Shown here: positions 1 through 64,000 of the stretch, in pieces
Position numbering within the stretch: position 1 is the first letter of the stretch
How the letters are laid out: the number at the start of each line of letters is the position of its first letter
Source: Branchiostoma floridae
Lineage: Eukaryota > Chordata > Leptocardii > Amphioxiformes > Branchiostomatidae
DNA: 64,000 nt
Direction of reading: 5' to 3'
Assembly (NCBI RefSeq): GCF_000003815.2
Contig: NC_049979.1
Coordinates: 10,889,381 to 10,953,380, forward strand
The notes under the pieces: generated by a model
Database searches by the model: none
What the model was told of the DNA's origin: nothing
The model's input: the letters and a program-made list of their open reading frames with translations, nothing else
Position numbers and translations under genes: made by a program

Positions 1-1328
1 AACAACATGAAATTGAAACGTGAAGAAACTACAATCTATGCATCTTAATCACCTTGATATACACAAACCATATGCATGTAGCTCTCCATGATGATGTCAT
101 CAATTACATACATTTACTTGACCAGACACTCAATACATTGTAGAGTTAGGTTTTCTGCAATAATAGTGAGTAGAACACAATCACTAGTATCAGTGATATT
201 ATCATTGGTAGACTATTTCAAGTCGGGCTTGGCCCAGTTTATGGGCCTCCCCAAACCTTAGATGTGATTCTGGCTTGGTTAGTATGATGCCATGAATACT
301 TGCATTTGCACAAATTTTGTTTGTTTTGTAATGCTAGTTCTACACATGTTTTCAAAATATTGCGGTTTGATACCACCGTCTATTGACATGATATTGCTTA
401 ACACCCAGTTCTTAAAAGCAACAGATAATATTAGCCTGAAGCTAAAGGTGTACAACTGTCATATGCTTCTTATTTTGTACTTAAGTAGTTTTAGGCAATT
501 TTTCTTATTTCAGCAAAACAAACAAACCAGCACTGCCCACGCGGGCCAGCCATACATGGTACACCTGTACATGATGCCCTACCAGAGGGCTTTGTTCAGT
601 ATAATATAGATTTACATGTATCAGCCAGATGGAACAGAGGGGTATAAATAATAAATCACCCAAAACATGCCAGACAGTTATGTAACCTTGTATTGTTGGC
701 CATGTTGCATTTAACTCGCATATGTTGCTTATGATTTCTTGGCAAAACTACCCATTGGCAAATTATCACAAAGAATTCTATTCTTATTTATATGAGGAAG
801 GTCTTGTCTATGCTGACAGTATAACACACAAGACTACTGTTAACTTCTATGTGAAACAGTTCTATCTTGCCATTTTAAGTATCCTCCTTACTACTTAGAT
901 AAGTTTTTTTTGTCATCATAAGACATTGTTGCTATTCATGTTCTTTTTTTTACATTTTCCACAATTGTGACATTTAACTACCACAGGAGGCTGCAGCAAA
1001 CAGGGAAAACTAAGTAAATTATAAGATTTCTGGATTCTGAACCAGTCCTGCTTGCAGCAAGTCTTCATACTTGAGTATACACAGAAGGTCTCTGGCTGTG
1101 GTGGAATAAATTTCATTTTCAGCTCCATGTCCTAGCTTGCTACAGGTCAGCCCACAGGCCTGGCTCTCCTTCCTTCCACCAAGGCCCTGATATTTCAACA
1201 CCCTGCTAGAACTAGCCCTCTGGGAAGCTTAGGTACAGGGAATGATTGGATTTGGCCTCAGCACAGGCAGTAGCAACACAATAAAACATGTTCCAGGGTT
1301 GTGCCGCATGACAGAAATATAAATCAGA

Positions 1329-1547
1329 TACTGTAAATGCATTTAAGTTCGCGGGGATTTAATTTCGCGGTAGCAAGAAAAAGGACTTTTCGCGGTGGTT
1401 TTAAGTTTTAACACCATAGATTGCAATCTAATACTATAATAGAAAAATGTTCGCGGTGGTTTTAAGTTTTAAGTTCGCGGTGAAGTGGTCACCACGACCC
1501 CCCCCCCCCAACATTAATCCACCGCGACCATTTCTGCATTTACAGTA
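1329..1547. mobile_element. MITE with TACTGTAAATGCA terminal inverted repeats
   Basis: A 219-bp non-coding element begins TACTGTAAATGCA (1329-1341) and ends with the exact inverse TGCATTTACAGTA (1535-1547). Inside it the motif TTCGCGGT recurs several times (about 1349-1480), and a run of C lies at about 1498-1509. The short length, perfect 13-bp inverted ends and absence of an open frame indicate a miniature inverted-repeat transposable element. The superfamily is not determined. Confidence 0.8.
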
Positions 1548-3240
1548 ACAGCAAACAGAGACTGATGTACGTAATTTACAACCTACAAGCATGGAAAGGA
1601 GATAAGAACACTTTTAATCATTTTAGGTACTGGGATGAGGGAGTTTATCGTGTAGTGCACCAACGAAAGCACATCAAGGTGACAGCATTTTTAGCAGGCT
1701 TGTCCTTTCTACTGCTGTGCAGCTTTAATGAACTGAAGGTTTTCTCCAATCTTCTGTAGTTGCTATCCCTGCCACGTCCACAGTAAAATTGAGAGTATCC
1801 AGATGGTCTTATCTTAATCCTACAAAATTACACTAATCACATCTCATCTGATAAGAATGTCATGACACAAGAGCACAATCTAGCTTAGTTGTTCCTGCCA
1901 GGGATAATTGCACCGTTTATGCCAGACTTCAACTTCCTCAAAAGGTCACACCATGTGACACGTAGCCACCATAATAAGCTTGCTTAATTTCCTAAAAACG
2001 TCAAGCTACAAAAAAAGACCAAAGGTCTGGGCTTCAGGTTTTTGAATAAAAAGCACAGACTACAGGTCACTGAAGGAAACAAAAATTGCTACTAACATTA
2101 AGATTTGTAAATAGGAAAACAAGTAAGTGTTTCATCAGGCTAGTATTCTTCAAACTTTGAAGAAAGTGGCCAAAAGATACAAAAACGTCATCCGCTAAAA
2201 TCCCTTCAGTTGTGTGGATAAGAATTTCTTCAAAGCAAAACACCCGCAGTGTAGGAGTAGAACTATTAGGCAAGCGTATCCCCTTTCCATCATGTTTCTA
2301 GAGTCCAAGTTTAATCCTGTCACTAATCTGTACACACTCTCTGGTTGACTGCACAGTGTCTCACCAGCACAAAGCACATCAGTTAGGAGTGGCCTGCATG
2401 TCTGGGTCTGGTGTCTTCCCTTGTTACTGAAACCTTGGCCCACAGCCAGACTCAGCCTGTGACATATTAACCCTCCCTTATGTAACATTGGGGCAGTTTA
2501 ATACCTTTCAGACACTGAGGAATACCTGTGTGTGCTGGGGACCTGGGCGGCAGCATCACCTTGTCTGGGTGACATCAATCATTTCTTGGCAGCATAACAA
2601 AATGATATCATGTTGTTGTTTGGTATGCAGGGCTAACCCTGAAGCTAGAAAAAGTAATGAAATAATAGTGCTACACCTCCTTGTTACTCTCTCATCACCA
2701 CCTTGTCAATTTCCAAAATCAACATAGGTTATTTTGCTTTGATTCATCAATATTTGCTTATTCTGTACCTTCTTTTCACCCTTCCCAGACCTACAGCATG
2801 GTCTTGCTGGGGAGAGCCCTGGCAGTGTCAGCATATTTCCCTTTTCCTCTTTGTATTATTTACCCCAACAAACCTGACTTTTATCCAGTTTTATGTACAG
2901 CTCAAACAGGGAAGCCTTTTACCTGGAGGTTGGTGGTGGGATAGATGGTTTGACTTATTTGACAAGAGGTCCCCTTATATTAAAAACTAATGAGAAACAC
3001 ACAAGGTAGTGTTTAAATGCTAAATGTCACAGTTCCATTTTTGTTTCATGGTCTACAGGGATGAACATGACTTGGGGCAAAGTGTGATGCTTTTTCAATA
3101 GCCAGTAGGGGGTGCCTTGCCAAGTCTTGTATTTTTCTCATTTCAATAAATGTGTTAGGGTTCTTTTGCGTGCGGAGTCTTGATGCCTAAAGCCCTGCCA
3201 TGTGCAGGGCTGGCAGCTATAAGTGTAATCCCCATCCAAA

Positions 3241-3300
3241 AAGTAGTATCCAGTATTTAAATATACTGCTGCTGGGGTCCCTGGCACAGGGGTAGGCAGC
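3241..3300. repeat. Dispersed repeat, partner at 24179-24231
   Basis: The core CATACTGCTGCTGGGATCCC at 24201-24220 has a close match here (ATATACTGCTGCTGGGGTCC, about 3261-3280), with further similarity on both sides. This shows a dispersed repeat just beyond the last visible exon of the hnRNP L-like gene. It has no coding capacity. Confidence 0.5.
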
Positions 3301-3333
3301 AGTTGGCCAGGGAGAAATGAATAAAAGCAAACA

Positions 3334-6300
3334 TCAGGTACTGGTGCAAAAAGGATATTCGACCATGGCTTGCACTCCGTTTTTCTTGAAGATCACAATC
3401 CGCTGGACGGCTCCACAGGGACTGCAGATGGTGTACATCACATCCTGCATATGGAAAGAAGGGTGGGGGTTATGATCAGTATAACACAAGTATAACACAG
3501 CCATTATGACTCAGTACTTCAACAAAGTCAACCTTAGTTTCCTTCTTAGTATTGATAACAGCTTACCAGATTACTGATTATTTTCATGATTTTATAGACA
3601 AAATTGAACTTAAATTAAAATGTAGAAAACTTAATGAACACCTAGTAATGGCTTGAGCCAGCTTTCAAATTCCTCTACTTTCACAAGTCTTTCAGAAACT
3701 AGTTTTGAGATATCAAATAATCATTGACAAAATGCAGATTTCATTTCATTTGTCTGAACATCAGTTCATATAGTCTGTAGTTACTTACGGTAGTGATGGG
3801 GTAGGTGGGATTCAGGATGGTGAAGAGGAGAATGTGATTTGCATTTCTGGTATCCTCCGGTCCACTGGAAGAGATCAGTAAAAAAATTCAGGTCTAAAGA
3901 CTGTTGCGACTGGGATATAAGATCACCGGCAAAATGACAGACCCACCCAGGGCTGTTTCCAGATCTTGTCTCTCCATCTCAGAACAAAAATGATAGTTGG
4001 GACAAAAATTTCACCAAGAGCTTGAATAAAATCTGTTCCCTACATGACAGATTTATGAAAATGTACTTTCAGAGGCTAAAAATTTAACAACAAAAACTTA
4101 CAACACCTAGGTTTCCACAACGGTAAAGAAATCTAAGCTGGAGACAGCCCTGGTCACACCACTGTGCATTTTGTGACATAACTAACATACTGGTAGGCTT
4201 ATTTGTCTGTGTTGGACAGTGTACAGAGAGGCACATATATGATATGAAAGGTCTACCAAAAACTGGACACTACAGTTCATGATAAATGATGTTGACAATG
4301 ATGATGATGTAGACAATGTTATCATCAAGTATAGAAAATTGCGAATTCGAACAGAACATGTTTAGTATCAGTGCTAGTCAGAAAATCTAACCCGCCCACC
4401 CTCGGTTTGTTCCGTACATTAGTGCGTGTGGGCCACACCAAACACTTACTTGTGTCCCACTGTACCATTCCCTAAACGTTGCCGGCTATGAAAAAAGGAA
4501 AAAAAATCTAAGGCTTGAAAGCTGTCACCGTTATCTTTTCTTTAAACATCCCTTTAGTCAACTTAATCAAAGGTAACATAATACAAACGCAAGCAAATAT
4601 TGTTGAGTAAGAGATACTAATCTGAAACACAATGAGGGTAACAAATACTGATGTACAGAACTATAACTGACAAAAAACTACTGGAATGCTTGCAGTGGAT
4701 TAGCCATGTATCCATCCTATCTTGGCTTTGGTCAGCTCCTGCGATCACTTCCTACGCTTAATAGTCTGGCAACTATTAATAGAGAAACAACTGGCATTTG
4801 AATATTCACCTAAAATATAGGCGAGAGTTCTGATTGGCTCCAAATCACAAGGTCCTTCTTTACAACAGCATGGTGACAGGGTTTGAACAAGATGTTTAAT
4901 CCCTGTTACACTGCTTCTCAGACACATTGGATCCCGGTAAAAATGAGGATGCAAGGATCAAATGTTTTAATGGGGACGGGGCCAGAATATTCTGTAGACA
5001 GGCGATCAGAGGAGCGACTCAGCTAGAATGGGATGCTTAACAGGCGAACAGTACATAATACAGATGATCAGGAAGGACATGACTTTCTTCTCACAAACGT
5101 AGTACCAAACACGTTGGCTACTCACCCCGGGCGGGAGATCTTCTGGCTGGTGGAGTAGTTGAAGTAAGCTGGGGCGCCTCCAACGTAGCACTGGTTGGTC
5201 TGCAGAATGCAAACACACAAGACATTTAGATGTTAAATTTCACAAGTCACTTTATTTTATCATTCACTCTCGATATAATACTCACTTCCTTGTCACCTAC
5301 CCTGGCTAGCTATATTCATGTTACATGTTCTTGAATCAAACTCCAAGTGAAATGCATGAGACAAATGTAATACTTTAGCAGCTGATAGTTCAGTACCGCT
5401 TTGCTACTATCTTCTCGATTGCACTGTTAGGTTCCTAGACTTGCAAAGAACAGAGTTTGCCACTTGCTACATAGCTATCTATTTCTTTATATGTCAGAAG
5501 AGAATATTGCACATGCGCATGTAGAAATAACAAGACAAAACTTCAGAAGACAATCAAACCTCCGGGGTACAGACAATGCTGCACAGGTTACCCTAACACA
5601 TCATGATCACCATCATTATAGACAAGACCTGTGTGGCATGATTGACTGGGAAGATTATATCTCTTTTGTTGCATGGTAGGCATTAGTCTCCATTGTAAAT
5701 CATCGCCTCACGGAGAGACTTTGCTTTTGTCGTGCGTTCTGAGTTGGCAACGAAAATCTACCTGTTACACGCACCAACAGACAATGAAAATAGGAATGGA
5801 CTTAGGAAGCATTTTATGCCTTCCGAAAGATATTGGCCTGGTCTCTGCTGCAATCCATAGATAAAGCAGTATTAGGCCACGTCATAGCAAACAGCACCAA
5901 CTAGAGACACATGACGTGACGAAGACTGCTTAACAGATCAGGTCTTTTGGAGGTCCCTACTGCAACAGCACATAAGTCATTTGACACATCACCACAACTT
6001 TTGTGGGAGAGATATCCTAAAGCAATATTTTTTTTTTTACACCTACAATGTACAATACAGAGATATTCAATTGTACTGGACAGGTTATCTTAGCTAGAGG
6101 ATAGCTTCCTGTTGAAGCTGCAATATTTAGACTATAATTTTGTAATTGTCAGGTCAGCATACTGACTGAATCAGCATTTTGGCAAGAGTTGTATCGAACT
6201 TCCAATCAATTTCCAATTCCACAGTTAATTTCTAGCTTGGTTTGTATTGATCTTTTTTGTATGGCATCTGTCAGTGTACTTAGTTTCAAAATACATATGT

Positions 6301-9300
6301 AATTGGATTTTTGAACAAATACTTGCCTAGTAGTAGTAGTTACCTAATCCATAATGGACAAGATTAACAATTTTGGCAGCAGATGTGACTAGCTAGGGCG
6401 GCATACCTAAATGAAACATCAGGTATTGGTAGTGAGGTACAAGCCCAGATCTATACCTGTACCTGTAGCTCAACAATTAACCCGTGGTCTCAAATAATGA
6501 CAAACAGTAAACAATGTTTATCTTACCTTTTGATAACTCTTGCAAGAGGATCTCAATTCAAAGATTGTATAGTGTTTTGACAGTGCATACAATGTTATTG
6601 TTGTTTTCCAGTGCTCAAGTTCCTACCCCTTGCTGTGATAGTTTACTAATGATGCATGTACAGTACTGATATAGTTCGCATCCATGCACTGGAAAACTGG
6701 ATGGGTGGGTCCCAGCAGCTGGAGACATTCCCAACAGCCTGTGTATCCATTCAGCCTACCGATGTGCATACAATCTGTATCAAATAGCCTGGGTGCCAGA
6801 CTGTTTCTAGGGCCTATACAGGACAACTCCGCAGCTTTAGGTCCAACATACATACAAACTGGTAGTTTGGTCTTGATAAGGATAACTAAGAGGGAGGGGG
6901 AGTGAGAGATGTGGAAAAATTTCCTTGGGGATATATTGGCCCAATACCTGAGGAGGTCTCCTGCATAAACCCTGGAAACAGTCTGGCATCCAGGCTAGTG
7001 TCCATAAGGACCAGATACAGAACCACATGCAATGGTGCCAGGCTTTTTGTGTCTTCCCTTCAACCTGTGTCTTTGCTTGTGGCTGTTCAAAAATAGCACT
7101 CATGGAAGTCTATGATAGTAGCTGCCTTTGGACACCCATACTGAGGGGACTTTGAGTGACATAACAATTCTGCCCAATCTATCTGGATAGATCTGCTGGT
7201 ATGGCGCACCACACGACCAGTTATACCTGCTATTTAGCAGTCGACTGAACAAAACAAAGTGACACGAAACCTATCGTTACACCACTGATTGGTGGTTGTT
7301 AATCCAATTTTTCACAGTCCCATCCTTTGTTTTTCTCATCATATCCTGGAGGTAGGCACACAGTAATTATGACTGAAGAAGGAAACCCACAGGCTCTGTG
7401 TAAGAAATACCTGTTATCAATCACACACATGCCACCACCTTTGTGAAAGATATCTGGCTATTTTGTACAGTGACAGATTTACATAATAGTGATTTGTGCT
7501 TGCCAATATAACTCTTAAGGCGATGTGCTTGTAATTATAGAGGAGGAGGAAAAGGCCGGGTAATGACAAAATTTGAAGAATAATTCTTTGCTTTCCTTCG
7601 CTGAGTAAACATCACAGGCCCAACATTATAAAACACTAAACTAACACTAAGATCTGTCTGGTGTTTGTGTAAGAGTTACCAATTTCTGGCATAACTAATA
7701 CCTTCTCCTACGAGCAGCCTTGCTATTCATTTTCATTGCCTTTCTTATCAATAGGACAGTCTTTGCATTAGGACATCCCTGACTTTACTTTAAGCCCCAG
7801 GATTACCGTACCTGATTAGACATGAATACCTTCACCTTTCAGATTCAGCCACTACTCAGTCTACTGGTTGGACAAGGTGCATATGATGCCCACTTCGTTG
7901 TTTTCCTCTGTGAGAGAGTAAGCTTTCTGGCTACTCCTACCTGGACTTCCGCACCAATTTGTTTCTTACACATAAATAGGCAATTCTGTTTATTGCTGAA
8001 CAGACAACAAATCCGTGGACTGTCCAAAAACATCTGGACAATTTCCCCTCTGGCAAACTGACATTATCCTGATTACGTTGATGCTGTTTGGATACCACTA
8101 ATTGCAGCTGTACATCTGTGCAGGCCAAAAATGATACCATTCATGGTCAACAGAGCCCTGTCCTTGCAGTACAGTTTTCCCAAGAGTAATATTCACTTTT
8201 TAACATGCAGGAAAATGAATTTGTCAAATCATACCCCTCACCAACCCTTGAGAAGGCACTGTGCTAGATGTGTGGCATAGAAATGGTATGTAAACAAGTG
8301 CCATCAATCAGGTTACCATGTTGCACTTTGTTTTCAATACTGTAGATTCTTTCACATCCTTTCGCAATGTTTGTAACTTTAGTTTATTTAGCAAGCGTAA
8401 ATGAAATTTTTGCAATGTTTTTATATGTAGTTGATCTAATTCTGTAGCACAATTTGTAATACTCTCAGTTTTGGAAATAGGGACCTCAAGACTGTATGGC
8501 CATTTAAAGGACAGCATCAGAAAATTTTCAATTCTTTATTTTCCAGTAGTTTACTCATTAAAAAGTTGACGTACGTCAATTTTTACATTGATCCGCCTAA
8601 TATGACCCTGTAGACACGTTTGAACTTCGCGCTCTCCTCCTCTCCCCGCCGCGCTGGCCGATGACGTAATGGCCTCGTTCTGATCGTCTGAGATTGTATG
8701 ACGTCACGGATCCGAAACTTCTAGCCAGCCATTTTGCTCGGTGAACCTCGGTCCTCTCAGCAGTAAATAATCACCCCGCCATTCTGGAGTTCAGTTTGTT
8801 GTCATTGAAAATTATTTTCGTGGACCCGTAAGTCGCATTGTGAGCTGTCTACGAAGCCATAGTCCCCGGGAGACTGAACATGAATAAGCTTGCCTGCGTG
8901 TGAACCGCGCGGCGACGGAACGAAATCAAAACAATGGTGGTGGGGGAGGTTCACGCACCGTGCCATTCTGGACTATTACAAGAGCGAGTTCGGGTCAGTT
9001 CTTACCTTCTCCTTTCCGGACAGCACAGCGATAATTACACGTAAGCTTCCACGAATTTTGGTTGAATTCACAATTGTCCAACTGGCAGGGACATTAAAAA
9101 AAATCATTCTCTGACAACATACCCTTGATCGCTACATATCGAACGATCCCCCTTCCGCGCCGAAACATACATACAGCATTGTTGTTTTTACATACAACAC
9201 AGGCCGGCATTGTGAATGGCGCGAAATGTCGGCTTCGTTTCAGAGTCCGTGATTTGTTTTGAATGAACCCCCAGCAATCTCCGCCAAAGCTACATGATTG

Positions 9301-12300
9301 AAAAACCGACCAGTCCAGATAATTTACCCGAGAAACAGAAAATAAAGTGAGAGGCGAGGCGTAACTCGCACGATCTGTACAAGTTGCGGTGCTATCTGTT
9401 TCGGCGCGAAAAGGGGGTTGTTCGATATGTAGCGATCAAGGGTATGTTGTCAGTAGAACAAACGAGGTCTACAACTGTGAATTCAACCAAAATTCGTGGA
9501 AGCTTACGTGTAATTATCACTGTGCTGTTCGGAAAGGAGAAGGTAAGAACTGACCCGAACTTGCTCTTGTAATAGCCCAGAATGGCACGGTGCGTGAACC
9601 TCCCCAAAAACCATTGTTTTGATTTCGTCCCGTCGCCGCGCGGTTCACCCGCTGCAGACAAGCTAATTCACGTTCAGTCTCCCGGGGACTATGGCTTCGT
9701 AGACAGCTCACAACGCGACGTACAGGTCCACGAAGTTAATTGTCAACAACAACGGACTGGCTTCCAGAATGGCGGTGTGATTTCCCGCCGAAGGGACCGA
9801 GGTTCACCGAGCAAAATGGCTGGCATGGCCAGAAGTTTCAATTCTGATTTGTGACGTCAGCGCGCAGGCAATCAGAACGAGGCCATTACGTCATCGGCCA
9901 GCGCGGCGGGAGAGGGGAGGAGAGCGCGAAGTTCAAACGTGTCTACAGGGTCATATTGGGCGGATTAATGTAAAAATTGACGTAAATCAACTTTTTAATT
10001 AGTAAACTACTGGAAAATAATGAATTGAAGATTTTCTGATGCTTTCCTTTAAACTAAACATGAAAGTTTCATACCTGAGCAAATTTGACACAGGATTCCG
10101 CTCCATCTATGTCCTCAAACTCAACCAACGCTTGTCTCTTCTTTGGCATCATGATAACGTAACTGCAAGAAAAAAACAATAACAATGAATAGACAATCTT
10201 AAGATACTTTTTTTTCATTCGATGCTAGTCATCAACTCGTATACTTGTAGTCTAGCTTACCACGGATAAATCTATGGTTAGCCAGTGACAAGATTGAGTC
10301 AGTGGTTACTATGGAGAATGGTGTCCAGGTTACTACTCAGGACTGTCTCCAGGACTCGAAATTTGCTTACTGTGACAGGTAAAAATTTCACCCCATAGAT
10401 TTAAAAAATCTCAACTTAAAACTACAGAAAATCTATTTTCGTAAATATAACAAAGAAAATAAACAAAATCAGCTAACAAACAACAAATTGAACAATTAAC
10501 GTTGAAGACAACCCTGCATTGACTACATGTATATGATCCAGTCATACATTACAATACAACAGTAGGCAGTAGCATCATTTTGTTTTCTTTTCTGCAGTAT
10601 GCAAATTATACACTGCTGAAACAGTTCATTGACCCCAGCTGACCACAGGATACCAATTTTCAAAATTTGGAAATTGTGGTCATTAGCAAACAAGCCGTAA
10701 CTAAACAGTGTAGCAAAAGTAATGAGCAGACCTCATCATGCACACCCAGGATATCTGCTAGGAAATGAGGGCAAATTGCTACCATCTGGGCAGGAAGGAA
10801 ACTTCCACTGCTAGAGAAGTAATCTATCATAATCACAAAAATGCAATGGTGTAAAAGATATCTCACATGTCAGATATGGGGGGTGATGTTGAGTGTTTGT
10901 GTAAGGTCCTGGTATGGCACAGAAAAGCATGGGATGGGCTCAGATGTAGCACTAGTAGCAGAGCCAAGCTTTGAAGCAAGGAGCCTCCTTCAGGGGCATA
11001 GGGTGGGTGGGTTGGATTTTATGACACTGACAATTTTCTTCCTGACCATCTTTCTGAGCTATTCTTTGATTCTCCTATCACTTATCTTATGTTTCTCAAA
11101 TTTTCTGTGCCCCAAATTCAGATTTGCTTGGATTTTCTTTCCCTGCATTTTTAAACCCATGTGACCATATGGTTGGCCTGACCTGTTTACCTGATGTCTC
11201 TAGCTGTATTTGATTCAATTTGCTCCCTTTCCACACCTGCATTGTTTAAAAGTCCACTGTTGCAAAAAGTGATTGTCAAACCCAAAGCTGACCATTTTTT
11301 GTCCGTATGTTTTGTGACATTGTGTATCCAAAAGTGTGGTCAAGACTTGCTACACAATAGACACCAGGGGTTGTTAACCTTTAGTGGCCATTTAGGTGCC
11401 AAAAGGCCATCCATTGCCTCCAGGGTCCATTACAGACACCATAGACTCCATAAACCTTCCTCATACTGTTGAGTCTGAATGGTATGTGCTTTCACTGGAA
11501 TGTTGCACAGTATCTTTTTATCACCAAAGGCAATACGTAATCACCTCAGCAATACACACCTGCCCCAATTTTCACCAGAAATGTCTTTGAGTTACCAATA
11601 AGACAATGAAGATGTTGCAGATTTTCCTTCCCATATATAATTTTCATACCTAATGAGATTAGAACATCCTAAAATCTGGTTACTCAACTCCACTGTGATG
11701 TACTGCTGTAGCAGGACTTATCTAGAAAGCAAGCCTATAAATCACAGACTCCATCAGACACCCCTGACCCTGTCTGTGTTCCTGCAGCAGACTGATCATC
11801 ACAGCTGCATACACCAGGAGAGGGACTGGGCAGAAGGAATCTCTGAGTTGAAATGTAAATTATAAGCTATGAATGATCTGTTTCTGTCCAATTGCAGATA
11901 TCATTGGCCCTTCTTCCTTCTTTGAATCTTCCCCTTATCAATCCAAGCCATCTTTCTCCCTTCACAGATCATTGTCCCCATTCCTTAGCTGATAGGAGAG
12001 GGAATGATAAGTTTACAGTTTTAACAATTCTGCAGTACAGTAGTAATACATTGAAAAAAATATTTGTAATCACAGCGTCATGAATTTGTAATTGAGAGGC
12101 CAAGGCGAAAATACCACTGCGAAATATTTCAAGATTTACGGTACATGCTTTCTCTGAGGTTTCCCATTTGATTCATTCTCATCAGTATCTCAGAATCTCC
12201 CACAGGACCCTTGGTGACCAGTGATAACATGAACCAGTGCTTCCCTTCAATCTCCCTGCAATCTCTGGAGCTTCCTATAACACCTGTTTTGTCACTTGGG

Positions 12301-15300
12301 AATATAGCCTAAGGAAGCATCATACATCAAACCTTGGAAGACAAGCCTGAAGAATGGACAAGCTGACCAAAAGTGACAGCCTCCATAGGAGGATACTACT
12401 GAGGGCCTAACTGAAGACTGGACCTGAGCCATATGTTAGGTAAACCTCCCAGTTAGAACGCATAAACTTCAAAGCTTAACGGCTGAGAATATTCTCTGGG
12501 TTGTCAGACCTGATGGGTCCGAAATGCTGGACCGCTTCCACGATGTCTGCTTCGATGACATTCTCCGACAGACTGCGCACATGCACAACTGGTGAAGGAG
12601 AGGGCTTGTGTGGGTCTTCAGACTTGTCCTGAAATATAATAAACAAGGAAAATAACATAAATATCTTAAACATTCAGGACTCCGCACAGCATATTATTGC
12701 AGGCCCTGAGCTTCTTCTACTAGAGGACAGCAAAAACAGAATCATACATGTACAAACAAAGCACAGTACTGCTGCAAAAGGCTACAGAGCCCCATTCTAC
12801 TTCAGTCACTTCAGTGATCTCTGCCATTGACACGTCAGACCACAATTGGTTTCTTTATCTCTCTTACTATACCATAGTTTGTACATTTATTTGCAGGATT
12901 TGAATATCAATACTGTATCACTTTTGCACCAATTGCTTCACCCTGGGCAACTCCCAACATTTCTGGTCTTGTTACTGTACCATACATAATAGGGTCAAGG
13001 CAGAATTTCTGGGCGGGTTGGTAAACCTTCAATTTTCAGATCATAATCACAGCTCTACCTGAATGCAGTAGGGCTACTCAGAGGATGTACAGTATACAAT
13101 TACATTGTCCACCAAGACACACTTGTGATGTGTCTTTTGTCCCGTGTTTGTACCCGACCTCTAATCCACAAGTTGAAGGGACACATTCCACTGCAGGGTT
13201 GCCTCCATGCCCTGAAGCCTGATTAGCATGGCCAAGACATTTGTGGGCAGCCGTTTAGCCCAAAGGCAATGCAGTGTTGTTTGTATCGAAGTAGCATGCA
13301 AACTTACTTGGGGCTGTACTAATTGGTCTTATCTACATTCAGAGCCAAATTTACTGGACTTCTGTCTGTTACATAGAAGAATTGTAATGCCACTGGTACC
13401 ATGCACAGGTCCTAAGCATTCAATTGAAACAAGCCAAGTCTTTTCACAACTTTCACTTTCTTATATCACCTTCCTTTGTCTACATCCTACTTGGATTACC
13501 TACTTGACAACCGTTAATGGATGAGTCAATATTACGTAAGTAAAATTACATCCCAAGTATTTTGTCTGAAGGACACTCGTGTCCCTGATCTGTAATGGAC
13601 ATAAACATGGATGTGTTTGTAGTGAACACATCATGCCTTAATTTCTGAAACATGATAAATAGTTGTTAACTTAATCTTAGTTTTACCAAGCAACTTCAGG
13701 GAATCTTTAAAACACTGAGTAAGAATTAGAAAGATTTTTAAAAGGCTTGTATGGTTAGATTACTTAGAATAGATTGGGCAGCAGCGGCTTACATGATGAT
13801 ATAACCAACCTACACATCTAATCATTCACAGAATAACACATCCATGTGAACCATATGTTTTCATTTTTTTAATGTAGTCAAGCCATTTGCTTGCTACAAA
13901 ATGTACTTTAGGGTTCTGAGTTCTTACAAAACATACTAGGAAGGGCAAATCATTCTGAAGCTGAGCTTCTCTGATGGGGATGAGTGGCAAACTGTCAGAG
14001 AATCTTACTCTCAGCCTTCTTTGTCACAGTTTGTGCAATGTGACTGTGAACAAATCTGAAACATATCACTAACCTCCTAGCAATAACTACCCTTCTTTCA
14101 TTGAACCTCATTGCACTAGCTACCTTTCTTTCATCCCATTGTTCAAAATGTCTATAGCTTCCCTATTCAACATACACAATCAGGATAAACCACATAAATG
14201 CATCTCAGATATCCACACGGCAGTAAATTACCAATAAGCAGTATGGTTTGTCTTTGCCTTGACATTTACTATGATTGTTCTCCCACTGTGTTCAGATAAG
14301 CGTGAAATATTAGGACAAATGAAGGCCAGTATTAAACCTGCTGAGACTGACAGGTCTGATGTCTGTGGATTTCTAGACAGGTGGAATATATCTGAACATA
14401 ATGAAATAATTCATTTGGTAACGTCCTTGGTGACATCCATGAAGCTTTGTCTATTGTGCAATTTTGCGAATCATCAGCCGCTGTCTAGTAGATTTACAAA
14501 CACAGCTAGAAGGATTGGTCATAAACAGACTACTCAAATCAGACAGGCAGGCGCTTCATATACCTGAGAAAGACACAGATTTTGTCTTTCAGACGGACTA
14601 CGATTCTGTTATAATTCCGTTCATTACGTTGACGCCATTTGGTGCTAATCTAATATTTTGTCCCAATATTGTATCGATTTTGTAACTCGATATAAAATTT
14701 GCTTCTGGTGTCGTTCTGTAGAATAGAAAATTGTCAAGAAGCCGAAAGCCCTGTACATAACAATCTCTCATCGTTAAGGACGTTTTCTGGGCGCATCTGG
14801 CCCTGAACTAGCGAAGATTTGGGGGAGAGCGATGTGTGGGAAATAGATCGTTGGCACGCCATGCGTAAATCATGTTGTCCGAGAGTCAGCCACGCCGCGG
14901 CGTGGGGAGGCGGCATACGGAAACATTTCCTGCTGCTACTGCCACAGCGTGGGTATCGGCGATGCTAAACTTTACAGAGACATAACCTTAGCTATTACGA
15001 TGATCACGCTGACGCCAAATTATCGTAGATAATGGGCAACTCCGTGAACGTCGCAATCAGCCGTCCTTGTCCACAAGGAACAAGCCGGAATAAATTTGCA
15101 CGCGATACGCGTGCCTCCCCACATCACGGTAAACAAGCCGACATTCCGGGCTCCCTGCTTCGAAAATATCGCCGTAAACATCGCACCAAGAATGCTATAT
15201 CCCTCTACATTCCATAAAGCAGCTTCTTACCCTGGATCCAGACTGCACGATGTAGCCATCGTCGATTTTTTGCTTCTTGTTGGCGTGCCCGTAGTCCCCC

Positions 15301-15317
15301 CTCTCGTCGGTCGCCAT
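3334..15317 (-). CDS. HNRNPL: hnRNP L-like RNA-binding protein, 5' part
   Basis: Nuclear RRM protein family that binds CA-rich RNA and regulates splicing (family knowledge). Minus-strand exons: 15317-15231, 12628-12510, 10162-10075, 5199-5126, 4485-4450 (microexon), 3864-3789 and 3444 to about 3364. All joins have consensus splice sites and keep frame. The first exon starts at an ATG and is basic and hydrophilic. Exons 2-4 give RRM1, with VVHVRSLSENVIEADIVEA, then MMPKKRQALVEFED and finally NYSTSQKISRP. Exons 6-7 start RRM2 with HILLFTILNPTYPITT and YTICSPCGAVQRIVIFKK. About 187 codons are visible, whereas vertebrate hnRNP L has four RRMs, so the rest is outside the window or lost. The last exon either uses a weak GT donor after QAM (3364) or reads on to a TGA at 3336-3334. 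The introns, up to 4.9 kb, hold repeats. HNRNPLL is an alternative name; one invertebrate gene may represent both. Confidence 0.88.
3948..4152. mobile_element. MITE, CAGGGCTGT family (copy A)
   Basis: This 205-bp element begins CAGGGCTGTTTCCAG and ends CTGGAGACAGCCCTG, which is inverted-repeat related. Inside is the motif AAAAATTTCACC, shared with relatives at 10338-10516, about 18600-18833 and 44882-45109. It lies in an intron of the hnRNP L-like gene. Family membership is judged by eye from the ends plus this internal motif. Confidence 0.65.
4450..4485 (-). CDS. HNRNPL: 36-nt in-frame microexon of hnRNP L-like gene
   Basis: On the minus strand the sequence reads TAG before 4485 and GTAAGTG after 4450, both good splice sites, and encloses 36 nt. 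The upstream exon ends in phase 2 (GG) and the downstream exon begins with T. Inclusion gives GRQRLGNGTVGHN followed by GPED; skipping gives RPG directly joined to GPED. Both products keep frame, so this can be an optional 12-residue cassette in the RRM1-RRM2 linker. Transcripts are needed to know whether it is constitutive. Confidence 0.6.
6785..6997. mobile_element. Inverted-repeat element with TAGCCTGG ends
   Basis: The left arm starting TAGCCTGGGTGCCAGACTG at 6785 recurs inverted as CAGTCTGGCATCCAGGCTA, ending at 6997. The similarity continues inward for roughly 60-70 bp with mismatches. The 213-bp fold-back has no coding capacity and sits in the large hnRNP L intron. It is probably a MITE. 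Confidence 0.65.
8508..10048. mobile_element. 1.5-kb fold-back element with ~650-bp arms, TTAA flanks
   Basis: Two arms, about 8508-9167 and about 9399-10048, are inverted copies of each other around a spacer of about 230 bp. The outer ends read AGGACAGCATCAG (left) and CTGATGCTTTCCT (right), and TTTAAA/TTAA abuts both ends (8504-8507 and 10049-10052), which looks like a TTAA target-site duplication. The arms are alike but not identical, with many scattered substitutions and some small indels, so they have diverged since the arms arose. Each arm has a matching short open frame (left about 8890-9114 plus, right about 9661-9392 minus), without a known domain. The right end stops 26 bp from the donor of hnRNP L exon 3 (10075). 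The TTAA suggests the piggyBac group, but the ends do not start CCC, so this is tentative. Confidence 0.75.
10338..10516. mobile_element. MITE, CAGGGCTGT family (copy C, decayed)
   Basis: It starts CAGGACTGTCTCCAG and contains the family motif AAAAATTTCACC near 10382. It ends with a diverged version of the inverted terminus near 10502-10516. Intronic and non-coding. Confidence 0.45.
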
Positions 15318-15601
15318 CTTCCTGCTGACTGTGCTGCTGGCTGGGCCGCGGTGTGGGCGGGGCTGACCTCTGATGACGTCACTGCAGGCACAAACAACCT
15401 AAACCATCCAAAATCACCCAGATTTACCTAAATTAGTGTGTCCCGTCATGGACGTTCACAATATCGGCAATCATTGTTACAGTTAGTAGTCTAAAGGGGT
15501 TCAAACAATCTGAGGAAGATCGTGTACCGTCATTCTTGGTGGGAAAGTGGGGTCAAGAGGTCAAAGTTTAAAAGGCAGGCCCACCAGGTGACAGCAAGGA
15601 A
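15318..15601. promoter_or_regulatory. Divergent promoter between HNRNPL-like and GALM
   Basis: The two ATG codons lie head to head only 284 bp apart, minus at 15317 and plus at 15602, so both genes must share this interval for core promoters and 5' leaders unless leaders are spliced. No TATA box is evident. The part next to the hnRNP L start is GC-rich and contains TGACGTCA (about 15374-15381), a palindromic CRE-type motif. Shared regulation is an inference. Confidence 0.55.
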
Positions 15602-18600
15602 ATGAGCGGGAAAATTTCTGTGGAAGACTTTGGGACGACACCTGAAGGACAAGCTGTCCAGCGCTTTGTCCTCAGGAACAACAGCAACGTCTGCCTAAAG
15701 CTCATCTCCTACGGAGCGACAATCCAGGCCATAGAAGTGCCGGATAAGGACGGGAAGGTTGCCGACGTGACACTAGGATTTGATACTTTAGATGGTTAGT
15801 AGGGATTTAGCTGGACAAAGGGTTAGCGTTGGGTTGTACTTTGGTCCCTGCCACGCAGGTACTCCAGATTTCAATAGGATAATAAAGCCACAGTTGGTTT
15901 GCTATGGCATTGAAGAGAGGCGGGGGGATTTAAATGAATATCAATCAAATTAAAGAGCGGCCCAAACACAGGTGGACGTGGCAAGGAGGCGGTATTAAAG
16001 GGTTGTTGACAAAGGTTGTTGCTTCAAATCCCCAATGTTGTTCCCTTCCCCCCTTCAGTCCCTTGACTCAAGTAAAAATGAATATCAGGCTAGATGTCAT
16101 CTCTGATGGGATGTAAAGCTGGAGGGGTTGCATTTAAGGAGTCAGCCACACCTCAGCATGTTGTAAAGAGCAGGGATTCTTGTTCGGTTTGAATGGATCA
16201 AACCTTTATACTGTCCAGTCTTTAGCAGTTTCTACTTCAGTATACAAAACTGGTGTGTAATGCCTAAAGGCTGTTTTATACCTATTGTACAAAACAAAAC
16301 GTTTCCTCTTGGCCTAAGATTCAACTTTAAACTTGTGCAATTTGTCAATAAATGCATGTCCCAAGGGAGATAGGTGGTGTTAGTGACCACTTTCACATAT
16401 CAAAAGTGCAGACAGACAGCTGGTAAACATGTGGGGCAACCCCCATGTGTCCTTATCAATAATTCATCAACTGGTAGTAATTTTGCATGTTATGTGTGCC
16501 ATGGCTTGAGGCCTTGAGCATTTTTTGCATTGATGATTGAGACTGTAATAGTTGAATTACTTGAATATTGATGATAGGGGGCAGCAAGATATACTAATTT
16601 AATTGTAGCTGTCTCTACTTCTATGTAAAGAACTGTCTATGTCAAGCACTGTTGGTCATGTTAATTCTATGTAGCACATTTATACTTCTTATCTTGAATT
16701 CTTTGTTTCTTTAGATCTAAGTGTTGTTAACAAATTATTTGGATTGCACAGTCGACCTCACCTCACCACAAGATATTATGACATAGGCTGTCAAAATATC
16801 TTTAGGGAGTAAGTATGGCAGCCTGGTAAACTTGCCAGATTGCCCCAGAGTCACATTAAAAGAACCCAGGTGTGTCTGTGTTTGTAGAATATTTTTTTCA
16901 TAAACCCCAGTGGAAATTAGTTCCAAAATCTTTCCAAAGAACAAGCCAGTTTACCATTTCTCATTGCCAGCCTTCCCAGTTTACTGCTGAGCGGTGCCAG
17001 CCTTCCTAAAATTACAAGGATCCCCCCATGCAGACCCTCATATGCCTGGAACATTTGGTTGGAATCAAGATACCGTAGTTTATAGCAGGGTTTTAATGGA
17101 AATTCCAAGGATTTATAGGTAGACCTTAACCTTGCTCATATCCCTCAGTATGGTAGACTGCTGTTTCACGAGAGAGAGAGAAAGAAAAAAATCCAAATAA
17201 AACTTTCCTACAATTTTCCATCAAAACGTTCTATTGGATGCCTGTAGACTTTATGTCGGAGGTTGTATTACAAGTGTTTTTATCATGTCGTTTCCACAAG
17301 GCTACCTTGGCAAGCATCCCTACATGGGTGTTGTGGCTGGGAGAGTTGCCAACAGGATAGCCAAGGGGACCTTCTCACTGGATGGGCAGGAGTACAAGTT
17401 GGCCTGTAACAACGGTCCAAACCACCTGCATGGTGGACTGAAGGGCTTCAGCCATGTAAGTGTTACTAGAATTCTTCATGCACCTTCTTTCCAATTAAGA
17501 TGACACAAACATATAGATTTTTGTATACTTTATCAAGTTAAGAAAAGCTAGCATACGGAAAAGACAGGTGATGAAGTTGGAAGTAGACAAATATGTGTTA
17601 TCAACATAATCACTGGTGTGTATCAGTAACCAAACATACACAAAAAAACTTGAAAGTTTGATTTCTGTCAATCATATCTCTATAGTTACTTTATCCAAGA
17701 ACATTATAACATCCTTGCTTTATCAATATCAATTTCATTTTAAAGTTTTTTTTCATAACCCTTTACAGTGGAACCCCATTTGCTGTGATTGTATCTTCAA
17801 CTTGGTACATTTTACATACTCTAGTAGACTACCAGGGCTGCAGAGGGGAGCTAGTCTGGAAAAAATGCTGAAATTTCCCACAATCAAATGCCTGTTGTTT
17901 TTGGATAATGAGCTGCATGTTTTAGATTCATGGGAAGCTCTCTATTGTTCTTTACAGAGATACCTCATTTGTAATGATAACATTTTTGTGCAACCAGCAC
18001 CATGATTGACTTCGTGGGTGGTTATCCCCCAAAAGTGCCTAGATTTCCCTGCCAGTATCTAACACTGTTGGCAGGGAAATTTCAGCCATGGTGCTCTATC
18101 CATAAATGTATGATCATAGTAAGTGGTCATAATTTGACTTTCCATTCATATCTTTAACACAATGGAATTATTTGAAGAACAGCAGGGATATTATCAACTG
18201 AAGTCTTGGACAGAATTTTGGAAACGGTCAGACATTTCATGTAGCGTCCACTACCTTGCATCATATACTGAGGACATCTTGTCGAAGGGCAGTTTTTATA
18301 CCCTAACAATGAAGACAACTTCTAGATAATCCAATGGGAAACAAGTGTATTTTTCCTGTGATTTTCCAGTATGTGTGGGACAGCAGTGTGGAAGGAGACA
18401 GCGTCAAGTTCACCTATGTGAGCGCCGACGGTGAGGAGGGCTATCCTGGGGAGGTCACCGCTCAGGTCACCTACAAGCTGACCAATGACAACGAGGTTGA
18501 CATCCAGTACCAGGCCACCACAACCAAGGCAACACCCATCAACCTCACCAACCATGCCTATTTCAACTTGGCAGGGCACGTAAGTTGTGTTGGATGTGGG

Positions 18601-21600
18601 GATGTCTTCTGGACATGCTCCTCCCTCCCGGGACAGAAATTTGCTTGTTTGGAATGGGAAGGACAAAAATTTCACCCAGTGCATCCAAAAATGTGACAAG
18701 GGATAGATGTGACTTTGTGACAAGAAATAGATGAAAATGTGACAGATTCAAGGAAGAAAATTAACAACACGGGCTTCAGAATAACAAGGAACAATGAGTG
18801 GGATGGTAAAAATTGAAGCTGGAGACAGCCCTGAATACTCTTTATTACTCTTTCATTTAATGTAGAATAAAGATACACAGGTAAGAAGAAAAACAACTCA
18901 GCTTGAAGTAGAAGTTTCAAGGCTGACAGAATCGTGATGAAAAGAAGGTACTTGAACATTGTGCATTTGTGAGAAATGGATTTGCTATTTTGTAACATAG
19001 AAAATGATATGGATATGAATGAAAACCTGGACAAAACTCCTTCAAAACAATGCGTTATGATATACAACAGTGCATATAAGTCATGAATATCCAATACCTG
19101 ACATGTAATAAAAGTTTACTTTGGTTCCTTAATTTTTTGTGTAGAGCGAGGCAACTATCTACGACCACATTATTACCATCATGGCAGACAAGTACACACC
19201 AACTGATGATGACGCCCTTACAACAGGTATGAATCGCACAGACTTTTTCTCTGCAAGATTGCTAATCATGTGTTCCAACTACATAAGGAAGGAAAGAGAG
19301 AATCCATAGATTTACAGGCAGTGAAGAAGCCTGACAGTGTCTTTCTTTCCTCCCACACATTTTGAAAATGTAAAATGTACTTACTTCTGCTTTGCACTTT
19401 TATGTGCCTCAGCACAACTACACTTTGTGTACGAATATCACTGGATAATCTTCAAGCAGATGAATTGATTAGGTTCATTTTGTTGGACATGCAGCTTTTT
19501 CCGTGATTCTACAGCTATTCTAATGGTGTGCAATTTCTTAAGGCTGTACCATTAGGAAAAAAGCCGTAGAAACCAACAGACCAACAGAATTACTCCGCTT
19601 AGAGTTTAACGTTAACCTACGTTTCTGGTCAGACACAAATGTCCAGTAGATACAGCAGTAGATATACCACCCACCTGTACTTAGCTCCAAGTGTACGCTG
19701 CTGTCGGCCGTGTGAGCCTGTCTCTGCAGACAGAGCCAATAGGGTTGGGACTGACCTTCTGAGCTGACGCACGAGTATAAACTAACCTTTACACATGGCC
19801 GGGCTTTTATCTGCAGCCTTTAATGTGTGGAATGGCTCCGGGCTAGGTTGATGGGTGTTTACGTGTGGTATCTGACACCTAGAACCTTTGTTCAATTTTG
19901 GGAGTTGGCATTTCCTCGTCTGAATACGGGGATATATTCGGAATGCGTTGACGTGGTACCTCTGATTACAGAGAAGATAGTCCTCTTTAATTTAGTGGAT
20001 AAAGTTCTTGTTTTGACTGTCCTGATTTTAGGACCTGCCTCCTGGCAGAGTTCTTTGTTATGATAGGACATTGTGACGTGGATCCTGAGTATGGTTTAAC
20101 AATGTTTCCACAAACCATTTATTTAGCTTCACAAGTCAGCAACAATGCATGGTAGACTGTCAAGAACTGGCAAAGAAAACATTCATACCTGTGACACAAG
20201 CAGTGCTCCTAAACCTAAATCAAGTGTAAAAAAAAAACTTTTGGTTTGTGCACTGCACTGATTTAAGGAAAATATGTTTGTAATGTAGAAATTTCACTAC
20301 CAGTACTTTTGCAATGTGGAGAAGAGTTATGTTTTTAGACTCCATGTCTTCATCCATATGCTAGAAATATTACACACTACTTTCAGGTAGTCAGCCAGCC
20401 ACGTTTTTCAGAAATTGTTACAGTCGGTATGATATTATGAAGGGAAGGCCTGAGACAAAGTGAAGGCTGAATTGTTATTTTTCTGACTATGCAATGCAGT
20501 GTAGAAGTTTCATGTTCAAACTTAATTGTGCAGTCATTGAGACTTAATCGGGTTGATTTTGCACAGTACATTTTTTCAAACATAATGATTAAACTTCTAT
20601 TTAAGCAACAATATCTAAATGACTTAGCATTTTTCATATAGAAAAAGAAAATGACACTCATGTATATTGCTCGTATACGATATACTTTCTGATATTCTGT
20701 TCAACCATGCTGACTTGTTTCCGTCTGTGTCAGGTGAGATCAGCCCAGTGGAGGGCACCCTGTGGGACCTGCGTGAGGGGGTGAGGATGGGCGACCGTGT
20801 CAACTCCGTCCCAGGGAAGGCACCTGGCTACGACCAGAACTTCTGCATCACACAGCCGGGAGACAACCAGCTGTGTGCCAGGTCAGTTCCAACACTGGAA
20901 GCCTCCACCAGGCTACACACATCAGCCACGACTTTGAAAAAGTGTTTTAAAGATATTTCAAATGAAACACTGCCCCCACGTATGCACAGAGTTGAGATTC
21001 AGGAGTGTATGGGATGTCACATATCGGAGATGTTTTTGAACACCTTTTGTTAAAAGTGGCTGGTAATCAATATGTATGTAGGCATGCATAGCAGATAAAT
21101 GGTAATGAATTTAGATTTTTGGTCCTTTAGGTTTGGGATGATATACATTGCTGTAATGGCTGTAGAACTAACGCTCAGGTATAAGAAAAATGACACTGCT
21201 CAGGCAATGTGTTGCAGACTCGTCTCCTTCATCTATGTGCCAAACCTCAATAAGTTGAAGGCTTTCATCTTGGTACAGGTGACACAGGTGGCTTGCACAC
21301 ACTTACTCACTGTCCAGTTCACCTGTTACTAGTATTCCTGGTCACGCACATAGATGTGGTGCTTGGTGGCAGACTGCCAGGGTGAACTTGGATTCCTATA
21401 GTATGGTTAACAAACATCCTGCCAATTCTGATTGATACGTGTGTATCTTTATTGTTGTTATCATTATCATTCACTCACTCTCTGCACAAATACATTGTAA
21501 GACATGTTAAGGAAGTTGTCCTGTTCTTTTCAATATCAATGATTTATTCAGTAGTGACCTCGCGGGTATGAGACAACCTGAATTGCGTCCTTATCAACTG

Positions 21601-23326
21601 GTACAATTACAGTATATTAACTGCTTAAAGCTTAGCTTAAAATGTTCAGCTCGTCATTGCACAGGTAAAATCTTTTCATAGTTTTGCATTGTCCAGGTCC
21701 ATATTACGGTTAAATCATGTAGATATTACTGTTTAATTGTCTTGTTGTGATTTTCAAATTGTGTATTTGTTTGCTTGGTTCCTGCAGGGCCCAGCATCCA
21801 GCCAGTGGCCGGACTATGGAGGTGCGGACGAACCAGCCCGGGGTGCAGTTCTACACGGCCAGCTACCTGGATGGGACGCTGGCTGGCAAGGGTGGGGCCA
21901 AGTACAACAAACATGCAGGCTTTTGTCTGGAAACCCAGGTCTACCCTGATGCCATCAACAAAGTGAGCTCTGTTGTCTTTGTTCGGGTTTGGAGTCACGC
22001 CTTTGTTATTAGGAGACTCACAACAATAGGGATAGGCACTGTCATTCTATTAATATCTCTGAAGCTGAAGTTTTGTAGTCTTCTTTGTTTAACTTTGAAG
22101 TCATGCCTTTGTTATTTGCAGACACGTAGATAGGTGTAGGCATGACATAGATCTCACCAATTTTTTTTTCATAGGCTAATGCTAGATTGTTGTGTTCCCT
22201 TGAAGATAGAATCTGCCTGGACAAAAACTATTATTCATGTTGGCACCAACATTGTATTGGATCTTACTGTGGGATTAAACTTCATCACTTAGCAGTAAAT
22301 TGGGTAATGAATGCCTCTAGGGCATTTTAAAAGTCTGCTATGTTAAAGTTGTAATCAGGTGATAAGTGATGTTGGTATCCACATGGGGGCCCCACTAATC
22401 ACAACCTTCAAAACTTCAGAGAGCTAGAGCTCCTCTTTTGCAATCTTTCATATTCTTTTGCTGCTTGTCTAAAGTTTTTGATCCTTTATTTACATTGGGG
22501 TATCTTGCAGCCTGCTGGCTGAATTGCATACTCATGACAATCAGACTACTTAAAGACGTTGCATCACACATAAAACTTACTTCTTATTCTCGTTCTAATA
22601 TTAAGACTTATTCTGAAATGTTTGTTAGTAGCGTGCGGTAGTTGTGCATTGTACACTACATTTATTTATTTATTTATTTATTTATTTAGGGTAGTCCCTT
22701 CAGTTAACGTGGTAACTGATTTCCAAGGGAGCCCTATAACAATAATAATAACTCAAAGTACAAAAGATAACTACAAACATAGGATTGAACATAACAAAGC
22801 AATAATCCAATTCGGGTTTGTAAATCATACAAGCAACTTAGGAAAACTCAAAAGAATAACAACTCATACTTAATAACAAAAACAAATCAAGATCACAAAC
22901 TCATAGGGGCATTGGACGGTCATTGCGGTCAGAGGTCAGATGTCAGTGCCATTTGTCCTGATCAATCGGACTGAACATAAGAAAGAATAATCCAATTCGG
23001 ATCAGTAAATCATATACGCAACTTACTAATAACAACTCATACACAATAACAATGAATGTGTTACATCATCATCATCATCTGATGAAGTTGGAGCACATAT
23101 CAGTTAAGTCCTCTTACAGACCTTGTCGATAACATACCATGTATGAGGTTCTTCCCATGTAGACATGTCTCAGTTTCAGTCAGTTTCTGGTATGAGGTAC
23201 ATTTTGTATCTTACCTACTGAATGTGTTGTCACTGCCTCCCTGTCCAGCCCCACTTCCCCAGCAGTGTGCTGCGCCCAGGCGAGACGTACCACCACCACA
23301 CCTCCTACAAGTTTGTGCTGGGGTAG
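15602..23326 (+). CDS. GALM: Aldose 1-epimerase (galactose mutarotase), complete
   Basis: Interconverts the alpha and beta anomers of galactose and glucose, feeding the cytosolic Leloir pathway (family knowledge). Seven exons: 15602-15794, 17301-17455, 18370-18579, 19145-19226, 20734-20881, 21788-21962 and 23249-23326. All joins have GT-AG ends and keep frame, giving 346 residues against about 342 in human GALM. The family's catalytic residues are visible: His in HLHGG (H108), His in [13 protein letters not shown] (H178) and Glu in GFCLETQ (E311). Other family signatures are [12 protein letters not shown] and [16 protein letters not shown]. There is no signal peptide. The start was chosen because the ATG opens the beta-sandwich directly ([17 protein letters not shown]). 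Its neighbour is the divergent hnRNP L-like gene. Introns contain several dispersed repeats. Confidence 0.95.
18193..18307. repeat. Dispersed repeat ending in TATACCCTAAC
   Basis: The segment, from ATCAACTG to TATACCCTAAC, has relatives at 30589-30706 (nearly end to end, including ACGGCAAGACATTTCA against ACGGTCAGACATTTCA) and 23991-24075 (partial). A truncated start is seen near 27632. This is a mid-size interspersed element of unknown class, here in a GALM intron. Confidence 0.5.
18600..18833. mobile_element. MITE, CAGGGCTGT family (copy D, left end lost)
   Basis: The right terminus CTGGAGACAGCCCTG is intact at 18819-18833, and AAAAATTTCACC occurs near 18664. The left terminus is not recognisable. 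It begins shortly after the donor of GALM exon 3. Confidence 0.45.
22660..22738 (-). mobile_element. 3' end of a non-LTR retrotransposon with (TAAA)n tail
   Basis: Read on the minus strand, the segment runs GGGCTCCCTTGG ... GGGACTACCC and then into about seven TAAA units. A unique 3' end leading straight into a short microsatellite tail is typical of LINE-type insertions. Only the last roughly 50 bp of the element body is recognised. It is in the GALM intron 6. Confidence 0.5.
22782..23053. repeat. Two-copy imperfect direct repeat
   Basis: Segments 22782-22878 and 22967-23053 share the order GAACATAA, AATAATCCAATTCGG, GTAAATCATA, GCAACTTA and AATAACAACTCATAC. This indicates a duplication with a period of about 185 bp. 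No coding potential. Confidence 0.55.
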
Positions 23327-26300
23327 AGATGCTGCCTCGTCCAGACTGCTACATGTGTGCTGCTTTAATCAGGAACCCTCAAATACACCAATGTGCCTTC
23401 AATAAGTCAGAATATCCTGCCAAACTTTGTCTCAGAGGATCAAGCAAACAGTATATCTTGGCCCCCCATGTATGGCAACGGGCCACAGAAAATGTCAGCC
23501 AGTCTCAAAATGACCATAAAAACTGTGGGAGGTACATTTTGTACATCTGGACTTGAATAGATATTTCTTTCTTGATAATGTTCCCCATTGCGTACCAGAA
23601 TATCCTGTGGACAAGCCAACAGCAGATTTTGGTAGCAGGTAGAAAGACTGCTGTAAAAGGGGAAATTGTTGCAGAGATTTTTTGTTACGGCTTTCACTGA
23701 ACCAATATGAAAATTTTTGTTCCATCTTCTGCCTGCCGTCACCTTTGTCTCAATAGCAAACCTAAAACCGCCACAAACTAAATTTGCTCCTACTGCAAAA
23801 TTAAATCCCCAGAAACAATTTCCCTTTTACAGTATAGTGTGCATTACACGCATCATTTTGTATAGATTCACACTTAGTAGTTTGGGCTTGGCCATCTGGA
23901 AAAGCTTTATTTCAAAGTTCAACCCTTTAATATTGAGTTGTGATTTGCTGCCAACATTTCTGCAACATATACCTACTAGTCAGGGGGACAGTTACTCAAG
24001 CAGCTGGATAGATTTTGAAAAGGGACAGACATGCAAGGTAGCATCCAGTACCTTTCTTCAGTGGCATTAAGCATGATCTGTAGATCAACACTAAAAACTA
24101 AACACTATGATTGTATGAATTGATATTTAGATAAGGAACTGGAGGAACTGTTCACGGTTTGATTAGTTTGCAGTAAAAGCAGTAGTATTCAGCATTTGAT
24201 CATACTGCTGCTGGGATCCCTGACACGGGAAGGTCTGTCTTCACACCATGCTTCCAAGTGGCTCTGTCCAGCGGGTCACATATATAACATACAAATATTT
24301 CACAATTTCCAGTATTAGATTGAAATCAGTGCAATGACAGACAGATTCGTATGAGAATGAATCTTGCAAAAGAATCTAAGAAAAGTAGTGATACAAAAAA
24401 GCAGATGGCTGTACCTTTTTCGATGTACGTTAAGCTTTAAATCAATGCTATGCATCAATTTCTAAGCAAACCATTTGTAAAATAATTATCAGCACAAATA
24501 AGTGGGGCCAAGATGTAATAGTAACATTTATGATATATTTATCATCCATATGATGACAAAACATTCCTTAAAAGATGGCTGCCTAGTTGCAATCCAAAAA
24601 ATGTTGTGCGATATTTGTTATTGATGAAATTAGATGATTCTCAGTATGGCTATAAGCCACAATCATTGACTCTCTTCTGTAAGATGAAAGGTTTGTGCAA
24701 TGGAAATGAAGCTGCTATAAGGAGATATCTGATTACAAACTCAGGATGAAGAACAATATACTTTTTGATAAATGGTTTGATATGATGAATAAAGGGATTA
24801 TGTCTTTATTGTTTGATGGCACACGTCACACTGCTTGATTGAAAGTGTGGTTTTGGGATGTGTAAAGGCCGATTAAAAATGTTATGTCACAACTGAGCTC
24901 TAACCAGTACATACAAATCACACCAGAAATTTTTTGCAACAGGAAATGACAGCAGATGACAGGTTGAAGATTTGGAATTGCAAATATGATGGTTGAAAAT
25001 GTTCCATGTCTTCTTTTCTTTTGGTGACAACGCTGCACTGAGTAGCCTCCATAGCAGGCTCTCTATGGACTTTTTTGGCACTTTTGCTGGCCATTTCTTT
25101 TTGTACTGGGTCGCTGATTGCTGGCTGAGGGCAATTTGTAAAAGTACCCTCTTCCAGCATACAGTGCAGCAGCGTTGCCTATCGACATGATTATGTACTG
25201 CAGGTAAGTGTCCACTGTCTTCGCCACCTGCCAGACAGGTTTAAATGTCTCGTACCCCCTTGGTACCGCATACCGGTACGCAGCACAAATGAAAACCATT
25301 TTTTTTTTTGGAAACAGTTAACAGTTAAATCAATTTTCGTGGTTATCGCGACACTCCGTTCCCAGGTGGACGGCCTCTTGGCTGAGGTCTGGCGGAAACG
25401 CTGCTACCTGGTCTTCCCAGACGTTCTTCATCATCATCATTTGTTATCCTTTGACGTTCTAGATGGAAGAAAATTTGACTGTTCATTCCTTCAGACCTTT
25501 TTAGTGCTTAGTGGCACATAAGACCACATGTTTCCTTGCTCCTTTCCGATATGTCCTGATCCCGCGACGTTTAACCGGCTTCTTCCCAGTTTGAACAAAA
25601 TTAATTGGAACTGTGACGTTGCTACCACAGTACCATGTACCAGCTGAGCCAAAGCCCCGATGCAGCGTTCTGTGTATGTCTTTAGATTATGTATGGCGGG
25701 GGTTAGCGCGAACGCAGACCCCCACTATCAGAAATTCCGCAGCCGAGTTACCCGCGTTTGGGGTAATCGCAGGGGTCAACCCAGGCCGACAGTGCAATGG
25801 TCAGGCCTCGCCCTGGACAGTCGCCGTGCGTGATCAGCGTACTATCTATGCCAGGTAAGTATGACGTCATGAGGTCGGCACACGCACCTAGCCAAGACAA
25901 CTTTATCTTTTCATTGTGGTTATCTTCACAAAATGAAGTCTGTAGATAACGGTTGTATGTGATACAAAATCATAAAGGAAATAACGATTTTAAATCTTCA
26001 GTTTGAAAAGTGCACAACTTTTTGGAGCTCGAGAAAAATGATCATAATTTTCGACGTCGCAAAAAAAAGAAACGTTTACGTCTGTGATTTATCATTAACA
26101 TAATTATCTACCTTGCCAATGACGCCTCATGATCATAATCATTGGTGACGTCATTACATCACCTATGGGCATGATACAGTAGTGAGCAGATCAGGACCAG
26201 TACGCTGACGGGACTAGCAGAGAACCCCAGTCCATTATGCTCGTGATGAGGGATGCTCTATACCAGCCTCCCACCAAAATAAAGTAAACTAATTTTTTTG

Positions 26301-26971
26301 CACAAAGATGAGAACATAATATATCTATGTACAGCCGTATATCTCGGTGTAACGCACCTGCTTTGCAGGCAGGCGGTGCGACAGCAGTAGCTTATATTAC
26401 CAAAAGCTCCTTGATATTACTGAGCGACCTGTCAAACCAAGGACGTCATTGTCACACCAAACATTTGCACGTCTAATCTCGAACGTTATTTGGAACTATC
26501 TAGTGAGGATGCCCCCTTTTGAAAACAACACAAGACAACATGTGGGGAACAACACTCATAGATACATTCCCACATGCATGTATAGGCTCGAAAAAAACGC
26601 TCGTCACAAATATACATTGGCGCCTTCGTCAGAGAATTGCAGCGAAAATGTTATTACATTTCTATTGTCATAGAAAACAGGTCAACCGTTTAGATCATAA
26701 CAAGCATTCCGTGTTGCCGTCAAACCTGTCATTGTCTGTTTGCCTGTGGCAGGGGCTCGCCTATTCACCAGTCACGCCAGTGTGGGACTGTTTGGGTATT
26801 TGCATTTGTCGCCTAGGCAACACGCCCCCTGGATTATCCAGGTGTGTTACTGCAGGTGAATCGGCACAGGTAACGTGGGGACAAGAAACTAGACAGAGAA
26901 AGGGATAGTGTAGCCGAATTTGGCCATATTGTTGAACAAGTCGACGTCGCTGATTATATCATGTATTGAAT
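23327..26971. other. Intergenic stretch
   Basis: No exon of a recognised protein family is seen between GALM and the candidate exon at 26972. The stretch carries repeat fragments at 23991-24075 and 24179-24231. A minus-strand frame of 78 codons (25299-25063) was examined and not accepted as a gene. Confidence 0.5.
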
Positions 26972-27048
26972 ATGGCACGTCTGGGATTGAGCGAAAGAAT
27001 CGTGTCAGAAGACACCCTGGTCATCTGCGGAGCTGTGTACAATACGAG
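26972..27048 (+). CDS. Candidate first coding exon, possibly of the Roc-COR-TIR gene
   Basis: An ATG at 26972 opens 25 codons (MARLGLSERIVSEDTLVICG and five more) followed by a good donor, AG|GTAAGG, in phase 2. The next strong exon is the NHR exon at 28160. An AG at about 28132-28133 (CCGGAG) would join in the correct phase to give SLCGARITM before that exon's ATG, but it lacks a pyrimidine tract. This could be an alternative first exon, part of another transcript, or chance. No domain is recognised. Confidence 0.22.
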
Positions 27049-28159
27049 GTAAGGCTCGATAGAATCGGCTGAAACACACCCACTGCAATGTTAATAGACA
27101 TTGGGACAGTATTGTGTTTTAACTATAGTTCTAATGTGAACTATTATGTTGACGGGTGGATATTTTCTCAGTCTGGGTAGCGTTTGTCAGAGCAAAGCGA
27201 ACATCCAAGCCCTTTCGATCTCACGTTTCGTGGATCATAATTAGGCCATGAATAGAACAGGTGTCATGGCGGCTGTCTATGACAGGATGTACAGGATGAC
27301 CAAACTGATGTAATCCCTCTCACACACATATGCTATCTCCACAAAGTACTGATTTTCCTCTTCGCGAGACAACTGCCACTTGGGCCAGGAGAGATTATCA
27401 ACATATCCATTAAGTCATAAACGACCACACTAAACTGCTAGGTGACGAGGCATTTCTATTGTCCGAACAAAGTTCACCATCTTGTAGTATTTGCACGCAG
27501 TAACTAATCTGTTATGGCAATTATCGTGCACAGTGATTTTGTCGATGTATGAAATAATATACATTTATTTTTATCCATTCGTCGATAAAGATAAGATATC
27601 GAGGTAGCAGGATATATTAGCAGTTCATTCAACTGGATATGATTTTTTTTTCAAAACCATATCAAGCTGCTTGAGTCAATGCTATTTGGCATACCTTTAT
27701 TCATTGTTGTGACATTTATTGTTTTTGATACACATGTATGTGTTTCTTTCGATCATTTTTATTCGATAATTGAGCAAAGAAAATAATGTTTTACACAGAT
27801 AGAAGTTTAGTCAGGCACGTATATTGATGTGTCCTCAAATTCACCAATTTTTATTGCTGTCGGATATCATGAAATATTTATTACACAAAGCCAATCTTTC
27901 GTTCACTCGTCATGCAGACAATTAACTATGATATGAATTATGATTTACTCCAGTGATTCCATGTGAACATCATCTTGACGACACGACAGAAGCCAGCCAG
28001 AAAGATGAATGATTTCACCCGTTTCTTCGTGCCATAACCTTCGGTTCAAATATCTGATGACTAGAAGTACTGTTTCTACAACTTGCTGAAGACTTATTCC
28101 GGTGATAACTGATATCAGCGTGATCTACCAACCGGAGTCTGTGTGGAGCACGCATAACG
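27049..28159. other. AT-rich gap before the NHR exon
   Basis: No gene is seen. A fragment resembling the repeat at 18193 and 30589 occurs near 27632. If the candidate exon at 26972 is real, this would be intron 1 of the following gene; otherwise it holds that gene's promoter and 5' leader. Confidence 0.4.
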
Positions 28160-31100
28160 ATGTATTTCCACACCGTGCACGGCACTGCCATCACCCTGTC
28201 GGGCGACAGGCTGACGGCTACGCGGGGAGACGGCTTCTGTAACGGCATCACCTTCAGCGCCGCCCCCATGGAAGTCGGCGAGGAGATCTCGATCGAGTTC
28301 GTCTCGACGACGTCGTCCTGGAGCGGCGTCTTGCGCTTCGGAGCCACCTCGGTGGACCCGGGCACGTGGAAACAGGAGGACCTGCCGAGGTACGCCGTGC
28401 CTGACCTCACCAACAAGGAAGGCTACTGGGCGAAGGCGATGCCTGAGAACCATTGTGAGCCAGGGAACCTGATGACGTTTCACGTGGACGCTCAGGGAAA
28501 CCTGAGGTACTCCGTGAACAATGACGACAAGGGAGTGTTCCTCTCCGGGCTGCCCACCGAAGTACAGCTGTGGGCGCTGCTGGACGTGTACGGGGTGACC
28601 ACCTCCATCAAGTTTGTCAGTACCGGTGAGTTCTCCATTTTTTTCAATCTTCGCAAAGAGGTCTATGTTGTCGATGCTGTTTGTATGTGTGTTTGTGTGT
28701 GTGTGTTGGTGCCTTAATACTTTTTGGGAGTCCAAAACTAAAACAATAGATAAACCCGAATAATTCCCCCCTTGACAGTGATGTTGCTCCGATCCTTACA
28801 GATGATGTCCCCACTGAGATCCTTGCGCGCGGCCCACACGCCCTGAAGGCGTTCAAGGAGGCGGCCAGCTCGGGCACCAAGCCGGTGTTCCGCACCCGCC
28901 TCATGCTGGTCGGGCAGGACAGGGTCGGCAAGACTAGCCTCAAGAAGTCGCTCACGGGGCAGACGTAAGTAACGGGACGACAGACGTTATTCCGAGGTTA
29001 AACGTCTATACCCACTTTTGTAAACAGTTAATCAGACTGGTAAATTAATGGTTAACAAACTTCTTTGCACACACAACCACACAACGGGAAATGTGTTTGA
29101 TGGTCCACCGAAACTGCTACAGGTGAAAAACATTGGTTGACTTTAAATGAAAACTTTGTGTACCAATATTTTATCCTGCACTACATCCTGAAGCACTGCA
29201 TACCAGCTATACCAAGACATCTTTTCCTTCCTCAGGTACGACTCTGGAGAGATCAGCACGGACGGAATCGACACCGCGGACGCCTGTGAGATCAACGTGC
29301 AGGACGCGACTTCCTGGAAGGTCCACGGCAACCAGGAAGACTCAGACTCAAAGAAGAAAGGCGTGCTGGGTAAGTACGGTATCCGTAGCACCGTCCAAGG
29401 CGTCACACTACACGGAAATAGCTTACCCTACGAGTCTGCGAGCTCAAAAGGAGAAGTTTCGGTTGTTATACTGCCGGTGTCCTATCGTTTACTGAAACCA
29501 AGGAGATTTTTTAACCTCCTTGCTGAAACTGAGCAATGTTAGGGATTAGCAAACGTTAGCAGGCCACCGAGTCCTGTCATTGCACGGTGGATTTTAAGGC
29601 AAAAATACATTCGACTCTGTGGTGATTTTGATATTCGATGACCTTCTGGCGATCAAAAAATTCGACCGAATGTCATTACCTGTGTGGCGCCGGTTTTCTG
29701 ACTCTGCACACAGAAGTAGGTAATGACTCTACAGAGCGGGCAGTGAGAGATCACGTATACATACCACTGTTCGCTTGTGCTGAAATTCTACCATGTTATT
29801 TTCCCCAGACGGATCGTTTGGAGTGGAGGAGGAGTACGCCCAGGCGGTGGCGCACAACATCGTCAAGGCGCTGGTAGCTGAGAGGAGGAAGAACAAGGAC
29901 ACGGAGGAGCCCGCCAAGAAAGCGAACATTTCGAAGGGCCCCGTCAAGAGCACCGAAAACGCAACAAGCAATGATGATGACGAGAAACCGGTGGATACAG
30001 ACCAAATCGTCGAGGTATTCATTGTATTTTTGTCCGATGATGATATCTAGCCCCCATACATGTACATTTGAAACAAGACATTGGAATTCAGCACAATCGT
30101 GAATTCTACAGGAACAGATTGGATTCGGAGCCTCTCCTAGGACGTATTGGAATCGGGATCAATTCTTGGACAATCTGCGATTCTACTAGTATAGATTGGG
30201 TTAGGGTTAGTACAGCTAGGCTAACCTTAGCCTCAATCCTATCTAAACTACTACTGGTAGAATCGCGAATTGTCCTAGGATCCCAAGCGCAATCAAATTA
30301 AGATAGATTCTAGTTTGTCATAGGACAGATTGCGCTCGCGGACTGCCCTAGGATAAGTCTGTAGATCTGCATTACAACTTTCAGCCCAGCACTGGTGCGT
30401 TGTGGCTAAAATAATCATGGTGTCGAGCTGCTTGCCCAGACTAACTTAACCCAACTTCTCCGAGTGTTTCCGTCCTAACTGATGTTCTGTAACTCCCGTG
30501 CCTGTTGGTCTTCATTGGTTCGTCGACGTCGCAAATACTTGTGTTTGGGTAATATAGGGCACAACATTGTGATTACAACTGTCGTTTACTCAATCAACTG
30601 GATATGATTTTCAAACGGCAAGACATTTCAGCTAGCATTCACTACCTGCCGCAACACCGGGAACACCGATGAAATCTTGTTGTAGAGCAGGTTTTATACC
30701 CTAACTGTAAATTAAACGGATGATATAAGTCGTATACTCACTATCGTTTTATACCAACAGGTGTACAACAAGCCCCCCGAGCACACTGAGATCTCCCTGA
30801 AGGATAACGACCTGCTGAAGGACATGCCAGCCCGCGTGGTGGAGCTGGTGACGGGCCTGCTGACGGAGGCGGAGGAACACGGGATGGAGCACAAACCTGC
30901 CGAGGAGGCCACCAGGCCCAGCATCATCATGAAGATATGGGACTTCGCCGGGCAGTCTGTGTACTACACCACACACCAGGTAATGTTTCAGTCCGTGTAG
31001 TACACCGCACACCAGGTAATGTTTCAGTCCGTGTAGTACACCGCACACCAGGTAACGTTTCAGTCCGTGTACTACACCACACATCAGGTAATGTTTCAGT

Positions 31101-34100
31101 CCATGTACTACACCACACATCAGGTAATGTTTCAATGCTAATCATAGTTCCTCTTATTGTAATCAAATGCAATGACTTCCGCAGGTGTTTCTGACGCCGC
31201 GAGCCGTCTACACCGTGGCGTTTAACCTGTGCCATGACCTGGACGCCAAGGCGCTGACCCAGGTGCGCCGGTCGGAGGGGAGCGACGATAAAGCCAAGGT
31301 AGGGAAAATGGTCACTCTGCATTGCAAATACGTCATGCTTTACTCATGTTTATATTTCTGTTGCTTATGTTTACAACAACCTCTGTTGTATGTTTTCTTC
31401 GTTGTTGCAATGAAGTTCTTTAACGGAAACATTTATCAGTCTACGTGAAAGCCAACGCATTTGAGAACTGTAGTCATACATTACGTACCGGCTGCCGGTG
31501 CTATTTTTGATAAAGTTTGAAGCTAATTAGAAATGACCAACCGAAACTGTTGATCACCATGACAATGACACACCCTACATATACTGTAATAACATGTCAC
31601 CTTCTGCCACCAGATTGAATGGGAGGAGAGTGAGATGACCAACATGGACTTCCTGGAGTTCTGGGTGAGCTCGATCCACGCGCACACGGCAGATAACAAA
31701 CCTAAACTGCAGAAAAACGGTCACAAGTCGCCGCCGATCTTCCTCGTGGGAACGCACAGGAATTCCCTGGATCCGGACCCTGCCGTCTGCGAGAAAAAGG
31801 TGTGTGTGCCTGTGTTTGCTTTGAACGGTCACAAAATGCCAACACATCGGTGTAATAATCAAACAGACAGGCTGAGTCCTTAGAGGTTTTAGTGGAAGAA
31901 GATTAGATATAGGACCTTGATTAGAGAACAAAATTGGCTTCAAAACCAAAGTACAACTACAACATCATTGGATGAAATCCACAGTGCCTAGTCCTAGACA
32001 ATGTGTTCTAGATGTGTATTATATGATGTAACACGTGGACATTTGTATCCACAGACTCGTGAGATTTTCGCAAAAATTCGGAAGAACCTGAAGGGCCGAC
32101 CGATGGAGGGTCACGTGGTGATGCCGTACTACGCGGTGGAAAACGGGCTGGAGGACGACACAGAGGTAAATCGGTCGCACAAATACATCTTGTAACGTTT
32201 CATGCTTCTAAGCTACGCAACAAAGTAGATTTTAAAGCATTGGATTAGCAGAGTTCATCAAGCCCCGAGGAAGAAAGGTTGTTGCTAAAATCTACCCGGC
32301 TGAGTAACTAAGAACCCGGTATAACGTAATGTTTTTTACCAACCCAATATAACTACTTAATAAAGACACAAACCTAATTGAACCATGTAACCATATCGTG
32401 TAGCAGATGTGGTAGGGTAGGATCATATTTCAGTACCAAAGACAGGACCATGTACTGTACATGTCGCAGGGATATTGAGACATGATCACATTTTAGTATC
32501 ATGGACAGAACAATGCATTGTAGCAGGGATTGTGGAATAAGATCACATTTCAGCACTAAGGACAAGACCGATACAGTAGTAAGGTTAATAGGATTGAGAC
32601 CACAGCTCAGTAGGAAAGACAGAATACTTCTAGTAGAGCCGTATGATATGATCAGTTTTCAGCACCAAGGACAGGACCTCGCACCGTAGCGGGGGTTGTT
32701 CGTTAGGATCACTTTTCAGTACTAAGGACATGACCATCTATCATAGCAAGGGAGGTAATATAGAAGTCTTGTGAGTTGTGATTCTTACATAACGGTCACG
32801 GATATGTTCTACATGCCCGTTATAAGTGTTCAGACTTCACAACGCTACATCTTACACATCCCCAGATCGCCAAGCTGCGGCAGCACATCGAGGAGGTGGC
32901 GTACGGCGAGCCGTACATGGGGGAACACATGCCCATCAGGTGGCTCAAGTTCGAACAGTACGTGGCGCAGGAGACGGAGAACGGAGTGGACTCTCTGTCC
33001 CTGGAGCAGGTAAATGATGCGGAATACAAAATGTACAAGTACAAAACCTTACACGGGGCTAGGTGCACACACCTTAGATTAGATACTTTTGATGATTTGA
33101 TGCTATAACTTCAAGATACTACTGAGCACAATGACGTTGAGAATAAAGAAAGGAAGGATATTAACGTTACATATCAATTGCACAGAAAATGTATTTAGTC
33201 AAATGTAAAGCCCATGTCCTTTCCTGTTCTCATGAGAGGGCAAGAATCTCTCTTATGCATTCAGCAATCTACATAGCCGAGCGAGAGCAAGTCCATCCAA
33301 CTGGGACCTTGTGTTTCTGTACACTATACACGTCATATCTTCCTTCTTTAGGTCCAAGAATCCGTTAAGAAGTTCGGCATCCACAGTAGAGACGAGCTGG
33401 TCGCCATGCTGGGGTTCTACCACGACCTGGGCACTATCGTCTACTTCGGTACCCAGGGCGCCGTGGACGACACGCTGCAGAAGACGGTCATCTTCAGGCC
33501 ACAGTGGCTGGTGGACACCTTCAAGAGGGTCATCACAGTCAAGGACATCGATGATCAGGTATGTCTGCCAAAACAAAGTGTATGAAAAGTGTTTAAGACA
33601 TATTTCAAATAATTAGTATCAAACAGTATTGTACGGGATTTTATTGGAAGGAAGCATATTACCACCTGGAGCGGCCTGTCGGCATAAACGTTACAGCTCA
33701 TTCCTATACATGTCAGATACTAAAAATATGTGCTAGGATAGTGACCCATCTATAAATCCCAAAATGTCAAGATCAATCCCTTGATCTTAAGTGGCATGAC
33801 ATGAATAAAAGTTGAAACGTTCTGACTGTCTTTGAAAGGAATATATTTAAATGTGCACACTTCGATCGGGATCTCTATCACAATATCTATAGAAATCTCT
33901 ACATGAGTTAGCAAACTGTGTCGTTACGGCGTCGCTCACGTGTATGATGGTTACCGTTCCAGTGGGACCGGTTCAGTGAGGCGTGGGCGCGGCTGGACGC
34001 GGAAGGCGTGCTGGAGGACTCGCTGATAGACTACATGTGGCGGGACGTGCTGCAGCAGAAGCCGCTCCTCCTCAACCTCATGGACAAGTTCGACCTGCTT

Positions 34101-37100
34101 TGCGAGAGGCTTCCGCCGAAAAAGGTACCTCATCCTTTGACGCTTCGGTCACATTTCCAAACCGTGGCCTGGCCGAGATGTTAAATGAAAGTGTTTATCA
34201 CGGAAAATACACGAATTATTGACATGACTAATCATATTCCGTTCTGTGTGCTTTGTTCACTCTTTTATTGTACTTTTCGTTCCCGAAAGCTGCCCGGCCG
34301 GGCCCCGGTTTAAAAATGTGACATAGTGTGAGGAGAAGATGACTGATGACTGATAATGAAGTTCCTGCCTGGATGTCTAACCTTCATCGACTAAGGCTTA
34401 GGTCGCATTTCCAAACCGTGGCCCAGCCGGGATATTTTGAGAAACAAAAAATTAAAATGTATACCTAGAAATATACACATATTATGCCCATGAATCTTAT
34501 TTTGACATTTTGTGTATTTTGATGTCTTATGTATCATTCTTTTCGCTCCCGAAAGCTGCCCTACCGGGCCCCGGTTTGAAAGTGTGACCTAGGCTTAAGG
34601 GATGTTGAGCTGACAGTTAGATGTACAATGGTTTGACAGGGCATTCCGTGTGACATAACATAACCAGCTGTTGCCGCATCCTGTTGTCCTGTGTAGATCA
34701 CTTCCGAGGAGAGAGCGGACTGGGTGAAGAGTTATTACGTCCCCTCCAGGCTGCGTGAGAAACCTCACGACGTGGAGACAGTCACGGACCAACCGCACTT
34801 CTCCTTCTTCCTGTGGTTCCACGGCTTCCTCCCAGGTACAGTTAGAGAGCATGTTCGGATAATAGCAATTAAATATGCATCATTTCTCGTAACAGATAAG
34901 GCACAATCCTGGTGATGGCATGTACTCAGATACACATTGGTTTACTGACAGCCGGGAATGAACTTGCTTTACCAAAGAAGAAAGAAATGGTCAGTAGTGT
35001 GCTACTGCTGAAGGACTTTGCAGAGATAATACTTGACAAGCCCAGCAAAACCTGGTAACAGCAATTAAGCCCCTTCGAGCATTCAAAAGAGGGCCTACAA
35101 GATAGTTGTAGTGCTGTCCATGGTACTGAATGAACCTTTAAAACAACTGTGTTCCTTAGAAAGACGTGAATGGTACTATCATACTGACACAAATGTGATA
35201 ATTTGCATAATTCTTTTATGCTTTTCAATCAGAAAGGGTAGTTACAGCACTGTACATGGTACTGAATGAACCTTCAAAACAACTGCACAACATAAGTGTG
35301 CTGCTTAAAAACAGTGTCTTCAAACTGTTGCAAATGTGTCAAGCATCACTGCAGTGTATGATTTATTGAGTTTTGCTCCCACCAGACGGGCTGTTCCACC
35401 GGGTGCTGACCCGCGCGGTGCGGTGGGCGCAGGAGTGCGGCGGCCGGGAACCCCAGCTGTACTACCGGAACGCTCGCTTCTACCTGGACGAGGAGCACGA
35501 CTACCTGCTGGAGATGGCTCCGCTCAGGCTCTCCAGGATCAAGGTGTGCCCCAATAACTACGTCATCTCGTAGCTCTTAGCATATGAAGTCTAGCGATCC
35601 TGTGTCTGGTCGTGAGTTCGAATCCCAGCTGGTGTCCCTCACCCGAAACGGGAAGGGTATGACGGCGGACGTTAAGCCGTGGTCCAGTGTTCATTGTATT
35701 TGTCGGAAAGAGCTAGGGGAATGGCCCCGTTACAATGCACCTACATATATCGTACCTTTTGTTGCATTTTCTGTCATGACCAGTGGAAGGCCATGACAGA
35801 AAGGTCTTTCGTGGGCTATTGTAAAACTGGTTCGAGATCACTATCACTTTTAGACTGGCTGGCGCCAGCAACTTACACGAGCCAGCAATATGTGTTAGGT
35901 ATAAGAAAGTCATATTATGTTATGGCTTACTGGTCTTCAATACTCGAATAAATCTGCGTCTCTTCTCTATCGTACAGCTTGACGGCATACGTTAATGAAA
36001 ATGCAGTCCATGATAGACTGAAACGAAAGAGGTAATTTTATCAACGAGTTGTCTAATATAAGGCTGTTTCGTTTCCAGGTGTCAGTGGTCCGGGTGATGG
36101 ACCTGTCAGATGATGCAGAGGAGGACGATCTAGGAGAAGCCAAACTTCCTCCTCCGGACCCACAGTCGTGTGCCAGGGTATGTAACCACCGTCCCTCATT
36201 TCATTGCCTTGTGTATTTGTAAGTACAGTGCGATTGGGATGGGGCATGCATGGACTGCCGCGATTTGTTGGTCTTGTATCAAACATGAAATTTTATTTCT
36301 AACAACGGAGAACAGTTTCTGTTTCAGTTCTTCTCATGTAACCCGTATACTTGAAATGAAACACGAAACGGACCCCAAAGTAGCAACAGCATGCCTTGTG
36401 AATACTTATTGGCATAAACATTAACGTTTCGTTGCAAAATACCCGACCGAGCCCGTGGTAGGACATGTGATGTGGGCCTGAGTTAAGTAGTTCAGTGCCC
36501 AGATGTGGTCTCTGAGTTGGCCTTGCACTGAGCAAACTCGTTTGGCTCGCACGTCAATCATGAAACCAGGTTAGTTTGTCTGACAGATGTGCTCACCCTT
36601 CTGCTGATCTCTCCCCCAGGTGCGACACTTTGTTGACGCGACGCTGGCGGACCTGCAGGAGATGTGGATGAAGAGAGTGAAGTACAGCGTCACCGTGCAG
36701 TGTCCCTGCGGGGACCCACAGGAACACTTCCTCTCACTGGACCAGTGTCTAAGCGGGAAGGTAACGAATTCTGTGTCATGCGTATCATTCTATACATACA
36801 GAAAAAATTCTGCAGGGAAGAGATCAAATTTAAAGACTCTCATAGGAACCTGGAATAGGATAGATAGCAGGCTATATAACGGGATCGCACACATTAGCGT
36901 TTCTTGAAATGAAATAAGTATCTTATGATGTTCTAATAAATGTAAGAGAGAAAAATGCTGAGAAGTAATTTTTAAGTCCTCACTTCATCTATATATATGC
37001 ATATTGTAACAAAGTACACTCTACTAAGAGACAACTATGGTTTATAAGTTCTTTCCAAACAACTAATGTTTTTCACCCGCCGAAGGTCGTTATGTTATTT

Positions 37101-40100
37101 TGTGCAAAGTTTAACCCTTGATTCGCCAACCTGATTAAACTATTCAAGAGAGAGACTACAATGGAACACAGTAGTACCGCACATGTCCTAAACTAACCAA
37201 CGCTATCGCTTTCGTGTGTTGTAGGTCGTGCTCTGTGAGAAGAACAAGCGAGTCAAGACCCTGCCATTCAGGAAGAACTTCCCGTCGGAAACAGTGGCAG
37301 GTCAGATTCTGATTGTGTCTTCAATGTTCTGCACACGTGTGACATGATCTGAACCTTTCTTCATATCGTTTGGAGTACTGTACACCTCAGCCCGGTACAA
37401 TGCCTCAGGGGCTGAACTCTGCCTGGCATTCGGCAGGTCAGCCAACATCATCCCCGATCATACAATACAAAGACTTTTCTTGTTTTAACACTCAGCACTT
37501 ATGATAAAGGGTAGTAGTACACAAGAACAGTGGACTCCTACTCCTACCATGGTTGCCTGTGTGGCCAAAGGCTATAGAAACGAAAATGGGCACCACCCCT
37601 ATATACCGAAAGGTGTAGGAAGGATGTTAAATTTTCATATTAAGATCTTACTCAGATAACTTATCAGTAACGTTACGCTTGTCTTGCAGCCCGCCCGGCA
37701 GCCCCGACAGCCGCGCCCCTGCAGCCGGGACAGCTGCCCCCGTGGGTGCCGGAGGCCGCCAAGCTTCTCAACTCCGACAGAAACGCCGCGGACTGGGCGG
37801 AGCTGGCCAACAGGCTGGGTGAGTAAAGTCTGATATGAAGTTAAGATGTATCCGACGTGACGTTCGGTGTTTGCCACTAGCTTATTTTTTAAGGTTCTTA
37901 ACTGTAAAGTAATTGCATAAAACTTTTTCTTGAATAAATCATATAGATCGTGAATCACCGGCCTCAGATTTTAGTTTTTAAAAAGGCCAAGTATGTTTCC
38001 TGGTCGCTACTTTTCATGTTTGCTATATTGTCTCATCAGTATACAAATTGATACTTAGTGATCAGAACATGGTCGGTATAAAAAAAGCTGTCTTCGCTTT
38101 GTAATAATTAGGCTATAGTAGTCAGAAGACGGAGACAAACCGGGAAGCAAACTGGAGTGAGAATGGTCTTGTTTTAGCGCTAGTGAGCCTATACTACAGA
38201 GATTAGACTCAATGTTTCCCCTCTGTAATACCCAGGCTACAGCAGCCAGAAGACGGAGACGTTCATGAAGTCCGCGGACCCGACCTCCGCCCTGCTGCGG
38301 GACTGGCTGGACGGCAGCGGGGAGGCGGCGGTGGACCTGGTCACCAAGGCGCTGGAGAACATGGGCAGGGACGACGTGCTGCAGGTCATCAGGGGCCGCC
38401 AGGGTAGGCGCAGTTACCAGTTATAAAGTTGTTTTGGATATTTTTAATACAAAGTCAGCTCTTCAATAACTGAGATGTTTAGACCGTGTTGTATGAAAAT
38501 AAAGTATAAAGTGAGAGTGCAGTTTGGCGTGACATTTGCGACATTAAGATTCATGTCATTTGAAAGTTCAGGAGGAAGTAATCTCCATATTCTATCAAAT
38601 TGTAGAGATTGTTATGTCTTTGAACAGTTTGCCTGCGGATAAACGTATTGATGACAACTGTTTGTCCTACAGGAGCTGTTGACACCCAGCCCGACATCTT
38701 CATCAGTTACCAGTGGGACATCCAGGACCGTGTGCGGGACCTGCGGGACCGGCTGGAGGCTGCCGGGTACCCCTGCTGGATGGACATCGGGCAGATGGGC
38801 GGAGGGGACGCGCTGTACGAGAAGATCGACCAGGGCATGAGGGCGGCCAAGGTGAGTACATCAGAGACAGATCTGACATCAATGTATGGTCTGAGCTTTA
38901 GACGCTATAGAATTTAGCCTGGTATCCGCCCGTATTCGTCTACCTGAGTTGGTCCCCACCCTTAAGCGCTGTACGAGAAGATCGGCCAGGGCATGAGGGC
39001 GGCCAAAGTGAGTACATCAGAGACAGATCTAGCATCAATGTATGGTCATGAGCTTTAGACGCTATAGAATTTAGCCTGATATCCACCCGTATTTATTTAC
39101 CTGAGCTGGTCCCTACCCTTAAATATAGTATAAGCGCCGTACGAGAAGATCGACCAGGGCATGAGGTCGTCCTAGGTCGGTAGATCAGCTGTAGTCCCTA
39201 GCAGGCTCCATACTGGCCATGGGTTGCGTTCTTGCGGATAAAAAGAGTACAAATTGACCAAAGAGCGTGAACAATTTGCCGGTGTCCCTTGGCATCCTAT
39301 AGATGGTCAGCTAACTCACTTGGCAAGTTGTTAAATGGTATTTTTCAGGAACCTAATGAGTACCCCAACTGTCTCATGTTAAAAGTGTTTACGTCAATGG
39401 TTTATACGCTTTATACGCTGTAGAATCAGCTACTGTGTGGGGTCGACTGTTTTATGATACATGATATTCCATGGAATGGTTGAGAAATACACGTTCATTA
39501 GGTATTTTCTTGGTTTCCTGTATACTACACGCAGTATCTTACCCAGCGCTGGTCTACAGTTGATATATATGGTGAGATATACGTTATTCAAAGTGCTCTA
39601 TTGTTACCTTTAGACATGCTCTATGCCCTAAACCTCCAAACCTCTAACATGGATTGCTTGTCCTGCAGGTTGTGATCGCCTGCCTGACCACCAAGTACTC
39701 GGAATATACATAGTTGTTATGCGCTTTGCTGTAAACTACCAAAACTAACATGGGTTACTTGTCCTGCAGGTTGTGATCGCCTGCCTGACCACCAAGTACT
39801 CGGTGTCGCAGAACTGCAGCAAGGAGATCAACCTGGCCAGCCTGCTGGGGAAGACCATCATCCCCATCATGTTCCAGAAGATCGACTGGCCCCCGCCCGG
39901 CGGCATGTCCCTCATCTTCTCACCGCTGCTCTACATCGACATGACCAGTAAGTTTGGAAACAGTTTTATCAGGTTGTTAGTTCAATAATTTCGACAAAAG
40001 AGGGGCCTCCGTGTCCCCAAGTAGCAAACTTTGTTGCGTGAAATCGTTTTATAATTCGTCGAAAGTAAATTACGACGGACTTTATTTTATAACCAAAATT

Positions 40101-40685
40101 TGAACCATCGCCGACGTTTTAACAACCTGTCTACTGACATCCTCAAAGGATAAGGACAAATAGGATCATTAATGACTAGTAAAACATACTGTCAGACCAA
40201 ACCAATTAATATGAAGTAATATGAATATGATATTCTAATAATTTGATGTAACTGGGCTAAGTTTTTCTTTGATTTTTCCAACAACTACTTATTGTAAAGA
40301 TGGGCCAGTTCTAGCAGTATGTTTCACGATTTTCTCCATCAATTGGTGCATCCACAAATTTATCAAATCATTTTCTGCATACGGATAATCATTCAGAGAA
40401 GTGACATTTTGCCCGTCTGTTTATCCAGGCAACGGTGGTGGCCATGGCGGTGCCGGCATCCACTCCAAGCTGGAGACCAAGTTCCAGGAGGTGGTGGAGC
40501 GGATCCAGACCACCATCCAGCCTGTCGGCGCGGGGAAGAGGGACAGCACGGTGCCAGAGTCACCGGAGAAGCAGGCAAGCAACACCGGCAGTCCCGCTAA
40601 GAGACCTAACAGTGCTGCAAGGCGACCCAACAGTGCAGTGTCCCAGACACAGGTCACAAAGTGTGGGGCATGTGTCATACTGTAG
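28160..40685 (+). CDS. NHR - Roc - COR - death domain - TIR protein with CaaX box
   Basis: A multidomain ROCO-type protein, probably a membrane-attached innate-immune or cell-death signalling switch (inferred). Exons: 28160-28625, 28802-28964, 29236-29369, 29809-30014, 30761-30979, 31185-31298, 31614-31799, 32055-32165, 32866-33009, 33352-33558, 33963-34124, 34697-34835, 35386-35543, 36079-36177, 36620-36760, 37225-37300, 37690-37818, 38236-38403, 38673-38851, 39770-39947 and 40429-40685. All joins keep frame, giving about 1,211 aa. Domains: Neuralized repeat 1-155 ([16 protein letters not shown]); Roc GTPase with P-loop GQDRVGKT (193-200), switch II DFAGQ (384-388) and VGTHRN (479-484); COR about 540-800 ([18 protein letters not shown]); death domain about 925-1005 ([23 protein letters not shown]); TIR about 1014-1126 ([21 protein letters not shown]); C-terminus CVIL. 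The ATG at 28160 opens a complete NHR. No gene symbol is known to me for this architecture. Confidence 0.9.
30589..30706. repeat. Dispersed repeat, relative of 18193-18307
   Basis: The segment from ATCAACTGGATATGATTTTC to TTTATACCCTAAC matches the GALM-intron copy along most of its length. It lies in intron 4 of the Roc-COR-TIR gene. Class unknown. Confidence 0.5.
30959..31138 (+). repeat. Five 36-bp copies of an exon end plus its donor site
   Basis: The last 21 nt of exon 5 (encoding VYYTTHQ) plus GTAATGTTTCAGTCC form a 36-bp unit repeated five times. Donor-like CAG|GT positions fall at 30980, 31016, 31052, 31088 and 31124, exactly 36 bp apart. Every unit carries both TTTCAG and CAGGTAA(T/C)G, so each spacer copy could act as a 24-nt exon. 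Copies 2 and 3 have in-frame TAG, while copies 4 and 5 stay open (SVYYTTHQ and SMYYTTHQ). Confidence 0.9.
32383..32755. repeat. Diverged ~57-bp minisatellite
   Basis: About six units recur with the pattern GATCACATTTCAGYACYAAGGACAGGACC followed by a variable GTAGCAGGGATTGT-like part (written here as a consensus in two pieces). Divergence between copies is high. It occupies the intron between exons 8 and 9 of the Roc-COR-TIR gene. Confidence 0.7.
34146..34324. mobile_element. MITE with GGTCACATTTCCAAACC ends (copy 1)
   Basis: The left end CGGTCACATTTCCAAACC is inverted at the right as GGTTTAAAAATGTGACAT. GC-rich GGCCTGG and GGCCGGGCC blocks lie just inside. A sister copy lies about 70 bp downstream (34395-34599). 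Both are in the intron after exon 11 of the Roc-COR-TIR gene. Confidence 0.65.
34395..34599. mobile_element. MITE with GGTCGCATTTCCAAACC ends (copy 2)
   Basis: The left end GGCTTAGGTCGCATTTCC pairs with the right end GAAAGTGTGACCTAGGCTTA. The interior shares CCCGAAAGCTGCCC and CCGGGCCCCGG with the copy at 34146-34324. Two same-orientation copies in one intron suggest local duplication or a preferred target. Confidence 0.7.
35570..35800 (+). mobile_element. tRNA-derived SINE-like element
   Basis: A tRNA-like head is visible: TAGCTCTTAGC near 35571 in the position of an A box, and GAGTTCGAATCCC (35614-35626) matching the RNA polymerase III B box consensus GGTTCGANTCC closely. About 170 bp of unrelated sequence follows. 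It begins a few bases downstream of the stop-containing read-through of exon 13. It is not a functional tRNA because no acceptor-stem pairing is seen. The right boundary is uncertain. Confidence 0.55.
38101..38136 (+). repeat. Decayed duplicate of the exon 18 acceptor region
   Basis: GGCTATAGTAGTCAGAAGAC (about 38111-38130) mirrors GGCTACAGCAGCCAGAAGAC at the start of exon 18 (38236-38255). Similarity extends to the preceding GTAATA and the following GGAGAC. The acceptor AG is preserved, but the frame gains a TAG, so it is a non-coding relic of the death-domain exon boundary. Confidence 0.8.
38809..39172 (+). repeat. Three copies of the first TIR exon end and donor
   Basis: The last 43 nt of exon 19 (encoding [14 protein letters not shown]) and the following intron sequence recur at about 38966-39007 and, shortened, at 39134-39172. 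Copy 2 retains a GTGAGT donor (39008). Copy 3 has lost the homologous end. Periods are about 156 and 168 bp. The flanking ACATCAGAGACAGATCT is shared by copies 1 and 2, so the unit is exon plus intron. Confidence 0.88.
39650..39702 (+). repeat. Truncated duplicate of the second TIR exon acceptor
   Basis: CTTGTCCTGCAGGTTGTGAT at about 39658-39677 repeats the true acceptor and exon start at about 39759-39778, and identity continues to TACTCGG. The copy then runs into a TAG at about 39711-39713. Using the upstream acceptor would truncate the TIR domain just after KYSEYT. Confidence 0.9.
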
Positions 40686-40807
40686 GTATCAAACACAGTG
40701 TAACACCTGTCTGTGTAACACGTGCACAGTCTCCATGTACAGGACTCTGTGAAGCTGGTCCCTGCAGAGCTAGACAATGGAGGACTGCTATTAGCTAGAA
40801 GCGCGAC

Positions 40808-40907
40808 ATACAGTCAAACCTGCCCAAGACGACCACCCGGAAAAAGCGGTAAAAATGGCCAGGTGGTCGCTGAAAAGAGGTGGTCGCTCGGGCAGGTTTG
40901 ACTGTAT
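40808..40907. mobile_element. 100-bp MITE with 18-bp perfect inverted ends
   Basis: ATACAGTCAAACCTGCCC (40808-40825) is exactly inverted at 40890-40907. The interior has two GGTGGTCGCT blocks and their inverse, so nearly the whole element can fold. It lies in the probable 3' UTR of the Roc-COR-TIR gene, where it could place a hairpin in the mRNA. Confidence 0.88.
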
Positions 40908-40911
40908 CTAA

Positions 40912-40950
40912 AGCTTAACGGTCATGCTCTTACGACTGAGCTATGGTACA
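40912..40950 (-). repeat. tRNA 5'-half-like fragment
   Basis: On the minus strand, TAGCTCAGTCGTAAGAGCAT resembles a tRNA D-arm with A box. No matching B box or 3' half follows on the minus strand; instead the adjacent MITE begins within a few bases. It may be the head of a truncated SINE, not a tRNA gene. Confidence 0.35.
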
Positions 40951-40967
40951 GCTTTGTACAAATATTC

Positions 40968-40973
40968 AATAAA
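40968..40973 (+). terminator. Polyadenylation signal AATAAA
   Basis: AATAAA lies 283 bp downstream of the Roc-COR-TIR stop codon. A second AATAAA is at 41687-41692, so a short and a long 3' UTR are both possible. Confidence 0.45.
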
Positions 40974-41686
40974 GGATTCAGTTGTGCTGGACAGTCTGTG
41001 TCACAAAGTGAACACAGTATCAGTAGGATCAAGCCATGTAGGCACCAAATATTATTCTGTGTTTTGTGTTTTCTTTTACTCTTGTAAATAAGAGTTATTG
41101 TAAATCTTGTCTATAAGAAGTTGCCTGGTGTACTTAATGTTGTGCCATATGCATGTTCAGGTCTATTCAAAACTAAGTCATTTACAGACATCATCTAGTT
41201 TGCCTAATGTTAGCTAACCTGAGTAGCATCCCTGTTACTCCCATATACTCGCTCACACCAATGTTGGTTGAGACCAAGAATCAACCAACATGCATGCCTA
41301 AATGTTGACTTTTCTGTATATTCCATCACAAATACTGTGTTGCACTGCTTTCAGAAGAGTGACATACACAAGTGACATACCCACTACACAGACAGAAAAG
41401 CAGACATGATGGAAATATCTAATCTAGTACACTGTCACCAGATATGTCAGATCTCCAATAGATGGTAACGTCTCTTTCGTTGCAACATCTTTGAGAAAAT
41501 ATTTTTTTTGCATCAGTTTTCCTTAAGATTGATTTCATGTTTGCACTACTTTGCCAGTTTCAGGTTTAGATTTTGGATAGATGGGGTTTGCTGAGATACT
41601 TTCCTCGTGTCATGTAACATACCTACAGTTGTAAATATGTATATGTGGAAAAAGAATATGTATATGTGTGAAAAGGCATTATGTGA

Positions 41687-41692
41687 AATAAA
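41687..41692 (+). terminator. Alternative polyadenylation signal AATAAA
   Basis: This is a distal AATAAA about 1 kb past the Roc-COR-TIR stop, in AT-rich sequence. It would give the longer 3' UTR. Confidence 0.35.
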
Positions 41693-42509
41693 CCTTGGTG
41701 TAAATATCTTACAGATTTGCAATCAATTTCATAGAAGTTGGTGAATTGTTTGATATCAATTAAAAGTCACAATATTGTTTTATACTTGGGTCATATCTTT
41801 TTTTTCCTTAGGAATGTCTGTAAGATTATCAAGACTGCATTTATTAGGGACCCTTTGATTATTCAAGTAACTTTTCATGATAAAATGCACCTGCAGAGCT
41901 AAGTTAGCAGTAGCAAGTAACACAATCTGTAGCTGCAAATATGGAAAAAGTGCAACTTTACTTTTGTTGGACAGACAATAATGGAACTACATCATGCATA
42001 TTATTAAAACACAATAAAGAGCAGGTATGTCAAAGACAGACAATGCTCAAAATATGACAAAGGGTAACAAAACAATTTGCTCTCAGATATTGAAGGCATG
42101 GATGTCTCATGATGTCATTGATGTAAGAGAGCATCTCATAACCACAAATAGGAGTCATATGGGTAAGTTAGCCAATCATTTGACATAAAAACTTTTCTGT
42201 AGACCTACCATCATGAAAGTTGAGCTGCCAAAGAAAATCTGTGTCACAGGGATTATACAAAAATAAAATGTGCTGAATTGCAAGATGAAAATAAATATTC
42301 CCAAAATTGGCATCATATAAGAATAACTGCCATTATAACTATTCTGGCCTGCAGAATGCCAGTTTGTCTGAATCATTGCTATTCAGCTCCAGAGAAACAA
42401 GCATGATCCAGATCACACTAGGCAAACTCCATCCATCATTCACTTTGTCCTGTGTCTGGGCAATCTACAAGAAATGTCTGTAAACACGTAAACAAAACAA
42501 CCCTATCTA

Positions 42510-44872
42510 TCACAGCAGCCATGGCATGTCTTTCCTTGGAAAGTCCTTGGCAGTGAATCTGGTATCATACGGACGTTCTCCCCTCCACTTCAGCAGCTCC
42601 TGCAGACACTGCAGGATGACCGGGTCAAAGTTCAGGTCAAACTTGTTAGCAAACAGGTGATGACAGTCAATCAGCCACTGCATGTCTCCGACTCCGAAAA
42701 TGCACACGTCTCGCACGTACTTCCCCTGACAGGGTGGGTACTGCTTACCCTCGAAGTACACCCACTTGATGGCACGGATGGAGGACGACCACGTGGGTTT
42801 GGAAAACCCACCCGGAGCTGATGGGAGTTTGTTCAGGGTGGCCCAGTAGAACTCGTCTGGGCTGAAAAATAAAAAACGTATGAAAATTTTGTCCACCATC
42901 TAAAATTACATAACATTTAATACATAACACATTTACACTATACGGATTTATCAATCCATTGTAACCACTATCTAGCTATTTTCTATGGAACATATTAAAC
43001 AACAGTCCATCTTACCATAAACCCAGGGCATGGAACACATTTTTCTACATATCTTAACTTAACTATAGATCCAACTGGAAACAGTTAGGAAACCATTGCA
43101 GCTTTTGCATGCTATAGTCAATATAGTAAAAAATCCTCATAGTACATGGTCTAGACATCATAAATCCCTGCATCACTTTAAGCTATACGGACCTGTATAA
43201 GCAGATAGTATTTTTATGTACCTGTATGTGTCCTGAGACCACTCCAGTAGGTCCTTAGCTACCTTGTCTGTCAGCACCCAGCTCATGAATGCACGGCTGG
43301 CGATGTAGTATGCGATGCCAGTATAAATGGTCACATTGTGGGGAGGGGGGCTTTTCCTCTTTTCTGTCTGAACCACTGACATCTGACCATCCTGAAAGAA
43401 ATTGTTGAAGGAGCAAACGTTAAGTAACATATATCCACTGCAGGTAACACTGGGGTAAGATTTCTAACCTTTGGTATCAATTCACCCACTAACTTTTTTA
43501 AAGACATTTTTCTCTTTTCACAAGTGTAGAACAAAATCCTACAAACTTGACATTGAATATGCAATAGGACAAAAATCTTCATGAATATTTTCATCAGGTT
43601 GTAGCAGAACCGACAATATTGTCCTGAGGAAGGTAGCAAAAGGACTACCAATATGCTGGCAAGCAAGTATCTCTTGATTGAGTGCTGAGAACTTTGCTAG
43701 CCACACATCTAGTTTAATAATTTAAGTTTTTTTGCAAATTTTTCCCTGTGAGTGAGTGAGTGAGTAAGCTAATTGCAGGTAACATGGAATGGCACTGACA
43801 AAAGTGTATGCGTCGACTCTACTTTAACGGTTAACTCTAGATTCTAAGTTGTTGGGTTTGACTTCTCTAATAAGCATCAGAATTATCATATCTAGACTTA
43901 CACTATTGGAGACTACATCGTGGACAAAGCGTGTCCTGTCCCCATGGATGTTGCTGGAAGACTGGACACCAGGAATGTCATTCTGTCCACCAAACACTCT
44001 CAGCTGTGCAACAATCTCATTCTGCGTCTTGAGTGGGAAGTCCTGCCCAGCCAGGTTGATCACATAGCGCCATCTGACGGGGGAGCTGACCAGGTCGTGC
44101 AGACAGTTCAGGTCTGCCTGTAGCCTGCTGTACCCGCCGTACACGACGGACTCCAGTCGACGGGAAATGAAAACATTGTCATAGCAGTCCGCCACTGCCG
44201 ACAGCACCGCTCTGAACTCGGACGGAGACCTTTTGTCCACATGTATGCAGTATACGTTGTACGGAGTGTAGATGGAATGTAGTAACAGTTCTACCTGAGC
44301 AGCGTTCTTGTGCACGACGAGGATGTATGCTATGGGAAAGTCCCTTGTGTCCACTCCAGCTGACAAGTTCTGCTGCCAGTTCTGAGTATAGTCAAGACAG
44401 CTTGCAGCAGCAACATTCAAATGATGAGAATGTGAGAGAGCTGTGCTAGACTCAGTAAGGTCTGCTTTACTTTGGTTCCTTTGGAGTAAGTCAACACAGG
44501 TGTCCCAGGCAACAGGTCTTTGGGCATGAGTTTGTTTTGCGTGGTGACTTTCTCTTGTGCTGTGTCCAGTGACTCTGTTTCTGCTGCTCCTGATGTGGGA
44601 AAGAAACAAGATTTAAAGTTGATTCAATAGCATCTGGCCACCATGCAAGCAGTTCCATTTTATGAGTGTATTCATCTATAGTTCTGAGAAAAAAAGATGC
44701 CTGTGCCAAGTTACATCTGGAAAAGTGGCATGTACCTTTTGAGAAAGCTGGTAACATGTTGTTTCTTCACAGTCATGTAGTTTGATAAGAAAGCGAGCCC
44801 TACTGCAGCCATGAGGCACACCAGCAGGACCAGACCCAGCCTCCTCCTCCTGCAGGGCACCAGTACTCCCAT
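42510..44872 (-). CDS. GCNT-type beta-1,6-N-acetylglucosaminyltransferase, complete
   Basis: Golgi type II membrane enzyme of family GT14 that adds branching GlcNAc to O-glycans or poly-lactosamine (family knowledge). Minus-strand exons: 44872-44736, 44589-43902, 43391-43222 and 42861-42510. Joins keep frame and give 448 aa (human GCNT1 is about 428). Residues 1-11 are short and basic (PCRRRR). A single membrane span follows at about 12-31 (LGLVLLVCLMAAVGLAFL), then a stem. GT14 signatures: FPIAYILVVHKNA, YNVYCIHVDKRS, RLESVVYGGYSRLQADLNC, INLAGQDFPLKTQNEIV, WSQDTYRSPDEFYWATL, YPPCQGKYVRDVCIFGVGD and HHLFANKFDL. Which GCNT paralogue it corresponds to cannot be set from sequence alone. It is transcribed divergently from the RdRP gene. 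Confidence 0.93.
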
Positions 44873-44881
44873 GGTTCACAC

Positions 44882-45109
44882 CAGGACTGTCTCCAGCTAG
44901 GAATTATTTTCTGTCTCACTCATTGTTTGGGAGCCCAAATTGTTGATTCTTGTTAATAAAATCATTCTAAGTTACAAAAATACCCTTATTTTTCAATTTC
45001 ATGTCACAAAGTTCAGATTTTTGGACGGATGGGGTGAATTTTTTTGGTCTGCCCCAACAAGCAAAATTCCATCCTGGTATTGGAGGGACAGGTCCTGGAG
45101 ACAGCCCTG
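44882..45109. mobile_element. MITE, CAGGGCTGT family (copy B)
   Basis: It starts CAGGACTGTCTCCAG and ends CTGGAGACAGCCCTG. Inside is a GGTGAATTTTT stretch, an inverted variant of the family motif AAAAATTTCACC. It lies 10 bp upstream of the GCNT-like start codon, so it probably forms part of that gene's 5' leader or promoter. Confidence 0.7.
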
Positions 45110-45676
45110 ATTCACACAGCCTCCATCACCTGCTGCAGCACCTGGAGGAGTCACCTGGAACAACAGATAAAATATAAGCATGACATCACCATGACACAGA
45201 GGTTGGTGAGTCCTGATAAACACAACATACTCATACACGCATGGTCATGCACACTATCTACATTTTTTTAAAAGTATTAAACCAACAGCTAACAATAACA
45301 ACGGTTGAAAAAAAACTTTTAGACGCCCCCCTCCCCCGCCAACACCTACACAGCACCATAAAGCACAAATCATACCGCACGACTTACCGTGCACTGGAAT
45401 GATTTGTCTTTCGGACATCTTTAGCCGTCATCGATATCCCTTTAAGCTACATCATTACCAGACCGGCTTGCAAGCAGCAACTTTTTGTTTTAACCGTGCA
45501 CGGCCGTGCACCGTGTACCGTTAGAATTTCAGCGGCGACACCAAAACACCGGGATCTACTTCCGGGTGAACCGCTAGCACCCCTGGGAACAAGAGCACGG
45601 GGCGGAAAGCACGAGCCTGGCATATCCGCACACCTGTTCAGGTGTCATGAATCATTTGATAAGTTCCGTGTCTGTA

Positions 45677-45871
45677 GTTTCGGGACACGTTACGTTTAAC
45701 GTTACGAGTTTCGGTGCGCCTGCTTTTCTAGTGCACCCAACGCACGGAGGTTTTATCAAACAATGACGCCAAGGGGAAACCTGGTAGTTTCGATTATATA
45801 TGGGCGGTACCGAAACCATCCTGGTTTCGGTCAAATCAGCTAGGTTTCCTTCTATGAGGAGCTGCGTTTCG
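45677..45871. promoter_or_regulatory. CCGAAAC/GTTTCGG cluster upstream of RdRP
   Basis: Exact heptamers lie at 45677 (GTTTCGG), 45708 (GTTTCGG), 45810 (CCGAAAC) and 45824 (GTTTCGG). Near matches are GTTTCGA (45787), GTTTCC (45844) and GTTTCG (45866). The central pair is a perfect inverted repeat, ACCGAAACCA (45809-45818) and TGGTTTCGGT (45822-45831), with a 3-nt spacer. GAAAC is the half-site recognised by interferon-regulatory-factor-type DNA-binding domains, but the binding factor here is unknown. A TATA-like sequence sits between the motifs. Confidence 0.45.
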
Positions 45872-46436
45872 TCTCTGTTCCAGTATTCTGGAGAACCCGT
45901 TGTTTAGTCGAGGGGTAAAACTTCGACACAGCACTACCAGACTACCGTGTGAGGTAGAGAAGGCCTTTGGCAGCAGAGCTAGCTCTAGGTCAAGTGCACA
46001 AATCACCGCGTGACGTCAGCATTGGCACTGTGCCTGAAACTGAGCGGTGGGAAAACAACAGGTGCGAATGCAATTTCTATCATTATTATGACAGTGCCAT
46101 CTCGAAGTGGTATACCCATAACTGAAATCCCATATCAACTGCTAAGCTTTATGTGTATATTGGGCACATTACCAAACGACGGAAGTGAATGCTTTCGGAG
46201 TGTTTGGGGCATTCATTAGCTGTGTTTATTTTGGGTGGGCCATAGGCATAGTAGGGCGATGTACATGTACCGTTGGACCCAACGATCAGTGCCTGAGCGC
46301 GGTGGAAAGTTTCTCACTGAGCTACAAGCTTAGATGGTCTTCAAAGTATACTAGCTAACGGATATCTTTTGCGTGAATGACTAATATTATTCTAATTTAT
46401 AAGACTGCTGAATGATATTTACTGTAAACAATAGAC

Positions 46437-49400
46437 ATGGAGGCAGCACAAGACGAAAGCGAGGAAAGTGTCACCGCCGGGCTGCAGGCTCTTTCTATCT
46501 CGACACCAACGACTGGCGACTCGCGAGAGACACAAACGCTTCAAGGAAAAGTCCACAACGCTAACAGTCCCGAGTCACAGGAATACGTCAATGAGGTGTT
46601 CCTACAATTTACACGAAGTTTCTCCTGGCATGACGCTTCAGCACAGCAAGATGGTTCACATATCATCACATTTGCTCCCCTTGACTCGCAAGTCGTGAGC
46701 ATGTCAGCTATATGCCATCAATGGTGCGGCGCCGTGGAAGAGGGAAAGCCTTACTGGCTGGAAATCCCCCCAAACCAGCTGTTGACGATGGAGCGATCGT
46801 CACCCAAGCCGACACAACTGACGTCTCTGCAAGTCTTGGATGTCGCCAGCGTCTCCTTTGGATGCTTCCTCGATCACAGCACCTATATCAGCCACTGGAC
46901 GGAGGCATCTGACGAAACACTGGATATCACACTGCACCTAGAGCATGACATCCAGTCCCTGTCAGTGTACATGTCTGTTGATTATCCGTACAGTGACGAC
47001 CTAGGTCCGACAGAGAAGCTAATCATCCCCTACTCCGGCATCGACAATTTCGTCCTCGTGTGTTCTCGCGATAGTGAGGACATAACTCTGTTCTTTCCGC
47101 TCAACAGTGTACCCCGATGTTTCAAGACGAAGACAGTCACCAACAATTTTGGCGAACAGTACGCCCAGGAGGACAGGATCCTATCGTTCTCCTCCTGTAC
47201 TGCCGACATCATGGGTTCCAGCTCGGTGCTGGCCGTGCACATCACCGACAGCTCAGCAGACGGCTCCGTTACAGAGGACGTGCTGCACAGGCTGCAAAAG
47301 GTTGGATTTGACGTCTACTTTTCGTCGACCAGAGTAAAACAGGCACCTCAAGCTACAGCTGACTTGAAAATATTCAAGGACTTCGCGGACTTTTCGGTGA
47401 CATATGCCTTGCACTGCCTGCTGTCGAGGGGTTACAAAGTCTCCGACCGTGTCCAGCCGTCCTTTTTTTCCAACTTGGAGGCTGCTGCGAGGCACGACCC
47501 AGTAGCTACAGCAGCCGCTCTTCACCAGGTGGCAGACGGCTGGGTTGACGGGGACTGCTTCTGTGACTTAGAGGAGGCATTTCAAACAGAGCTGGAGGTG
47601 GCGCGTACCACGGGCCCAAACGACGCAGATGATCTCCCCGACCATTACGTCTACGCGAGGAAGGTGGTGGTCACGCCCACTCAAATGTTGTTCCTCAAGC
47701 CCGAGCCTATCGTCGAGAACAGGGTGGTCCGAGAATACGGCGTCGACAACTTCATCCGCGTCGCTTTTCGAGACGAAGACTTCAACAAGCTTACTGCTCC
47801 GAACCCCAACTCCATCAAGTGCGTGACGACACGGGTGAAAGACGTCCTACAGAGAGGCATCAGGATCGGAGGGCGCCACTTCGAGTATCTGGGCTCCTCA
47901 AACAGCCAGATGAGGGAGCACGGCTGTTGGATGTACGCGGCTGAGGACGAGACGACGACGTCAGACATCCGCGCCTGGATGGGCGACCTGTCGCACGAGC
48001 GCTGTGTGGCCACGTACGTCTCACGGCTGGGACAGTTCTTCTCCTCCTCTCGGGACGCGGTCAACGTCAGCGTCGAGGACCGAAGCGTCGCCGTGATCGA
48101 TGACGTCACGTCAAGTCAAAGGAGGTATACGTTCTCCGACGGCATCGGGAAGATCTCCGTCCCACTTGCTGAGAAGGTACTGTGATTGTGTCATTTTGGG
48201 TTGAATGATTGATTTAAACTTGGGAAATACAATGTTTCTAATGACTTCTACATCCATCAATGGTTTTATTAGGTTGGCAAACCACAATAACAAAGTTCTT
48301 TGTGAACAACCAGAGTGCCTTAATACTTAATACCTATCTATAGAGCAAAGTACTAAAATTGCATCCAAGTTACTTTTTAAGTTTATCTAAATTGCAATGT
48401 TTCTAATAATTTTCAGCCCCATTTGACAAATGACATGCGAAATTCAGCCCTGCGAAAATGAATGAAGTGTTACAAAATGTTGAATTAAGATACTAATATT
48501 TTGATAGGTAGCGGCAGCTCTGGGTGTCTCCCCCGTCCCCTCCGCCTTCCAAATCCGGTACGGCGGCTGTAAGGGTGTGCTGGCGCAGGACCCCAGCCTG
48601 GGCCACACGGACCTGATCCACATCCGGGGCAGCATGAAAAAGTTCGAGTCGGAGCACAAAACTCTCGAGGTGACGTCCGTCACCACACCAGGTGAAGACA
48701 TAATTACATTCACGCTTTTTGAAACCCATCTGATTCACGTTCTCAACATTATTGCTTGAAGATATATAGCAGGTTATGGTGTCATGGGATGCACGTCTCG
48801 TTGCAATTAGCTATACATGATAAAAATAGAAAAAAACTTCATCGCACAGCATGCAATTGTACAAGTTACAAAGTATGGCAATTTCTTCAGACTAATCTAC
48901 CTAACACAAGAGCGTGTAGTATTAAGTAATTTCTAACGTTTAGACATTTTCTTATGTATCCCACACAGGACTTGTCATATATGCATGGTCACTAATTATA
49001 TTATTCTCACTACATGTTATGCTGTTGCTCAATTTTCTTTTGTTCGGTATTTTATAGTTGATATTTATTTATGCCCTGCAGGTGCCCTGAGATAAGATAG
49101 GATAGTGATAACACAGTATTGATCGTATCCCAACCCTACAGGTGCCATGAGATAAATCATTAATGATAATACAACAGTGATGATATCCCGATCCCGCAGG
49201 TTCCCTGAGCCTGAACAGACAGGCCATCACCCTGCTGTCTGGTCTCGGCGTGCCCGATGAAGAGTTCTTCAAGTTACAGGAACGAGTGCTGAACCAGCTG
49301 GCGGAGATGCTGCTTCTGGACGGGGCGGCTGTCAAGGCTCTGTCTGGTGCCCGAGTGGGCATAAAGTAAGTAATGATGTACGAGTTACTCTCCAAGCAGA

Positions 49401-52400
49401 GGTTAGGCTCCGGCTGTTTTTTAGTCGTTTTTATCGGGCTTTCTATGGCGAATTCCATCTTGCCGGGCCAAAACAGAACCGGCTGGCGTACTCCAAGAAA
49501 AAGGACAAAATAGAAAGCCCGATAAAAACGACAGGAAAAACGTAAAAAAAACAGCCGGAGCCTAACCTCTGCTTGGAGAGTAGTACGAGTACCATATGCA
49601 ACAATGTCCATTACTCAATCGACTGGTCAAAGATTGTCAACAGAAAGATGACAAACGGTGTCTTTCGTCATTGACTGGCGAAAGACAGCACAGCCCTTTG
49701 CCCGGAAGCCTAATCTTCGTCAACGCACGTAATGAGTAACTGAACGAATGATGATTGGGCAAATGACGGGATGGATAACGTACGTGAGGTTGCAGCTACT
49801 CAATTGAATGTGACCTACTCAACATAGGTTCATTGAGGAGTCATGGTCCTCCAGTGGATGATAGTAGAACAGCTTCATAGCCATGCCAGGTTTTAGATGT
49901 CCTCCTCTCTTGAATTACGGAATAGAAATGAAATGACAATTGAGACAATCAGTTCAGAAAGAATGTCGTCCATGACGTCGGTGACTTCTTGATCATCATC
50001 AAGATTTCTCAGAAAGGCCAGGCATGCTCAGTTCATGACCGTGTTTCACTAAGCGGACAGATATACATGTATATCTAATCGACCATGTCATTCTCTTGTA
50101 GTTTCCAGGCTCTCCACAACAGCCGCATCTCCCTGACGACGGAGCCGTTCTTCCGGTCGATGCTTCTCGCTGTTTACCGGAATCAGATGGGCGAACTCCT
50201 CCGGCGAACCAGGATACAAGTAAGGGTTTTCAATTCCATGGAAGTAACCACACTCCTGGTATCCGGTTAGCTGCATCTGTCTAGCTTTGGCACACACCTC
50301 TAGATCTTATTGCTTCCTTAGAAAATAGCAAAAAAGCTATTAGAGGAGCGACCCTGGAATAGAAGAGAAAGGAAAACGTACCAAACCAACTAAGACTTAA
50401 CAAAGCAAAACATAACTTTTACTTTCTATTTGTTTATGACATCTCACACCAAGAGAGAGAGAGGGGGGGGGGGGTATCTCGTTGTTGGCACTTAGCATTA
50501 CTACAGCTAACAATTTTGTGACACCTGATTTCAGCTGCCCGCTGGAGAGGGCCGGATCATGATGGGGACAATGGACGAAACAGGCAAGTTGCAGTACGGA
50601 CAGGTCTTCCTCCAGTACTCACGGGAAACAGACAGGCCACAGGCCGAGAAAATCGTTCATCAAGGTCAGGTCACCGTCACCAAAAACCCTTGTTTCCATC
50701 CCGGGGACATGCGGAAGTTCACGGCTGTGGATGTGCCGGAGCTGCGACACATGGTGGACTGCATCGTCTTCCCGTCGCGAGGACCTCGTCCCCACCCCGA
50801 CGAGATGTCCGGGTCGGACCTGGACGGCGACATGTACTTCGTGACGTGGCGAGAAGGTCTTATCCTTCCGCGAGAGAACATCCCAGCTATGGACTTCACC
50901 GCGCAGCCGAAAAAGGTCCTTCGCCGGCCCGTCCAAGTGTCGGACATGATAGAATTTTTTGCCGAGTACATTAGGAACGATCAGTTGGGGCTAATTGCCA
51001 ATGCCCATCTCGTCCATGCAGACAAGGAGACAAAAGGCATCTTCTCAGAGAGGTGTATGGAACTAGCGAAACTCCATTCAGACGCGGTGGACTTCCCGAA
51101 GACCGGCCAGTGTCCCGAGCTCAAGGGAGATCTCAGGCCCGACAAGTATCCAGACTTCATGATGAAATCAGACAAGCCACAGTACCGATCGGAGAAGATT
51201 ATCGGGAAGTTGTTCCGCCAGTGTCAGGCGCTGGATAACGCCCAGCGCTTCAGTCCTGACCCTGTTGTGGAAGACGACGGGGTTGACCAAGACTTGATCC
51301 GCGAGGGGTTTGAGTCTTACACTGACGACGCACAGACGCAACTTAACATCTACAACACAAAGATAAGGTCCATTATGTCTTTGTATGGCATAAGCAGTGA
51401 GGGTGAAGTGGTGTCAGGTTGCATTCTCAAGGTCAAGCAGCGACTGGGTCTACTGAAGAACGAACGTTTCGAGGTCACTGAATACGTCAGAGCGAGGTTC
51501 AAGACTCTCTGGAGAAAGACTCGCGCTGAGTTCTTCAGACAGTTTGACGAGGAGGAGGAATCGTCAACGGACAGACGTAGGGAAGAACAACTGAAAAAGG
51601 CCTCGGCCTGGTATATGGTCACCTATTCTGACGATTACAACAACAAACCCCACGGAGCATCGCCCAAACTTCTCAGCTTTCCCTGGGTGGTATATGACGT
51701 TCTGGGAGGTCTGAAGAAGAGTGCTCATGGCCTGGACCCAAGACAAGTCTACAGGGAAGACACGAACAAGGCCGTGGTGTCCATATCCAGAAGCGTAATG
51801 GGGCACTCTCATTTGCAGCTGACACGAATCGAAGAAGCGCAGATCAAACAAGAAGAACTCTTTCGAAAGATACAGACGACAGTGGAAAGAGCTGTGGACG
51901 GCGTCAAACTCACCCTCATAGGTTCCGGTCTGACGAGGATTTGTAACGACAACTCAACAGTTGAAATCTTCATTTCGCGAATGGGCAGGGTAGAGGAAGA
52001 CGTTTCTGACCCGCAAATGCTCCATTCAGTGTCCAATGCGGTCAGATCTGGTCTCGCGGAAGCCACGCACGTTAAGGCAGGAGAAGGATTGACGTTTCTC
52101 TTTAAAACAGGACCAAGAACAAAGTCGACAGTCCACATCACGTCAGCACTACTCTACCTGAGGAGGTCTGCTTACATTTACCTCCACACTGCACGGCGGC
52201 CGGACATGTTGGCGCTGCTGCACGTTTTAATGGACTGGGCGCGAAAGTTTCGCATCTGCGGAAAGAGCAGGGATGATATCGTCCCGGAAGAGGTTCTTAC
52301 TTTGCTGTTTCTGAGCTTCGCAGAAACACACGGCTTCGTTCCACAGGTCCTAGATTCTGACGTCCAGGCTGAAAGTGAGGCGATCATCAGAGGTAGCCAC

Positions 52401-54689
52401 TCAACACCACCAGACGGTGATCAGATACCAGTAAATGGAGCTTTGCTGCTGAAGTTCTTTGAACATTTCAGCTCAATCTCAAAGAGAGAGTTGCTGGCGC
52501 TACCAGATCCGGCGATTACGGGATCCCGGCCGTTGCTTGAGCATGGCATCTCCCAGGCCAAGGAGAAGAAGCTGAGAGACAACATGCTGCACGCCTACCA
52601 CGACGTGGCGCAGTCGGCCGGAGTGTTCGGCCTCCTCGGCAGACAGATGACAACACCGGGCCACTTGGTTCTCAACTTGTCGAGGGAAAGTTTTGGTTCC
52701 GTTATGCACTCGGAAGAGTTCAACGCCTTTCGCCTTTCTGACAAGACGGGAGCGCAGGTCGCCATCAGGCGCCGCATGTTCCGCGACACCGTCGGCCTTA
52801 TTCTCGAGGCGTGGGGCGATCAAGAGGCTCTCAGGCGACTCGAAGAGGAAGTCGAACAAATGGAGATGAAGTCGAAGCACCTTGTGCCTTCGTTTGACCT
52901 TCGTCGATCTTTTGTCGAAGGAGGACACACCATCGTGTTTGAAGGTTTTACCTCGCCACGGGACAAGATTCGGCTCGTACCTTATCGCGGAGAAAAGAAT
53001 CCTGACCACGACAATAAGACGTTAGCTTCGCCTTTCCTGCTAGAAAGGGGACTGTACAACACAGGGGAGAACGGCGTCGATTTTGACTCATTCCTGAAAA
53101 CGCTGAAGCGCCAAGGCAAATGTATTAACGACGAATATACCGATTCAATGCACGGCGAGCTGAGGGCAATTGCACGTTATGGTAACGTGTATGTGTATAA
53201 CACGTCACACTTGTCACCAACGATGACTGTTGAAGAGTTCGACCGTGACCTAAACAAGGGCCACCGGACCGCCGATGAGTTCTTCAGTGATTTCAGTGCG
53301 GATACCCGTGGTTCATATCGAGGGAGAGGCCGGGGGCGAGGCAGAGGGAGGGGCCGAGGAGGAAGGGGGATGGGAAGGGTCATGGAACCCTTTATGCGCC
53401 AGTCTTTCATCCCGTCAGCGGCCACAAAGGACGTCCTGCAGAAGTTTCTAGAAACGTTCAACTTTGAGGAGTTCACGCGCACAGAGAAGTACAACGTGTC
53501 GTGCAGGCTGGAGCGGCGTGTAGAAAACACGATCATCCTCGACAAGGACTTGAATTTCCTCGAGTTTCGCCTTCCGGATGTTAAGTGGATGGCGTTGGAC
53601 CTCAAGCGGCGGCCCAGAAGCGATCCGTTCGGGACCGACATTCGCTTCAAACTTCAGTCGCGTCGTATCCTGAGGGGAGACGAAGTGGAGAAGAGCGAGG
53701 CGTACAAGAAGTTCCTAAACCCAGATCACAAAGTGTTGGAGCAGGGACACAGGTATTTCCCTCGGTATTCAATTGCAACACAAGATTGTATTTGAGCCAG
53801 TGTACGTTGTTGTTGCCATGCCAGTTTTGAGTGAGTTGTTGTATGCCTTGCTGTAAGGTTGTTGAGTCACACTATGATGGATAACATAAAGTAAGGTTTT
53901 ACCTGTCGACATCCAGTCATTAGATCAAAACCTGACGAAAGCGCGTCCGAGGGGGGGGGGGGGGGGGTAATCCTGTGCACTCCTTTGTCCCTCATGTTAT
54001 TCAGCTATGGCCTTCGACACCTCCACGGAGAACCGAGCCTCCTGATCCATCCCGCCTACAGAGGCAAGGTCCACTTCGCCCGGAGAAAGCTCATCCGTCG
54101 GTTCCGGGCAGCTGATGACGTTCAGCACAGCCGCTTCCGAACGGAAGTGGAGGTAAGGAAGATCGAACGAAGTACTATTCATCTGCGTATTTGTCTGTCA
54201 TTCAAAGACGCAACGATACAGATACAGCCAATTTTTCTGACTGCTACATGAGTCAGATATCATTGGCATCGTTATTGGTCTGTCTGTCTGTCTCTCTCTC
54301 GCCTCCCCCTCTCTCTCCCATTCCTTTGGTATCTGGATAGTTCTTGAGAAGGCAAAGGTCAAGGTCAGTTTAAATGTCTCTATTGGCTTTTTTATCTTTA
54401 TTGTTTATCAAAACAAAACAAAACAAAACAAACCAAACCAAACTAAGCCAAGCCAAGTCATACCAAAATCATATCGTATTGTTTTTCAATATGCCAGGTA
54501 CGCCTGACCGAGGTGTGCGAGTATTCCCGACCTGACGACAGCGGTCGGTTCCTCAGCGTCATCCCCGGGCGACAGGAGGTCACGGTCATCCCGCCCCTGC
54601 CCGACTGGACACGGCCCGAGGAGGTGGACGTCTTCGCGCGGGAATACTGGCAGTTTTGTCTCGAACTCGGCGACACCTTGTATCCGTAA
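46437..54689 (+). CDS. Cellular RNA-dependent RNA polymerase (RDR/QDE-1 type)
   Basis: Copies RNA into double-stranded RNA; in other eukaryotes this feeds small-RNA silencing (family knowledge). Exons: 46437-48176, 48508-48691, 49200-49365, 50102-50219, 50535-53752, 54005-54152 and 54498-54689. All joins keep frame, about 1,921 aa. RdRP-family blocks in order: DGIGKISVP (568-576), FQIRYGGCKGVLAQDP, HIRGSMKKF, SLNRQAITLLSGLGVPDEEF, GRIMMGTMDETGKLQYGQVF, VTKNPCFHPGDMRKF and PRPHPDEMSGSDLDGDMYFV. The catalytic DLDGD is at 831-835 (50817-50831). The N-terminal roughly 560 residues and the C-terminus are not assigned. An arginine-glycine tract (about 1661-1684) precedes a C-terminal region ending WQFCLELGDTLYP. 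Two exons are unusually long (1,740 and 3,218 nt). No stop or frameshift is seen, so it appears intact. The start ATG follows an AT-rich leader. Confidence 0.95.
49072..49201 (+). repeat. Three-copy acceptor-like repeat before RdRP exon 3
   Basis: CAGGTGCCCTGAG (49078-49090), CAGGTGCCATGAG (49138-49150) and the true acceptor CAGGTTCCCTGAG (49197-49209) recur at about 60-bp intervals. The two upstream copies continue GATAAGATAG and GATAAATCAT, not coding sequence. They could act as decoy acceptors. Confidence 0.7.
49386..49582. mobile_element. 197-bp hAT-like MITE with 8-bp target duplication
   Basis: TACTCTCCAAGCAGAGGTTA (from 49386) is exactly inverted at the right end (to 49582), and the imperfect pairing continues about 60-70 bp inward through GGCTCCGGCTGTTTTTT and ATCGGGCTTTCTAT. 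The element is flanked on both sides by GTACGAGT (49378-49385 and 49583-49590), a perfect 8-bp direct repeat. That size is typical of hAT transposons. It starts 20 bp after the donor of RdRP exon 3. Confidence 0.88.
53307..53385 (+). other. RGG-rich tract in the RdRP
   Basis: Within the 3,218-nt exon, codons 1661-1684 encode RGSYRGRGRGRGRGRGRGGR and GMGR. Such arginine-glycine tracts bind RNA and are methylated in many RNA-binding proteins (family knowledge). It marks the boundary between the polymerase part and a C-terminal region of about 235 residues that I do not recognise. Confidence 0.8.
54275..54440. repeat. Simple-sequence tracts
   Basis: TCTG and TC repeats at about 54279-54315 and an AAACA run at about 54410-54440, in the last RdRP intron. 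Poly-G runs also occur at about 50464-50475 and 53951-53967, in front of RdRP exons 5 and 6. Confidence 0.85.
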
Positions 54690-56508
54690 ATGTCTTCATT
54701 GGTTTGTCCATTTAGCACGCACAGCCTGGGCTGCCCACTATCCTGTGCCTATCACAAAGGGCTAGCCCTGCTGACGGAAACAAACACAATACAAATTTGA
54801 CATGGCCAGGATCAAAATCCCGTAATTACGTAAATGCAGGTAGCATCGAGATTTTAGAAACGTTCAGTCAAGAAAAAACATATATTGAATATGTTCTTAG
54901 TATTAAGATATGCTAACGCCAAAAGTCTAATTGTCAAATATTGTAAGAAAGATATTCTGCGTGACAAAAAGTAATGTACAAACAAGTGTTTTCGTGTTCC
55001 ATTTTGGTATCTTTATGTTACATGATTTGCATCTGCAGCTGGAAGTTGGACTATGTATGTAGCCTGATAAGGACCAAAATGTTCGATATGTATATTCAGA
55101 ACTTTCGTCATCTGGAACTTGGGTAATATGCTTTAAAAGTCATAAGAATCTAAAAAAAAATTGGTTGTACATGTTTAGTAATTTCAATCAAAATGAACTA
55201 AATTTAAATTGATTTGAATTTGCGCTACCAACATGTGATATATAACGTTACATATCAATTTCAGTCACAATCAGTTCACCTATTGTGCTGATGCTATTAT
55301 GTTTGAGAGTTTTCGCGTTTTGCCATTGTTTATCAGACCACGATGCACATAGTTAGCAAAATATGACTTTAAATGTTATGCTCCAATAGCAATGTACTGA
55401 AAAAAGACATTGTAATGTGTTCACTGGAGTTATTCTTTGGATGAGAAAAGAGGCATGTCAGGTGTAGTTGTGATTTTTAGAGCGTGTTTTTATTCCCTTT
55501 AGCCACATAACATACCGCAATTAGGGCCTGTGAGCCAGAGAATAGTAGTAATTTAGCATGTATATTCGGATTAGACCTGTATACTTCAACTTAGAGATTT
55601 CTGCCTGTCTTGTAAAGTATTGTTACGTTTGACACAAATGTATTTTGCTAGCGGCATCCATTACAAATAACGTGCTCTTGTTACAACACAGCTCCGTTAT
55701 AATTGGACGCAGAAGAACATTGCTTTGGCGTTAAAAAGAAATGCTTGGTTCTAGTGGATATTCATATGTCTGGTACCCCTTAACTCAATCTGTGATGATG
55801 ACCATGAGCATGTAACGTTACATGTATGTAGCCTGATAAGACAACAAAATTTGTATGTACCAGATGAATCTTCGTATATTAATATGCTAAGGTCCTATTA
55901 AACATGTAAATCTGTATTCGCTAGAGAGAAGTACTTCTAAAAAGCTTAAGCTTGTTGATTTCAATATGCCTTATGATACCAAGATTACTGCGAGGTCCCT
56001 GTGATGTTATACCAACCTGAACAGTGTTTCACCTAAAAGTTTCACATCTGGCACTGAAATTCAACTAACACCTGGGTTGAACGTGGGTTAACCGAAACCA
56101 TAGAACGTTTCGCTCCCACCCCCTGGATCGATTACCGAAACTATAGCCTCCATAGCCGGACTGTCAGCGTAGCTTCCTGCTAGCAAGGCTCCGGTTTAAC
56201 AGTGCGTTTTTTCTTTAAGTTTTTATAGTAGATTTTTTTTTTGGTGTGGTGCCGGTTGTCGTCCCAACGTTCTAACCAGGAGAACAACAAAAGTTCATGG
56301 CAACATACTACATAGTACAGCCGCCGTCCGAAGTCTAGAATGGGGGCTACCGAAACCACCGGTTTCCCCCATTGAAACAGCGTCATCGGTCGTGGTATTG
56401 TGCTTGTTCGATGCCACACCTGGAAATGCTATGCGAAACTGAAGTTGGCGTCCTGAACGCACCTACTAGTATCCAAAACCAGCAGTCATCCCAGGGAAAC
56501 CAGCAGGA
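54690..56508. other. RdRP to Mx intergenic region
   Basis: No exon is recognised. A weak direct repeat, GTAGCCTGATAAG, occurs near 55058 and 55829. The proximal 400 bp before the Mx start carries the GAAAC-motif cluster described separately. The far part presumably contains the RdRP 3' UTR, but I see no canonical AATAAA close to its stop. Confidence 0.5.
56092..56444. promoter_or_regulatory. CCGAAAC cluster and IRF-like site upstream of Mx
   Basis: Exact CCGAAAC copies lie at 56092, 56135 and 56350, with GTTTCGC at 56107. At 56352-56366 GAAACC and GGTTTC form an inverted pair with a 3-nt spacer. GAAACTGAAG (56435-56444), 65 bp before the start codon, differs by one base from the ISRE core GAAANNGAAA. 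Vertebrate Mx genes are interferon-induced through such sites (established). Function here is inferred. Confidence 0.45.
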
Positions 56509-59500
56509 ATGGCGGCGGTAGACTGTTCCTTACCGCTTTCTGTAAACTACCAAGAGAAGGTCCGGCCCTTTATCGACCTGGTGGACGAGCTGAGGGCTAA
56601 TGGGCTGGATCGCGATGTGTCCCTCCCCTCTGTGGTGGTCATCGGGGACCAGAGTGCCGGCAAGAGTTCCACATTGGAGGCCATCTCAGGTGTTCAACTT
56701 CCCAGGGGGAGCGGTATGTAGTGTAGCATGCTCAGTTCAGATAACCCTAAGGAGAGTGTATAGTTAAGTGAATAATTATCCTTAAGATATATCTTATTGA
56801 AACACATATTGTGATTGGAACCCCGATATGGCATATGTCTAATAGTGTACACACCAATTCTTCCCATATGGCATATGTCTAAGAGTGTAAACAGCAATTC
56901 TTCCGCTACAGGGGGTAAAAAGTAGTTTCGAGGATCTAGATTTGAGTTCATATTTCCCATGATCTGCTTCGAAATGACATTAGATACTAACATGTGAAAA
57001 GCGTCAGTAGCGACGTGTTTTTGTGAAGAATGATTTTTGCCTGAGTCACCCTTCCGGGTAAACTTCCGCGTTGAATAATTGAACTAATCCGACCCTTTGC
57101 CTCAGATTCGCCGTGTTGCTATTTCTCGCATGTGGGGTTATTGTGAAAATCTCCGCGTTAGGATTTCTAATAATTGGTTGATCATACCCAAGTGTTTTCT
57201 ACTTTCGGCATTATCATGCATTATTGTGTCTGCAGCATAGTTGATCGGTTTAATTCAGTGAAAAAATACAATTGTGCAGCATGTATGTCATTGAAAATAA
57301 CGTACTTCTCCTCTAAACTTTACGAAAATTGGAGAGGTTATAGAACCTTAAACTCGGCTTTTCTTATAGCTTGAGGACTGTCCTTATGTATATGTTTTTG
57401 CTCCCCAATCAACGGCATTTCCTGAAAGAGACGGTCGCTAGACTTGACGGGTGTGCAACTTTATGTATTCCTAAAAAAATCAACATTACCGGGTTTAAAC
57501 TCCTACATTGAATTTTGACTCTTGCATGTTTGCCTTGCAGGTATCGTGACAAGGTGTCCATTGGAGTTACGGCTGAAAAAGAGCCAGAAGAAAGACGCCC
57601 CGTGGAAGGGATGCATCCGTTATGTCAAAAATAAGAAAGACGTAAGATTTGACGTAGACGAGCCGGGAAATGTGGGAGATGCTGTAAAGAAAGGTGAGTT
57701 AGCATACCTGTTCGTATTCATGATCAGGACCCTGGTAACTAGTGACTAGTTAGCAGCTGCACTGAATTCAACGAACTCAATCGACCTAGTAGTTATAAAA
57801 GAGAAACTGTTAGGAGTTCAGAAATGAAAATAAGCAAGAGAACACACGCATTGTTGCCTACCTGCCTACCTGTTTAGGTCGGGAACTGGCCTCTAACTCC
57901 TCAAGCTCTCAGCTCAGTCCAGAATCTCAATGTGTCACGGTCCAATGCTCTAGTTCCTGCAAACCCAAGAGTCAGTCCAGCGTCTTATCATACATATTCA
58001 TTATACACGTGTCTTAACTTCACATTCCTACGATAACCAAAGTAGGTCATGCGCAATCATTATTGAACAGCCCCCGTACATTTTGGTGTTTTGCAGCCCA
58101 GAATGACTTGGCGGGCACCACCAATGGCATCAGCGACAGTTTGATCACCCTGGATGTGGAGAGCCCAGACATCCCCGACCTGACCCTGATCGACCTGCCT
58201 GGGATTGCGCGCATTGCAGCGGAAGGACAGCCAACGGACATCGGCCAACAGGTAGCTTAGAAATATTCACCAGGTTATTTCAATGGAGATATATGGCTTA
58301 CCCTATCAACCATGCAGTTGTACAAAAAGAATCACTGTTAACAATAAAACTGTAGCAACTTTACGTCTCCAGTCGAGCATGAATTACAGCTCATAGAATA
58401 CGCTAATGTCGGAGAAAATGGGCTAAAAAACAAACAAACTCAAAACAGCTGGTTCTAAATTGTGCTGTTTTACTATCATTTCTCCACTGGGATATGAAAT
58501 CATTATTTTACTTTACTTATGAAAAGTTAACTTTTATACCGTAAAGAAAGTAGGACCTTTTGTATACTACACTGTTGAAATTCATTCGACTACAAACTTA
58601 TAAGACACTTCTTCTCTGACGATGCTTTGCACAGATTAAAGATCTGATCAGTAAGTATATTCAGAAGAAGGACACCATCATCCTGGCTGTGGTACCATGT
58701 AATGTGGATATCGCTACTACTGAGGCTCTGCAGATGGCACAGGAGGTGGATGCAGATGGGAGCAGGACGCTGGGTAAGCTGAATAAAATGTGCTTATACT
58801 GAATAATAGTACAAGAGTCCAAATGTCAGCCTCAAATTCCTGCTGGTGATCTCTTGGTTTTGCAATGAGCAACTCATTCAAATGATAATCCTGTGTTATT
58901 TAATCTAAAAAAAAGATGCTGTTTGTAAATCCTTGTTCTCAATAGTGCTGTTTTATACATTATTATGCACACCAAATGATTAATCAATGCTATGATGTCA
59001 AAGATTGTTGGACTAAAGAGAATCATGCCATGAAAGGAATATTGCTTATGATATTTCCCCACTGTTGCCCAGGTGTTCTGACTAAGCCTGACCTGATAGA
59101 TCCCGGTACAGAAAGGGGCGTCCTCCAGATTTTGAACAACGAAAAATACAAACTCAGAAAGGGGTACACCATCATCAAGTGCAGGGGACAGATGGACATT
59201 GAGAAGGGGATGTCCCTGGAAGAGGCTATGGACAAAGAGCAGAGCTATTTCAAGTCTCACGAACACTTCAAGTAAGTTAGCCATGGTACTATAGCTCTAT
59301 TCCTATTAAACATGATGAAAAGTATCATAAGAACATTCTCATCAGTCTATGTTAAGTCACCAATTTTGTTATGTATATTCCACTTACAATGGTTGATAAC
59401 ATTTTATGTAGGTCCGTGTACAAAGAGAAGAAGGCAGGAGTGAGAACCCTTGCTGGGAGGTTGTCAACCGAGCTGGTTGGGCAGATCAAGGTGAGCTGTG

Positions 59501-62500
59501 ATTTTTGTTTTCCCAAATATTTGTATTGTTGATGGGGAAATAAACCTAAATCTTAATTGTTGACCGACAACTTGAAATGTCCATTTGGTGATAAAAACAC
59601 AATACAGAATACTAGCCCAGGATGACCAAACACGGTGTTCTAGTAATCGGAATCCCGCCATGTGGTCCATTATATTGAACAGTAAAAAAGCATCCACACA
59701 GGAAGAAATATAGACAGTGTACCTGTCCATGGTGCTGATATTGAAGTATCCCATTCACAGTCTATTATGTCATAGGTAATACATAAATGTAATTCAAATG
59801 TCACCCACCAAATGAGACGATTTTCTTCCTTAGAATTCCATCCCATTCCTGAAGGAAGATGTGAAGACCAAGTTGGCGGCCACTCGTCAGGATCTGCAGC
59901 TCATGGGCATCGGAGTCCCACAGGAGCCCGATAAAAAGATGCTGTTTCTCACGGATGTACGTTATTTGTTTATTGATATACAGTATAGCACATTTGTGGA
60001 GACTTAGACATAACAGGTTATTGTGACCATTCTACTCTACAATACACTCTGGAAGTGCGAACAGGGACACATCATCAGTGATGAACCCGGGGTCATTGGG
60101 TGTTTTGGGTCTTTAATCACCATACACCCTCGCCCGGGCGACCCAGCCGAGGTTGATCATTCCCCGATCGACCTGTGTCCGTGTGGCTTCCACGGTTCCC
60201 CCCTACGGAACCACAACCAACGTGAGGCTTTCTCTGCAGCCTCCAAAATGTCCCTGATGGATTTCCGAAGACGGAAACCTCTTACTCCAATGTGTTTTAA
60301 TACATAAGCCAAAGATTGCCCTGCAAAACCCCGGCAACCAACCTCCACTGGTACACACCGGGCTCTCCACCCCTTACTCTGACTTTGTACTACCAGCTCG
60401 GCATACATTGCCCTCTTCCGCTCGTTGGCTTCGCTTATCCGCTCCTCCCAGGGAACAGTTAGCTCCAACAGAACAACTTGTCTGGTGGATTCCTACACTA
60501 GTACCATGTCAGGGCGAAGTGACGTGGCTACAATGTGTTCTGGAAACTTGAGCTGTCTCCCTAGGTCAACTAGAAGCTGCCAATCTCTAGCAGTGGCGAG
60601 AAGCCCACCTGCGGAAGTGGGTTGTTGTCGGGTTCTCTCTCCGGCTCTGACAAAGACAATTGACTTCTTGGGGGGTTGTTGACTCCTACTACTCTGGATG
60701 GCGGTGCTAACTGTGTCTGCCAACACCCTTAGAACCTGGTCATGCCGCCAGCGGTACCTCCCTTCCCCCAGTGCTTTCGGACAACAACTGAGAATGTGTT
60801 CGAGGGTACCTCTCCTCTGACAGAGTTAGCATGAGGGGGTCTTTGCCAAGCCCCAGACGTGCAAGTTAGCTGGGCTTGGAAGGACGTCATACACTGAAGA
60901 GATGATAAATTTGATCCGAGAAGGCTCAGCTCTGCACAACTCTGGCCATGTGACCTTGCGGGAGTCAGTATGTTCCCACCTAGTCCACGCACCTTGCTTG
61001 CGCATGCCTACCATCCTGCATCGCCGATCCTCCTCTTCCCCAGCCCTTATCTCATCCTGGATCAGTAGACGCTTCTCCTTCCCACTGACTCTGTCGTATC
61101 GGGGCTTTGGGCAGCTGCCCAGTCCTGCCCGTCCTACTGCCACGGACCCCACAAGGACACTGTGTCTCAACCTTGCCTCTGCTTTGTCCACCGCTTCCTG
61201 TGCCTTCCATTTTCTCCCAGTCCTGACATGGATGCCGGCTGAAGAGACCTTGGTGTCTGAAGAGTCCCGGTACATCGACACTTCTTTTGCACGGGTAACT
61301 TTGAACTCCTCAGTCAGGCCACTCAAGGGAAGCTGCAGCTGGGTGGATCTACCGTACAGGGCAATGTTGCTTAAGGACCTCGGAAGCCCCAACCATTTGC
61401 GAAGGAACCTGCTGATGGTTCTCTCCAGTTGCCCCACCATGGTCATCGGCACCTCGTACACAAGAAGAGGCCAGAGAACCCTTGGCAAGACTCCATGCTG
61501 GAACATCCAGGCCTTGAAACTACCTGGTAGCCCTGTCTTGTCAATCCCCTCGAGCCACGTCGTCAGGTCACTTTGCTGAACTGAAGCGGTGTCCTTCAGA
61601 GAGCTGTTGAACACCTTGCCCAGACTCTTGACTGGTTTCTCTGACACTGTGGAAATCTGAGTGCCTCCCAGGGTGAAACGGAACCTTTCAGCCACCTTCC
61701 CCTTTTTCAGGACAACATTAAGATATTAATGTGGAAACCAAACTGAATAACAACAACATAAGACAATAACAAAAAAAGTGACTTGAAATTTGAACAAAAA
61801 TGAGGCAGCTTTGGATGGTGTTCCTGATATTTCTATCGCCTAATAAAATACCAAGTGCTATACTATTTAGAGTACACCGTTACTTATTCACACACTTACT
61901 TTCTTACTGCCCTTTGTGCCCCCGGGCATGTACGCCAGTATCAAAGCTCTTAAGTTCCTTCTGCCCATGGCAACTCTCTGGATGCTGGCCAATTTGTGGT
62001 TGAAGCTTTCCGGCTGTTTTGGTGATGTAACCCTCATGTGATCTTAGGTCATCCTTGTTTTCTCTTCCAATGTTTTACCAACAGAGAAACCTACGTAATA
62101 CAATCTCATAGATAGCAATTATGTTGATTTGCCTTCATCATAAGCTTAGCTTGACAAACATCTGAACTTATCCTGTGCTGTTGTCATCCAGCTATTGCGA
62201 CATTTCATAGATGACCTGCAAAAGACAGCAAAGGGTGAACTCACCCGGGTATGTCTGAAGAGGAAGAGGACAAACAAACGTCTTTTTGGTGATGTGAGGG
62301 ATGCTTTTAAAAGGCTTGAAAGAGCTATGAATAAAATGATGCCAGGTAAGTCATCCAACTTTTTTATTACTCTTTTTGCAATTCATAATTTACAAATGGT
62401 CCACGTCAAAGTCGTTTTGTTAGAAGAGGAGGATTCATGCTTTGTAACCAAACCAAAAACCAACACATTCAGCATTGAGTATTATTCTAGCTTCTTCAGA

Positions 62501-63739
62501 ACATCTGACTCGCAAGATTTGAAGAGGTTTTCATTCATGTTTAGTGTCTACAGATGGCAGCATACTACAAGAAATAAAGAATGCAATCGTCGAGAACCGT
62601 GGTCGTGAGTTGCCCCGCTTCATGTGCTACCCTGTCTGCGAGGCGATCATCCGCGAACACCTGCAGAAGTTCCGGGAGCCTGCGTCTGTATGCCTGCAGG
62701 AAGTCAGTGAGCTGGTGGAGAGTGTGTCTACTGCACTGGCCACGGCTCATTTTCAGGCATTCCAGGGGCTTGACTGGGAGATCAAGGTATGCTAGTTCTC
62801 CAAGAGGCCCGTGTGTGATTGGTGCTTGTTAAGTTACTTTGTCATTAGTTCACATGAAGTCCTGTGTTCCATATCACCAATCGCACTTACTTGTTGGGTA
62901 ATCTTGACCCGGCCTCGGTTCATTATCAATTTGGTCAAAGGTAAAAATCTGGCCCCGTTCTCATCATCAATGATCCTCACAGGTTGGCTGCAACGCAGAC
63001 TTTTTCGCCTTTTTCTTCTTCTGATCAAGAACTTTATATTTTCTGATAAACAATGGTCTCAGAAGGGTGCTTTTGTGCCAAAGCGGATTAGCACGGGAGT
63101 AAAAGTCAGCTGACCAAAGTTAACATTCAAATGTTCATTACATTCAGGGAAAAATGAATGAGCTGCGCATGATGCATGAGAAAAAGGCAGAAGAATCTGT
63201 GGACCAGATCTTCGCAATGGAGCATCTCGTGTTCACACAGGACAGCATCTTCATCAGAAGTGTTACAGTAAGTTTAAGAATCAAAACCTAAGTCTAACAG
63301 TCTTACACTTTAAAAAAAAAAGAATTAAGTGTAATAAAAGGTCTACCTTCCTTTGTCAGTTAGATTTGCAGGGACACCCCCTTGCATTATACTGAAAATT
63401 ATCAGCACTTTATAACTGGACCACTATCACTTTATAACCATTATCAGGAAGGTGGATCAAATAATTTTCAATGTGCAAAATTGCACATTCTTATTGCTTT
63501 TTACTATCACAGGGGATGGCAATGGTGTTAGATACATAATGCTCTTTGGCAAAATATTTTTTTCCAAAGTACAGTATAAACATATGTTAGGGAAGTACCT
63601 GACATTTTGACAGTTATGTGGACCATTGTTGCAGGAAATGGGGGACAAAGTCGTTTGGCCTATCGGCCATGTCACCAAGCAAGATGATGAGGGAAAGGAG
63701 GCTGAGAAGATGCTGATGTACATTTGTTCATACTTCAAG
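56509..63739 (+). CDS. Mx: Mx-like dynamin-family GTPase, 3' end outside window
   Basis: Large GTPase of the Mx group, antiviral in vertebrates (family knowledge), acting in the cytoplasm or nucleus as oligomers. Exons: 56509-56713, 57541-57693, 58097-58251, 58635-58773, 59073-59271, 59412-59490, 59834-59956, 62192-62345, 62554-62786, 63148-63267 and 63635-63739. All joins keep frame, giving 555 codons; human MX1 is 662 aa, so the terminal GTPase-effector part lies beyond the window. GTPase motifs: P-loop GDQSAGKS (46-53), the Mx-typical [13 protein letters not shown] (64-76), DLPG (152-155) and TKPD (221-224). The stalk follows ([18 protein letters not shown] and [11 protein letters not shown]). 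No PH or proline-rich domain is seen, which separates it from classical dynamins. A retrotransposon sits in intron 7 without damaging exons. The motif cluster upstream suggests inducible expression. Confidence 0.93.
60057..61725 (-). mobile_element. 5'-truncated non-LTR retrotransposon (RT C-terminal part)
   Basis: A single minus-strand reading frame runs from about 61722 to the stop at 60157-60159. Two in-frame stop codons interrupt it, at 60826-60828 and 60493-60495, with no frameshift. Recognisable blocks are [61 protein letters not shown], the Cys/His block [14 protein letters not shown] and [17 protein letters not shown] followed by [18 protein letters not shown]. These are typical of the C-terminal part of LINE polymerases that are common in marine invertebrate genomes. 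The catalytic RT core and 5' part are missing, so the copy is dead. It lies antisense in Mx intron 7. Confidence 0.88.
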
Positions 63740-64000
63740 GTAAGATAAACTCTGCCTAGGGGCTCTCAGGTTTATCTGTAGGATGGACTGCAAAGAAATG
63801 TGCAAATCACAAGTGACTCACAGTCCAGGGACTGGTGACAGTTAATCTTTATTTTTATCATACATATACAAACATTTTGATTTGACTTGCAGGCAAAATG
63901 TGCTGTGCTGCCAGGTAACGTTAAAAAAATTATAACAAAAATCTTTAACCACAAAACACCGACATTTTTTTTCTAAACTGACAAAGGGGGTTAATTATGT
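63740..64000. other. Start of Mx intron 11, window edge
   Basis: After the donor GTAAGA at 63740 no further Mx exon is visible. A CAG at about 63891-63893 followed by a 22-nt piece and GTAACG looks like a tiny exon, but its translation does not fit the Mx stalk, so I do not call it. Confidence 0.5.

What the first reader, a model, noticed from the sequence alone, without database searches (positions are those of the whole stretch)
28160..40685. NHR-Roc-COR-death-TIR fusion with a prenylation motif
Seen: one continuous frame across 21 exons joins a Neuralized repeat, a Roc GTPase and COR module, a death domain, a TIR domain and a C-terminal CVIL. Known: Roc-COR proteins (LRRK, DAPK1, MFHAS1) sense or switch; death and TIR domains recruit immune or cell-death partners; NHR domains bind membranes or E3 partners. 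Inference: a single protein that could link GTP switching at a membrane to TIR signalling. I know of no vertebrate protein with this order.
Basis: partly seen in the sequence, partly recalled or inferred. Interest (0 to 1): 0.88.

Follow-up and report, generated by a model that had tools for sequence, protein, structure and literature searches.

The report
Lancelet switch protein with TIR end
A lancelet gene encodes one large protein that joins a binding domain, a nucleotide-dependent switch, a death domain, a possibly enzymatic TIR domain and a lipid-anchor tail; the domain combination was already noted in other invertebrates, but what it does is open and testable.

Summary
A 21-exon + strand gene (28160-40685) splices with GT-AG at all 20 introns into one 1211-residue frame: Neuralized repeat, Roc, COR, Death, TIR_2, ending CVIL. 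No second full copy was found in its genome.

The TIR is not of the Toll/MyD88 type: its nearest solved relatives are bacterial TIRs, Cat1, SARM1 and AbTir. It keeps the catalytic-position glutamate (E1086) but has Asn where the usual WxxxE tryptophan stands, as do 11 of 12 lancelet relatives covering the site. The Roc carries a ~147-residue insert, and its G4 motif reads THRN; relatives vary there (Asp in 6 of 11). A GTP switch at a membrane is plausible but unproven.

The combination is not new. A 2016 survey notes a Neuralized form of a Death/TIR_2 protein in a centipede and an oyster; a 2022 sea-hare figure legend lists NHR, ROC, COR, Death and TIR.

Most likely it is a prenylated ROCO switch that clusters its TIR to consume NAD in innate defence or cell death. 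The gene is well supported, the mechanism only moderately.

The parts
28160..28625 (+). Exon 1: start codon and the whole Neuralized homology repeat (aa 1-156)
   Evidence: Pfam PF07177 1.4e-41; 'Protein neuralized' structures 2yue/4kg0 at 4.4e-45 and 4.6e-45; the stop-to-stop ORF that holds the ATG begins at 28124
28802..29369 (+). Exons 2-3: linker, Roc G1 P-loop GQDRVGKT (aa 193-200) and switch I region
   Evidence: Pfam Ras 188-225; aligned to Roco structures 4wnr and 3dpu
29282..30907 (+). Approximate span (introns included) coding the ~147-residue insert inside Roc (aa 226-372)
   Evidence: Gap between the two Roc-homologous stretches
30761..32165 (+). Exons 5-8: Roc G3 DFAGQ (aa 384-388), G4 GTHRN (aa 480-484), end of Roc
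   Evidence: Pfam Roc 373-410; LRRK2 and Roco structures aligned at G3
31761..31763 (+). Codon AAT (Asn484), last residue of the G4 motif
   Evidence: Sequence. Relatives at this position: Asp in lancelet L007, L060 and L019 and in plasmid L066-L068; Gly or Gln in plasmid L062-L065 and L069
32866..37300 (+). Exons 9-16: COR-A (aa 556-696) and weakly matched COR-B region (aa 744-880)
   Evidence: Pfam COR-A 6.6e-14, COR-B 0.16; 24 COR-region matches elsewhere in the genome at 29-36% identity
37690..38403 (+). Exons 17-18: Death domain (aa 941-1004)
   Evidence: Pfam Death 2.5e-10; NRADD 6.5e-9, TNFR16/p75 1e-6, MyD88 2.2e-5
38673..39947 (+). Exons 19-20: TIR_2 domain (aa 1016-1128)
   Evidence: Pfam TIR_2 7.6e-23; Cat1, bacterial TIRs, SARM1 by profile; intron position shared with lancelet TIR relatives
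39824..39826 (+). Codon of Glu1086 at the SARM1/AbTir catalytic-glutamate position (motif NCSKE; Asn1082 in the place of W)
   Evidence: Glu on Glu of SARM1 and Cat1; Asn on Trp in the Cat1 alignment and in two bacterial TIRs; Glu in 12 of 12 lancelet second-half sequences that cover the site
40429..40685 (+). Exon 21: Ser/Ala/Pro-rich tail and stop
   Evidence: AATAAA at 40968, 283 bases after the stop, weak evidence since the hexamer is common here
40671..40682 (+). C-terminal CVIL prenylation motif, with a second Cys three residues before its Cys
   Evidence: CVIL = yeast Rho5 tail, canonical geranylgeranylated (PMC11304957 passages)

Best explanation
This is one gene for a ROCO-type switch protein of lancelet innate defence or regulated cell death. 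Proposed working: a C-terminal geranylgeranyl group ties it to a membrane; the N-terminal Neuralized repeat binds a protein or lipid ligand; nucleotide-dependent rearrangement of the Roc-COR core (a dimer in known ROCO proteins, recalled) brings copies together; the death domain helps them cluster or recruits partners; and clustering switches on the TIR as an NAD-consuming enzyme of the SARM1/bacterial class. Shown here: gene structure, single frame, domain order, TIR class, the catalytic-position Glu, and the CaaX motif. Inferred: ligand binding, dimer switching, clustering, NADase activity, prenylation, and a role in defence.
For: One open frame over 21 exons, with 0 of 20,000 chance sets open.
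Domain matches.
TIR profile nearest to Cat1, bacterial TIRs, SARM1 and AbTir, with the Glu aligned to the SARM1 Glu.
Glu kept in 12 of 12 distinct lancelet second-half sequences that cover the site.
That Glu as critically important for NADase activity: PMC7075850 passages; PMC11374754 passages.
In bacteria the slot behind the AP-GTPase(Roc)-COR core is filled by at least 24 effector-type domains, TIR included (PMC8195603 passage).
Of 8 plasmid Roc-COR proteins scanned here, 3 end in an effector-associated domain (one of them just below its cut-off), and the gene of another is followed by a DUF4062 gene.
CVIL is the yeast Rho5 tail.
Against: The WxxxE Trp, essential in AbTir, is Asn here, and Asn (11) or Ser (1) in the 12 lancelet relatives that cover the site.
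The Glu is present in more than 70% of all TIRs, so it is weak evidence of catalysis.
SEFIR chains, including the adaptor TRAF3IP2, also match the TIR profile (6e-4 to 1.4e-3).
G4 ends in Asn; relatives vary, so GTP binding is open.
COR-B is below threshold.
None of the 8 bacterial relatives scanned had a TIR.
No RNA, protein or activity data.
PMC7075850 (2020) says only SARM1 among metazoan TIRs has known NADase activity.
Confidence: 0.4

Rival explanations
1. Adaptor: a MyD88-like protein whose death and TIR domains only recruit partners, with the Roc-COR core as scaffold. The TIR is not an enzyme.
For: Death then TIR is the MyD88 order; the death domain matches MyD88 at 2.2e-5; the WxxxE Trp is missing; SEFIR adaptor TRAF3IP2 matches the TIR profile at 0.0014; the Aplysia survey files a ROCO-bearing Death+TIR protein under MyD88 (PMC9334734 section 11).
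Against: By profile the TIR is nearest to bacterial and NAD-consuming TIRs; Toll-type chains come at E 0.05-0.6 and MyD88 not at E<=1. The death domain matches NRADD and p75 better than MyD88.
Confidence: 0.35
2. Pseudo-switch: the Roc-COR core no longer works as a GTPase (Asn484 at G4, long insert), so that ligand binding by the NHR alone drives death-domain/TIR assembly.
For: G4 reads GTHRN, whereas the three lancelet relatives with a readable motif end in Asp (L007, L060: THID; L019: GTHSD); long insert inside Roc.
Against: Five of eight plasmid ROCO proteins also lack Asp there (NEKQ or NEKG), so the position is not strict in this family; G1 (GQDRVGKT) and G3 (DFAGQ) are intact; Asn is one base from Asp and could be a single allele or an assembly error, which I could not check. 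I lowered this rival from 0.17 to 0.1.
Confidence: 0.1
3. The 21 exons are two or three separate genes or transcripts that happen to keep frame.
For: No RNA was available; a decoy acceptor at 39669 would end the protein inside the TIR, so shorter isoforms are possible.
Against: All 20 junctions keep frame, the four at domain borders included; what is probably the same combination is reported in other invertebrates.
Confidence: 0.05

Closest known systems
Neuralized/Death/TIR_2 proteins of Strigamia maritima and Crassostrea gigas, and sea-anemone 'Novel Gene 3' (Pkinase, SH3, Roc/COR, Death, TIR), in PMC5094078 (section 11 read)
   Same: A Neuralized domain in place of kinase and SH3 in a protein otherwise like NG3, which has central Roc/COR, Death and TIR
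   Different: The text does not spell out Roc/COR for the centipede and oyster proteins and, in what I read, no C-terminal CaaX motif; I had no sequences of them to compare
Aplysia TIR and COR proteins, among them the MyD88-like LOC101861518 (PMC9334734: passages incl. Fig. 6 legend; section 11)
   Same: The legend lists NHR, ROC, COR, Death and TIR as domains of these proteins; the MyD88-like one has ROCO plus Death and TIR
   Different: The text I saw does not say which protein bears the NHR; class of TIR and tail not discussed in what I read
Bacterial AP-GTPase(Roc)-COR conflict proteins (PMC8195603 passages; eight plasmid examples)
   Same: Roc-COR switch with a variable sensor in front (LRRs in bacteria) and an effector or effector-associated domain behind
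   Different: LRR sensor instead of NHR; EAD instead of Death in 3 of 8; 0 of 8 scanned had a TIR; no eukaryotic prenylation
SARM1 and bacterial TIRs (AbTir, Cat1)
   Same: TIR class and catalytic-position Glu
   Different: W of WxxxE is Asn; regulation by Roc-COR and Death rather than ARM/SAM (recalled) or other partners
LRRK2, DAPK1, MFHAS1
   Same: Roc-COR core; LRRK2 matches at G3
   Different: No kinase, LRR or ankyrin part; NHR and TIR instead (DAPK1 and MFHAS1 recalled, not compared here)

Membership tests
ROCO (Roc-COR) proteins | Roc GTPase domain with P-loop and DxxG motifs | tested here: met
   Pfam Roc 9e-13; GQDRVGKT and DFAGQ
ROCO (Roc-COR) proteins | G4 base-specificity motif ending in Asp | tested here: inconclusive
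   Here GTHRN. Asp in 3 of 3 lancelet relatives with a readable motif and 3 of 8 plasmid ones, not in the other 5, so the feature is not strict in the family
ROCO (Roc-COR) proteins | COR after Roc | tested here: met
   COR-A 6.6e-14; COR-B weak, 0.16
ROCO (Roc-COR) proteins | Nucleotide-dependent dimer switching | not testable with these tools
   Needs protein
TIR NADases (SARM1/bacterial class) | Sequence nearest to NAD-consuming TIRs | tested here: met
TIR NADases (SARM1/bacterial class) | Catalytic Glu in the C helix | tested here: met
   Glu1086 aligned to SARM1 Glu; 12 of 12 relatives that cover it
TIR NADases (SARM1/bacterial class) | Trp of WxxxE | tested here: not met
   Asn1082; 11 Asn and 1 Ser in relatives
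TIR NADases (SARM1/bacterial class) | NAD cleavage | not testable with these tools
   Needs an enzyme assay; therefore not filed as a member
MyD88 | Death domain followed by TIR | tested here: met
MyD88 | Toll/IL-1R-type TIR (PF01582) | tested here: not met
   Only TIR_2 listed in Pfam at E<=1; no MyD88 chain at E<=1 by profile
Neuralized (NHR + RING E3) | NHR domain | tested here: met
Neuralized (NHR + RING E3) | RING finger | tested here: not met
   No RING among the ten families listed at E<=1
CaaX prenylated proteins | C-terminal Caa[L/F/I/M/V] | tested here: met
   CVIL at the stop; consensus from PMC11304957 passages
CaaX prenylated proteins | Actual prenylation | not testable with these tools
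   Needs labelling or localisation

The most novel reading that the evidence does not exclude
A membrane-anchored enzyme in an invertebrate chordate whose TIR consumes NAD under control of a Roc-COR switch: the animal counterpart of bacterial Roc-COR effector systems, with the death domain in the place of bacterial effector-associated domains, and a decoy splice acceptor that can make an enzyme-dead, unanchored form.
Probability: 0.2. Interest if true: 0.75.

Novelty: new member of a known kind. Interest (0 to 1): 0.5.

Why it matters
If the TIR is an enzyme, it would add an animal TIR NADase beyond SARM1, the only metazoan one known in the 2020 survey I saw (passages), and one wired to a nucleotide switch of the LRRK2 type and to a membrane. 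It would also tie animal ROCO proteins to bacterial Roc-COR defence proteins by mechanism rather than by domain names alone. As far as the search reached it has no second copy in its genome, so a knock-out should be readable.

Tried and rejected
A first automatic splice model misread exons 17-19 in a wrong frame and chose other ends for exons 4 and 8; it was replaced by a model whose ends I set by hand from the sequence and the ORFs.

A tandem second copy in the window was looked for and not found. A second full copy in the genome was not found: of 39 matches, 11 are this gene, 4 are other NHR exons (35-51% identity) and 24 are COR regions (29-36%), but only 38 of 233 candidates were scored.

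G4 as a striking oddity: my first look used a pattern that demanded Asp, so it could only find Asp. An alignment without that demand shows Asp in lancelet L007 and L060 and plasmid L066-L068, but Gly or Gln in plasmid L062-L065 and L069; with L019 that is 6 of 11 relatives. I withdrew the claim of an unusual G4 and lowered the pseudo-switch rival. In the other lancelet relatives held (L017, L018, L022-L024, L026, L049, L055-L059, L061) the motif was not recognisable in the DNA at hand.

Exon shuffling as class 1-1 modules: the four introns at domain borders (1, 16, 18, 20) are all phase 1, against 7 phase-1 introns of 20 (chance 0.007, chosen after the fact). Against this, several lancelet TIR relatives appear to enter the TIR at a phase-0 acceptor, so I give it little weight.

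Bacterial sequence relatives: two scans of the prokaryote genome collection found none. The plasmid collection gave 11 records with a match; I fetched 8 of 11 and scanned those 8; none had a TIR.

Of 15 distinct second-half TIR sequences, three did not cover all three motif positions and were set aside. Two of those read Gln at the Glu column, where the stretch begins at a differently placed intron; the preceding exon of that C4 group reads NCNHE.

Full report
What is there. The window lies in a genome of 513 Mb and 431 contigs. I rebuilt the gene exon by exon. It has 21 exons from 28160 to 40685 on the + strand, GT-AG at all 20 introns, a 3636-nt coding sequence, 1211 residues, third-position GC 0.84 and intron GC 0.41. 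As a chance control I drew 20,000 sets of intron segments of the same lengths and none gave an open frame. The stop-to-stop ORF that holds the start codon begins 36 bases before it. Upstream coding exons cannot be excluded.

Domains. Pfam gives Neuralized, Roc (in two stretches), COR-A, a sub-threshold COR-B, Death and TIR_2. Most are backed by solved structures. The NHR matches 'Protein neuralized' (2yue, 4kg0; Drosophila, recalled) at 4e-45. The Roc-COR matches Roco structures 4wnr and 3dpu (archaeal and bacterial, recalled) and LRRK2. The death domain matches NRADD, p75 and, less well, MyD88. The TIR matches bacterial TIRs, AbTir and SARM1. The protein ends in KCGACVIL. From its own amino-acid composition, an end of the form C-aliphatic-aliphatic-[LF] has a chance of about 1 in 7,400. 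CVIL is the tail of yeast Rho5 and is treated as a canonical geranylgeranylated sequence in PMC11304957 (passages).

The Roc. About 147 residues are inserted between switch I and G3. G1 and G3 are intact. G4 reads GTHRN (Asn484). I first took this for an oddity, but the pattern I had used on the bacterial proteins demanded Asp. Aligned without that demand, the position is Asp in lancelet L007 and L060 (THID) and plasmid L066-L068, and Gly or Gln in plasmid L062-L065 and L069. With lancelet L019 (GTHSD) that makes Asp in 6 of 11 relatives. So Asn484 differs from the three readable lancelet relatives but lies within what ROCO proteins vary in. Whether it binds GTP is open.

The TIR. A profile of this TIR and three lancelet relatives finds, in the PDB, Cat1 (4.5e-7), bacterial TIRs including AbTir (1.9e-5), and SARM1 (1.3e-5). 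SEFIR chains follow (6e-4 to 1.4e-3, the last an adaptor, TRAF3IP2). Toll-type chains come only at E 0.05-0.6 and no MyD88 chain at E<=1. That Cat1 consumes NAD is recalled; SARM1 and AbTir are named NAD hydrolases in the listing. Glu1086 aligns with the SARM1 glutamate of WVHKE (the SARM1 Trp falls in a gap there) and with the Cat1 glutamate, where Asn1082 falls on the Trp. Across distinct lancelet second-half sequences that cover the site, 12 of 12 keep the Glu; 11 have Asn and 1 Ser where the Trp would be. PMC7075850 (passages) calls that Glu critically important for NADase activity but also present in more than 70% of all TIRs. PMC11374754 (passages) reports that AbTir needs its Trp. The class therefore points to an enzyme, the missing Trp points away, and only an assay can decide.

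Relatives in the same genome. The full protein matches no second copy: 11 of 39 matches are this gene, 4 are other NHR exons and 24 are COR regions at 29-36% identity (38 of 233 candidates scored). The Death-TIR piece matches 51 places (67 of 67 candidates scored), 5 of them this gene. These TIR relatives lie beside other modules on the same strand: an LRR exon in L046 and Armadillo repeats in L048, and a death-domain-like exon in L040 (1.6e-4); that each pair is one gene is inferred. Of four relatives whose TIR exon I followed to a stop (L046, L048, L035, L033), none ends in a CaaX motif; the others were not followed. One COR relative (L049) has an exon matching OTU protease behind it. Lancelets thus seem to shuffle the same modules widely.

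Bacterial parallel. Eleven plasmid records hold a match to the Roc-COR part at 21.6-31.6% identity. I fetched and scanned eight: all have Roc, COR-A and COR-B; seven have LRRs in the same protein, and the eighth has an LRR gene directly before it. Three end in effector-associated domains (EAD11 just below its cut-off, EAD11, EAD1) and none has a TIR. One is followed by a DUF4062 gene; the listing of a 2026 preprint describes DUF4062 as TIR-like NADases (PMC13174449, abstract start only). PMC8195603 (passage) states that in bacteria the place behind AP-GTPase-COR is taken by at least 24 domains, TIR among them. This supports reading the animal protein as sensor, switch, adaptor and effector in a row: it may work like those systems. 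It does not show descent from them.

What is in print. PMC5094078 (section 11 read) describes 'Novel Gene 3' of sea anemones (kinase, SH3, Roc/COR, Death, TIR) and says the most similar combination has a Neuralized domain in place of kinase and SH3, in Strigamia maritima and Crassostrea gigas. PMC9334734 lists NHR, ROC, COR, Death and TIR in the legend of its figure of Aplysia TIR and COR proteins, and reports a MyD88-like protein with ROCO domains (passages; section 11). [quoted passage not shown] I saw no figure or supplement of any of these. The amphioxus survey PMC2575513 reports many amphioxus-specific TIR combinations, but a term search of its main text found no 'neuralized', 'roc' or 'GTPase'. 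Ten literature searches, of which 60 and 61 were on side questions, brought up no description of this lancelet gene that I noticed in the listings and passages; subscription journals are largely outside the library.

Judgement. The gene and its architecture are sound (about 0.93). As a kind of protein it is a new member of a combination already noted. The mechanism I think most likely, a prenylated ROCO switch that clusters a catalytic TIR, stands at about 0.4, mainly limited by the missing Trp and the lack of any activity data.

Noticed in passing
39616-39803: An 87-base duplication (87% identical) copies the acceptor and first 34 coding bases of exon 20. Splicing to the upstream copy (from 39669) would read [14 protein letters not shown] and stop, giving a protein without Glu1086 and without CVIL.
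   Followed up: partly
30953-31134: A 36-base unit repeated 5.1 times (93% matches) spans the end of exon 5 and its donor site, giving several decoy donors.
   Followed up: no
38810-39188: The end of exon 19 with its donor is duplicated twice in intron 19 at 86-87% identity.
   Followed up: no
46728-53714: + strand gene for a eukaryotic-type RNA-dependent RNA polymerase; stretches at 46728-48176, 49202-49360 and 50532-53714 match PF05183 (5.3e-47, 1.2e-7, 2.1e-85), and the first also matches a metazoan RdRP-associated PH-like domain just under its cut-off.
   Followed up: partly
56554-62786: + strand stretches matching dynamin N-terminal and central regions (58111-58245 at 3.8e-6; 62613-62786 at 9.1e-6, the latter under its cut-off), possibly an Mx-like protein. 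With the ROCO-TIR and RdRP genes this makes three genes of possible defence role in 35 kb.
   Followed up: no
42513-44240: - strand stretches matching a Core-2/I-branching glycosyltransferase, downstream of the gene and convergent with it.
   Followed up: no
15656-21968: + strand gene with an aldose 1-epimerase match (18373-18552, 1.8e-15); the outer coordinates are from coding-like stretches only.
   Followed up: no
8503-10053: Inverted repeat: 8503-9167 and 9397-10053 are 85% identical in opposite orientation, perhaps a foldback element.
   Followed up: no
L049:6688-7104: A stretch behind a lancelet Roc-COR relative matches OTU cysteine protease (1e-7), another effector-like domain after COR.
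   Followed up: no
L062:2310-5101: On an Acaryochloris plasmid, LRR, Roc-COR and DUF4062 genes follow each other on one strand.
   Followed up: no
L062-L065, L069: The five cyanobacterial plasmid Roc-COR proteins all have NEK[QG] at G4, without the usual Asp, which may mark a subgroup with different nucleotide binding.
   Followed up: no
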